Program-made: the position numbers and the translations under genes | Shown here: piece by piece, positions 1-64,000 of the stretch | Numbering within the stretch: position 1 is the stretch's first letter | Layout: every line of letters begins with the position of its first letter | Notes under the pieces: generated by a model | Databases searched by the model: none | The model's input: only the letters and a program-made list of their open reading frames with translations | What the model was told of the DNA's origin: nothing | Assembly (NCBI GenBank): GCA_015179125.1 | Contig: WHVA01000291.1 | Location: 62,001 to 126,000 of the forward strand | Direction: 5' to 3' | DNA: 64,000 nucleotides | DNA from: Gautieria morchelliformis | Taxonomy: Eukaryota; Basidiomycota; Agaricomycetes; Gomphales; Gomphaceae

Positions 1-769
1 GTATCTGAATCTAAACCCGGAGAGGGGGGAGTGGGGGGTCACCGGTCAGCTCTTAGATGTCATAGTAGATACTAGTAGCAAAAGAAACCGGCGTGAGAGA
101 TAACCCAGAACTTGAACTTAGCTATCTATCGATATCCCAGGCCGAATTGACATTAATATTGTAGGCTTTGTTGGCCCTTGTCCACTGCAGAATAATTATG
201 GGACCACTACCCCTAGCTGCTGGCTTTAAAAACAACTCCTATAGTCGGTACAGAACCCTTTTCACTGCGGCTGTCTCACCTACCCGCGACCAGTCACTAA
301 CCCGCGCCTTAAATTTGGCACCTCCGGTAACAAACAAACATACAACACCTTGCATTCTCCCACATCATATCACATACCCTTTGGCCGCCCGCCTCTCCTT
401 CCTATGTTCTGCGTGCCTCGTTCCGCAGAGAATCCTAACGTGGGGCCAAGCTGCGTTGACTGGCACCCTTCGATCGGTGGCTCACGAGTTTCCTTCACTC
501 TTCCTCACCTCCACTCAGTCCTCGTTGCCTCAGCACAACCCAGATTGACCAAACCAAGAAGTCATACATGTTAGCCGTGAACGAGGCAAGAAGGCTGGCC
601 CTTCGACGTTCGACATGTATGGCCCTCGATTGGGTCGACCCAGCATTGGTGTGTCTCATGCTAAGTTGACACACAATCCCCACTGATTCTCGCACAGTCA
701 ATCCTGCCCCATATCGGGCCCCTCCAACAAGACTACTGTCGTAGTTTTATACCTTCTCCGTGTCCCTTC
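1..769. other. No gene recognised
   Basis: I see no convincing gene here. Short open frames exist on both strands, but none begins with a credible ATG context, resembles a known family or continues across recognisable splice sites. A G-rich stretch lies near 18-40. This may hold upstream exons of the weak plus-strand candidate that follows. Confidence 0.4.
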
Positions 770-1196
770 TTGGCTCCGCACATTCTCGTATCCGAACCCC
801 TGGTTCCTGATGTGTATCCTGCCATCGCATGGACAAGCATCCTGGAATGTCAAGACCATGATTATGGGAATCGCCTGATTGTAGCTGACGCACCATCTCT
901 GGGCAGTCCCCTTCCTCTAGTGTTTAATCATGCGCCACAGGCGACTTTGGAGCTTGCAGATGAGGTCCCCGGCGGAACATGTTCGGGTTCTCCAGCTTCG
1001 GACGTTCCAACACTGGAATGCGACTCTGACGATGAATCAGGTAGTGGATTTAGCGAGTGCCCGATGGGTGAGGATAGGCCTCGTGACCGGGACTCAGTAC
1101 TGCCAGCAGAAAAGACCTACCCTCAAAATCCCTAGGTCGGCATTCTGGATCGACGAAGACAACGACGACTTGCCTGAGCTCCCTGCAGACTGGTAG
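770..1196 (+). CDS. Possible 3' exon(s) of an unrecognised gene
   Basis: An open frame runs to about 1135. It is acidic near its end (LECDSDDESGSG) and is overlapped by another frame ending in an acidic, Trp-terminated tail (WIDEDNDDLPELPADW) at 1196. Acidic C-terminal tails of this sort are common at the ends of fungal proteins, so these may be two exons of one gene. There is no in-frame ATG at the left edge (the open frame begins with TTG) and I could not find an intron of suitable length linking the frames. The family is not recognised. Chance open frames are a real alternative. Confidence 0.25.
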
Positions 1197-1762
1197 CTGG
1201 CTGGGGCTTGAATCATTTACTCCTATGAATGCGTCTCGGTGGACGGACGATGTCTTCGTCGAAGGCACTGCTCAGGTGGTATCAGGATCTCGTCAGGGCT
1301 CTGAGCACGGAGTACTCTGGTAGAAAAGGTCAGCACCGCTTGGGTCCTATAAGCCAGTATAAAAGTTTCCAAATGTTAGCAGCTACCTCCACATAAAACA
1401 TTGCAGCTAAGTCCTGCCTGTGTAAGTTGGCTACCACGACTACGGTAGCGTCCCTGCCGTCAAAAAGGAGGACGAACATGTTTTCGATCTGTGAATATGA
1501 AGGGGCTGATTGCCTGCCTAAGATCTCAGGCTCATAAGTACTGTAAGCCTATCCAAATCACCCAACACGAAAATCTCGGAATCAGGGATCTACACCGTGA
1601 ATTGATACAATATTGCAGTAGATATATGAGTACATTCCAAACAGGCTCTCACTTCCAGATTCCAACCTACAAGTCCAATCGTGACCGCGCAACCGCAAAA
1701 TCACCCCTGCGAGCTTGAAACTTTTGCCGGCGTGCAGTCACATCGACTCCATAAATAGTTCG
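1197..1762. other. Intergenic, nothing recognised
   Basis: No supported gene, RNA or repeat. It would be the 3' flank of both the weak plus-strand candidate on the left and the minus-strand proline-rich frame on the right. Confidence 0.4.
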
Positions 1763-2461
1763 TCACCAGTCGCATTTCCACACTCTTGGCCTGCCTTTTG
1801 GCCCAAGGGGGAACGTGTACTCGCGCAGCTTCCTCAGCCTTATCCCGCGGCCGGTGCCCTCTCCCTGTACGGCGTCTCCGCTCGTACCCTCGTCAGCTCC
1901 TCTCCCCTCAGCACCTCTCCCCTCCAAAGCTCGTCTCGACTCGCTGCGGTCCCTTGCAGAGACCCGCAGCATCCTGCTGGACCCCGCACCCAAATCGGGC
2001 TGCGGGTCCATAGAGGTAAGAATTTGTGGGTTTTTGTGAGGGCAGCTGCCCCCGCGAGATAGGCGGCGGCCAGGGAGCTCTTCGCTCTTGAACCTTGCCT
2101 TTGCCTTGCCCTTTCGGCGACGGTCGCGGTCAGCTTGAGAAGCGAATGGTGGTGACGATGCTCGGTCGCCTTGTAGGGATGAGGGCGTGGGCGTGGGGGG
2201 TGGCGGCGGCGGCGGAAGCACGGGGATGTGGAGCGGCGGCGGCAGGAATTGGTACGCGGGGAAGTGCGGCAGGAATTGGTACGCGGGGAAGGGCTGCAGG
2301 AGCGCGGGGTGCAAGAGGGGGATTGGTGCCGCCAGGGTAACTGGCCCCAAGCCTAGAGGGGCGAGGCGTATGGGTTGGGTGAATAGCCGGCGGTCCTCCT
2401 CCAAGTCGAAAGGGTGTAAGAGTCCAAGGGTATGTAACGAGGGCAACTGAACATTTTCCAT
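1763..2461 (-). CDS. Proline-rich hypothetical protein (232 aa)
   Basis: This minus-strand frame starts at an ATG (MENVQLPSLHTLGLL) and is open for 232 codons. Residues about 45-95 are strongly proline-rich, with a run of about seven prolines and two copies of a PAYQFLP motif. The middle is basic (DRRRKGKAKARFK) and the end is Arg/Gly-rich (GRPRVWKCDW). A TATA-like box lies about 60 nt upstream of the ATG. The composition suggests a disordered nuclear or regulatory protein, but I recognise no domain. The basic end could be the edge of a DNA-binding domain continued in another exon; that is speculation. GC-rich DNA favours chance open frames, which limits confidence. Confidence 0.4.
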   Translation of the reverse strand: MENVQLPSLHTLGLLHPFDLEEDRRLFTQPIRLAPLGLGPVTLAAPIPLLHPALLQPFPAYQFLPHFPAYQFLPPPLHIPVLPPPPPPPTPTPSSLQGDRASSPPFASQADRDRRRKGKAKARFKSEELPGRRLSRGGSCPHKNPQILTSMDPQPDLGAGSSRMLRVSARDRSESRRALEGRGAEGRGADEGTSGDAVQGEGTGRGIRLRKLREYTFPLGPKGRPRVWKCDW

Positions 2462-2522
2462 TGTGATGGATGGTAAAGATGAACGATGGCGGTTTGAGGG
2501 TACACGAATTAGGACAGGTCTA

Positions 2523-2530
2523 CTTTATAT
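2523..2530 (-). promoter_or_regulatory. TATA-like box for the minus-strand proline-rich frame
   Basis: Read on the minus strand this is ATATAAAG, about 62 nt upstream of the ATG at 2461. The distance suits a TATA box with a short 5' leader. It is a sequence match only. Confidence 0.35.
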
Positions 2531-3204
2531 GTAGGATTTGAACAATGATTGTCACGTGTCGCCTTCCCTTTGTGCGAACATAATAGCTCAATTCAAGGTT
2601 TCTTTGAGAAGACCATGAACACATGTATTGTTGTAATACCTAATTCTTATCGATGCTCTTTTACAGCATGCCGAAGCACGGTTCGGGTATATAAGTTTGC
2701 GAGGCCGAACGCACCAGGGCTGACTAACCGGACGGATCATTAGCCAAGTAAGCTGCGGTGACAGGTCCTTTCACCGCTACTGCCCCCTCCAAGCAATATC
2801 TTGGAGGAGCCCGCCACTCCCTTTTCCGTTTAGCGTGTTTGTGTGGCGGAGTTTCCCCCGCTCGATACCTTCCTCAAGGGATACCGGGGTTCACGTGACG
2901 TCGGGCCTGCATTGCCACCCACATCTCGCCGCGTTGCGAAGTGCGTGATCCCCCAAGCTCACGGCAAGATTTAAGTTCACGTACATAGAGCTTGCCTAGT
3001 AGTCCTAGCGGACTCAGTCTCTTAGTCAGTCCTACGCAGATCCATAAGATAAAAACATCATATCGCAGTCGGTTCCGGCCCAAAAGACGGCTTAAGTTGG
3101 TTTCAAGGTCCCGCGTCCCGTCCTCATCCCGTCCCGATGCCAGCCCCTTCCCATCCCCATCCCCGTCCTGGCTTTAGACTCGCCCTGTGGGTGAGGTATT
3201 TACC
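2531..3204. other. Intergenic, with a C-rich low-complexity run
   Basis: No gene supported. Bases about 3105-3175 are a CCCGTCC/CCCATCC low-complexity stretch. The segment ends where copy 1 of the segmental duplication begins. It shows no likeness to the USP 5' half that precedes the same point in copy 2, so 3204/3205 is a rearrangement breakpoint. Confidence 0.5.
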
Positions 3205-5095
3205 GTAACCATGGTGCGCAAAGCGTGTAATATGAAGGGGATAGCGAAGGTATGGTGGCAGACGATCCAGTGCCATTGACCCTCTGACCTGTTTTGCTCA
3301 GGATGCTATGAGGTTCATTTGTACTGATACCAACTGCTATTTCGACCCAGAAATGTCTACCCAGGATATTTGCCGCTCTTGTGTGAGAGATATCTTCGTG
3401 GGTACGTCAAGGTATTGCGATTCACTTTCGACTGAATCCGATTGTTTTGCTAGAGAAGCGGTATGCATTGGATCATTCTAGTTATGTTATGCGGTTCGAT
3501 GAGATCTGTGAATCCGATAACACTATCGAAGGTGCATGGGTCTCCAAAGTATGGCTAAAAGGTAATCTCCTATTCGACTCTACTATCAGTTTGTAACGTT
3601 CTAAAGAGCTCCATAGATTGGCGGCAAGACAAGCCAAAGATGCATAAAGCAGAGGAAATGGACCCCGCTCCAGATGCGCCGGCGTACGCCGATCATGTTC
3701 CGGCCACTTATCTCCAACCCTTGTTCCCAACCCGGAGTCCCATAATTTCAAACATTGATCACCCTCGTGTATCATGCTCGGCGTGCAACAAAGAAGTGTT
3801 ATTGTCAAAAGAAACGAGGCAGGAACTTGAGCAACAGGTCGATCGCGAAAAGGCAAGTTGATAAATATGTAGATGGCGAGCCATCTGACAATTTCCATCG
3901 ACATTAGGAGAGACTCAGAAGCATCACTTCTGCCGTTGAATTGGACATGGACCCAGATGTCGTTCCTGGAGTTAGCCAAGTTATCGTCCCTGCGGAATTC
4001 TTACGTCAATGGCGTGCATGGATCAGTCGTCCACAAGAGAACGCTCGTCCCGGCACTATCGACAATACTTGGCTTATTTGCCAACATAAACGTTTAATTA
4101 TTGATCCTAGCGTGCCTCAAGACCTCAGGAAGTTGCTCTCACTTGTTTCGCTTGCTGATTGGGAAATACTCCAAGACTTGTAAGTTTTACATTACGCTCA
4201 TATACAGACCTTACAAGGCAGGCGTCTAGATATGTCGGGGGTCCATTGATACGTGTGACAGGTCTTGCATGCCCGAGTCAAGAATCCGAGGCTACTTCAG
4301 CTGTGACTCACGACTTTGAAGCTTGTGAAGAATGTCGGAGTGAAAGGCACGTCATATTTACTTTTTCAATCACCCCATGGCAAATTTCTGTGGTAGGTTA
4401 AGCAACTTTGAAACCGCAACCATTATGGTGCGGATGCTTGGTGGGGAGTTAGACCCCACTGAGGAAGGTGCCCTGAAGGACGAGGTTGATTCCCTATCGC
4501 GTCGCGGAAGCAAATTACTGTAATGGCACATCTGAACACCATACCAGCCAGTCACATACGCCTGGCAAGCCCTTGCGGACATCCAGTAGACTTCGAAAAT
4601 CCAAGCAGAGAGCTGACCGAAAGTATGTTACAATTCGGAAGTCCTCGACGGTCAAGGATATCAAGATAGAGGTAAGGATTATCAGCGCTGTAGCGTGTAG
4701 CATCAAAGTTGAGCTCAAACCCTTAGTTTGAGGAGTTTAATATACCACCCATCTACCCACGATTGTATTTCAAGAACCAGGAGCTCTCCAATAATCTATA
4801 TACGGTGGCCTCTTTTGGCATCCTAGCCAATGATGCCCTCGAATTGTGCGAGGAAAAGGAGAACGACGACGTAATAACTTCGGACGGGGAACAATGTAGT
4901 CGGAAGAAGGTCGGGCTTTCGGAGGACTATATTAAGCGGGATCTAGCTCCAAAGCCCTCCAGTGAAGCCGATCTCCTCTCCAGAAGTGACGCCCAACCCG
5001 AACCATTGTCCAGTATGTACCTTCTTCATCAATCCGGACGACCTAACCATCTGTTCCATGTACAATGTGGCTCCAAGACCAAAGTCGAAGGCTAA
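3205..5095 (+). pseudogene. USP48-like ubiquitin hydrolase, 3' half only
   Basis: Exon-like blocks correspond to the part of a USP48-type deubiquitinase downstream of the catalytic core. They include DUSP-like segments (near 3455-3560 and 3915-4180, with WLICQHKRL), a ubiquitin-like domain (KYVTIRKSSTVKDIKIE near 4620, continued by LYFKNQELSNN at 4765) and a final RanBP2-like zinc finger (HCPVCTFFINPDDLTICSM near 5000). The peptidase core with its Cys and His boxes is absent, because homology to copy 2 begins at 3205 inside the gene. With no start or catalytic domain it is a truncated duplicate. Some blocks read open for longer here than in copy 2, including the CRSCVRDIFV block that is shifted there. 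Confidence 0.85.
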
Positions 5096-5418
5096 GGCAG
5101 TCTACTTCAAATCGGACGTACTGTTATCACTGTTATCACTGTCTATTTGTTTTTTACGTCAGTTTCTATCTCGCTGTCAGTGTTCCACATAATGTTTGTA
5201 CTTTTTACTAGTATATCACCGTAACCATAATTCCAAGAAAAAACAAAATCGAACGAAAAGGAAGAAAGATGAAACGTGGTCCATGAAGGTACAGAAGGTG
5301 ATCGTGACTTCTAGAGGAGCAGCAGCAAGCGAACCAATGATACAGAGCATCCATGACATGATGCGCAAGGCAACACAAGAACCAAGAAGAACAACATTAA
5401 CCCGGAAAGGAAGGAGGC

Positions 5419-8166
5419 TCACGGATACATGGGGCCCATCATAGGATAGTCGGAAAGAATGTCCAATTCGGCCGGGAACGAGGTGGGCCCGTCTAATGCG
5501 GCTGATGAGGTAGGTACATGCCGCACCACATCAGGAGCCAACGGGTATTGAGAGGGGTCGGGAATACATGGCGTCACCGGCTGCGTGTTTCGCTGGATGA
5601 TGGTTTCCGCTGTAAGCATAACGTCGATCGGCGAAGTCAACGTGTCTGTTTGTTCCACGGCCTGTGCAACCGCCGTTTTAGTTGCGCTTGAGACCTCGTG
5701 CATGGTAACTTCCTGCACCCCAGAATTGTACTCGGCAGGGATGCCGGTCGCCATCTGTATAACCGCAGAATGATCAGCGGCGACCTTGTGCAAGGCCCAG
5801 AGCACAACGTCCGTCCCGGCACGAGCAAGAGCATCAGAGGCGTTTGTAGGTTGTTCGGAGGCCGCATGGGACGGTGCTGACAGCGCGTCATTGATGGCGT
5901 GCGCGGTCACCGTGAGGACCTGCTCCTGTCTCGTGAGGAATGTCTGGAGCTGAATTTGCTGCTCCGGATCTGGGTTTGGGGCGGCTTGGACAGAGTGCGC
6001 CTCGATTAATACCGCTTTTATAGCCCTACAAAGTGGACGCGTGAGCTACAGGAAAAGCATTGTAGAGACATGTGTACTCTGTGACGACGGTCAGGGCCTC
6101 CTGGTACGGTTCTGGAGTTGCTTGAGAAGTAGGTTTTGGGACGTGTCTTCTGACACAAAACTATGTCAGCCGAGCTATCATATGGTACGCCCTACGGACC
6201 TTGTTAAGTGATTTGAGGTCGTCTGAGGGACCACAGGGTCACTAACCCCCCTGCGGTCACCAACGAGTGACGGGCGTCGAGTCCCCATGTACGCACTGGG
6301 ATCGTCACGGGAGAGAGGCGCCACAAAGAGGAAGTATTTTTGAGAAAGGGCAACCTCTTTTCCCTCCTGCATGAACTAAAGACGGTTAGTAGAGACGGAC
6401 CAGGATATGGTACAATATGCTCACCCATCCCTCCACCACGATCTCCGTACTCAACGTGTCCGAGCTAGGAGTCCCAGATAAAACATCTTCGTTCCAGGCC
6501 AACCATGGGGCTAAGGAAGGACTACTGAATTTAACTTCAAGGTTACTTCTCGAAGCTTGAGGGTCCCATACGCGGGGGCGGAACTGCCACTTTAGCCCGA
6601 CGTATGCAACGCCAGGGAAGGAACCTGCTATCTTGCGCCTGAATGGACGGAAGAGCCAACCACCCTCAGGCGCCTTTTTCGCGTCGATGTTCCAAATGCG
6701 ATTGCCATTCGACTTGGCCCTATTACCATCTTCGTTGAAGCGGGAGATGTAGGGATTCGTCCACAGGTAGTGTCGGACCTGAATGATGGCGTGAGAATAC
6801 TGCACATAAGATGACGCCTAGCTACGGACCTTTTTCATTGGTATGACGTCCTCAGAAAGACCCTGCCTCGCCAACTATAGTGACGACTTAGTACCACTTG
6901 AATGTCAGGATACTTGCCAGGATACGTGCCTGCTCCGAGAACCCGTTTGTAAACGCTTGGATACGAAACTTAAAAGGCCGAAAGTCAGGCGACTTGTCAA
7001 GGCGCTGCATCTTCTTGGCCATAAGGAGTTGATGAATAGGTTCGCCTTTGCTATCCGCCGCATCAACTCCAGTGCCGAAAAATCAATATGAGGCACACGT
7101 CATCCCACAGCAGAGTCAACTCACGATCCGAGCAGGTCATACTCAAAAATTGAAAAAAAAAGCGGTCGACCTCTGTCTTGAGTTCCGGCGGTATCTCATT
7201 GTACGGGTGGTGTATGGTATATCCGTCCCCTCGTACGCCACCATGGATTCTTCCTGGGGGGTTTTCGCGGTCCGATTCCAAGTCGGGAGAAGAGGATTCT
7301 GCGATGCTAACAGACGTTGACGGGCGCGACGGGTCGATGGTATCCTCTATGCTAGCAGCAGCCACGTTGGACGTAGAAGCGTTGTGGGCAAAGAGATAAG
7401 CGCCAGAATACGATGCACTTCGACTCGGCCGCGCGGGTGGTGGGAGAGGTGGGTGACTTGCTGGATGCGTGTGCTGGGGTGGATGGTACGAGGCAGAATG
7501 GGGCCAGGAATCAGGGGGGCCAGGACCGCGGAAGCGCGGCGCCTGCGCATGAACTACCGCAACCGGTGGGATGATTCCCTGAAGCGGGCCTGTCATAGAT
7601 GGATCATTCCAGCCCGTTGGCGGGGGGGCATTTCCATTAGCGACTGTTGATGCTTTGGGCGTACTGAGGCCAAGAGGGGAGTGGACGGATGGTGCGTGGT
7701 GTGTTGAATGCGAATGTGAATGCGAGTGCTGTTGGGGATGAGGATGCGGCGGCATGTGTGGTTGATGTTGCTGTTTCTGCAGAAGCGCATGTTGGTGAGC
7801 AATCGCAGGGTTGCTCCCATTACCTCCAGCCGAAGACTCTGAGCGGGACGATGATGGCGTAGAGAACGTAGTGGACAGCGACATCGGTTCGAGGGGGGGA
7901 GCCATGTGTTGCGGCCGTGCCTGATGCGCGGCAAGGGTGTGATTACCAGGTGGGAACGTCTGAGAATGAAGAAGGGGCGGTGGAATGGACATTTGGGACA
8001 GGACTGAGGGGGGTATCGGGGGTGCCGAAAGGGGGGCAGACGGGGGTCCAGACAATAAGCTCGTCACTTTTGAGGCCGGAGAGCCGGAACTGGAACCTGA
8101 ACTGAGAGCTGTGGGGATAGACTCGTCCTTGGGCTCAAGCTTGAGGGGTTTTAATATACGGTCACC
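5419..8166 (-). CDS. His/Pro-rich conserved basidiomycete protein, copy 1
   Basis: A minus-strand gene of at least four exons. The first visible exon (about 8166-7150) is low-complexity: Ser/Pro-rich, then a PHPHPQQHSHSHSHSTHH run, then HP and PPPARPSRS stretches. A donor GTATGA ends it. The next exon encodes AKKMQRLDKSPDFRPFKF. Another, near 6800-6390, carries YISRFNEDGNRAKSNGN and FRPFRRKIAGSFPGVAYVG. The last ends at 5419. The domain exons look like a conserved agaricomycete protein I have met but cannot name. Composition suggests a nuclear regulator; that is inference. The start is unresolved: the open frame has no nearby in-frame ATG, and CTGCCCAG at 8167 looks like a splice acceptor, so a first exon probably lies in the upstream tandem repeats. 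A near-twin lies at 21169-23907. Confidence 0.75.
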
Positions 8167-8253
8167 CTGGGCAGAAGCGCACTTGGCATTTGGAATAACA
8201 AATGTAGACACCAGCTCAAGGTGTAATTTTGAGAGAAGCCAGATCGCTCGTAG

Positions 8254-9255
8254 ACGTCGCGGGAGTGAATGTGCACGTTCCCAGGAAGCATCGGAGCACG
8301 ATTTTGAGACCTGATTTGGGGCAGGCGTGATCAGGAGACATTCCGATGGACCGGGTGACCTGACGCCTTGAGGTACATTCTCCCAGCATTCTGAGATGAG
8401 GCCTTTGTTGGCGACGTGGATATATGGTGCACCGAGCCAGTCTGCAAGACACGCGACGGTGGGCGTGCATACTCACCAAGGCTGGAAATATTTTAAAGGA
8501 GGAGGAGAGGAGGAGAGCGCATACGGGTGTGTATGGCGAAGACGCTGCTGAAGAGAAGCCACCGAATTGCATAAACGTTACACTTGAGCGACCCTGACCG
8601 CTTGTAATCGCGAGAAGAAGCCAGAGCGCTGGCAGACGTCGCGGCAGGTGAATGTGCACGTTCCCAGGAAGCATCGGAGAACGATTTTGAGATGTGATTT
8701 AGCCCAGGCGTGACCAGGAGACATTCCGATGGACCGGGTGTCCTGACGCCTCGAGGTGCATTCCCCCAGACATTCTGAGATGAGGCCAAGAAGTGGATAT
8801 ATGGTCCTCCGATCCAGGCTGCCTGCCAGACACGCGACGGTGGATATGCATAACCCCCAAGGCTGGGAATTATTTAAAGGAAGGCGAAGAGCAGGAGAGG
8901 GAGTGGGGTGTGTATGGAGAAACTCGCCGCTGAAGCAAAGTCGCCGAATTGCATAAGCATTACACCTGAGCGGCCCTGACGTGGCTTGTGATTTGGAGAG
9001 AAGTCAGAGCGGTGGCAGATGTCGCGTAGGTGAATGTGCACGTTCATGAAGCATCGGAGCACGATTTTGAGACCTGATTTGGGTTAGGCGTGGTCAGGAG
9101 ATATTCCGATGGACCGGGCGTCCTGACGCCTTGAGGCACGTTCCCCCCAGACATTCTGAGATAAGACTTTGTTGAAGAAAGCGAGTCGCAAGCGAATACC
9201 ACACTCCGGACACGGTAGAACGGTGCTCCGATCCAGCCCGCAAGACGCGTGACGG
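8254..9255. repeat. About 380-bp tandem repeat, 2.6 units (copy 1)
   Basis: Units begin at ACGTCGC or ATGTCGC at 8254, 8636 and 9019, giving lengths of 382 and 383 bp and a partial third unit of about 235 bp. Each carries GTGCACGTTCC, ATTCCGATGGACCGGG and AGACACGCGACGGTGG-like blocks. The array sits directly upstream of the minus-strand His/Pro-rich gene, so it probably contains that gene's promoter and possibly a first exon. Long minus-strand open stretches recur in the units, but I do not think they are protein genes. Confidence 0.88.
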
Positions 9256-9518
9256 ATAGCGACGTCAGCCTTTCGACGTCAGCCTTCAGAAACAAAGTGG
9301 CACTAGCGAGTAAAGCGCTCATGCCAAAGATGGCACGAACACACAGCACAACAATGGCTCAGACTCTGTCCGTCGTCTCCGGGACAGAGTCACGGTCAGG
9401 TCACAGACACCACCAATCGCGAATCCTTCCACGTCGATTCGCAAAGAAATCCGCCATCCATAGACTCCCTTCAAGTACGGGTATGGACTTTACCGTCGTC
9501 GAAAACTTGAACCCACAG

Positions 9519-9729
9519 CCTCTAGAGAAGGTAACCTACTGCTATCTCCGGAGACTTCTCACAAGACTAACAGCAGTCCCTTTCAGTCTCTTGCGAAGTC
9601 TCCGGATACGGTAGACAGCTTGCCCTCTCTAGAGGTTGTCAAGTAGTTCACTATTTCCAAGGAAATAGTACCAGTGTTGATCTCACCCTGATCGCAATAT
9701 CGCTCGAGGACTTGATCTCGAGATCAAGT
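9519..9729. other. Cluster of palindromes and a large imperfect hairpin (copy 1)
   Basis: Bases 9519-9635 form an imperfect hairpin with arms CCTCTAGAG/CTCTAGAGG outside and TCTCCGGAGACTTC/GAAGTCTCCGGA inside. Downstream are a 9-bp inverted repeat with a 2-nt loop (ACTATTTCC-AA-GGAAATAGT, 9650-9669) and a perfect 20-bp palindrome ACTTGATCTCGAGATCAAGT (9710-9729). All three are kept in copy 2. They could fold as RNA or mark an old small mobile element; function unknown. Confidence 0.75.
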
Positions 9730-10004
9730 TATCGGGGGAAGACCTGGGTGTAAAACAGTGCTCACCGCCTTCCGCCAGAGAAAGAGAAAGACAGTGAACA
9801 GGCATATTTCTCATACCGTTTCTAGCAGTGTTTGAAAACCTCATGATATGTTGCACGCCAGCTTGATATCCATGCCTGGAGGAACGCCTATGTTATCGTC
9901 CCGAACATATATTCGACCACATCAGGAGCGGCATTCCAACCTGCAATCCAGAAATTCACTGGGTATGTGGAACATACCTTACTTTACTGAGACGAGTGTT
10001 TCGT

Positions 10005-10359
10005 ACTGAAGACGTTTGAACAGCAGTTGACCTGAGGCACTTCAGTCCAGGTCATTCATTACTCCCGTATCTACTGGTCAACCAAGCCGCCATGATGATC
10101 AGTCGACAAGTACGTCAATATAGTTTCACCTGTTGTTCACCGAGTATCTGAACACTGGATAGACGACTGCTCGTGAGACAGCCGGGTATGATCTCGGGAG
10201 AGTCTGCAATGTACTCAAGACATTTGAACAGCGGTTGACCTGCGGGATATGATCAGTCGACAAGTATGTACATTGAGTTTCACCTGCTGCCGAGTATCTG
10301 ACCACACAATAGATGGCTGCTCGTGAGACAGCCGGCCATTATCTCGGGAGAGTGCAATG
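10005..10359. repeat. Two-unit tandem repeat (about 207 and 148 bp)
   Basis: Both units share the blocks TTTGAACAGC-GTTGACCTG, GATCAGTCGACAAGTA, CCGAGTATCTGA and GCTCGTGAGACAGCCGG, then end in TCTCGGGAGAGT. The second unit is shorter by an internal gap of about 55 bp. The same pair is present in copy 2 at about 25655-26010. No coding potential seen. Confidence 0.75.
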
Positions 10360-12483
10360 GCCGGCCTAGTTGTGGAACCCGTCAATGGGAGGCGCAAACT
10401 GGAGAGGTGGTTGGAAAATTGGAGAGATGGTTTCCCATGAAATTGAAACGGAATAAATAGGTATAGTGTACAGGACATCGACGGAAGGCTGCCGTCCTGT
10501 TTTCAAGGGCAAGATCGACCAACCCGGACTAGAAGTGTCAAGATTCCTATTTGGTACGTCCATGCCCTACGAAGCGACTCCTATATCTGAGTTGACTGAA
10601 CTGTCGACTGCTCTCAGGTTAATGATAATATACATGGCCGACACGTACCACCGTTACTTGCAGCTTTTGCACTAGGTGACACCAGCAACCATCTGATCCG
10701 TCGCAGGTGTAGCAACGATGGCGCTGCAATCGAGTCGTTCGGAGAGAGCTGGAAGCTGGAGTGGCTCTCTTAGACACGAGTGGTCATTGCGCGGCGACCG
10801 GCTGTCACCGGCCTGGGTGGTCGGCCACTCTTCTGTCTTACCCTCTCGCTCTTCCGTCTCACTACTAGAAGCAGGGACAGCCACTCAATCCCTAGTCCAG
10901 AACGCAGGATTGACAGGGCCTTGGCCGATGTTACCACCAATGCTGTATACAGTGTTTATTCCTGTCGATTAACCCGACTGTCTAATCTTCATTAAGCTAG
11001 CCGTCACCAGAGTCACCAGAGTCACCAGATCGACATGATCTCAACGTTCACTCCTACTCCATTTTCCTTCGACCTGCGACCAATCCCATGATCCCATGGA
11101 CGCCGCTGCTTGTGATAATTAAGCAGCACTAAACTTCTAACTGGCTATCCCAACGGTTTACATAAGATCGCGACTGGGCTCTCGACGTACGGTCGCCTTC
11201 ATCTCTCGGGATCCCTACCACCAATCTCGACCACTCAAATAGATTATGAATCCGATGGTTCTACTATGGTCCTCCCACTGTCCGTGCATTCAAGCTCTAT
11301 CGATACTAGCCCCCGGACTCGTATTTCTTACCCTCGGTACGGACAAGGTATGTTACACATTCCGATAGCCTTACGGAGAGTGGTTAGCTGAAGCTTATGA
11401 TGTCGCAGGAGATTCTCAACTCCGTGATATTCTGGCGCCCGGCAGACGTACTTTTAGGGTTGGGACGTGCGCTGCGGAACACTACGCTGGGCGCACAGAG
11501 TGTGGATAGTGGGAACGAATGGTTCGGCGGGGAGAAAGTGCCTGACTCGCGAGCAAGGTGGTGAAGTTAGGTGCATGATCGTTGACTCACCACTTTCTGC
11601 TCGCGACCCGAGGATCGATTACAATTTCCAATTGTGAGAGTTCTGAGGAACTAGAAAGAATGCTGTCTGATGGTGAGTTTGAATGAAAGCCTCGCAGTTC
11701 CATACCTCAACCTGTGTCTATCGCGATCCCCCAACTGGGAAAACCCCCCTATTGAGTCATAAAAATTGGTCGAGTGCCTGCTTTCTCAGTACTTACTGCG
11801 TGGATAGTGGCTACTGTCATATATATATATAGCGATTATCTGGAAAAGTTTCAACATACACGTCTCATACTGGTGGCCTCGAGAACTGCTAATGGTGGTC
11901 CATGTACTGTAGTTATACGTGCGGGAATTACACAGCTTCAGGTTCAATGTCTCCCAGAACTCATCCAGGATCAAGTGACTGTACGCGAGTACGCACACTA
12001 ATATCTTGAGGCCTGAAGCGCCGAGCTTCATTCGGGGGAGCTAGGCTTGTACCCCTTGGCATGTCTCAAAATAGCAGCGATGTTGAAGAACTTGGGACAA
12101 GCCTGCAGTTCTAGAGAAGAATGTCAAGGTTGAGCGACTATTGTGTAGTACATCGATATTTTTCACCTACACAGCCGGAGACCTGCGGTGAAACTAACTG
12201 TTAAGAGCAGTTAGCTGTTAAGGTTACAGAAACGGTTCCCGACTCCAGAGTGCCACGTGACTACACGCAGGGAGTCACAGTCGCGATCGACGTGACAGCT
12301 GGTAACGCACATAACCTAGTGCGTATGCAATGAGACACACATTCGCGACCATTGACACTTGGGGAGACATCGCGGCAGAGTTTCTTCACTGTCTCTGTGA
12401 CCGGGCCGGAATACGGCAGTGCCATGATGCCGCGCCTCGGTTGTCCTTTTGCCGCCTACTACCCACCTCGAACACTACGAACG

Positions 12484-15400
12484 ATGGAGAACGGCAAGGG
12501 AAACGATATGAGCGCAGTACCGTAAGTCCACGATCACTTCTCTATCAAGCCAATCCTTGACGCTCAACCCTGAAGTATTGCTCCGACAATAAGCGCTGTC
12601 AAAGTTGCAGGAAAGCCTCTTCCTTCTATACTGACTCATGGCGATCGACAACAGACTTAACGTGCATCCATCTTCCCAATGTCGGTCGGTTCGGCAAGCG
12701 TCCTGGTAACTACTACGTGAAGCTCTTTGTCGATCAGGATATCCAGAAGACTGCGGTAGCTGGGAGAGGCAATACTGCTTCGTGGAATGTGGCATTCTAT
12801 TTGTATGTCAATTCCAGTGTTATTGTGTTCACGCGATTTTAAACGCATGGCTAGCAACAACGTGCATGCGTCTTCCGTATTAGAGATTCAAGTCTATGGC
12901 CATCATACCTTTGCACCTGACGACTACATTGGCGGTGTTAAGGAAAGGATTGAGCTGATTCTTGCTGAAGGAGTAACAGGAGGTCAGTCCTTTTCGCTCG
13001 TCGACTGAATGCACGCATAGTCATCGAACGCAGCACCCGTTCACCACAACCTGAGTAAATCCGACAAGGCAGGGAAGATGCATCAAGTACAGACTATCCT
13101 AGAGTTCACTATTACGTCTTTCTCAACGTCAGACGAGGCGCTGGAGGGCCAGTTGAACGATGTCGATAATATGAACCCTGCGCCGTCCTTAATCATTGGT
13201 GCAGGGGATGTGGTCGACGGCGCCACTTCGACCACCAATATTATCAATGCAATAACAGCGGCTTGGGAGCCGCTCCTGCACAAGATCAAGCGGTTTATTG
13301 AGATTGTGGATGGAATGTCAGAGGTATAGCTCAACTTTCGGCCGTCTCCCGAGACATCTTATGTACATGGCTTTCTTGCTTCTAGCTCCATCCTTACGCA
13401 AAAATGGCATGGTCCATCCTGTCTATTGCGCACAAGGTTACATCTATGACATCAACTTGATAGATATATCTGACGTCCGGGATTGACTACATCCAGACGA
13501 GCATTGCTCAGAAGGACCGGGACGATAGCATCAATGAGCTGGCGAAGGCCATTGGAGACACCTATGCATTCGTCCACTTGGCGGAGCCGTTGAAGAAAAT
13601 TGAATCGCAAGAGTCAATTATCATATCCTTAACGAATCAGACGGTAGAGTGCAGTTACTTCATCCGCGACTATGCCAAAAACAAGAATGTCTGTATGTCG
13701 GTTCCCACTGTGTCAGGTGGCACTAGCTCTTATTGATCTTTGTTCAGGGAAAAGAACCGCGAAAAATATGTAGTGTCGGATGTCGACAGCAAGGTCAAAC
13801 AATTCCAGGACACGTTCAACAAACTCCGGTTGGCGTTACAGGAACATGCCGCCATTTATACCGAAATCACTGTACTACGTGTTCTGGATGCCGTTGGCGA
13901 CCTGTGTGAGTTTTCCGAATGGCGGGGGTTCCTGAGGCTAATAAACCTTGCATTCAGCCGGGGAAATTCAACTTAATGACATGCCCTACGCAGCAGGTGC
14001 TTGCTTCGATCCTGATAAAGGATGTCTTCCAGGTACTCGAGAGAAGGTTATTTCGGAAATATGCGACTGGGTCAACCAGGATACCGACGATACCCCCCGG
14101 ATATTTCTGCTGAATGACGTTGCGGGTGCCGGCAAGTCTGCGATTGCTCACGAGGTCGCTCAACGATTTGATAAGCTCAAACGTCTCGGCTCGTCGTACT
14201 GTTTTGACCGCGCTCATCTGGCAAAGCGAACCCCCGACAATGTCTTTAGCACGATTGCTCGTGATCTGGCCGATCTGGACCCAGCACGCAAAGCGTCGTT
14301 GTTGGAAGTGGTCGGGGAGCAGAGAGCACTTCGGACTACACGCATACCTCGTCAGCAGTTCGAGAAGTTCATTTTAGACGGCGCCCAGGGCCTAACGACC
14401 GTTGGTCCGACGGTGATCGTTATTGATGCATTGGATGAGAGCGGAGACCAGGAATCTCGCCAGGGTCTTTTGTCTGTGCTGGGCAACGAAGCAGCAAAAC
14501 TGCCGCCTAACTTGCGTGTTCTTGTCACTTCTCGTGCGGAACAAGACATCCATGACGCTCTTCTTGGGAAGAAGCCCGTGCTTTCCAGGTCCATAAAGGA
14601 GAATGACCCCTACCCTGCCGATGACGACATTTCCCTCGTGCAAACGCAGCTGGGTAACATTCCGACCCTTGAGCGGAAATGGCCCAACAAAGCTTGGTGT
14701 AGATTAATAGTCGAGAAATCTGAAGGCCTATTTCAATGGGCATCCACAGCTTGTCTATTTGTCAAAGGAGATGGCTTGAAGGGTTTAGATCCTGTCGAGC
14801 AACTTGATATCCTTTTGGCATCGCAGAACACGCACCTTAGCCGGTTGGATGGGCTGTATCTTAAGATACTCACGCGGTTATTTGGGCCGGGGAATAACGA
14901 TAGCATTGTGCTTCGATTCCGATCGGTCATGGGCTGCCTACTGGCAGCCAAGGAGCCCCTGTCCATATCTGCCCTCCAGAAGTTGCACGATGAATACGGA
15001 TCGGGAAGTGCGGTGGATCTGATAATTGGGCCAATGGGATCTCCGTTGAGCGACGTCACCCAAACATCTGAGCCAATTAGTCTGCTGCACACATCTTTTC
15101 GTGACTTCCTCACTGATCACAGCCGGAGTGGACCATACTACATCAATATCACTTCACACCATGACGGCCTTGCGCTCTCATGCTTGCGCGTGATGATGGA
15201 GGAGCTCTGTTTCAACATTTGTCAGCTTGAAACTTCACATCTGCGCAACAACGATGTTGTCGACTTGCCGGCACGGATCAAGAAGTACATATCATCACAA
15301 CTTTCCTACCCTTGCCGTTTCTGGGCAAACCATGTCTCCGTCACGACCTTTATGCCTGGTACAGGTACAAAGGTCAAGGAGTTTTTTGACACGAAGCTAC

Positions 15401-15510
15401 TCTACTGGCTAGAAGTTTTGAGTTTGCTCACGAAGATATCCGTCGCACCGGCAGCTCTCTCGTCAATAATTGTCTGGAGCCAGGTGAGCGCCCAAGGGTT
15501 TTGTCTTTGA
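12484..15510 (+). CDS. C2-NACHT NLR-type protein lacking WD40 repeats
   Basis: A spliced gene. Exons at about 12655-12802 and 12855-12982 (intron 12803-12854, GTATGT...CTAG) encode a C2-like domain (NYYVKLFVDQDIQKTAVAG; LEIQVYGHHTFAPDDYIGG). Middle exons (about 13021-13905) encode the helical linker with HPYAKMAWSILS. The NACHT ATPase lies in the last large exon, with Walker A GAGKSA near 14124 and Walker B VIVIDALDE near 14412, and the usual downstream helices (LLYWLEVLSLL). Fungal NLRs of this type usually continue into WD40, TPR or ankyrin repeats; here the gene meets a breakpoint first. Their role is intracellular sensing and non-self recognition. The start is uncertain: the ATG at 12484 with GTAAGT at 12522 is a candidate but its phase does not fit. 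The gene occupies the place of RAD54 exons in copy 1, so it arrived after the duplication. Confidence 0.8.
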
Positions 15511-15604
15511 TAGACGAGCTCGTACGTGAGTCTAATGAGCTTCAGGATAATGACACTACAGCATTCGTAACGGATACCTACAATTTTGTAGCTGTGTTTG
15601 GGAG

Positions 15605-15680
15605 CGTAATCTTTCAGAGTGTTCCCCATCTATTTGTCGGCACTCGCATTTGCACCTGAAGAGGCACTGGTTCGTGTCTG
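15605..15680 (+). other. Junction between NLR gene and RAD54 tail
   Basis: Downstream of a good donor at 15484, the frame reading FPIYLSALAFAPEE resembles the linker that leads into WD40 repeats in fungal NLRs. It passes without a gap into RVWRDGQKK, helicase motif VI of RAD54, at about 15664. The octamer GGCACTGG is at the joint and is also present at the matching place in the intact RAD54 (30384). This may be microhomology at an illegitimate recombination joint. Confidence 0.7.
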
Positions 15681-16175
15681 GCGTGATGGGCAAAAAAAAA
15701 GAATATGTGCGTGCTTGCACATATCCGAATTCGAGACTCGATCTAACCACGCCGGTAGGCTTTGTGTACCGCTTTATAAACCGGGACGATCGAGAAGAAG
15801 ATAATCCAACGTCAAGCGTCTAAACAGGCTCTGTCGTCTTGTGTCGTGGACGAGAAGCAAGACACAAGCGTCACTTCTCTGGTGATGAGCTACGTCAACT
15901 ATTTCTATTCAAAGAACATACTCTTAGCGAAACACACGACATATTCAAGTGCAAACGGTTCAGGGACGGTAAGCAGGTCGTGAAGGCACCGGCTCTTCTA
16001 TACGGTGATGCAAACACGTGAGTACATGTAGTACGCCACTCAAACCGTCGGCTAATGAGTCTTCAGACGGAACCATTCCACGAACGCGGAGCTTAAGAAT
16101 AACCATGATGACTTACTGCATGCGGAGGTTGGACTCGAGGCAATCTCGTTTGTTTTTCAATACATCAGCCATTAA
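15664..16175 (+). pseudogene. RAD54 3' end, orphaned copy
   Basis: Matches the end of the intact gene at about 30384-30895: helicase motif VI, then the C-terminal region with [25 protein letters not shown] in copy 2 and nearly the same here, then an intron and a final exon ending at the stop codon 16173-16175. Relative to copy 2 it has small length changes, for example an altered A run after GATGGG and a lost base near 15864, which shift the frame. With no ATPase motifs I-V it cannot act as a RAD54. It could serve only as 3' sequence of transcripts from the NLR gene. Confidence 0.88.
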
Positions 16176-16317
16176 GAAAGTCATGTAGCGATATCTTACT
16201 TGCGTCGGATCCCTTACCAATCCTAGCATACTTACCGGATGTGAGACCTGAGGTCTGAAGCTTGAAGGTCGACAGGAAGTAATACAGACCAGTGGTTGAG
16301 TTCAGTTCAGTTAGTCT

Positions 16318-19300
16318 TATCTCTGATCCATCTTTGATAACTTATGAACATCTCTTTGCGGCATGCGGTTTCCAGGAGAATTCTGCGAAGCCTATATGCA
16401 AAAACAAGTACTCAGACGTCTTGGAAGACAAGGAGTGCAGGGTGGATGTGGCACAACGTGGAATTAAACCGGTGGCTGGAAGATGAAGACGACGATATCA
16501 TTATCTCGAGCGACGAGGAGCAGTCTATCTGTCACAAGAAGCGATGCAGGGAAAACCCTCATTGTCTTAACTATTTGGGACAGGACAAGCTGGAATCCCA
16601 AGGTCTGTTCCACCGATATATCATTTTATTTATGTAGCCTTATTTTTATGACGCGTAGATGCTGCACTTGCGGCCTTCCTGAACCTGTCCTCTCTTGGGA
16701 AAAGTGCTCTAGATAACGCACGCGAGCCTGATCTTCCGGTCGGCCTCAAGATAACGATTCGTTTTCCTGCAGCAGATGACGCGTGTTTGATGATATACAA
16801 TCGTACGGCAGCTTGGGGCAAGTTGTTATGCCAATGCTTTCATCCAGGAAAGATGTCTGGGGCATTCCATTGTGGTCTCTTCAACTTACATCTCATTGAG
16901 CCTTCCTTTTCCCAGGTTTGGTTCCAAGATCATTCTTTTCGTGACGGTGTGTATAAGTGTAAGCCCTCTCAAGAGGAAGGAAGGGAGCTCAAGGTGAGTC
17001 GCAACGGCCACGAATGTCGACCACGCTTTTATAGCATTAATTGAAGGAATCCCCAATCCTTCAACTACAAGTGGCGTTCGCTGCCCTCCAAGAGAGTACC
17101 CAGAATGTATTCAACCCCATCAAACTTGTAGAGAGATTGCCGCTGAGAGTTTCAGAGCGGCAAGATGCTCAGGAGTATGTTCCCTTGCATAGTATATATT
17201 GTCGACTGTGACACTGACCACGAACAGATTTTCAAAGCTCTTTATGTCACATCCAGCCACTGAATTCGAAAAGCAGGCGTACCCTCGCTCAAGACGCTTT
17301 TATCAGATCAGGCGTGGTTCTTAAGACCATATTGCCACAGTGCCGCTCTAACCGGTGATATAACTTCAGTTTGAAGGGAAATTGGCTTACGGGACAATGT
17401 GTCAGGAATGTCATCAACGTTCTGAGAGAGATACTAACCACCTTTTGGAATTGGAGATTAACTTGGAGGTGTGAACGAGCCGTTGGGCTGGCATTGTACT
17501 GGCACTTCTGGCGTGCGTATACAGACCAATGCAAAACTCACGTCGTTAGGTACTATTGGACGCGATGTGACGGTCTGCAGAATGCCACGCTACACAAAAC
17601 TTCGTCGGTTACCTCCCGTTCGTGACGTTTTTTTTTTCAACATACAACTTCCCCTCGTTGTGAAGTCGACAAGGACTAATTATTCATGCGATTTTCATTT
17701 TATTAGGTCCTTCATTTTTCCGTCCTTCGCTTCGTCTTTGAGGTAGCGAGCCTTTCTCGGAAGAAATCCAAACAGGCTATCCAATTTCCTTCCATTCTAT
17801 GTCGCCTTTCGTTGGTGCGACAGCCCCTGAACTGACACAGTGGCAAGTTCCCAGGAAACGACAACATTCTGACCCTATAGAGGCAACAGACTTGATATAT
17901 GAATTGCGAGGCGTACTGCTACACAAAGCGTCTTCTGCGTACCACGGGCACTATGAGGCACCAGTCTTCGATGTCATGTACGTACTGTCACAGCGATGTA
18001 TCATTTGACGTAAGCTATTGCGCAGTCACTGAATTGAATTTGTGTTAGTGCTAGGCAATTCTACCAGTTCAACGATGAGACCGCGTGTTCCTTGCAGTCC
18101 AAGAAGGATTTTTCGAAAGGCCACATAAATGCCGGGGATGAGAAATAAGATACTTGTTATACCATCTTATCTAACTCGCGAGTGCAGATCTTCCAGCAAA
18201 TCTACTGCAGCCAACAAAAGGCGCCGGACGTACTCCAGGAAGAAGAGACGAGTCGATGACAGCGATGGTGAGATAGAGAAGTACAAATTTGTCTTGTCAC
18301 TGTAACTATATGTGAACATTCACTCATGGTGCATTGCAGCAGTGGTCTACAAGTAGGTGATACCCCCAGTTACATATCCTCTAAGGACGCGTATATACTG
18401 ATTATGCCCGACGTCAGCCGGGACCTTCAAATAATGGATGTCACCCGTTGCCTGAACCTCCACCCCAAGCTCGAGAGCGAGTTGAGGATCTGAACAAGTC
18501 GCACGACGTCGCGTGTGCTTCTTATATGGAGAGGTTTGCTAAGTTCATTATCTGTGGCTGAAAATTGGTTTTAATATTTCGTTTAAGAGACAAAAATCTC
18601 ACCATGGCGTTCAAGCTCATGCAGCAAAAGAAAGGGACATCTACCGTCATTAGCAGATTCATGACTTTGGAGAAGTGAGTTGTATATCTGAATTGCATCC
18701 GAAGATGAAATCTTATACCCAGTATGAACCTGCTGTTATCAGCCGAGGTGCACTCGAAGACTGGCTTGCCAAGGATGTTGCCAGTCCCAGAAACAAAGAG
18801 CCTCCGAGTGGTTCTCGCGGCCATCCACTATCCACAAGCTCTTCCAGGCAGTCATCACAAACAGCAGATGTAATTAGTGAGGACTTCGATCGATTGGAAT
18901 CATCACCGGATCGGCTCGCATCTCCTGTGACATTACAACGCCTGGATAATTCATCAATAATATGTAACCATGGTGCGCAAAGCGTGTAATATGAAGGGGA
19001 TAGCGAAGGTATGGTGGCAGATGATCCAGTGCCATTGACCCTCTGTCCTGCTTTGATCAGGATGCTATGAGGTTCATTCGTACTGATACCACTTGCTATT
19101 TCGACCCAGAAATGACCACCCAGGATATTTGCCGCTCTTTGTGAGAGATATCTTCGTAGGTACGGTATTGCGATTCACTTTCGACCCAATCCGATTATTT
19201 TGCTAGAGAAGCGGTATGCATTGGATCATTCTAGTTATGTTATGCGGTTCGATGAGATCCGTGAATCCGATAACACTATCGAAGGTGCATGGGTCTCCAA

Positions 19301-20849
19301 AGTATGGCTAAAAGGTAATCTCCTATTCGACTCTACTATCAGTTTGTAACGTTCTAAAGAGCTCCATAGATTGGCGGCAAGACAAGCCAAAGATGCATAA
19401 AGCAGAGGAAATAGACCCCGCTCCAGATGCGCCGGCGTACGCCGATCATGTTCCGGCCACTTATCTCCAACCCTTGTTCCCAACCCGGAGTCCCATAAAT
19501 TCAAACATTGATCACCCTCGTGTATCATGCTCGGCGTGCAACAAAGAATTGTTATTGTCAAAAGAAACGAGGCAGGAACTTAAGCAACAGGTCGATCGCG
19601 AAAAGGCAAGTTGATAAATATGTAGGTGACGAGCCATCTGACAATTTCCATTGACATTAGGAGAGACTCAGAGGCATCACTTCTGCCGTTGAATTGGACA
19701 TGGACCCAGATGTCGTTCCTGGAGTTAGCCAAGCTACCGTCCCTGCGGAATTCTTACGTCAATGGCGTGCATGGATCAGTCGTCCACAAGAGAACGCTCG
19801 TCCCGGCCTATCGACAATACTTGGCTTATTTGCCAACATAAACGTTTAATTATTGATCCTAGCGTGCCTCAAGACCTCAGGAAGTTGCTCTCACTTGTTT
19901 CGCTTGCTGATTGGGAAATACTCCAAAACCTGTAAGTTTTACATTACGCTCACATACGGACCTTACACGGCAGGCTTCTAGATATGGCGGGGGTCCATTG
20001 ATACGTGTGACAGGTCTTGCATGCCCGAGTCAAGGATCCGAGGCTACTTCAGCTGTGACTCACGACTTTGAAGTTTGTCAAGAATGTCGGAGTGAAAGGC
20101 ACGTCATATTTGCTTTTCCAATCACCCCGTGGCAAACTTCTATAGCAGGTTAAGCAACTTTGAAACCGCAATCATTATGGTGCGGATGCTTGGTGTGGAG
20201 TTAGACCCCACTGAGGAAGATGGCCTCGTATTTCCTGTCGCGTAGCGGAAGAAAATTACTGTAATGGCACATCTGAACACCATACCAGCCAGTCACATAC
20301 GCCTGGCAAGCCCTTGCGGACATCCAGTAGCCTTCGAAGATCTAAGCGGAGAGCTGACCGAAAGTATGTTACAGTTCGGAAGTCCTGGACGGTCAAGGAT
20401 ATCAAGATGGTGGTAAGGATTACTATCGCTGTAGCGTGCAGCATCAAAGTTGAGCTCAAGCCCTTAGTTGCACGACGAATTTAATATACCAACCATCTGC
20501 CAACGATTATATTTCAAGAACCAGGAGCTCTCCAATAATCTAGACACGGTGGCCTCTCTTGGCATCCTGGCCAATGATACCCTCGAATTGCGCGAGGAAA
20601 AGGAGAACGAGGATGCACTAACTTCGGACGTGGAACAATGTAGTCGGGAACCACGGGAAGAAGGTCGGGCTTTCGGAGGGACTATATTAAGCGGGGGTCT
20701 CCAAAACAGGAAAACCCTCCAGTGAAGCCGATCGCCATTCCTCTCCAGTGACGCCAACCCGAACCATTGTCCAGTATGTACCTTCATCAATCTGGACGAC
20801 CTAGCCATGTGTTCCATGTATGGGTCCAACACCGAAGTCGAAGGTTAAG
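16318..20849 (+). CDS. USP48-like ubiquitin C-terminal hydrolase, probably failing
   Basis: A multi-exon deubiquitinase crossing the left border of copy 2 at 18963. In order: N-terminal CHKKRCRENPHCLNYLGQ (16530); Cys box LGASCYANAFIQ at 16812-16847, with the likely nucleophile Cys; VWFQDHSFRDGVYKC (16916); QDAQE then FSKLF (17165, 17228); His region ELRGVLLHKASSAYHGHYEAPV (17905-17972); FYQFNDE (18062); DUSP-like VISRGALEDWL (18737); further DUSP, ubiquitin-like (KNQELSNN 20518) and RanBP2-like finger segments to about 20849. This matches the USP48/UBP26 family, which removes ubiquitin from chromatin and other substrates. Odd points: the base after the Cys-box exon is GA, not GT, where the donor should be; the exon's upstream border is also poor; and the block at 19120-19145 is one base shorter than in copy 1, shifting the frame. 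It may be a recent pseudogene or contain assembly errors. Confidence 0.75.
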
Positions 20850-21168
20850 ACAGTCTACTTCAAATCGGACGTACTGTTATCACTGTCTATCTGTTTTTTG
20901 CGTCAGTCTCTATCTCGCTGTCAGTGTTCCACATAATGTTTGTAATTTTAACTATTATATCACCGTAACCATAATCTCCCCCGCCCCCCAAAAAAAAGAG
21001 TTGGAACGAAAAGAAGGGATGAAACGTGGTCCATGAAGGTACAGAAGGTGATCGTGACTTCTAGAGGAGCAGCAGCATGCGAACCAACGATACAGAGCAT
21101 CCATGACATGATGCGCAAGGCGACACAAGAACCAGGAAGAACAACATTAACCCGGAAAGGAAGGAGGC

Positions 21169-23907
21169 TCACGGCGGCATGAGGCACGTCATAGGATAGT
21201 CGGAAAGAATGGGCAATTCGGCCGGGAACGAGGTGGGCCCGTCTAATGCGGCTGATGAGGTAGGCACATGCCGCACCACATCAGGAGCCAACGGGTATTG
21301 GGAGGGGTCAGGAATGGATGGCGTCACCGGCTGCGTGTTTCGCTGGATAATGGTTTCCGCTGTAAGCATAACGTCGATCGGCGAAGTCAACGTGTTTGTT
21401 TGTTCCACGGCCTGTGCAACCGCCGTTTTAGTTGCGCTTGAGACCTCCTGCATGGTAACTTCCTGCATCCCAGAATTGTACTCGGCAGGGATACCGGTCG
21501 CCATCTGTATAACCGCAGAATGATCGGCGGCGACCTTGTGCCAGGCACAGAGCACAACGTCCGTCCCGGCACGAGCAAGAGCATTAGAGGCGTTTGTAGG
21601 TTTATCGAAGGGCGCATGGGACGGTGCTGACAGTGCGTGATTGATGGCGTGCGCTGTCACCGTGAGGACATTCTCCTGTCTCGTGAGGAATGTCTGGAGC
21701 TGAATTTGCTGCTCTAGATCTGGGTTGGGGGCGGCTTGGACAGAGTGCGCCTCGATTGATACCGCTTTTATAGCCCTGCAAAGTGGACGCGTGAGCTACA
21801 GGAAAAGCATTGTAGAGACATGTGTACTCTGTGACGACGGTCAGGGCCTCCTGGTACGGTGCTGGAGTTGCTTGAGAAGTATACCGTGTAACGGGTCTTC
21901 TGACACAAACTATGTCAGCCGAGCTATCATATGGTATGCCCTGCGGACCTTGTTAAGTGACTTGAGGTCGTCTGAGGGACCACAAAGTCGCTAACCCCCC
22001 TGCGGTCGCTAACGAGTGACGGGCGTCGAGTCCCCATGTACGCACTGGGATCGTAACGGGAGAGAGGATTCACAGAGAGGAAGTATTTTCGAGAAAGGGT
22101 AGCCTCTTTTCCCTCCTGCATGCACTAAAGACGATTAGTAGAGACGTCAGGACATAGTACAATATGCTCACCCGTGCCTCCACCACGATCTCCGTACTCA
22201 ACGTGTCCGAGCTAGGAGTTCCAGATAAAACATCTCCGTCCCAGGCCAACCATGGGGGTAAGGAGGGACTAACGAGTTGAACATGAAGGTTACTTCCCGA
22301 AACTTGGGGGTCCCATACGTGGGGGCGGAACTGCCACTTTTGGCCGATGTATGCAACTTCGGGGAAAGAACCTGCTATCTTGCGCCCGAATGGACGGAAG
22401 TGCCAACCACCCTCAGGCGCCTTTTTCGCGTCGATGTTCCAGATCTGTTTGCCCTTGGACGCGGCCTTCTTGCCATCTTCGTTGAAGCAAGAGATGTAGG
22501 GATTCGACAGGTAGTGTCGGACCTGATGATGACGTGAGAATACTGCACATAAGATGACGCCTAGCTACGGACCTTTTTCCTTGGTATGACGTCCTTAGAA
22601 AGACCCTGCCTCGCCAACTATAGTGACGACTTAGTACCCCTTGAATGTCAGGATACTTGCCAGGATACGTGCCTCCTCCAAGAACCCGTTTGTAAACGCT
22701 TGGATACGAAACTTAAAAGGCCGAAAGTCAGGCGACTTGTCAAGGCGCTGCATCTTCTTGGCCATAAGGAGTTGATGAATATGTTCGCCTTTGCTGTCCG
22801 TCGCATCAACTCCAGTGCCGAAAAATCAATGAGGCACACGTCATCCTACAGCAGAGTCAACTCACGATCCGAGCAGGTCATACTCAAAAATTGAAAGAAA
22901 ATGCGGTCGACCTCAGCCTTGAGTTCCGGCGGTATGATATTGTTTGGGTGGTGTATGGTATATCCGCCCCCTCGTACGCCACCATGGATTCTTCCTGGGG
23001 AGTTTTCGCGGTCCGATTCCAAGTCGGGAGAAGAGGATTCTGCGATGCTAACAGACGTTGACGGGCGCGACGGGTCAATGGTATCCTCTATGCTAGCAGC
23101 AGGCACCTTGGACGTAGAAGTGTTATAGGCAAAGGGATAAGCGCCAGAATACGATGCGCTTCGACTCGGCCGCGCAGGTGGTGGGAGAGGTGGGCGACTT
23201 GCTGGATGCGTGTGCTGGGGTGGATGGTACGAGGCAGAATGGGGCGAGGAATCAGGGGGCCCAGGACCGCGGAAACGCGGCGCCTGCGCATGAACTACCG
23301 CAACCAGTGGGATGATTCCCTGAAGCGGGCCTGTCAACGATGGATCATTCCAGCCCGTTGGCGGGGGCGCATTTCCATTAGCGACTGCTGATGCTTTGGG
23401 CGTACTGAGGCCAAGAGGGGAGTGGACGGATGGTGCGTGGTGTGTTGAATGCGAATGTGAATGCGAGTGCTGTTGGGGATGAGGATGCGGCGGCATGTGT
23501 GGTTGATGTTGCTGTTTCTGCAGAAGCGCAAATTGGTGAGCAATCGCAGGGTTGCTCCCATTACCTCCAGCCGAAGACTCTGAGCGGGACGATGATGGCG
23601 TAGAGAACGTAGTGGACAGCGACATCGGTTCGAGGGGGGGAGCCATGTGTTGCGGCCGTGCCTGATGCGCGGCAAGGGTGTGATTACCAGGTGGGAACGT
23701 CTGAGAATGAAGAAGGGGCGGTGGAATGGACATTTGGGACAGGACTGAGGGGGGTATCGGGGGTGCCGAAAGGGGGGCAGACGGGGGTCCAGACAATAAG
23801 CTCGTCACTTTTGAGGCCGGAGAGCCGGAACTGGAACCTGAACTGAGAGCTGTGGGGATAGACTCGTCCTTGGGCTCAAGCTTGAGGGGTTTTAATATAC
23901 GGTCACC
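21169..23907 (-). CDS. His/Pro-rich conserved basidiomycete protein, copy 2
   Basis: Near-twin of the gene at 5419-8166 with the same exon plan. The long low-complexity exon is almost identical, with only scattered substitutions over several hundred bases. The exon at about 22530-22200 is very different: GGWHFRPFGRKIAGSFPEV against GGWLFRPFRRKIAGSFPGV in copy 1. Over about 70 residues I count some 14 replacements. The upstream splice acceptor CTGCCCAG is kept, and an in-frame stop upstream of it supports translation entering by splicing. Both copies keep the final exon open to the stop, so both may make protein. The uneven divergence suggests gene conversion over part of the gene, relaxed constraint on one copy, or selection for change. 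Confidence 0.72.
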
Positions 23908-23987
23908 CTGGGCAGAAGCGCACTTGGCATTTGCAATAACAAATGTAGCTCAAGATGTAATTTTGAGAGAAGCGAGATCGCTGGTAG

Positions 23988-24900
23988 ACGTCGCGTAGGT
24001 GAATGTGCATGTTCCCAGGAAGCATCGGTGCACGATTTTGAGACCTGATTTGGGTCAGGCGTGATCAGGAGACATTCTGATGGACCGGGTGACCTGACGC
24101 CTTGGTGGATATATGGTGCACCGAGCCAACCTGCAAGACACGCGACGGTGGACGTGCATATTCACCAAGGCTGGAAATATTTTAAAGGAAGAGGAGAGGA
24201 CGAGAGGGCGTATACGGGTGTGTATGCTGCTGAAGAAAAGCCACCGAATTGCATAAACACACTTGAGCGACCCTGACCGCTTGTAATTGTGGGAAGAAGC
24301 CAGAGCGCTGGCAGACGTCGCGGCAGGTGAATGTGCACGTTCCCAGGAAGCATCGGAGCACGATTTTGAGACCTGATTTGGGTCAGGCGTGATCAGGAGA
24401 CATTCCGATGGACCGGGTCTCCTGACGCCTCGAGGTATATTCCCCCAGACATTCTGAGATGAGGCCAAGAAGTGGATATATGGTCCTCCGAGTCAGGCTG
24501 CCTGCCAGACACGCGACGGTGGGTATGCATACTCCCCAAGGCTGGAAATTATTTAAAGGAAGGAGAAGAGCAGGAGAGGGAGTGGGGTGTGTATGGAGAA
24601 AGACGCCGCTGAAGCAAAGTCGCCGAATTGCATAAACGTTACACTTGAGCGACCCTGACATGGCTTGTGATTTGGAGAGAAGCCAGAGCGGTGGCAGACG
24701 TCGCGTAGGTGAATGTGCATGTTCCCATGAAGCATCGGAGCACGATTGAGACCTGATTTGGGTTAGGCGTGGTCAGGAGACATTCCGATGGACCGGGCGT
24801 CCTGACGCCTTGAGGCACGTTCCCCCGGACATTCTGAGATAAGACTTTGTTGAAGAAAGCGAGTCGCAAGCGGATCCCACGGTCCTGACACGGCAGAAGG
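23988..24900. repeat. About 380-bp tandem repeat, 2.6 units (copy 2)
   Basis: Units begin at 23988, 24315 and 24698. The second unit is 383 bp as in copy 1. The first is about 55 bp shorter, missing a block between the GACGCCTTG and GTGGATATATGG motifs that is present in copy 1. As in copy 1 the array lies upstream of the minus-strand His/Pro-rich gene, so the two genes differ in promoter-repeat length. Confidence 0.85.
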
Positions 24901-27813
24901 CTGCTCCGATCCAGCCCGCAAGACGCGCGACGGCGTCAGCCTTTAGAAACAAGGTGGCACTGACGAGTAAAGCGTTTATGCTAAAGATGGCACAAACACC
25001 CAGAACAAACAACGGCTCAGACTCTGTCCGTTGTCTCCGGAATAGAGTCACGGTCGGGTCACAGATACAACCTCTCTCCCACATCGATTCGCATAGAAAT
25101 AAGCCATACGTAGACTCCCTTCAAGTACGGGTATGGACTTTACCGTCGTCGAAAGCTTGAACCCACAGCCTCTAGAGAAGGTAACCTACTGCTATCTCCG
25201 GAGACTTCTCACAAGACTAACAGCAGTCTTTTTCAGTCTCTTGCGAAGTCTCCGGGTACGGTAGACGGCTTGCCCTCTCTAGAGGTTGTCAAGTAGTTCA
25301 CTATTTCCAAGGAAATAGTACCAGTGTTGATCTCACCCTGATCGCAATATCGCTCGAGGACTTGATCTCGAGATCAAGTTATCGGGGGAAGACCTGGGTG
25401 TAAAACAGTGCTCACCGCCTTCCGCCAGAGAAAGAGAAAGACAGTGAACAGGCATATTTCTCATACCGTTTCAAGCAGTGTTTGAAAACCTCATGATATG
25501 TTGCACGCCAGCTTGATATCCATGCCTGGAGGAACGCCTATGTTATCGTCCCGAACATATATTCGACCACATCAGGAGCGGCATTCCAACCTGCAATCCA
25601 GAAATTCACTGGGTATGTGGAACATACCTTACTTTACTGAGACGAGTGTTTCGTACTGAAGACGTTTGAACAGCAGTTGACCTGAGGCACTTCAGTCCAG
25701 GTCATTCATCATTCCCGTATCTACTGGTCAACCAAGCCGCCATGATGATCAGTCGACAAGTACGTCAATATAGTTTCACCTGTTGTTCACCGAGTATCTG
25801 AACACTGGATAGACGACTGCTCGTGAGACAGCCGGGTATGATCTCGGGAGAGTGTGCAGTGTACTCAAGACGTTTGAACAGCGGTTGACCTGCGGGATAT
25901 GATTAGTCGACAAGTATGTACATTGAGTTGCACCTGCTGCCGAGTATCTGACCACACAATAGATGGCTGCTCGTGAGACAGCCGGCCATTATCTCGGGAG
26001 AGTGCAATGGCCGGCCTAGTTGTGGAACCCGTCAATGGGAGGCGCAAACTGGAGAGGTGGTTGGAAAATTGGAGAGATGGTTTCCCATGAAATTGAAACG
26101 GAATAAATAGGTATAGTGTACAGGACATCGACGGAAGGCTGCCGTCCTGTTTTCAAGGGCAAGATCAACCAACCCGGACTAGAAGCCTCAAGATTCCTAT
26201 TTGGTACGTCCATGCCCTACGAAACGACTCCTATATCTGAGTTGGCTGAACTGTCGACTGCTTTCAGGTTAATGATATACATGGCCGACACGTACCACCG
26301 TTACCTGTAGCTTTTGCACTAGATGACACCAGCAACCATCTGATCCGTCGCAGGTGTAGCAACGATGGCGCTGCAATCGAGTCGTTCGGAGAGAGCTGGA
26401 AGCTGGAGTGGCTCTCTTAGACACGAGTGGTCATTGCGCGGCGACCGGCTGTCACGCCCGGGTGGTCGGTCACTCTTCTGTCTTACCCTCTCGCTCTTCC
26501 GTCTCAATACTAGAAGCAGGGACAGCCACTCAATCCCTAGTCCAGAACGCAGGATTGACAGGGCCTTGGCCGATGTTACCACCAATGCTGTATACAGTGT
26601 TTATTCCTGTCGATTAACCCGACTGTCTAATCTTCATTAAGCTAGCCGTCACCAGAGTCACCAGAGTCACCAGATCGACATGATCTCAACGTTCACTCCA
26701 ACTCCATTTTCCTTCGACCCGCGACCAATCCCATGATCCCATGGACGCCGCTGCTTGTGACAATTAAGCAACACTAAACTTCTAACTGGCTATCCCAGCG
26801 GTTTACATAAGATCGTGACTGGGCTCTCGACGTACGGTCGCCTTCATCTCTCGGGATCCCTACCACCAATCTCGACCACTCAAATAGATTATGAATCCGA
26901 TGGTTCTACGTTCTATGGTCCTGTCGCTGCCCGTGCATTCAAGCTTTATTGATACTAGCCCCCGGACTCATTGTATTTCTTACCTTCGGTACGGACAAGG
27001 TATGTTACACATTCCGATAGCCTTACAGAGAGTGGGTAGCTGAAGCTTATGATGTCGCAGGAGATTCTCAACTCCGTGATATTCTGGCGCCCGGCAGACG
27101 TACTTTTAGGGTTGGGACGTGCGCTGCGGAACACTACGCTGGGCGCACAGAGTGTGGGTGGTGGGAACGAATGATTCGGGGGGAGAAGGGGCCTGACCCG
27201 CGAGCAAGGTGATGGGGTTAGGTGCATGATCGTTGACTCATGTAGACATCACGACCTTCCGCTCGCGACCCGAGGATCGATTACAATTTCCAATTGTGAG
27301 AGTGCTGAAGAACTAGTGTGTCTGATGGAGAGTTGAATGAAAGCCTCACAGTTCCACACCTCAATCCGTGTTTATCGCGATCCCTCAACTGGGAAAACCC
27401 CTAGGCCGCCGCCATGTTTTGTATCGGGAGCCAATCTATTGAGCCATAAAAAATTGGTGGAGTGCTTGCTTTCTCCGTACTTACTGCGTGGATAGCGGCT
27501 ACTGTCATATATATAGCGATTATCTGGAAAAGTTTCAACATGTCTCATACAGTGGTAGAGAACTGCTAATGGTGGTCCATGTACTGTAGTTATACGCGCG
27601 GCAATTACAGAGCTTCAGGTTCAATGTTTCCCAGGGACATGCCTCTCTGAACTCCTCCAGTGAAGTGACTGTACGCGATACGTACGCTGAGATTCAATAT
27701 ATGATATTGAGTGTCACGTGTAATGCATTCGGTGGATGATCATGTGACTATGTGACGAGGCGCGTTCTTGCCAAGCCCTGTGAACTTACTAGCAGCCTTC
27801 TGCTTTCTTGCCA
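24901..27813. other. Non-coding block, copy 2
   Basis: Counterpart of 9256-12000. Over about 25150-26700 the match to 9490-11050 is very close, with long stretches showing one or two changes per hundred bases. No ORF keeps its frame between copies. From about 27690 to the RAD54 start the sequence is absent from copy 1 and should contain the RAD54 promoter. Confidence 0.6.
25169..25379. other. Cluster of palindromes and hairpin (copy 2)
   Basis: Same arrangement as at 9519-9729: imperfect hairpin 25169-25285, inverted repeat 25300-25319 and the perfect 20-bp palindrome 25360-25379. The two short palindromes are unchanged between copies. Confidence 0.75.
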
Positions 27814-30800
27814 ATGCTCCGCCGTAACCCCACCACTGACAATGGTATCCTTGTTGATCGGTTACAGGGTAACCGAGTCCACAAACCTTTCAAAGCACCC
27901 ACGGCCACCGCGAAACCCAGCGAACGATCTCTCCCTCAACGAAAGCGTAAACGCGTGTCATATAAGGAGAACTGTGGAAACTGCGATTCAGACAACTCCG
28001 ATGACCTCAAGCGCCATAAAAGGAAGAAATCGAGTAAAGAGGACACGTACGTTGAGGACGGTGAAGCCGTTAACATCAACAGGTCATACCCTGTCTTCAA
28101 ACCCAAACCATTTGAGAAAGTTTCCGGGGCAAAATTTGCTGTCCCAGAGATCAGGAATACAGCAGGAGAAGTTATTCCAGTTATGCTATCCAACATATCT
28201 CTAGGAACTCGAGCTCAAGCTACCATCCCGCCCCGGCCGCTGCATGACCCTATGCAAGATCATGCCATCGTTCTTTACGATCCTACCATTGATGAGAGAG
28301 AAACTGATGAAGAGAGAAAAGAACGGCTCAAAGAAGAGGAAAGGGAACGGGCTGAGCGAGCAGCTGTGGAGAAGAACAAGGGCCTGTTTAATCCTCATAA
28401 GAGCTTGCGTGCATTACTCGGAGAGGGGAAGCAGAAAGACAACAAGCAGACGAAGGTTCCCGTGGTTATAGATCCTCGATTGTCAAAGGTGTTAAGGCCC
28501 CATCAGGTTGAAGGTGTTAAAGCGAGTTATTCGCTTTAATGCTGATTACGCGCTGACCCGTAGATCACAGTTTTTGTATAGGTGCACCACAGGCATGCTC
28601 GTTGAAAATCAATATGGGTAAGCACGTATCACAGCTCTGATTTCCTGTGCAAACAACCTTCTCCCTTCAGGTGTATCATGGCGGACGAGATGGGCTTGGG
28701 AAAAACGCTGCAGTGTATCGCACTTCTATGGACATTGCTTAAACAGTCTCCACGCCCCGGAAAACCCAGCATCGAAAAATCAATTATCGCCTGTCCGAGC
28801 AGTCTTGTCCGAAATTGGGCGAATGAGTTCAGTGGGTCGCGCGCTTTTCCCAGTTGTCTTGTGGTCATTACACTCTGATCTAGCGAAATGGCTGGGAAAG
28901 GACACAGTTCCATCCCTTGCTCTTGACGGGAAAGGAACCAAAGCAGAGATGATCCAACGTGTCCAGCGATGGGCGAGTGTATCTGGGAGGAACGTGACAC
29001 AGCCAGGTACGTGCGAGTGATAGGGGCATGAATGTCTTTATATAGTTATTTTCAGTTCTAATTGTGTCATATGAGACGCTGCGTACTCTTCAACCTTATT
29101 TAGCCAATGTGGAAGTCGGATTGCTACTTTGTGACGAAGGGCACCGTCTAAAGAATGGAGGTGAAGTCGATTCGTAACTAGCTTTAATTCAGAAATGAGA
29201 TATCCTCCATCCAGATTCCCTAACATTCACCGCCCTGACCAGCCTTCAAGTGAAACGCCGTGTTATTCTCTCTGGGACACCGATACAGGTTAGCATTTGC
29301 TTGTATCGCTCTCTTCCATCCTCAGCTTTTCCTAGAATGATCTCTCCGAATATTTTTCTCTTCTCAACTTCGCCAACCCCAACTTCCTTGGTTCCCGCAG
29401 TGATTTTCGTAAAAACTTTGAGAACGCGATCATGCGGGGCAGAGACGCCGATGCCACGGACAAGGACAAGGAGAAATGCCAAGAAAAGCTTCAAGAGATG
29501 AGTAACCTCGTAACCAAATTCATCATCAGGCGCACAAATGATCTGTTGAGCAAATACTGCAAGTGCTCCCCCGACATGACTACATAAGCCTCACGTATTT
29601 TATTGCAGTGCCTGTGAAATACGAACAAGTTGTATTCTGTGGTCTTTCTGATCTCCAGCTTTCTCTTTATCGACTTTTCATCAGTTCTCCCGACATCAAA
29701 GCTTTACTGCGTGGAAAAGATTCCCAACCCCTAAAGGCTATCAATGTCCTAAAGAAGCTTTGCAACCACCCGGAGTTACTCGACTTACCAAGTGACCTCA
29801 AAGGGTCAGATGCATTGGTTCCGCCTGGATTTGTAGGTGCAAAGGAGCGATCTACTGGCGGTGGAGCCAGGAGTCGTTCTGGACCTGCAGTAAATTGTGA
29901 ATGGAGTGGCAAATTCGTCGTCTTGGAGAGGTAAATTCCGAGTATATGTACGCCACGGCACTAATTACACTTGCCTTAGATTCCTGCACCGGATTAGGAC
30001 GGAGACCAACGACAAAATTGTCCTTATTAGCAATTACACTCAGACCCTCGACATGTTCGAAAAGATGCTTCAGAGCAAGAAGTGCGTGCACATTCAGTCC
30101 TCACGGTTAAGTCAGCGAGTTTGCTAAAAGTCATAGGTATGGCTACTTTCGCCTTGATGGTGGAATGGCGATAACAAAGCGTCAAAAATATGTTGATCAG
30201 TTCAACGATCCCGAGAGGGGCGAGTTTGTATTTCTACTAAGCAGCAAGGCCGGTGGATGCGGTATCAATCTCATTGGTGCCAATCGTTTGATTCTCTTCG
30301 ATCCCGGTGGGTCCGACCGATCCAATTTCGTATCATTTTAATGGCAGGACAATCAGACTGGAATCCGGCAGCTGACCAACAGGCACTGGCTCGTGTCTGG
30401 CGTGATGGGCAAAAAAAGAATGTGCGCGTGCTTGCATATATCCGAATTCGAGGCTCGATCTAATCACACCGGTAGGCTTCGTCTACCGCTTTATATCAAC
30501 AGGGACGATCGAGGAGAAGATATTCCAACGTCAAGCGTCAAAACAGGCATTGTCGTCTTGTGTCGTGGACGAGAAGCAAGACACAGAGCGTCACTTCTCT
30601 GGTGATGAGCTACGTCAACTATTTCTATTCAAAGAACATACTCTTAGCGAAACACACGACACATTCAAGTGCAAACGGTGCAGGGACGGTAAGCAGGTCG
30701 TGAAGGCACCGGCTCTTCTATACGGTGATGCAAGCACGTGAGTACATGTAGTACGCCACTCAAACCGTTGGCTAATGAGTTTTCAGATGGAATCATTTCA

Positions 30801-30895
30801 CGAACGCGGAGCTTAAGAATAACCATGATGACTTACTGCGTGCGGAGGTTGGACTCGAGGCAATCTCGTTTGTTTTTCAATACATCAGCCATTAA
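27814..30895 (+). CDS. RAD54: RAD54 homologous-recombination DNA translocase
   Basis: A complete-looking RAD54. It is a Snf2-family ATPase that works with Rad51 in the nucleus in strand invasion and chromatin remodelling. The start ATG at 27814 opens [11 protein letters not shown] and a basic N-terminal region. Motifs follow in order: HQVEGVKFLYRC spanning a GC-AG intron (donor GCGAGT about 28522); motif I DEMGLGKT (28684); Walker [11 protein letters not shown] (about 29133), the DEGH form of this family; LSGTPIQ (29270); [17 protein letters not shown] (about 29336); [11 protein letters not shown] (30036); [14 protein letters not shown] (30231); and motif [12 protein letters not shown] (30389). 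Introns are short and mostly GT-AG. The final exon ends in YISH and a stop at 30895. About nine introns in all. Only its tail survives in copy 1 (15664-16175). PUS4 starts 188 nt downstream on the same strand. Confidence 0.93.
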
Positions 30896-31082
30896 ACGTC
30901 ATGTAGCGATATCTTACTTACGTCGGATGCCTTACCAATCCTAGCATACTTACCGGATGTGAGGTCTGAAGCTTGAAGGTTGACAGGAAATAATAAAGAC
31001 CTGCGGTTGAGTTCAGTGCTAACTAAGTATAAAGGTCCAAGCTGACGTAAACTGGCGTAAGTAACGGTGAATTAATTTAACC

Positions 31083-32552
31083 ATGCCAAAGGTTGCGTCC
31101 TCTACGCTCAACAGCTTATTTGCTGTGGTCAAACCATCCGGACCAGGTTAGATGACTGTGCGCTGTCGTGAATAAGAGACCTCCTAACCCGCGACAGCGT
31201 CCATGACGGTCGTAAATACTATAAAGCCCTTACTCTCATCCTCACGTCTGTTTCTTCCTCAAAAGGACGGTAAGGACACTAACAAGGCGTCAAAATCAAA
31301 TGTAAAGAGACGGCGAAAAAGGAAAACTGGCCTAAAGGACATGGTGAAAATGGGGACAGGAGGGACACTAGATCCGTTGGCCGACGGTGTACTCGGTATG
31401 TACCAAGCGCTCCCCTTCTTTGAGCATACTGACGCCATTATAACCAAATATGCCTGATGGACATAGTTCTTGGCTTGGGCGATGGAACGAAGCAGTTGGC
31501 AACTTTCTTGGACTGTGTTAAAGTGTGTAGCCTCTGGTGATTGCCAACGTTGGGCGAATCCTCATTCTTCTGTAGGAATATAAAACTACTTGCCTCTTAG
31601 GATGTGAGACGGACTCCTACGATAGTCAGGGTGTAAGAGTCCGGGTAGCACCATGGTCTCACGTAACCCGTCAGAGCATAGAAGAGGTACTAGGCAAGTT
31701 TAGAGGAGAAATCATGCAAACGCCGCCAATGTGTGTTTCTTCGTTGGAATGCTGTACTAGCCTGAGTTTTGTCATGTTCTGCTCAGATTTTCCGCCCTCA
31801 AGATGGACGGAAAACCGCTGTACGAATATGCTCGTAATGGCATACCTTTACCTCGCCCTATTCCTCCACGCAAAGTCACCGTGCACTCTCTCGACATTGT
31901 GGACTGGACAGAGGGCACGGATCATGGGTTCCGTTGGCCAGAGCGAGTATTGTCGTCTGCTGACAAGGAAAAAATGAAGAAGGCACTGGAAGGCGCAATT
32001 CGCAATGATGATGGCAAGCCTTCTATTGAAGATGAACCCGATCCAGCCGTCCAAGATGAAAGTCCTCGTCCACCGACTTTCGTACTTACAATGAAGGTTT
32101 CAGGCGGAACTTATGTTCGTTCGCTCGCACACGATATTGGACATGCTGTGGGTTCGGCTGCACATGTCGTCACTCTAACCCGCACCAGACAGGGGAAATT
32201 TACGCTGGAGCCGAATAGGGAGGATGATAGGGCTTGTGTTCCATGGCAAGTCTTCGAGGAAGCTGCGAAAGAGGATGAAGGGGCGGAAGAGATGGTTCAC
32301 AGGGACGAGAACGGATATCGGAAATGGGAAGCCGAGGTTCTGAAAAGGCTCGTGTTATTCGATGATGGTGCAAACGTTTCAGCAATCATGTCTACGACGG
32401 AGATGGGTGGGACAGACCCTTCAGTCCCCCAGCCTGCTCCGCAGGTAGGTGAAGAAAACGTTTCTATCACCCAGTCAGCGACGGCGGTGGATGGAGCAAA
32501 CGTTTCGAACTCCCAGCCTACGACCGGGTTGGATGAACAGGGAGTAGTGTAG
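31083..32552 (+). CDS. PUS4: TruB/PUS4-type tRNA pseudouridine synthase
   Basis: Likely the enzyme that makes pseudouridine-55 in the T loop of tRNAs. The start ATG at 31083 begins MPKVASSTLNSLFAVVKPSG, the usual LFAVxKPSG opening, followed by an intron with donor GTTAGA. The second exon has TGGTLDPLADGVLG (31361), which holds the catalytic Asp of the TruB family. Later exons give VLGLGDGTKQL (about 31468), TCLLGCETDSYDSQG (about 31590), FSALKMDGKPLYEYARNG (about 31790) and SGGTYVRSLAHDIG (32102), all family landmarks. The C-terminal 70 or so residues after FDDGANVS hold an imperfect repeat (VGEENVSITQ, VDGANVSNSQ) not typical of the family. The stop is at 32552. It lies just outside the duplication and is single-copy in the window. 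Confidence 0.92.
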
Positions 32553-33167
32553 GTAGATGTGTCTCTCGTGTTACAAGTGTAAGCAGTTGATTGATGTATA
32601 TGTAATCTTCAGCCAGCCATTTCAGGGCCACGTGGTGGATCCGGAGCTGGGAGAAAATTGATTGCTACTTGTATGAATGCAGGCAACTATGAGTATGGGT
32701 GTGCCAAGCTAGAGCCTCGGCAGTCTCAGGCTAGTCTCTGAGATTTGACATTGTATTTCAGGACAGCGCACATGCAACCATACGTCAACCCCCAAGTGGA
32801 GGCGTATCGTAAGTGTTTAAATATTATCCAAGGAAGAGATTAAACGTGCCGTTACAGGACAGCAATGGCGGTAATTAATTCTGATCTGAGAGAATGCAAC
32901 AACTATCATATTCTGACATCTTGTCCACGATCCAATAAAGTTAGTTTGGCGTGTACTCTACACAAGATAAGCCATTTCAAGAAGATCATCACTTCCTTAA
33001 GTACTGGCGCTCATGGGATGCCACACATACCATTTGTGGTCACTAGAGTGTATTTGTTAGCTAATAATTATCAAATCACTAATAAAATATTAGCAACCTA
33101 TAATATAAGCGCTTGGGAAGATAAGAATTCCAAACAGGGACAGCTAATTAAACCGAACATGTGACCA
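32553..33167. other. Host/transposon boundary; possible broken host exon
   Basis: A short exon-like piece, MQPYVNPQVEAY, starts at an ATG near 32772 and ends at a good donor (GTAAGT, about 32810). An acceptor follows near 32857 with TAMAVINSDLREC. These could be the first exons of a host gene cut off by the transposon block. The family is not recognised. Beyond about 32900 the sequence becomes AT-richer and no further host gene is seen. Confidence 0.35.
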
Positions 33168-33958
33168 ATGCGTGTTAAGAAATGTACGCTCCTGCCTGCC
33201 ATGCCAGTTGACCCATCAAAGAAACATGTCCTGGCAGCCACTCTGATACCATACCTCCTCAGCACCACACCATCTCTCCCCACTATCACTCAGGAAGACA
33301 CTGGATCAAGCATGAGCCAAATTGCAGCACAGGCCGTACTCACGCAGAGAGCAAGGCCACAACCTAGTATAGGGGGTGAACATGTCACAGTTGAGTACTT
33401 ATGCCGCATCAGTGAGGCAGAATGCTTGTGGTGTCTTCAGTAAGCCCTCTGCTGGTGTCATTCAGTTATGGAAACTTACAGGCCTTTCAGGTTCACAGTA
33501 GAGGACCTGCAGCACCTCAGCTCACTCTTAGAGCTCCCAGACCCATTGATTACCAGTGGGGGCTACCGATGCCCCCCTCTCGAGTCATTCACCCTCCTTT
33601 GTGCATGTCTCCGCAGCCCTGAGGACCAATGGTCCCTGGCCATGAGGTATGCCTGCATGCAGCCAGCAATCTCACAGATTGTGAACAAAACTGCAAGGTT
33701 CATAGATGTGCACTGGGGCCACTTGCTCGGGTGGGATTCCAAAGGTCTTCTCAGCCCTGAGAGACTGCAGATATATGCATGTGCTCTCCACAACTTTGGG
33801 GCTCCAACCCAGTTGGTCTTCAGGTTTATCAACTGCATGATGATCCTCTGTTCAGCCATAAATGGAGAGGGTCTTCTGTTCTTTGTCAATGGCCCTGGCA
33901 GTACAGGCAAAACTTTTACCTGGAATACCCTGGCTCATTCTAAGATAGCAGCAGTATA
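33168..33958 (+). mobile_element. PIF/Harbinger-like fragment joined to a Helitron-type helicase fragment
   Basis: From about 33468 the frame METYRPFRFTVEDLQHL, then ITSGGYRCPPLESFTLLCAC and SQIVNKTARFIDVHW, resembles the N-terminal part of PIF/Harbinger (HARBI1-type) transposases. At about 33830 it changes without a stop to INGEGLLFFVNGPGSTGKTF, a Walker A region like that of the Pif1-type helicase in Helitrons. The frame ends at 33958. Neither part is complete: the Harbinger DDE core and nearly all helicase motifs are missing. Either a capture event or chance joining of two fossils could explain it. An upstream frame (33168-33440) is not recognised. Confidence 0.6.
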
Positions 33959-33991
33959 AACTGCGCACCCTCTAAGTGCCCATTAGTCAGC

Positions 33992-34008
33992 TTAGGGTTA
34001 GGGTTTAG
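33992..34008 (+). repeat. Short telomere-like repeat
   Basis: TTAGGGTTAGGGTTTAGG-like sequence: two TTAGGG units and one variant, between the helicase fragment and the decayed transposase. It could be a relic of break repair or a chance match. Confidence 0.6.
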
Positions 34009-34072
34009 GCGGCAAAAATACTCGGGATGGAAGTTTCAAATTTTGGTAGGACATCCTGGTAGCTATGGTATA

Positions 34073-35600
34073 TTACTTTGGGGCCTCTAAGTCCTCCATT
34101 ATTGACTTTGGTAGTACTCTATGCCCATGAAACTTCTGGTTGGGCCAACTTGCCTGTATACCAAGTCCATGTTTATATGCATCCATGAACCGAGTGGCAT
34201 GATTGGCATATCTGAGTGCAGTCTCACTTAGCACTCCTTTATGCAAGTAAATAACACACTTGCCGGTGCATTTTGAGTAGATCCACACGATCAAGGCATT
34301 CCTGCACATTTTTCTCCATTTCTGCCTCATTTTTTGGAGGAGGGAGCATTCTATAATGTAGTTTCACATACCCCCAGCATTGCTCAATGAAATTTAGCTC
34401 ACAATGGAACTTTGGATAAAAAAGGCAAAATGACCATGTGACTCAACAAGCTCAAATAGTGCTGGCTTTTGTGCAACAAAGTCTGGCTGGTTGAAAAGCA
34501 CCCAACGGCAGCAGCAAGCTGCTGTTTGGTCCTTGTACTTGAATCTGGCACATTCAGGAAACCTGGTTCTTCAAGAATGGTCTTCATACCCTTAAACCAG
34601 CCTGGCATGTCAGGGTGATCATCAGGGTAATAAAAGTCCTGTGATTGGCCATTTGGGAGGGTTCCATGATGCATCTTGCACTTCCCATGCTTCCTGTGCC
34701 AGTGCTTTGGGAATTTAGGCATAGAGCGAGCTGAGAGTGTATCATCTACTCTTTTTTCACTGCAGGCATAGAAAAGTTTTCTTGTCTGAAAAACTGTTCA
34801 AAAAACTGTAAAGATTTTCCAAATATTTTTAGTGTTTTTTTTATGTAAAAAAACTATAATAAAATTTTGTGTTTTTATTAGAATTTGTTGAGCAAGAAAA
34901 TTGTAAAAAAAATTCAAAGTTTTTCGCAGGGTTTTTTATGGGTTTTGTTTTGTTTTCACAAAGAAACTTATAAAAACACATAAAAAACCCTGTAAAAAAC
35001 TTGACACTTTTTTACAATTTTCTTGGTCAACAAATTCTAACAAAAACACAAAATTTTGTTAAAGTTTTTTTACATAAAAAACACTAAAAATATTTGGAAA
35101 ATCTTTACAGTTTTTTGAACAGTTTTTCAGACCAGAAATTTTTTATATGCCTCCAGTGTTTGGTGCCCCGTTGCATTGTCAAATCCAAAAGCAGCAATTG
35201 TTGTTCCTTGGAAATTATCCTCAAATAATTCAATGGCTTTCTCAGTTTGAGAACAAAGATCTGCGCAATCAAAATATCCATCACAGTTCTTTCCCCTTGA
35301 ATAGAACTCAAGCTTGCTGAGAGCTGGCATGGTTCACAGTGAATTAATATGAACAGAGAAAAGTAAACTCACCCGTCTTTGGATTTAAGCCAGCCCAGGC
35401 CTGGTGAGCAGAAGTCAGAGACCATGATAGAAGCACCCTCCCCCTTTTGAATTGGCTCTGCTTTTTCACTAATGTGAACCCAACGTGTTTTCCTTCGATC
35501 ATTGGCATAAAATGTAGATTTATCTTGTGTGACCAAAACAATCCTTTTCTGCTGTGGGAATCTGGGAAGCTGACAATTCGCCCCCCGCTGGGCCACTGGC
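34073..35600 (-). mobile_element. Decayed DDE transposase (DDE_3, Tc1/mariner-like superfamily)
   Basis: Minus-strand pieces match a transposase widespread in Agaricomycetes. Near 35540 is QDKSTFYANDRRKTRWVH, with the first catalytic Asp; then GEGASIMVSDF (35430); FGFDNATGHQTLEAYKKFL (35170), with the second Asp; MPKFPKHW (34722); FYYPDDHPDMPGWFKGM (34640); FHCELNFIEQCWGYVK (about 34390), with the final acidic residue; and YANHATRFMDAYKHGL with KFHGHRVLPKSIMEDLE near the end (34195-34080). Several frame changes and internal stops separate them, and an inverted-repeat element splits the gene. GGCTATAGCC-type inverted repeats near 35600-35635 could be the element's terminal region. Not functional. 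Confidence 0.8.
34784..35132. repeat. AT-rich fold-back element (MITE-like)
   Basis: A near-perfect inverted repeat of about 349 bp. The left arm begins GTCTGAAAAACTGTTC at 34784 and the right arm ends with its complement, GAACAGTTTTTCAGAC, at 35132. The arms are about 160 bp each around a short GGGTTTTGTTTTG-type centre. It is far more AT-rich than its surroundings and sits inside the decayed transposase, interrupting its reading frame. A clear target-site duplication was not found. Confidence 0.85.
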
Positions 35601-35746
35601 TATAGCCGGTTGACCATAGCCAACTGGCTATGTGGGTGACTAGGGACCCCAGCCTTAGCTTACGTTTAATCTAAATTACGTAGACGCGCGGTTGTTCTCC
35701 TCGTTCGTCGAACTTCTCCACCTCTAAGTGCCTACATATCTATGCT

Positions 35747-37612
35747 ATGAGTCTTCTTCTTAATGGTCATGCTGCTGCTGTTCCTATCCCACCTAGTGGT
35801 CCCGACCAATCCAATCCGCAAATTCCGCGCCGCTTGTCACACTGTCCTGATTGCAAACGCAGCCTCGGTGATTTTGTGGTCTGTAAAGGGGCATCGACAA
35901 CAAGCAACCGCGGCCGAATTATGCAACTTGTAAGATCTCTTACTCATCTTTGTGATCATCTAGTCAAGCTAAGCATGATTAATTTAGTGTTCTAATCGAT
36001 ATTGTAACTATGCGATCTTCTATAGTGATGTGTACACTGTCTTTCAGCACGCAGAAGCCGTTGCAAAGTACTACAATGCTCATTCACCTGCCTATGTGCC
36101 TCCCCTTCTTGCCTTTCCTGCACCACATGCCTCTCATCCTCCCCTTCCTGCCCCTTGTGCTAAAACTCCCGCCAATCCTGTAGACAAATGTAGTGGCCCG
36201 GAATGTCAGACAAGGAACCCCCACAAGCGCAACTCCAAGTGTCTGTATGGTCGCTGCAGTGGCTGCTGTGACAAGGAGTTTGAGGATACGAAAGTAGCTG
36301 GTACCTTTCGGAGAGAGTGCGCAGCACATATGAAGCGCACTAGACAACGGGATGGGCCAGTAAACCCTACGCTCGCTCAAACTCCTAGAATTCCTATTCT
36401 TTTGGTGCCCAATCCTACAAGTCCTAAAGTGCGAGAAGATATCCCTATTCCCGCACGGTCTACTCAGCTCTCTAATAGCGGTCAGCGCCACCTTCTGTCA
36501 TCAAGCATCAGTGATCTGTGGTCAGAAACATCAATGGCAGCACAGATACGCTCACAAGCAAAACGCGCGAGTCAGGTAGTGGTCCGTGACCTTAAGCAAG
36601 TGAGCCGAACAAATGTCAACCTTATCGTGTGGCACAGTGTGAGTCAATATCTTGTCATATGCGTACACTAGACCAACAGTTCACATAGGGAAGCCCTAAA
36701 CCATACCGCTACCGACTTCCTCTTCCTTCGTACCCTAATTTCTCTCTCAGTCTGGCACATAAGCTCGTGAATGAAATACCGATACATGCAGATGATGCCA
36801 TAGAAACTTGGATTCCAGCACACCAGCACTGGGAACAACATTCACTTGAAACTACACGAACAGTTCGAGAAAACGATCGGCTGCTTTATAAGCTTATTAG
36901 GACAGTGACCGCTACAATAGATGATAGCGCGTGCTTGGGCCTTGAAGAGGAGTTGAGTATACAGCACAGCTTAGGCAAAATAAAGCGTCGCCTGGATGAT
37001 CTTGTCTCCCCTACGATCCCAAGTTCCACGGCCACACTATCCCCTTCGTCAAGCACCAGTTCTGCCCTTTCCTCCCTGCTTTTGGCATCTAGCCGTTCAC
37101 CCACCCCTCATGACAGAGCCTGCCTTTTCACTTCGACCTTGTTTCCAACCTCTCGTTCATCCACACCCTCCACTTCTTTGAGCCACAATTCGGGGATATC
37201 TCCGTCACCTTCTAAACGCTTATGACCTTCGCCAGGTAATAATATTTTGGAGAAGAATTTGAGTACAACCCGAGTTTGGCCACGAGACTTTCATGTATCA
37301 GTCATTGACGAGGGCTTTGACTATATTGAACGTGGTCAGCAACAGCGTCGTCATCTCAAGACACTTTTTATGGAATTTTTTCATCAGCCTGTTGTGCACT
37401 CAACATTCAACATGCTGAGGAAATGGTATACGATGAAGGCTGATAATACACTCAAATTGATCTTTATTGACTATGGAGAGTCTCCCGAGGGCCTTTGGCC
37501 TGCATTTACCACAGCGTGTCGTGCTATCAGCTCCCCAGAAATACCTCAACCTTTGCTGGTAGTCAAGTCGGAGGACGATGATATCGTGGTCGTCCCTGAC
37601 TCACTGCCATAA
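35747..37612 (+). CDS. Companion gene of the KDZ element, function unknown
   Basis: Several exons. Exon 1, from the ATG at 35747 (MSLLLNGHAAAVP) to a donor at about 35930, holds a CPDC pair. Exon 2 (about 36048-36640) begins HAEAVAKYYN and carries a Cys cluster (CSGPECQTRNPH, CLYGRCSGCC). A small exon joins to LVNEIPIHADDAIETWIPAHQHWEQH (36760), followed by a helical stretch, a Ser/Pro-rich linker and SPSPSKRL. The last exon holds VWPRDFHVSVIDEGFDYIE (37270) and an acidic end (VKSEDDDIVVVPDSLP) before the stop. Fungal proteins of this build are familiar to me as hypothetical proteins, but I cannot name a function. The Cys clusters suggest zinc binding. It converges on the KDZ transposase, ending about 130 nt away, and looks intact. 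It could be a host gene next to the transposon rather than part of it. Confidence 0.65.
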
Positions 37613-37740
37613 ATCAGGCCAATTCTCACATCATACGAACTGAAACGTTGGTTGATTGCAATGGGCATGTCTCGAGGCTATATATTCTTGATGAGTAGCT
37701 GCACTCCTTTCGTCTCTCTCTACATCTTTACCACTTGTTG

Positions 37741-39935
37741 TTATGCAAGTTCACTTCCATTATTCTGACAGAGTAAAGCCTCCCGTGGGATTAGATAGGG
37801 TGCGTGTCCTGCACCTTCCAAATCCTTGATCAATGCTTGGTTACGATGTGCAATCATCTCATCCAAGAAGAAGTTGAATCTTTAAGCCAGTTATTACTAC
37901 ATCTCACATATGTAGACCTTTGAATATGCTCACCTCTCGGCACGCATCAATCGGGTAATTGCACGAAATCCACCAACCCACCGATTGACCTGCTCACATG
38001 CTGAAGAGTTAAACAACCATTTCCCTGAACCCTCATCCATCAGTTCAATCCAAAGTGCCGGGTTACAGTTTTGACCGCAAAATTCGTCTGTTTCAGCATG
38101 TTTATTCTTGTAGTGGAAGACGTCGACTGGGAGAGCCACCTGGTCAAAGTATGTATCCTTCTCCTTTGCAAGCATTCAGCCACTTTGCAATTATTGTCAT
38201 ACCACATCACATTGGGAAGAGAGTACTTCGTGGGAAAGAGCTTCTTCCAGAATAGCTTACAGAGAGCGTTAATTAGTACCGCAAAGAGACAGTGAAATCT
38301 TAACATACCCGTACACTATTAGGACCCTCAGCACCATAAAATGTTGCCCTCCCCAATATTATACCACATGAACTGACACTACAATTCTTCGCTATGTGTG
38401 CGCCGCCGGCCAAACCGTGCAAACACCTTGCGATAGCCCCCTTTAGGCTTCTCACTACAGGCTGCCATGTCTGGGGCCACATAGTCCCCGCTCTCATCAA
38501 TGAGAACCTCTTCATCTTCATCGCTATCAGCCTCACCCAGCTCACTCATTGCTATTGGATCCAGTGGAGGAGGGATTGAGTCTACCGGTGGGGGTATATT
38601 GTTCGGCAGATTTGGTACAAGCTGGTAGACACGTTCCATACGTTCTCGCAGTTGGAACATTGCAGTTCCACGTTCAACGTATTTCTCTTCTGCCTCACGA
38701 TGCTGGCGGTTGGTACACGTACGGTACCCAGGCTCGAGAAATTCGCTGCACTGTTCAACAGCACATATTCTATCCCGAGTAGCATGTAGCGAGCAGAAGC
38801 GATGCTTGCTTGTTGGAAGGGGTTCCTTACAGTCATGTACAGCACAGCATGGGTGACCTAGTGAGACTCCATCGGTAACAACAGACCGGTACACAGCAAT
38901 ATGTCGACCGTTACAATCCTTGAGATGTTTTGTGCATAGGTTACAGGCATGATTCCATGCTGGCTGGCCTGTACCTGCCATTGCGATGTTTCGATTTTGA
39001 ATAGCATCATACCATCGTATAGAGGGCTCGGCAGCCTTGTGTGGAACCTGGAGCAGCGTGTCATGGCTTTGATGCCAGGCCAGAAGCGCACTTATGGTAA
39101 AGGCTTCCCATACATTCTTTCCATTCAAGGTAAACTTAACTGTCCAAGATGATGGGAGGTCATCGTTCCAAGCAAGTTTCTGAGATCGAGCATTATAAAG
39201 CCGAGAACAATTCTGGCTTGATGCCCTGTTATAGTGGTATGATAAACCTGTTGAGAAAGAATGAAATACCAAGCAGCATACCAAGTCATAAACATTTGAT
39301 TCGTAAACTCTTCACATAAGTTGCGTTCTATAAACAGATGGGTGTTGATCTGGACCGCACTGACGGGGGAAGCTGGCTCATCAAAGGGATAATAAGTACG
39401 GATGTTGCTGGCCACATAACAATTGTGATGATATCGTGTACAGCAGCCTGATGCGCCGTGAAAGTGGTAGCAAGTTAGACAGAAATAAAAATAAAATAAT
39501 AACACATACTGCGGCAGTAGGTTGACGTGGTGTAGACAGGGAGTGGCCCATTAGATGAGGAAAACAACGTGGCCTGATGGGTTTCTGGCTCTCGTAGATC
39601 TGGTGCAGTGCCCACTGACGAACCTCTGTTCATAGGATTGTTTGGGCAATGCTGCATTAAGCATTTGTGTGTCGGTGGGAAAAAGTGATAAATGCCTGCA
39701 AGAAATAAGGATCATTTGTGTTCGGATATAGGTAAGGAGACATACCGATATTTTGGGGGATCCCAGACTCCAAGAACTTCGGCACAAACGACGCTATACA
39801 GCAAAGTTATGAGGACTCCAGGCTAGATCTCTGAGGCCTTTCCAGCACATATCAGCAGTTACCTCATCCATATCAAGAGTCTCCTTGACGAATTCATGGA
39901 CCGAGGAAGGTAAACATTGCGGCGCTGTGTGTATA
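37741..39935 (-). CDS. KDZ-family transposase with CxC cysteine clusters, 5' truncated
   Basis: A Kyakuja-Dileera-Zisupton type transposase. From the 5' side: CLPSSVHEFVKETLDMDEV (39895), CxC5-like; NPMNRGSSVGTAPDLREPETH (39630); GASGCCTRYHHNCYVASN (39450); IQNRNIAMAGTGQPAW (38990); the second cluster VSLGHPCCAVHDCKEPL with CSLHATRDRICAVEQC (38860-38760), CxC6-like; GIILGRATFYGAEG (38350); WYDNNCKVAE (38205), with a catalytic Asp; LPVDVFHYKNKHAETDEFC (38150); FNSSACEQVNRWVGGF (38000), with a catalytic Glu; and a last exon FNFFLDEMIAHRNQAL ending at 37741. Introns of about 50-70 nt separate exons. The expected first 100 or so residues are not seen upstream of 39935, so the gene seems to have lost its start. 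Confidence 0.83.
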
Positions 39936-39959
39936 AAAGCAGATTTTTGCGTGAATATT

Positions 39960-42571
39960 GTCATGAAATTGAGATAAGTACGTACACGACACGAACACAC
40001 AATCACACTCGAACCCACGCGCACCCTCTCGAACCCATGCACATTCACACAACACATATCACAATACCCTGCCAACCCGCGGACATGCAGCTGATACGAC
40101 GACCCGCCGGCCCATTCCTATATCAAGAAAGGGCCCGAGCCCGAGACACACTGATCCGAGGAATAAGTCGACGGCTAGTCCGTCGAACACGATCTTTCTT
40201 TCTTTCCTTCTGTTCCCCATTCCAAACACACACCCCTTCTTCTGATCCTCTTAATCACATATAATATTCCCCTATCAACTAGTACCATACACACTCACCG
40301 CAGCATCCAGCACCTCAATCACCGAGCCGCATTTACACTCCTTCTCACGCACAACCCCATACGTCCTAGCCCATCCTACGCCTCAGATAAATAGTCAATC
40401 TATGTATCATGTCTAGCTAGTTAATCAAACTCACTTGTCACGCATACAAACATTCCTCTCGAAATACTCTGCTCGCAACCACTCTTATTCTTTACAGATT
40501 AAGAGTCTCATCGACTCACCATGGCACAACCAATCGCTAGCACCACCCCATATCCCAAGCACGACATTCACAAGTTTCGAGACATTAAACCGAAGCTCAG
40601 CCGAGAAAATTGGATGTCCTGGAAGAGAGAACTGTTAGCGACTGCGAGAGATAGGGGCCTATACGCTATCATCGCCGGTACGATCCCCTACCCCGACAAC
40701 ACTAACCAGACCATTACCCTCACCGCCGGAGTCGAGATGGTCGGAAACATACCATTGACACAGCTTCAGGACGAGTGGGACGATAAGAACAATGTTGCTT
40801 ACAGTCAGATCCTCCTTTGCATATCTCCGGAACTCCAGACAGCGATCGATACGACAGATCAGTGTGCCGAAGCTTGGCAGATCCTGACGAAGAAGTTCGA
40901 GTCGACCGACCCCAGCAAAATCAGTATTGTGAGGACGAGATATGAAAACTACCATATGGTGGAGGGTCAGTCTGTCTCGGAATATCTCACTGTGATGAAG
41001 GAATACAGGAATCAGCTTGCGAAGATGGGAGAAGTGATAGCTGACTCCACTCACGTTGCAACCATCCTCAGGAACGTCCCCGAGTCCTGGAGACCCATCG
41101 CGCAGACCATACGCATGATTGTGAAGACTCCTGATGATGTCGAGGAAAGGCTGGAGGCGCACGAGGCGGATCTGAGTGCAGTTGAGGTTTCAACACAGGC
41201 AGCTACGGCTTTCATTGCGCAATCCAGACCTACCAGACGCTTTGATAACCCTGTTTTCAGAGCCCCCGCCAGTGCCGGTTTCATGAGTCACTACCGAGTC
41301 GAACATCAGACTACTGACAGGGGAAACCGAAGACCAACGTACCACTGTAACAACTGCGGCAAAAATGGCCACTCGGCGTCGAGATGCTTCGCGCCAGGGG
41401 GAGGTCTTGCAGGTCAGGCGTCGTGGGGGAATGGTTACATGCAGGGAGAACGAACGAATGGATATTTTCGAGACACACCAATTGATCCGACCAGACCGGC
41501 CACAGCAGCCCGTAAACAATATCTCAGCTCAATTTGCCAATGTACCGAAGAAGGACATCGTTATGATGGCCCACATCGCCGAGGTCACCAGACCTGAGCC
41601 AACCATTGTCCTGTCAACAAATCCGTCAGCATTGTCAGCGATACACGACAAAACTCACATATGGCTAGTCGACTCAGCTGCATCGAGTCACCTGTGCGGA
41701 AACATCGACTTGTTCGACGAAATACACACGATCCCTACGATTTCAGTCGATACAGCCAGTGGAGCATCTTTCAAAGCAAATCAGATGGGTACCATTCGCA
41801 TTACAATCCAGAACGATGCATACCTGCTTCCACCACTTGCTCTGACTCTACAGAACGTCCTCTTTGTCCCCAAACTCAATGCCAACCTTCTCTCAGTTGG
41901 ACGAATGACCACCGCGAAGGTTGACGTACTTTTCAGCCACACCGGCACCTCACTGCTAATGGACGACGAAATCATCGCTAGGGGGACAAAAATCAATAAT
42001 CTATTCGCATACTCAGCTCAATCCTCACCAAGACCCGAGACGAAACCCGCGATCCATTCAGAATACACATCAAACAATGAGATTTTACCTGCGACCACTA
42101 ACGACGAGTTGATGAGCAGGGGGAACAATGAGTCGAAGCACGAGGCTGTGGACGTCCTCAATGATGGACAGGGAGAGGAGCTTGATGGCATGCTCGATAG
42201 GGGAGAGGAGGAGAAGCGTGTGGGTGTGCTTGATGATGGGAAGCGCATGGAAGGGACGGCCGAAGAACAAGATGGAGGGGGAGAGTCAAGAGTCAGTAAG
42301 GAGAAGGTGAAGGACGAAGAAGACTCACCAAGGGATTTTTGGAAGGGACCAGGGATTGATCCCTCGAACGCGGAATGCGGAAGAGGGGAGATACACGCGA
42401 CGCCGCTCACGGAAATAGGGGCGGTGGCACAGGAGAAGAGAGATCCTAAGGAACAGGGAGGGGAGGACGCAGACGTATTCGACGGGGGACAGAATCACGC
42501 GGACGTGGTCGATGACGGAAAGGGCGGGGAAGGAGTAACCGAAGAACAAGACATAGGGGGAGATTCGAGAG
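39960..42571 (+). mobile_element. Ty1/copia fossil: gag and protease only
   Basis: Leader-like sequence precedes a gag from the ATG at 40521 (MAQPIASTTPYPKHD) with a UBN2-like core and a CCHC knuckle (CNNCGKNGHSASRC). It is followed by a copia-type protease domain with WLVDSAASSHLCG (about 41660) and the LLSVGR motif typical of the family. A long acidic, Gly/Asp/Glu-rich stretch with an imperfect internal repeat (EEQDGGGESRV, EEQDIGGDSRV) follows. Integrase and reverse transcriptase are absent because a gypsy LTR begins at 42572. No left LTR was recognised with confidence. It is broken, with about one frame break besides the lost part. Confidence 0.75.
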
Positions 42572-43132
42572 TGTAAGGACCCGGCCTTTGGCCGGCTACT
42601 TACCGGTAGAACCTTCTTCCGAGCCCGAGCCTTGTGATATTCATGCCCGAGTACATATGATACTTATCCGTGCCCGAGCCCGATCCCGAGCTTGAACTCA
42701 TATCCGACCTTGATCCCATGCCCGTATCCCCTTAGTTACTGATTCCGCTCCATCACGCATCATTCGTATATTACCTCACCCTGACCTCGGTCTCCTGACC
42801 TCGCCCTGACCTCCACTAATCCGTTCGCCCCTGACTTGCACCTCGTCCGTATATAACCCCCTTGTATGCATTCCTACTCCTCAGTCTGAAAATCAACTAT
42901 CGTGTCCCTTCGATCCCTAGCTAGTTTCTACGCCTCGCCTCTTAAGCTAGAACCTCGCCTCTTATTCGTTTACCTCCGAAGTTGGGACTCGTGCGTAGGG
43001 TCGGCGCAGCACATAAGCTGAAGCCAAGTCCCTCTCCGACTTCCCCATCCAAACCTCGCCCCGTAACCTCGGACCTTGCCTCGGGTTTCGTTCCCGATCT
43101 CGGCCAACCTTACGACGGATCGTAACGTAACA
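42572..43132 (+). repeat. 5' LTR of the chromovirus (561 bp)
   Basis: Begins TGTAAGGACCCGG and ends GTAACA. It contains TATATAA near 42850, a likely TATA box, and a CCGAGCCCGAGC-rich U3. The pair at the right end is 536 bp. Confidence 0.93.
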
Positions 43133-46100
43133 GTATTTTCAGACTGCTTACACCCTACGTATCCCTTTTCTTCACGATGTCCATGATAACTCGTTCTCGC
43201 ACCCTTCGGGGTATCTCAGAACAGCGACGTTTCTCGGAAGCCCCCGATGACTCACCCCCGTCCCCGGGGATACCCCTCGCAGACCCCGCCGAGCCTAGTA
43301 ACAAAGGCAAAGGTAGGGCTAACCTCGGTGACCCTTCGGTGATCCAGGTGATGGCTCTAGAAGTTCTGACAACGATCGGGACCTCCCCAACCTTCCGCCC
43401 GAGGACCTCGGTGACCTCGAGGACAACGAGCTTATGCGTCGAGTGTTCATCAAACTCGCGAAACCTCGCGAATCCGAAGCACGAGCCAAGGTCAAGGAAC
43501 CGGATAGTTATGACGGTACTGACCAAGCCAAGCTTCGCACTTTCTTCCTTCAATGTGTACTCAACTTCAGAGATCGCCCCACCGCGTTCAAGACTGGGGC
43601 CTCAAAGGTGCAGTATGCTATTTCTTACCTGTCCGGCTCGGCTCTGCAATATTTCGAGCCGGCGATCCTCGGCGAAGTCCAACCCGAGCCAGATTGGCTC
43701 GAGGACTGGGACAGCTTCAAGGCCGAGCTCGAGCTTAACTTCGGCCCATACGACAACGCGGCCCAAGCCGAGATTGACCTCGAGAAGATCGTTATGAAAG
43801 AGCACCACAAGGCCGCGCGATTCTTTATCGATTTCGCCCGAGCTTCGACTCGGACTCAGTGGAACGACGCGGCCCTCCGACACTTTGCCTATAAGGGCTT
43901 GGCCAAACGGATCAAGGACGACTTACTTCACTTCCCTCGATTCCGCAGCCTCGCCGAGCTTAGGAACTTCGCGCTGGAATGCGATAGCCGTTACTGGGAG
44001 CGAAAGGAATACGACGCCATGATCAATGGTCGTAGCTCCCAGCCTGCACGCACCACTAATCAGTCCAGTAGCAATGCCACTAACAACCACCAGTCTTCCA
44101 GTGGTTCCAATAACAATAAGAACCGCAACAAGACTAACAACAGCGGCAAGGGTTCCAACAACAACAACTCTTCGAACAACAAGAGCCAGCCCGACATTTC
44201 GAGCAAACTCGGGAAGGATGGCAAACTGCTTCCCGAGGAGCGCCAACGTCGGGTCGACCAAGGACTTTGTCTGCTTTGCGGCACCAAAGGTCACGTCGTC
44301 AAGGACTGCCCGAAGAACAAGTCTACCAATAGTAGCGGTTCTAAAGGTCGGGCAACGAAGACCCCTAACGAGGGGACTTCAGCCTCCATTACGGAGGTGA
44401 AAAAATAGGTAGCAACCTCGGAACCACACGATCCGAGGATTGCGGTAACCTCACCCGTGTGCTCAGACTCAGCGCCGCTTCTCATTCATTGTCCAAAGAT
44501 TCCCTTAATGTAGATCTAACCTGCCTTCGCTGCCCAACGTCGCTTTTGTTGCATTAGTTGACTGCGGGTCCTCAGACTGTTTTATTGAATCCAGATTTGT
44601 CCAGAAGTACTCCATGCCTGCTTATCCTGTCTCTCCTATACCCTTGAAACTATTTGACGGTAGTACTAACACTACCATTACCCAAGCTCTAGACCTCTGC
44701 ATTTGCTTTCCACCGGCGAACAACAATGGGTTACCTTCTACGTAACCTCGCTCGACTCAAGTTGCTCGATGGTACTTGGCCACAACTGGCTCACCCGCTA
44801 CAATCCGTCGATTGACTGGGTATTGGGCAGTATTACTTTCAAGACCATCGACCTAACAACGACTCCAGCGACCCCGGCGACGTCAGCCCGCTCAGCTTCG
44901 GCTACGACTTCGACCTCGCCTACGGCATCTTCGCCCCCGCCTCCGACCTCGCTTCCGAAGTTGCAAGCACCCCTCGTTTCCCTAATCAATGCACCCGCTT
45001 TCATGCGCGCATCTAGATTGGAAGGGTCCGAAGTGTTTCAGCTCAATTTGGCTTCGCCTGAGCTCCTCGCCAGAGGGGCAACATCGGGAGGAAGCTCTTC
45101 CGAGCTTCCTGAGAACGTTAAGAAACATGTTCCCGAAGTATATCACGAATTTGCAGATGTGTTCAGCAAAGCACGCGCTGACACTCTAGCTCCCCACCGA
45201 CCTCACGATATCAAAATCAACCTCGAAGAAGGGACCTCGCCACCAATCGGTCCCATCTACTCTCTCTCAGCTTCCGAACTCAAAGCACTTCGCGAGTTCA
45301 TCGACGAGCATTTAAACATCGGTTTCATCCGACCTTCACGCTCGCCTCATGGTGCACCGGTATTGTTCGTTCGCAAAAAAGATGGCTCACTTCGGTTGTG
45401 TGTCGACTTCCGAGGTTTGAACAAAATCTCAAAAAAAGATCGGTATCCATTGCCATTGATTGCTGACTTACTTGATGCTCCAAAGAATGCTCGCATCTAT
45501 ACGAAAATTGACCTTCGTCACGCTTACCACCTCGTACGGGTGGCCGAGGGTGACGAATGGAAAACCGCCTTCAGGACTCGCTATGGGTCTTTTGAATGGT
45601 TGGTTATGCCATTTGGTCTCACTAATGGCCCTGCTGCCTTCCAGAGATTCATGAACGAGGTGTTCGCCGACCTTTTGGACGTTTGTGTGGTGGTATACTT
45701 GGATGACATTCTAATCTACTCCAGTGACCCCTCCAAACATGTTGAACATGTCAAGGAAGTCTTGCGACGACTACGACTCAACAACCTCTTCGCCAAAGAA
45801 GACAAATGCGAGTTCCATCGCGACTCGGTTGAATTCCTCGGCTACATACTCTCTCCCGAGGGCCTCACTATGGCGGATGACAAGGTAAAGGTCATTCAAG
45901 ACTGGCCTGAACCTCGCAAAGTTCGCGACATCCAATCCTTCCTCGGCTTCGCCAACTTCTACCGACGTTTCATTCACAACTACTCCGACATCACCATTCC
46001 TCTCACCCGACTTACCCGCAAGGGTACCCCTTGGAATTTTTCCGAGGATTGTCGACGGGCTTTCAACCTGTTGAAGAGGGCGTTCACTACCGCTCCTATC

Positions 46101-48216
46101 CTTACTCACTGGATTCCTGACCTTCCACTGATCGTAGAGACTGATGCATCAGATTATGCCTTAGCGGCAATCTTATCTCTACAAACCTCGGAAGGCGAAC
46201 TTCATCCCATCGCTTTCCACTCCCGCACATTCACCTCTACCGAGCTCAACTACGATGTTCACGACAAGGAGCTCCTCGCCATTTTTGAAGCCTTTCAACG
46301 CTGGCGACACTACCTAGAGGGCTCAGGCGACCCAGTCGACGTTATCACCGATCACAAAAACCTCGAATACTTTTCAACTACGAAGCTCTTGACCCGTCGA
46401 CAAGCCCGGTGGTCGGAATACCTTTCCCAGTTCAACCTCGCCATACGCTTCCGACCTGGTCGCCTCGGAACGAAGCCTGACTCTCTCACTAGACGATGGG
46501 ACGTCTACCTTAAAGAGGGGAATAGCGACTATGCCACCATAAACCCGCAGAACCTACGGCCAGTGTTTACTCAGCACCAGCTGGCATCGTCCCTTAGAGC
46601 TACTAACCTCGCTCCCATCGTGCTCCGAGCCGCTTCACTGCTTGATACCGAGCAGATCCGAGCTGACATACTAGCGAACCTCCCCTCGGACCCCATAGCC
46701 AAGTCGCACCTCGGCTTGGTTAATGACCCGAGGTGGACCACAGACCCCGAGGGTTTCCTCAAGCTTGACAACCGAACCTATGTTCCAGGGCCCAAGACCT
46801 TCGACTTCGCATCCTGCAATACAAGCACGATCACATTCTCTCGGGACACTTCGGGGTCAACAAGACCTTGGAGCTGATCCGACGAGACTATACTTGGCCA
46901 GGGATTAGATCCTTTGTCAAGGAGTATTGCAAGACGTGTACCACTTGTATGCGAAGCAAGCCGCAACGTCACAAACCCTATGGTCTCCTCAAACAACTTC
47001 CTGTTCCCGAGAAACCTTGGAATTCCATATCTATGGATTTCATTGAGCAACTCCCCCCTTCGTCCGAGTTCACCTCCATCCTAGTGATTGTTGACCGCTT
47101 CACTAAGCAGGTGATCTTCATTCCAACCACAGACAAGATAACCTCGCAAGAGCTCGCTCACCTCTTCGTCCTTCATGTCTTTTCAAAGCATGGAGTTCCC
47201 TCGCACGTCACCTCGGACAGGGGTTCCGAGTTCGTCTCGCATTTCTGGCGTTCTCTAGGGAAAGCCTTGGACATGCGGTTGCATTTCACCTCGGGATATC
47301 ATCCCGAGGGTGACGGTCAGACCGAGCGTGCTAACCAAACTTTGGAACAGTACCTCAGGATCTATTGCAACTATCAGCAGTCAAATTGGGCTTCGCTCCT
47401 TCCCCTAGCCGAGTTCGCTTACAACAACGCGCCTAGCGCAACCACCGGCATCTCCCCATTCTTTGCCAATAAAGGCTACCATCCGAACCTCGCAGTTCAC
47501 CCCGAGCGCGACCTCGCCTCGGCACGAGCCCGAGACTTCGTGGTTGACCTGGACGAGCTTCACCAAGAACTTCGCCACGCCATCCTCGAGGCTCAGAAAA
47601 CTTACCAAGCCTCGGCCGATGTTCGTCGCAAGCCCGCTCCTGATTTCCAAGTAGGATCCCTCGCCTTTGTGAAGGCACAGTACTTTCGAACAACTCGGCC
47701 TACCAAGAAGCTCGCCGAGAAGTTCTTGGGTCCTTTTGAGATCATTTCCCGAGCGGGTACTCACTCCTTCACCCTTCGACTTCCAGAACACATGCATTCA
47801 GTCCATCCGGTCTTCCACGTATCTATGCTCGAACCAGCCTCGCCCAACACCATACCAAACCGATTTCAGCCGCCTCCGCCCCCAGTCGTTATCGACGGCG
47901 AACCCGAGTTCGAGGTTTCCGAAATCCTCGACTCGAAGATCGATAATAGACGCAAGAGCTGCAAATTACTCTACCTTGTTAGGTGGACTGGTTACGAAGG
48001 TACCGACGAAGAAACCTCGTGGATCCTCGCTTCCGAGCTTGATCATGCCTCGGAGCTGGTCACGGATTTCCATGACTCTTACCCGGGCAAGCCCGGCCCT
48101 TGACTGCTCTATGATCGTTTTCCCTGTTAATCCCCATGACCCCGGTAGTTAGATGACAAAAACCCTTCAAAACAAAATCGATAAAATCCAAGAAAATCTA
48201 TTATTCCATTTACTAG

Positions 48217-49335
48217 TTATTCCACCATCCTCATATCCTCTCCCTCGCTCTCCTCGCTCCCCTCGCCTGACTCCTCCTCATTACTGCTACTACTTCGCTC
48301 CACCAGACCCCCATGTCCCCCATAATCCGCCAAGTCTCTCGCCCCCTGCATCCGCTTCAAATAATTCCGCCTCCTCCTTATCCTCATGAACTCCACATCC
48401 GCCCTGTTCATCCTGTCATTCGCAGCCCTAAACTCCCCTAGCAACTCGCACACCCTCTCCCCAACCTCGCCAACCTTCTGTCCCACATCCCTCACCGCCG
48501 TTATCAACTCCCTCATCTCCGCACTTCGCTCCGATCTTTTCGTCTTCTTGTCCTTTTTCGCCCTCCGACCTCCAACCTCGGTTTCCTCCCCCTCAGTCTG
48601 CCTCGCTTCCCCGACCTCTGTCTCCTCACGCTGCCTCACTTCCCCAGTCTCCTTACCCTTCTCCTCGCTCAACCTCGCTTCCATCCGCTCTACCCTCATC
48701 TCGAGGTTCCTCTCGACCCAATCACTCGAGTCGTTGTCATCATCATCCACCTCGTCTCGAACCTTGGCCCCTTTCCTCGGCCTCGGTTCACCCTCGGCCT
48801 CCTCGCTCCTCGCTCGCTTCTTGCTCGCTACACCCACCTGACCTTTCCCTGGGGTCGCCTTGCTGCGGCGACCTTGGGCGATGCTACAGCCCAAGGAACG
48901 GGTCCTGCACCACACGCAAGCACCCTGGTCGGCGAGGCCGAAGTCGAGACTAACGGCCCGAAGGCACGTATAGTCGCGCTCTTCGCAGCGCGCGCACCTC
49001 GCCTCGGCCTTGGTCGCGAGCTGCCACTCGCGAGGTCCCCGTCGGCGAGCTTGTACCCGTATAGGGACAAGTCAGTCGGGTGGTATGAAAACAACATGCG
49101 CTTATACTGTACAAATCAGCAGCGTCCACGACCAGCCAACAACGGTACTCACCTTTTTCCATTCGGCCCTTCCTGCCACGGCTGCCGCATGTCAATGGCC
49201 CCGTCTCATCAATTGGCAAGGTGCCAACCTCGGGTCGATCCTCGGGCACAACCTCGCCCGAGGCTCCGTTCGCCGCAGACAGCAATGTCTGGTCGAACAC
49301 GTTGTTTGTGCTGTCCTCGTCGACGGCTGAGTTGA
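48217..49335 (-). other. Antisense accessory ORF region in the chromovirus
   Basis: Between the chromodomain and the 3' LTR the minus strand has two long open stretches. The upstream one (about 49335-48950) includes a Cys/His-containing segment (CCFHTTRLTCPYTG). The downstream one (48915-48217, about 230 codons, with no ATG at its edge) is basic then highly charged, with KKRARSEEAEGEPRPRKG and a long Glu/Arg-rich, probably coiled-coil region, ending SEGEDMRMVE. The plus strand here has only weak open frames. Composition recalls a nuclear DNA-binding or capsid-associated accessory protein, but no family is certain. Antisense ORFs in this position are known in some plant gypsy elements; in fungi I know of no named family. 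Confidence 0.55.
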
Positions 49336-49529
49336 AGAGGGCTTGAGGGCGCACCATATTCGTTGGCAATGGGGTTCGCTGCCTCCTACCCACCCTTTTA
49401 TCCAACCTCGGCTACGATTTAAGCTTCGCCTTTCCGGCTACTTAACATCGGACCGAGATCTAGATTCAAGGATAGGCGAACCCTGTTCACATTACGGCCT
49501 CGAGGGTCTCGGCCATGAGGGGGGAATAC

Positions 49530-50065
49530 TGTAAGGACCCGGCCTTTGGCCGGCTACTTACCGGTAGAACCTTCTTCCGAGCCCGAGCCTTGTGATATTC
49601 ATGCCCGAGTACATATGATACTTATCCGTGCCCGAGCCCGATCTCGAGCTTGAACTCATATCCGACCTTGATCCTATGCCCGTATTCCCTTAGTTACTGA
49701 TTCCGCTCCATCACGCATCATTCGTATATTACCTCGCCCTGACCTCCACTAATCTGTTCGCCCCTGACTTGCACCTCGTCCGTATATAACCCCCTTGTAT
49801 GCATTCCTACTCCTCAGTCTGAAAATCAACTATCGTGTCCCTTCGATCCCTAGCTAGTTTCTACGCCTCGCCTCTTAAGCCAGAACCTCGCCTCTTATTC
49901 GTTTACCTCCGAAATTGGGACTCGTGCGTAGGGTCGGCGCAGCACATAAGCTGAAGCCAAGTCCCTCTCCGACTTCCCCATCCAAACCTCGCCCCGTAAC
50001 CTCGGACCTTGCCTCGGGTTTCGTCCCCGACCTCGGTCAACCTTACGACGGATCGTACCGTAACA
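49530..50065 (+). repeat. 3' LTR of the chromovirus (536 bp)
   Basis: Same termini as the 5' LTR and about 98% alike apart from one length difference. TATATAA lies near 49783. It is directly followed by a DIRS-like fossil. Confidence 0.93.
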
Positions 50066-52140
50066 ATACCGAACGACGAGCTCGTGTCTCCCCACCAGCC
50101 AATATCTACTGGCTCTGGTGCGTATAGGGGCCATTCATTGGGCATTAACTGCATTATGAACCGTACCCATGATAGGTCGGCCATTAAGGCCGGTGGGGGG
50201 TGCAGCTTGGATCGGTGTGATGTGAAACCTTCGGCGAACGCTGAGATTGTTCTCAGGAACGGCCTGATTAGAGGGAAAATACAGGACACGTGGACCAGCT
50301 TCCCGTGCAGGCTTGCCGCCTGTGTGGCCGTTTTGGTGTCGGCTTCGCACCACATCTTCAGTAGCTGCATCACCTTGGCTAGTTTCTCTTTGGGAAGTGC
50401 TATGGACTTTCGCGCCAGGTCCCAGTCGAAACCGATGTACTGTTGGATGGCGGCTAGCCGTCAGAGTTTCTCTATACTCCATGCTATACTTGCTGTCAGG
50501 TTGATGAAGTCTTGCTCTGTCCAGGTGCTCCCCGGTAATCTTACTGCAAAGAAGTTGTCGACCCACTTTAGGAGCGGTCCGAATCCTGCCTCTTTGTAGA
50601 TCGCCACCAGCATGTCTGCGACCGTGCCGAACACGCTGGCACCTGATGCGAGCCCAAACATCACAGCTCTGTCCACGTATACCTTGTCGTTCCAGTGCAC
50701 GCATACTGTGTTTTGCTGCGATGGCTGGATGGGTGTCAGCCGATATGCTGCTGAGATGTCGAATGTCGCTGCTAGGCAGCCTTCTGGCAAGGATAGCAGT
50801 AGCACTGATGTGGTGTTGAATGATCCCCACGCGGTGGGGAACTCGCTGGCGTTGATTTCAGCGTTTATGGACTGTACTCGGTTGTCGTTTCGGGGATAGG
50901 ATAAGTCCTGGATGAGCCACATTTTGTCCGAGTTGGGTTTGGGCACGAGGCCTAGAGGCGATGAGCAGAATGGGCCAATTCGCCGCTCCAGCTCTTGCGG
51001 GGTGAAGGCCTCTGAGTACTGGCCTGCCACTTGCTCGCCGGTTATGTATGAGTCTATGAACGCTGTGTCTAGCTTCGAGGAGTTGTGGTTTGCGAAAGAG
51101 CTGTGTTCGCGTTGGTAGTGTGCATATTCCAACGTCGAATCCGTCCCGTATGCCGTTAACTATGTGCAGCCACTTGTTGAGTATACCTAGTTTACATAGT
51201 AGCTTTGCTGCCTTGGTGGCTGACAGTGGTGTGACCACTCTACGTGGGTCAGTAGAGTGGTTTGCAGTTGCCGGCACCATGTGCGGCGTCGCCACAGAGG
51301 CTGCATGCATGAGCGCTGTGGCACGTGGAGCCCCATCTGCAGGCAGAAGCTCTCGCCCAGTTAAAGCAGAACTGCTTGCCTGTTGGGGCAAGCAAGGCAT
51401 GCTCGTTCTTGGCGTTTTGCCCGAGCGCGGCCGTCAGCTTTCCAGCAGTGGTTCGGTCGGCTTTGCATTCTGCTGGTAGGTGTCCTGCAAGCCCGCATCG
51501 AAAGCACAGCAGATGGTCTGGCTTTGCCCGCTTGTGCTGTTGATATTCTTGCTGCTCTGCCATGCTGGGGTGTTTGGGCAACAGAGGGTGGAGCATAGGT
51601 GCTTGGTGCACGGAAGGCGTGGACGGCGCTGCCAGAGGGCTAGCCTGGTCGCTATGACCGTGAGTGCGTTTGCATCTAGTGCCGCTAGGTCATGCGCGGG
51701 GTCCCACGCTACTGCTTCACGCTGCTGTATGTTGTATTCTACAGCCACGCTCCAGGAGTGAGAGCAGGTTAGGTCCATCATAACCGCGTTGTGTGCCGCC
51801 AGCACGTCCGCTCTCTTCTGTCCCCAGTAAACCCTGTCCTCTCTACTGCCGTTTTGGATGCTGCGAACCAATCCACCATCAGGATGGACTTTTCGCTTCG
51901 CTTGTCTAAACCTTTCAGCATGATGCCGCCCTGCGTGGTGAAGTGTACTCCTCTTCGCCTCTATCTGCTTTCAGGCGCGCGGGTGTGGATAGGGCGGTGT
52001 ACAGGATGTAACGAAAGGCTTTAGAGGCCTTGTCAACCCTGGGAGGTATGGCTACACACATAGTTGACGTCAGCTGTGCCCGTCGTGCATTGGAAAGTGA
52101 AGTGAGATAATGTGGTGCGCACGCTCCAGCGGCCTATCTG

Positions 52141-52356
52141 TCAGGGGACACCCTGTTTTCCATTTCCAGTTCCGACACCACACCCAGTTCCGACTTCATT
52201 TCCGACTCCGCTTCCAGTTCCAATTCCATCTCCGCCTCCGCTTTCGGAAATGATTCCGCTTCTCGGAGAACTTCCACCAGTCCTGTTCGCCTTGCCAGTT
52301 CCACTCAAATTTCCGACTTCCACTCCCGGAACAGTGTCGGAAATCAAGCGACTCAC
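52141..52356. repeat. TTCC-rich minisatellite
   Basis: A degenerate array of about 6-12-bp units built on TTCC(A/G) and TTCCGAC, for example CAGTTCCGAC and CCGCTTCCAGTTCC. On the minus strand it reads as a Gly/Ser/Thr/Val-rich low-complexity frame. It lies inside the DIRS-like fossil. Confidence 0.75.
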
Positions 52357-52768
52357 ATAATAGGTGGCATCAAGGGTCGATCAAGGGTCAGGGGGATGCA
52401 GGGTTGATGGCGGGTGCCAAGTGTTGTCCCTGGCTGCACAACGTAGTATAATACGGGCTCACTGACATTGGGGGTCCTTAGACTTTTCTCTTTGGATTTC
52501 CCCTTGTCAGGTGAGAATCCCCTCTCTTGTATACTCCGTTCATTTATACATACTTTGGATTTCCCCTTGTCAGTTGTGTGGTAGTGTGATCTCCACAACC
52601 AGCCAGGGTTGCCCTTACACTATCGCCGCAGCTTGCCTGACCAGCCTATCACCGGCCTGGCTGGCCCATTGGCACTGACTGCCTGGCCTATTGCCGTGGC
52701 TGGGGGCCTATTGCCCTGCGGTGCCATGGCCTATTGCCAGCCTGGTGCAGCGGTGGGGTTGGGGTGGT

Positions 52769-52784
52769 GGGGGGGGGGGGGGGG
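52769..52784 (+). repeat. G homopolymer run (16 G)
   Basis: Sixteen G in a row flanked by GGGGTTGGGGTGGT and AGGG, with clear G-quadruplex potential. The run length is likely to be unreliable in assembly. Confidence 0.85.
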
Positions 52785-53435
52785 AGGGTATATGTGATGC
52801 AGAGGGTGAAGGGACTCACAGATGCTTAGCGTGCTCAGCTTGAAGCCTGGGACGATCTCGGGGAGGGAGTGTCTCTCCTCTCCGTTACGCGCGGCCGTTT
52901 CGATGGCGGCTAGCCTGGCGGTCTGGATGGCCTCCTCCGTGGCTATGAGCAATTGCGGCTCGGCCGGCGGTGGTGCAGGTAGCGCGAGCTGCTGTTTCTC
53001 GGCCAATAGCGCTGCAATTTGGGCATCAAGGTCTGCCGCCAAGCGTCTGGGTTGTTGCTGGGTGGGAAGGCACGGTGGTTGCTGCTGTGGCTGGTGATGC
53101 GGCTGAGGCTGTGGTTGGTGGAGCAGGTTTGGGTGCTGCTGCTGCTGCGGTTGCGGCTGAGGCAGTGGGTTGTGGCTGGGGCCGTGCGGCAGGTGCTGGT
53201 CTCTGAGCTGGTGGCAGCTGGTGCTTGGTTCAGGCCCGCGGGGGTTGGTGGCACCTTGGCTGCGCGCTCTGGGTGCGTTCGCGTGGGTGTTACCGCTCGC
53301 GCTCGATGTGTGTGTGGGCATTGGTTGCGTGACTGGCGGCAAGGGTGGTGGCGCCTCACTGAGGTTCAGGCCTAGGTGTCGGTGGGTGCCGGCCGGTGCT
53401 TCTGGCGGTGTCATGCTGCACTTAGCTTGAGGCAT

Positions 53436-53999
53436 TAGTGCGTGGCGTGGTGGTGCGCTGGTGTGCGCGGCTGTGGGTGCGCTAGGGGGTTAGGGATGTG
53501 TAGCTAAGGGGTGGGCTACTAGGGATGTGGATGGGTATGAATCAAGCTGAGTAGCGGCGAATTAATGAATGTGTGGTATGGAAAACTGGAGTTATTGTTC
53601 TTCGCGATGATGGTGAGTGAAAAGGAGAGATGATGCGAACTCCGCCGTGCTTGGCGCTCAACTGGACGCCCACTACCGCCCACGTTCGGATCATGCGGTA
53701 CCTACAGCTAAAGGACCAGTGATGGACCATCAAGCTGGGTAAAGGACGTCGATTGTGTTCTGATGGCGTGGCTACTGGCGAATGATGCGAGTAGTGAATA
53801 ACCATTCGGCGGGTTCAGCGAAGAGCGAATGGAGCAAACATAGAAGTGGAGTGATGAAAGAGAGAATGGAGTTACTGGGTACAAGGAATAAATGAGTCAT
53901 GACAGGGACAAACTGCAGTCAAGTTATGTAAAATGGACTCACACTCTGGATAAACTTTCTCCTTAGTGCTAATTTCAGATGTTCCTTCAGAAAAGTCTA
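53436..53999. other. Non-coding, contains first copy of the interspersed repeat
   Basis: No gene seen. The region holds the repeat at 53718-53905 and the likely 5' flank of the DIRS-like fossil. Confidence 0.5.
53718..53905 (+). repeat. Interspersed repeat, copy R1
   Basis: Begins GGACCAGTGATGGACCATCAAG, passes a block with TGGCGAATGATG and TTCGGCGGGTTC, and ends GTTACTGGGTACAAGGAATAA-like. Two further copies lie at 55884-56110 and 56158-56345. Copies are roughly 75-80% alike by eye. Confidence 0.75.
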
Positions 54000-54884
54000 G
54001 GATGTGCGATAGGTTTTATTTTAGTTGAATTTGCACAAGTTGACTCCTATGTATCATGCGGTTACTCATAGTTGCGTACAGTTTCACTCTTGACTTGATT
54101 GCAGAGGTAATTGTCTGGCAATACCGTTCCATGGCATAGGTCCAGTTAACCCAGACCGGCCCATTTTGACGGATGTCATTTGGGATATGAAGTAGTGCAT
54201 AGATACAGGACGTACATGCTGATAGTTTCTCCTTTGAATATTGGTAATAGTACCTAAAAGTAGCTTCAGTTTGTGTGGCACAATAGGACAAATGAACCTC
54301 ACTCCTCGTATTCACGAACCCATTGTACAATCATCTCCTCGAGTGCATTGATTTCGGAATCTGTAATCACAAACTGGAGACAGACCTGACAAATTTTCAG
54401 AAAGACCATGCTTCTGCAGTATAGAGACTTCATTCTTTAGTGATGTTGGGGAGAGTGCACACAAATGATGAAGGGATAGTTGCTGTGGCTGTAGATGTCT
54501 CTGTTTCTACCATTTCCCACAGTTCCGCAGCAATTTCATAGTTTCTGGTCCTAGTGTCCAGTCCTTTGAACTTGCCAGTCCAGAGGTCAATCAATGTTTG
54601 CTTGACATTCTCTTCCAGCAAATGCATGAAGTCATGCGGCACACTTAGTGCACAGTAAAATCCGGGCAGGGAAACAAGGATCGACTTGCCATTGAGCCCT
54701 TGGGTCTTTGCACATCGCTCCTGTTCGCCCGAATAACTTGTGTGAAGAGGTATGCTGTTCGGCGAATAAGGTGAACCAATAAATGTTCAGAAGATAAGAG
54801 GGCTGCCTGAACGGAGCTCACCCTATCTACAGTCGTAGCGAAGATAGCCCATGGCACTTGACGATATAACGTGCAAGGTGTCAC
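54000..54884 (-). mobile_element. TNP2-type (CACTA-like) transposase fragment
   Basis: Minus-strand frames match the C-terminal half of the Tnp2-like transposases common in basidiomycetes: LPGFYCALSVPHDFMHLLEENV (about 54660-54600), LIDLWTGKFKGLD (54580), YEIAAELWEMV, IPSSF (54480), then ACTSCIYALLHIPNDIRQNGP (54215) and YAMERYCQTITSAIKSR (54135). The N-terminal half and the first catalytic segments are not seen. Several frame shifts and short gaps are present, so it is a decayed fragment. It is read away from the Ulp1-like gene 2 kb to the right. Confidence 0.75.
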
Positions 54885-55883
54885 AGAAATGTTGTTTAAG
54901 TGGCAACAATCCTTTTGCTGGCAAAGGCACTCCTTCGGAGCCCTTCGCCAACAGTGCAGATAATAGTTCGAAGACTAAGGTAATGAAGGTGAAGTATGAA
55001 AACTCACCAGTGATGCTTAAGTCCTCCTCTGGTTGAAGATAGAAATCTAGAAATCTACAGGAGAGGGCTCAAGATGATGATCACAGTGAGGTCAAGTTTT
55101 GCACAAGATGGACATATGATAATTGAACTGGGGAATATACATGCGAATGTAGACTACTTGTATCTGTTATTATTGGTGAAGATGGCCCTAGGCCAAGATC
55201 CGAAGCCGCGCCTCGGGTCCCCTGACCAAGACATGAGCACCGGCGCATTATCATGCGCCGGTGGCACTTGATTGCTCCACAACCCTTCTACATACCTTCA
55301 TGGCGCTAGTCTATCAGTTAAGTAGCTAGTCATGTATGTAAATAACTTCAGGCAGTTAAACTCCAACCTTGCGCTATTGATTGAAGCCCACAGAGGCTAG
55401 TTTTTCCTTTGACTGGATGGAGCAATATCAGTCGGTGTCTAGCGTAGTTGTCACTGCACGCGGTTTTAGTGCAAACAACCGAAGTTGTTCTTATCTTATT
55501 CTCTCTACACGCTTTTATGACCTCACGAACCCTCACTGTGTATGCAACCCGCCGGCAATACTTTCTACAGTACCGAATGCCCATATGATATCAGTGAATA
55601 GGAAAGAGGCCGTCATGAATCAGGATTGGATAGGGGTGCGCAGTCAGGATACAAAATAGGTGAAACACGTATACAATAGAAAGAAGGAGCAGTGCGAATG
55701 TGAAACAACGGGGAGGAAAGAGGGATGAAGGTACCTATGTACGAAAACACACCTTGAGACCTGCATACATGTTACCCTGCATGGACTCTTTGTCTACTGG
55801 GCTGATCCCACACGATCTACGGTTAGGACATCCTGTGAATGCATTCCTGCCATATGAACACCTAAAGGAGTTGCTTCGGGAAG

Positions 55884-56110
55884 ATGATGGGGCCAGTGAT
55901 GCACCATCATGCCGGGTAGAGGATGTCAATCGTGTTTGATGGCATGCCTGCTGGCGAATGATGTGAGCAGCGAATGGTGGTTCGGCGAATGTGGCAAAGG
56001 GTGAATGGAGCAATCATAGAGGAGGTGTGGTCAGAGGGCAGGCAAAGACGGAGGAGGAGTTCTGAAAGGGAAAGCAGGGATAACTGGGTACAAGAAATAC
56101 ACGAGTCGTT
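55884..56110 (+). repeat. Interspersed repeat, copy R2
   Basis: Matches R1 and R3 in order: CCAGTGATGCACCATCA, GGCGAATGATG, GTTCGGCGAA, AGGTGTGGTCAGAGG, AACTGGGTACAAGAAATA. It has an insert of about 30 bp relative to R1 and R3. Confidence 0.75.
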
Positions 56111-56157
56111 ACAATCCGGCCATAGGAACATTCAAAGGGGGTTGAGCCGAGGAGGTG

Positions 56158-56345
56158 ATAGGACCAGTGATGAACCGTCAAGCTGGTCAAAGGGCGTTGA
56201 TCATGCTTTGATGGTGTGGCTATGGCGAATGACATGAGCAAAAATCGTTCGGCGAACTCGGCAAAGGGCGATTGGAGCGAACATAGAGGTGGAGTGATGG
56301 AGGGGAGGACAGGGCTACTGGGTATAAGAAATAAACGCATTGTGA
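56158..56345 (+). repeat. Interspersed repeat, copy R3
   Basis: Begins AGGACCAGTGATGAACCGTC and ends CTGGGTATAAGAAATAAACG. It lies only about 50 bp after R2 in the same orientation, while R1 lies about 2 kb away. Confidence 0.75.
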
Positions 56346-56993
56346 CACTGTTCACTGATAAGCATTCAATCTATCTCGAAGATGGTACCATCAGCATTCT
56401 GCATGAACTATCAAAAGACAAATATGAGGAGATATTGGTGTTAAATATCACCAAGAATGTGTCTCATTATTCAGTGAGTACTTGGTAATATTACAAGAAT
56501 GGCCTTACATTGAGGTGTGTTCCTCTCAGTGTCTGGCTCTCTTTATCGATGCCCAGTTGTTTCCACTGCTGCATCTCAGCATAAATCACTTTGATGCTCA
56601 CTCTTCCCTGCACAATAGCTTAAGTAAGTGATATTCAGGAGTTTTCGACATGGACACACTTTATGAACTATCCCAGATCTGCCAACGGGGAACTTACAGC
56701 TTTACATCAAGCTAGAGCCAGAAGATGCCCACTGGAAATGGGCGCAATACCGGCCCCTCGGAGAAACCCTCACTAAGCAAACACAGTTGACCAGGACTTG
56801 TTACGAGTTGCAACATTCTCCCTATCAGCAACAGTACTGGGGCTAACCCTATTACTTTCAAGCCATATCAAGGCCAAATTTATTTGGCATACCTTGCCGT
56901 ATGTACTACGAATAATTCACTGCCTGTTATGTACTAATATTTGTCAGCCAGTGTTCTCGTCTATCCCCTAAAGACCCCAGGTCGCACACAGTC

Positions 56994-57790
56994 ATGAATG
57001 GTGATCTGGAAACCCTCGAGCTTGGTGTATGGCTCAATGATACTATCATTGAACTGGGTTTAAGGTGAGTAAAACAACAGTGAATTTCACTTCTCTGGTT
57101 CACCTTTGCTCTTTTTTCTATCCCATGTTAACTGGAAAAGGGTAATCTATTGTGTATTTTCAAAGAGTGTATGTATTTATTATTAACCTTTTCTCCAGTG
57201 GATTTGAGGTGGTTGAAACCTGGACCTCAATATATGACTTGTTCACTCGAGAATATATTATCATACCGATTAACACCAGGTCTGTTACCCATTAATAGCT
57301 CTCAAAATTGTTTTCTATCAAACAATTTGAAGCCACCACTGGTTTCTTGCTATTATCTGTTTCCCAGGTTGCATGACTCAGTCAGGCTTTCCCCGAACCA
57401 ATGCATGAAGGAGCCAAAAGTATGTACCCATCCTACATTGCCATTTAAGACTTAGATATTTTCCCCAGGACATCTATTTTAACTTTTGACTCAATGGGGA
57501 CACACCATCCTAGAGTTCAGAAAATCCTAGAAGACTACCTTATCTCTGAAGCCTATGACAAACAAATATTGCATGTATGCCTAGTTCACTCTATTTCAAT
57601 GTCCCTGTGTGTTGTATATATTGCGATCCACTATTTTGTCTACTCAATTTGCATGTCACAGGTTCCGATTCAGAATGGTGATGATTGTGGCATATATTTG
57701 ATGCTTGCTGCTGAGACTTTCACCTACAACTGGATTCTAACAAAAAAGGCCATCAATAATCTTAATGTATGCACTGTCGGAACTAAGTGA
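56994..57790 (+). CDS. Ulp1-like (C48) cysteine protease
   Basis: A small spliced gene or domain with every main Ulp1 landmark in order: LVYPLKTPGRTQ leading to LELGVWLNDTIIELGLR (57018-57062, donor GTGAGT); VYVFIINLFSSGFEVVETWTS (about 57165) and DLFTREYIIIPIN (57235); His box HHWFLAII (57334-57357); Asp region ILTFDSMGTHHPRVQKILEDY (about 57475); VPIQNGDDCGIYL (57662-57700) with the oxyanion Gln and nucleophile Cys at 57686. The ATG at 56994 is one possible start, but upstream VLVYPLKT suggests the exon begins earlier. The enzyme would cut SUMO-like or other protein substrates. Known CACTA and Mutator-like elements of plants carry Ulp1-like genes, so with a TNP2 fragment nearby this may be transposon cargo. 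A host SUMO protease fragment is the alternative. The C-terminal end is not defined. Confidence 0.72.
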
Positions 57791-59784
57791 TTATACCTCA
57801 GGCTAAACATAGACAGGGCAACACACCGAGCCTGTTTGAAGAGTGGAACACCATATCAGCTGTGAATGCACACAATGCACTTAAATCAAGATTCTCCCTA
57901 TATCCCAGTCATCTTCCAAAACTACGTAGACCTCAATGTATGAAATATATGCTTATGATTCCACACAATAGAGAGAAACCTAAGAACAAGTATTTCACAG
58001 CAGGCTGCAAGCTTTCTTTTAGGCACTCTGGCATGATACTTGAGAGCATTTGTACTGGTTATTAACCTGGTTATTACAGGTATAGTAATATATTATTCTA
58101 GCTGTAGGTAGGCCCAGCCCATGGATGTTGCATGGTTGCCCAGCACAAGTCCAACCTGGCTGGGGGAATCTACAGCTACAGGGGAATATGCTGTGTGTGG
58201 TATTATTATATATATATGTATGTATATATGTGCATGGACCATCCCGCTCACGTGGCCAGCAAAGTAAATGTGGGGGTTTTACATAAGTGGCGGAGTTCAA
58301 ATGCAGCTTGCTCCCCACCGCTACCAGCCCTGCTCCACTAGGTGAGTCTTATGCCATGATTTGGGGTTCCCGTGTAGCTACCTTGTTCTATACGCCTCCT
58401 TCCTCATCTAGTTCACCAAGCTTTCCTTCTCTGGGGTCTGCTGCTGTTCTTGCTGCTCTGAGCCGGAATGCCTCGGTCATTTTCTCTTCATTGAGCACTA
58501 GTTTTTCCTCTTCTCTACTTCTAAGAACTACTTGTCCCACACGTTCTACTCTCCTCCTCATAGAAGTCCATCAGGCAGCACATTGACCCACCAGAGCAAG
58601 AGCCCCGCCTTATCTATCAAAGAGGAAGGGTGATGCAACAAGTGAGTATTTCAAGTTATTTCAAGCCCTGTGTTGTATCTCACCTTTTTTCCAGTGCTCA
58701 ATCAAGATGTGCAATGCCACAATATTCCACACTGCAGCATTTGAGAGCTATGAACAGGCTGTTCAACAGGCCGAACATTACATTGCTTTTGCACCGTGTG
58801 CTCAAGCTGCTCCAGTGGGCCCAGTTTCCATTGGACAACCTTTCTATCTTTCGGCACCTGGTCTCATTCACCGCATTTTAGGGCTTGGTGTTTGCGGTTG
58901 GAATACATATCCTGATCCGATATGGTTTGAGACAGGGCTACATAAACCAAGGTACTAGTTAGTAATCAGATTCCACGATGATCCCAGCAAGGTGAACGTC
59001 CAAATACCCGGGAGTGACATCAAATCTAATCGACCATGTGTTAGCAATTGCTCTCAAGCATGCTTTGACCATGTGAGGTCAACCCAGAATGCATCCGATA
59101 CATTCACCAAATGAACTTAGAAAATATTTTTATGTAACAGCGATGCTCGTACTAATAGTACTAAGTACTAGTACTACTTGTACTTGTAAGTTCATTTTGT
59201 TTCAGACTCCCTCGCTTTCACTCCTACCACCACAACCCACTTGTGGTATGCCTCCGGCTCCTATAATAAAATCCTTCTTGACTGTTGATCCCTGCCTCAG
59301 AGCCACTCAGCTCAACAACCGGTACTCTGCGTTGGCAATTGATACCAGATGCTTGTGACAACGCAAGAACAGGGGGGGCAACTGAGTGAAGGGTGCATAC
59401 CTCGCCCTCCCACACCGCATGCTGACTGACCCACAGAGTGCTATGCGCACACGCACATGCCATGCATTGCACAACTCCAAGATGGGCGTGAAGACGTGGT
59501 GCAGAACCAAGGGTGTACCGCGGTTTTGCGTCTCTCTTTCTGTGTGGTTAACATTGGGCTGATGCGGTGTTGGTCAGATTCATATTTGTTTTTGGGTTTT
59601 TGTCGCCTCGCTCGAGATGCTGCTTGAGGATGCCGTGGCGCAAAGCTCAGGGACCTGTATATCCCAGCTGGGATAAGGTGTGGTGCTGCTATGACACGGA
59701 CACTGATGCTGACGTGCATGCACAGATGATGCATATATGGGATATAGAGACGAGGGGGAGTGGGGACGCTGTTGAGAATGTGTG
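57791..59784. other. No gene recognised; microsatellite at 58200-58235
   Basis: Open frames of up to 99 codons occur, including a Ser-rich one at about 58287-58586 and one at 58707-58958, but none resembles a known family. A TA/TATG microsatellite lies at about 58200-58235. Near 59148-59190 is a cluster of AGTACT palindromes. The region ends at the copia LTR. Confidence 0.45.
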
Positions 59785-60272
59785 TGTTGGGTGCATTTAT
59801 GCTCCTGCACCAAAATCAAGCATAATATATTCAATTTATTGTGTGGTGTTTCAATATTTTCTCATACTGTTCTTGTACTATGCATCCACTTCTCTGCTTA
59901 TTTTCGAAATTTTCTAGTCACTCCCTATCTCTCCATTCCATTCTGTTATTTCTATTTTCATAGGCGGCTGCACCCAGCGGAGTTTGGAATGACTTCGACG
60001 CGCGAGCCCTTGGGCGCTAAAGGGCCGGGTGCAAGTATATGCCTTCTGAGACAGTATTACACTCCTCTCTCAGTGACAATAAATTCACTGAGAGAGGCGA
60101 GTAGTATCTTTCATATTTACATAGCATGTTGACTGAAAATCATGTAGTATATTTGATTCTAGGTATTGTATTAATATATCAGTGACAATAAATTCACTGA
60201 GAGAGTATATTTGATTATAGCTTTCTAAGAACTCTACCGAACCTTCCCTGCCATAGCCCCTAGTTGCTAACA
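59785..60272 (+). repeat. 5' LTR of copia element A (488 bp)
   Basis: Begins TGTTGGGTGC and ends CTAACA. It contains two identical small hairpins, TCAGTGA-CAATAAAT-TCACTGA, each followed by GAGAG. The first has longer arms (CTCTCTCAGTGA). A GTATATTTGATT(C/A)TAG-type block also occurs twice. Confidence 0.85.
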
Positions 60273-62548
60273 AGGGTTATGGGCCCCGCAGACACTTCGC
60301 AGAAGCTTTTGGGTGTGGAGAAGCTTGCAACAGATGGAAGTAATTGGCCTCTGTGGCGAGCTACTCTCACAAGTTATTTTGAGTCCAAAAATCTACTCAG
60401 GCATATAGAAGGGAGAGCCATTCGACCTCCTGATCCTCCAGTCATGCCCCCAGGCCATATTCTCACAGAAGCTGAGGAAACTCAGATTGAGAAGGCTGAG
60501 GAGAAGCTGGAGAAGTATCTTGCCAGAGAAGGACAGGCCAAAACCCAAATAATCGTCTCAGTGTCAGAGTCACTAGCTCTGATGCTACAGAAGAGACATA
60601 CAGCAAAAGAAGTCTGGGATGCATTGGTCAATGAGATGACCAAAAAGCCCAAGATGGTCCTCACCAACCTACAGAGACAGCTTCGCAGTATGAGGTGTCC
60701 TGAGGATGGAGACTTGAGAGATCACTTGGACAAGGCCCAAGACCTCTATGCTCGTCTCAATGAGATGGGAGCCAGAATTTCTGAAGGAGAGTTCACCGAC
60801 ATTATCCTTGCATCACTTCCACCCTCCTATGAGGCAGTTATGAATGCCCTTACCACGTCGCTCGAAGAATGTGGAATGCCCTTAGTGCCTGATGATATTA
60901 TCAGAGTACTAAAGGCTCAATACGACAGGAGAAAGACCCTCAATATTTCACAAGAAGAGCAGGCATTTATTGGTTCATCTACGAAAGGGCAGAAGGGCCG
61001 GAAAGACCCGAAGGTGTCTGCATGCACTAATTGCCACAAGCCTGGACATGCTATAGAGAGTTGCTGGGCTAAAGGAGGTGGTAAAGAAGGCCAGGGGCCA
61101 CGTCAGAAGAAGAAAGCGAAAGCCAAAAAGAAGAAGGGCAAAGCCAAGGCGAATGTTACCGAAGAAGTGTCCTCTGAGGAGGATGAGAGTGGCAGTCCAG
61201 CCGCTTTCGCCAACTTCGACTGCTCTAATTTGAGTAGTTTATCTCTGGACACTGTTGTTATCCTCGACACTGGAACGACCGCACATATGACCCCTCACAA
61301 GAATTTATTGAGGGATTACAGTCCATTCTCACAGCCGCGCACAATTCGTGCAGCCAACAAAGGCACTTTTGATGCCTTCGGTTCAGGCTCACTCGTGCTA
61401 TCTAACAAGGTTGGAGATAAGACTGTGAACATTACATTGAAGGATACGTTCTACGCGCCCAAAATGGCTGTTACCCTGATCTCGATCGGCCGGTGCGATG
61501 ATGCAGGCTATAACACACAAATAGCTGATCAGAAATGCACAATATCCAATCGTAAAGGCAGGATATTGATGCAAGCACCGAAGCTGAATGGCTTATATCG
61601 ATTTGATTTACAACACACAAGTGCCGAAGCGCATGTATGCGCATCAGCCATGGAAATACATCAAAAAATGGGGCACATTTCACAAAAGTCCCTACAGCAT
61701 TTGCTCAACCGTGGCATGATATTAGGCATTGAATTGAGCTCAAAAGGTGACAAGGTTGTTTGCGATGCGTGCATTCAGGCGAAGATTGCACGCAAATCAC
61801 TTCCTCAGGAACCCAGAAGCCGATCATCAAAATTCGGTGACAGAATTTATTCTGATGTCTGGGGACCAGTGAGACACTCCACAATTGACAAGAAATCCTA
61901 TTATGTGTCTTTCATCGACGACTACTCAAGAGAATCGGTTATCTATTTGATGGCAAACAAATCGGAAGCATTTTCAAAATACAAACTCTACGAGGCCTTG
62001 ATGCTTCGACAGAGGAACGTGCACATCAAAGCACTTGTTTCCGACAGAGGGGGCGAATATACAAGCTCGGAATTTGAACAGCATTTAGCCAAGCAAGGCA
62101 CGAAGCATCGGTTAACCGTGCACGACACCCCAGAGTCAAATGGTGTTGCTGAACGTTTAAACCGAACTCTAGTTGAAAGAGCTCGTGCCATGCTATTGGA
62201 ATCAAGTCTTCCTAAGACTCTATGGGGGCATGCAATTTTGCATGCCAACTATCTTAGGAATCGGACACACACAAGAGCTTTGCCAGACAAAACCCCTTTT
62301 GAAATGATCCATCACGAGAAACCGAACCTGAAAGACATACACGTGTGGGGAATTGAAGTCTACGTTAAAGTCAAAGAGGGAAACAAACTAGCAGCCCGTG
62401 CCAAAAGAGCTCGGTGGATAGGAATCTCTGGACAGAGCCATGGTCACTGCATCTACTGGCCTGACTCTCAGAAGGTTTCTGTCGAGCGGAATGTTATATT
62501 TGACTCAGAGATGAAGGGGGGCAAAGCTCCAATCATTTCTATTGAAGA
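59785..62548 (+). mobile_element. Ty1/copia element A: LTR, gag, protease, integrase
   Basis: The 5' LTR at 59785-60272 is followed within a few bases by a TGGGCCCCGC stretch that fits a primer-binding site. A single open frame runs from the gag (ATG 60279, MGPADTSQKLLGVEKL) with a UBN2-type core and a CCHC knuckle (CTNCHKPGHAIESC, about 61020), a Lys-rich linker, protease (VILDTGTTAHMTPH, about 61260), GAG-pre-integrase HHCC (HQKMGHIS; CDACIQAK) and integrase core (YSDVWGPV, about 61850) up to 62548. There the LTR of element B begins. Reverse transcriptase, RNase H and the 3' LTR are not in the window. The visible part looks whole, with no clear break before the insertion. Confidence 0.9.
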
Positions 62549-63046
62549 TGTTGGGTGCATTTATGCTCCTGCACCAAAATCAAGCATAATATATCCAATT
62601 TGTTGTGTGGCCTTCCAATTTCTTCTCACATTGTTCTTGTATTATGCATCCATTTCTCTGGTTATTTTCGAAATTTTCCACTCATTCCTTATCTCTCTAT
62701 TTCATCTTGTTGTTCCTACTTTCACAAGCGGCTGCACCCAGCGGAGTCTGAAATGACTTCGACGCGCGAGCTCTTGGGCGCTAAAGGGCCGGGTAGTAGT
62801 ACATGCGCAGTGGAACACATTTCCCCCTCTCTCAGTGACCACTAAATTCACTGAGAGAGGCAAGTAAATTAGTCTAGTAGTCTTTGCATTTATTGACCTA
62901 GAAATCCTCTGTAGTGAATTGATTTCTAGGTAGTGTATAATATATTTAGAGTGACCACTAAATTCACTGAGAGAGTGAATTGATTTCTAGTCTATTCTTT
63001 TGAATAACAAGTCCATACCTACTGCCTATAATTCCTGTCCTCAACA
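62549..63046 (+). repeat. 5' LTR of copia element B (498 bp)
   Basis: Begins TGTTGGGTGC, ends CAACA. It has the same plan as LTR A, with two hairpins AGTGA-CCACTAAAT-TCACT and a GTGAATTGATTTCTAG block occurring twice, but both loops and both blocks differ from those of LTR A. Confidence 0.85.
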
Positions 63047-64000
63047 GGGTTATGGGCCCCGGAGACACTTCTGAGAAGCTGTTGGGTGTTGAGAAGCTTG
63101 CTACTGATGGAAGTAATTGGCCATTGTGGCGAGCCACTCTCATCAGCTATTTCGAGTCCAAAAATCTGCTCAAGCATGTAGAAGGGAGAGTCACTCGACC
63201 TCCTGATCCTCCAGTCATGCCCCCAGGCCATATTCTAACAGAAGCTGAGGAAACTCAGATGGATAAGGCCGAGGAGAAGCTGGAGAGATACCTTGCTAGA
63301 GAAGGACAAGCCAAGACCCAAATCATCGTCTCAGTGTCAGAGTCATTAGCCCTGATGCTACAGAAGCAGAAGACAGCAAAAGAGACTTGGGATGCACTGG
63401 TCAATGAAATGACCAAAAAGCCCAAGATGGTCCTCACCAGCCTACAGAGACAGCTTCGCAGTATGAGGTGTCCTGAGGATGGAGACTTGAGAGATCACTT
63501 GGACAAGGCCCAAGACCTCTATGCTCGTCTCAATGAGATGGGAGCTAGAGTTTCTGAAGAAGAATTCATGGACATAATCCTTGCGTCACTTCCACCATCC
63601 TATGAGGCAGTCATGAATGCCCTTACAACTTCGCTTGAAGAATGCGGGATGCCATTGGTCCCTGATAATATTATTAGGGTACTAAAGGCTCAGTATGACA
63701 GGAAGAAAACACTCCCGCAAGAAGAGCAGGTGTTTATTGGTTCATCTACTAAGAAGGACCAGAAGGGGCAGAAGGCGCATGTATGCACCAACTGCAAAAA
63801 GCCTGGACATTCCATCGAAAATTGCTGGGCTAAAGGAGGTGGTAAAGAAGGTCAAGGACCACGTCAGAAGAAGAAAGCCAAAGGCAAGAAGAAGAAGAAG
63901 GGTAAAGCAAAAGCGAATGTTGCCGAAGAAGAGTCTACTTCTGAGGAAAGTGGTGATGGGCATCTTGCCTTCACCAATTTCGACGAGTGCTCTAATTTCA
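62549..64000 (+). mobile_element. Ty1/copia element B, 5' part, runs off the window
   Basis: LTR at 62549-63046, then TGGGCCCCGG and a gag from the ATG at 63052 (MGPGDTSEKLLGVEKL). This gag is highly similar to element A's: a UBN2-type core, CCHC knuckle CTNCKKPGHSIENC (about 63786) and a Lys-rich linker, open to the last base. It lies inside the pol region of element A in the same orientation. LTR B resembles LTR A only moderately, so B is a related but distinct subfamily. The rest lies beyond base 64000. Confidence 0.9.

Follow-up and report, generated by a model that had tools for sequence, protein, structure and literature searches.

RAD54 units and the C2-NACHT segment

The window analysed here, 64,000 bases of a Gautieria morchelliformis contig (C328:62001-126000), bears two units of a tandem array, in the second of which a RAD54 gene is found at full length, while in the first the front of this gene is replaced by DNA of the C2-NACHT type. 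The genome searched was the 122-Mb assembly, which consists of 1,113 contigs. When the window was compared with itself by blastn, bases 3205-11999 paired with 18964-27688 (92.09% over 8,900 columns) and bases 15659-16306 with 30378-31017 (92.78% over 651 columns), and between these stretches copies 1 and 2 gave no blastn match at E 1e-5. The joints (copy 1/copy 2) are at 11999/27688 on the left and at about 15660/30379 on the right, so the coordinates of the original prediction (12000/27690 and 15664/30384) were good to a few bases, and the Pfam and PDB matches agree with its description of RAD54 in copy 2 and C2-NACHT DNA in copy 1 between them. The locus has the following features:

3205..11999, + strand: left block of tandem unit copy 1 (blastn to 18964-27688)
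12000..12012, no strand: left joint, about 13 bases matching neither side (copy 2 homology ends at 11999, homology to the paralogue on contig C181 begins at 12013)
12013..15660, + strand: 5' fragment of a C2-NACHT-WD40 gene, with C2 and a NACHT-type NTPase and no WD40 (paralogue alignment, Pfam)
13769..13770, + strand: private 2-base insertion, then an in-frame stop before the NACHT exon (missing in 16 of 16 aligned paralogues)
13945..15507, + strand: main NACHT open frame, 521 aa from stop to stop, its end taking in the start of the last intron (ORF list, Pfam)
15628..15629, + strand: site where 2 bases are privately deleted, some 32 bases short of the joint (alignment with 16 paralogues)
15660..16306, + strand: right joint and copy 1 RAD54 tail, frame-broken (blastn to 30378-31017)
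16307..18946, + strand: spacer between units 1 and 2 (2,526 of 2,616 aligned bases identical with C328:58864-61519)
18964..27688, + strand: left block of tandem unit copy 2 (blastn, window against itself)
27689..30379, + strand: stretch of copy 2 gone from copy 1 (blastn)
27814..30895, + strand: RAD54 copy 2, 13-exon model of about 820 aa (splice model, Pfam, PDB)

Copy 2 resembles RAD54, a Swi2/Snf2 DNA-repair translocase, in its domains: by Pfam its first 11 exons contain Rad54_N (4e-42), SNF2 (6.7e-77) and Helicase_C (1e-21), and its sole PDB match at E 1e-100 is 1z3i, 'similar to RAD54-like' (1.8e-173). Under the splice model used, exons 11 and 12 are in different frames at an A-run, possibly because of a sequencing error, a real lesion or a wrong splice site. 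DNA and protein searches of the assembly found no full-length RAD54 other than copy 2, and those protein matches that fall on other contigs reach about 50% identity at most, with the exception of an exon-1 piece and a relic on contig C174. Copy 1 has no intact ATPase front and is like RAD54 in its tail, which starts at what we take to be motif VI. Elsewhere, a dispersed RAD54 exon-1 piece is present, the relic on C174 is weak (53%), and RAD54 exon fragments are scattered in repeats.

The left blocks of the two units differ by 447 mismatches in 8,631 aligned bases (5.2%), and bases 3205-8181 of the copy 1 block are present on contig C633 too (90-94%). On C633 the end of the spacer and a left block are contiguous, and this favours a unit in which spacer, left block and RAD54 follow one another. 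Pfam matched none of three left-block ORFs at E 0.01, and Rfam gave no match at its gathering thresholds. The RAD54 duplication described in the original prediction is real, but the count is at least threefold, since a third unit (copy 0), also without the front, is present just upstream of the window at C328:57599-58863. Bases C328:57599-58418 match RAD54 29601-30429 at 95.7%, and the next part matches the copy 1 tail and the spacer up to 18946, the same spacer being found 3' of copy 0 too. We considered copy 0 as an intact unit and rejected this, its left neighbour being 75-83% alike to the left blocks, against 95.7% for its RAD54 part. This difference suggests that copy 0 lost its front at a different joint, probably reaching RAD54 through a separate deletion, and hence that front loss by rearrangement occurred twice here.

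Over the 436 sites of the shared tail, copies 0 and 1 stand together against copy 2 at 14 sites, and the other groupings are found at 4 and 4. Copies 0 and 1 also have in common the loss of one base of coding sequence, and copy 1 had therefore probably ceased to function before the NLR DNA came; on the simplest reading, the ancestor of the two copies had lost its frame by then, and this DNA destroyed no working gene. Alternatively, the single-base lesion of the two copies could have been spread by conversion.

The insert is a 5' fragment of an NLR-type gene

Two of the parts of a fungal NLR are present in the insert, an N-terminal effector domain and a NACHT-type nucleotide-binding domain. The former is a C2 domain (PF00168, 6.2e-9 in Pfam, from three window exon translations joined by hand). 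The latter, a P-loop NTPase, is recognised through NPHP3_N (3.7e-23, above the cut-off), the Pfam NACHT model itself scoring 21.3 bits (2.6e-4), under its cut-off of 26.7. A 5' flank of about 470 bases precedes the inferred start codon at 12484, and the introns have been kept. The C-terminal repeats (WD40, ANK or TPR) are missing, the sequence being that of RAD54 from 15660.

Of the 37 paralogues whose match reaches the joint point, we fetched 16, with at least 3.2 kb beyond this point for 15 of them and 1.4 kb, up to the contig end, for L013. In all 16 the family sequence continues past this point (SALPFAPE or near-identical, then WD40-type motifs), with WD40-coding sequence beyond the position equivalent to the joint. 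The Pfam WD40 model was run on one paralogue, L009, where it gave 1.8e-174 and 14 stretches, and the others were judged by WD40-type repeat motifs; the frame of this region is broken in L013 and L015, and L019 and L024 have few repeats. Since all 16 paralogues run on past 15660, this position is a cut point and not the end of a mobile unit.

This bears on whether C2-NACHT genes might be an active mobile cassette, spreading in the manner of transposons, one of which landed here. The family is large and dispersed: the query 12000-15680 gave 45 matches at 40 places including the window, the best 40 of 370 candidates. However, the place where 37 of the other 39 scored places cease to match (query base 3660-3664, window about 15660) is the cut point of the window copy, the homology starts of the fetched paralogues are scattered from 12013 to 12515 with no fixed 5' end common with the insert, and the introns are kept. 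The original prediction had also raised transposon ends as a possibility at the joints, and no inverted repeat of at least 14 bases was found there. A mobile cassette is thus very improbable. The two other scored places stop early, C927 at window-equivalent 15492 and C781 at 14774. In the 2.7-2.9 kb past their family match no WD40 motif was seen, and the window locus may thus not be the only one to have lost its WD40 part; in these two, WD40 could also lie further on, beyond a later insertion.

The two joints

About 125 bases separate the left joint from the inferred RAD54 start downstream of it. On the right, copy 1 has CCTGAA followed directly by GAGGCACTGG, the C181 paralogue (L009) reads CCTGAA followed by AGGTCG, and RAD54 copies 0 and 2 read CCAACAGGCACTGG. 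The octamer GGCACTGG, which had been put forward as shared at this joint, belongs to the RAD54 side only: it is found in copies 0, 1 and 2 and is missing at this place in C181 and the other 15 paralogues, and is therefore not microhomology. What overlap there is amounts to 0-3 bases (2-3 at most).

Could the joints be a product of the assembly, an NLR contig having been misjoined to a RAD54-tail contig? No second copy turned up for either joint, which agrees with this: among the best 40 of 184 candidates one spans the right joint, the window's own, and one of 24 matches spans the left joint. Such a chimera would however need two independent misjoins, each in register with copy 2; the insert is no copy of any other scored locus (5.95% mismatch at best), and the copy 1 tail differs from those of copies 0 and 2. 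We regard a misassembly as improbable. Order and strand of both joints are as the tandem array would lead one to expect, and on the present sequence evidence the rearrangement itself is real.

The NLR frame (ALAFAPE) runs on into the RAD54 frame at the right joint (ORF 15610-15804), as in an in-frame fusion that would make, now or for a brief time, a hybrid protein with the motif VI region in place of the WD40 sensor. If this were true, an NLR would have gained part of a DNA-repair protein in a rearrangement caught in the act. But chance joining is in frame one time in three, the 2-base deletion before the joint is followed in its frame by a stop at 15657-15659, a further private frameshift is found at 13769, and the RAD54 tail carries the lesion common to copy 0. 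A hybrid protein is therefore hard to credit, and we give equally little weight to a C2-NACHT/RAD54 motif VI receptor that was maybe expressed before the decay or is intact in other strains.

Source and decay of the insert

The original prediction assumed a parental NLR elsewhere in the genome. The nearest paralogue among the best 40 of 370 candidates is indeed on another contig (L009, on C181), but with 188 mismatches in 3,159 bases from 12484 on (5.95%) it is probably a relative of the donor; L011-L013 are next (8.7-9.2%). In the 5' flank L009 and the insert are only 77% alike, and a stretch near 12311-12466 that L011-L013 have in part is missing from L009, so L009 is not the literal source. 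Window-private changes are found at 97 of 3,058 sites of the insert (3.2%), and the copy 1 tail has diverged privately at 4 of 436 sites. With the branch of the insert the longer one, either the C181 gene is a mere cousin of the true donor, or the tail underwent conversion later and the proposed order of events is off. The former is probably the case, or else the tail has been homogenised by conversion; the mismatch in branch length weakens the dating and leaves the anatomy intact. A donor nearby was also considered, namely L025, an NLR of the same contig some 35 kb upstream, and rejected because it is only 77% identical.

Besides the 2-base insertion at 13769 and the 2-base deletion at 15628, which break the open reading frame, the insert has lost 21 bases at 13160 and 3 bases at 14637, both privately and in frame, and bears further private indels at 12623, 12808 and 13452 that presumably lie in introns. 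The immediate stop after the 13769 insertion would follow if the frame is carried through the short preceding intron. In the NACHT exon, 21 of the private codon changes are nonsynonymous and 9 synonymous (11/10/11 at codon positions 1/2/3). Under the weights applied, random mutation is expected to give 2.78:1, and the C181 paralogue has 12:11 (4/9/13). The ratio of 21:9 fits a gene without constraint, in a sample that is small for a comparison with 12:11 and that is alone no proof of neutrality. Because of the two private coding frameshifts and these near-neutral codon changes, the insert is most likely a truncated pseudogene. Errors of the assembly might in principle account for the frameshifts; contig C642 appears indel-rich in comparison with its near-twin on C181.

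Proposed origin of the chimera

We propose that copy 1 is a chimeric pseudogene, made by non-homologous rearrangement within a tandem array that is decaying, and we hold this with considerable confidence. In the order of events that we infer, the unit of spacer, left block and RAD54 would have been tandemly duplicated at least twice, with RAD54 kept in copy 2 and its reading frame lost on the branch to copies 0 and 1. Later, a stretch would have been copied from a C2-NACHT-WD40 paralogue related to that of C181 and joined into copy 1 by non-homologous repair, with the overlap of 0-3 bases at the right joint. The likelier route may have had two steps, in which the stretch was first inserted some 125 bases before the RAD54 start and a single deletion then ran from the beginning of the WD40 region into motif VI of RAD54. 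Replacement in one step, through template switching during repair, is a variant of this proposal that fits both joints too, and the roughly 13 bases at the left joint could be its filler; copy 0, which suggests simple deletions into RAD54 in this array, speaks for the two-step route, and we see the single step as a real if minor possibility. By either route, the product lacks a WD40 sensor, carries frameshifts of its own and appears to drift close to neutrality.

The original prediction held that an NLR-type gene had landed in a redundant DNA-repair gene. NLR-family DNA does stand where a redundant tandem unit would have the front of RAD54, but what is found is a 5' fragment without WD40, with two private frameshifts, joined to a tail whose lesion is common to copy 0. 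To see here a case of how an NLR repertoire moves is accordingly too strong, and fragment turnover in a large family describes it better.

Relation to fungal NLRs and to RAD54

Passages of Dyrka et al. (2014, PMC4986451) report C2 as an NLR N-terminal domain in few basidiomycota only, and describe NLR repertoire sizes as very variable and fungal NLR WD repeats as having high internal conservation. As far as these passages go, the insert is like the C2/NACHT/WD40 NLRs of fungi in its C2 and NACHT-type NTPase, and the WD40 repeats of its paralogues likewise look highly alike; unlike these NLRs, the insert has no WD40 array and is frameshifted, a fragment and not a receptor. A dead truncated NLR fused to an unrelated gene could be a leftover of family turnover, a link that is our own. 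Copies 0 and 1 differ from RAD54 in having no fronts and in their common coding deletion.

Chimeric pseudogenes can arise from tandem or segmental duplication together with non-homologous end joining. The present locus is like them in its tandem units, its front losses differing by copy, its overlaps of 0-3 bases and its decayed frames, and unlike the usual ones in that the partner is a fragment of an immune receptor. It is a well-resolved example of an event that is ordinary in kind. A literature search judged by title found no publication on this subject, which is no proof of absence.

Our results illustrate how a large and dispersed NLR family of a fungus may leave fragments fused to unrelated genes, and are no demonstration of how working NLRs move. 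As the frames agree at the joint, a C2-NACHT-helicase hybrid might be falsely called here by gene predictors. We also noted a CxC6 cluster of a type linked to KDZ transposases, short introns and C2-NACHT-WD40 genes, features that together suggest a basidiomycete. That the sole full-length RAD54 found sits in a rearranging array is a modest curiosity.

Dispersal of a RAD54 exon segment

Our search of the assembly with DNA showed that a 149-base segment of RAD54 exon 1 (window 28195-28343) occurs at 12 further genomic places, with 87-96% identity. In the six of these places that were fetched (L033-L038), the identity to the window segment is 92-96%, and the flanks can be aligned with each other, over more than 1 kb in most pairs. 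On this evidence the segment looks like a RAD54 exon fragment that a repeat element has taken up and dispersed. Outside the window, on another contig of the same assembly (C174:34621-35025), a weak match to RAD54 residues 11-59 (53%) adjoins a weak match to the RAD54 upstream region (75%); this place is perhaps an older RAD54 relic.

RAD54 copy 2 and its 3' neighbours

The model of copy 2, the only RAD54 found at full length, requires GC-AG introns at window 28522 and 29559 (introns 1 and 7). Under the splice model used, exons 11 and 12 lie in different frames at an A-run (30405-30421), the length of which varies among the RAD54 copies 0, 1 and 2. Downstream of copy 2 follow:

31761-32552, TruB-type pseudouridine synthase exon, perhaps the original neighbour
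33444-33959, after the TruB-type exon, ORF that matches PIF1 helicase weakly, scoring 21.2 bits where the cut-off is 25.9

When the window was compared with itself, the 400 bases at 34758-35158 matched their own reverse complement at 87%; this is a large imperfect palindrome.

Retroelements

Retroelement coding sequences lie in these regions of the window:

42572-50068, retroelement encoding gag, reverse transcriptase-RNase H and a chromodomain integrase
60264-62756, Copia-type gag and integrase ORF, surrounded by repeated segments

The former, which we take to be of the Ty3 type, is bounded by direct repeats of ~540-564 bases that are 93.6% alike in the window self-comparison, and these are probably its LTRs. 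The repeated segments around the Copia-type ORF are found again downstream of the window.
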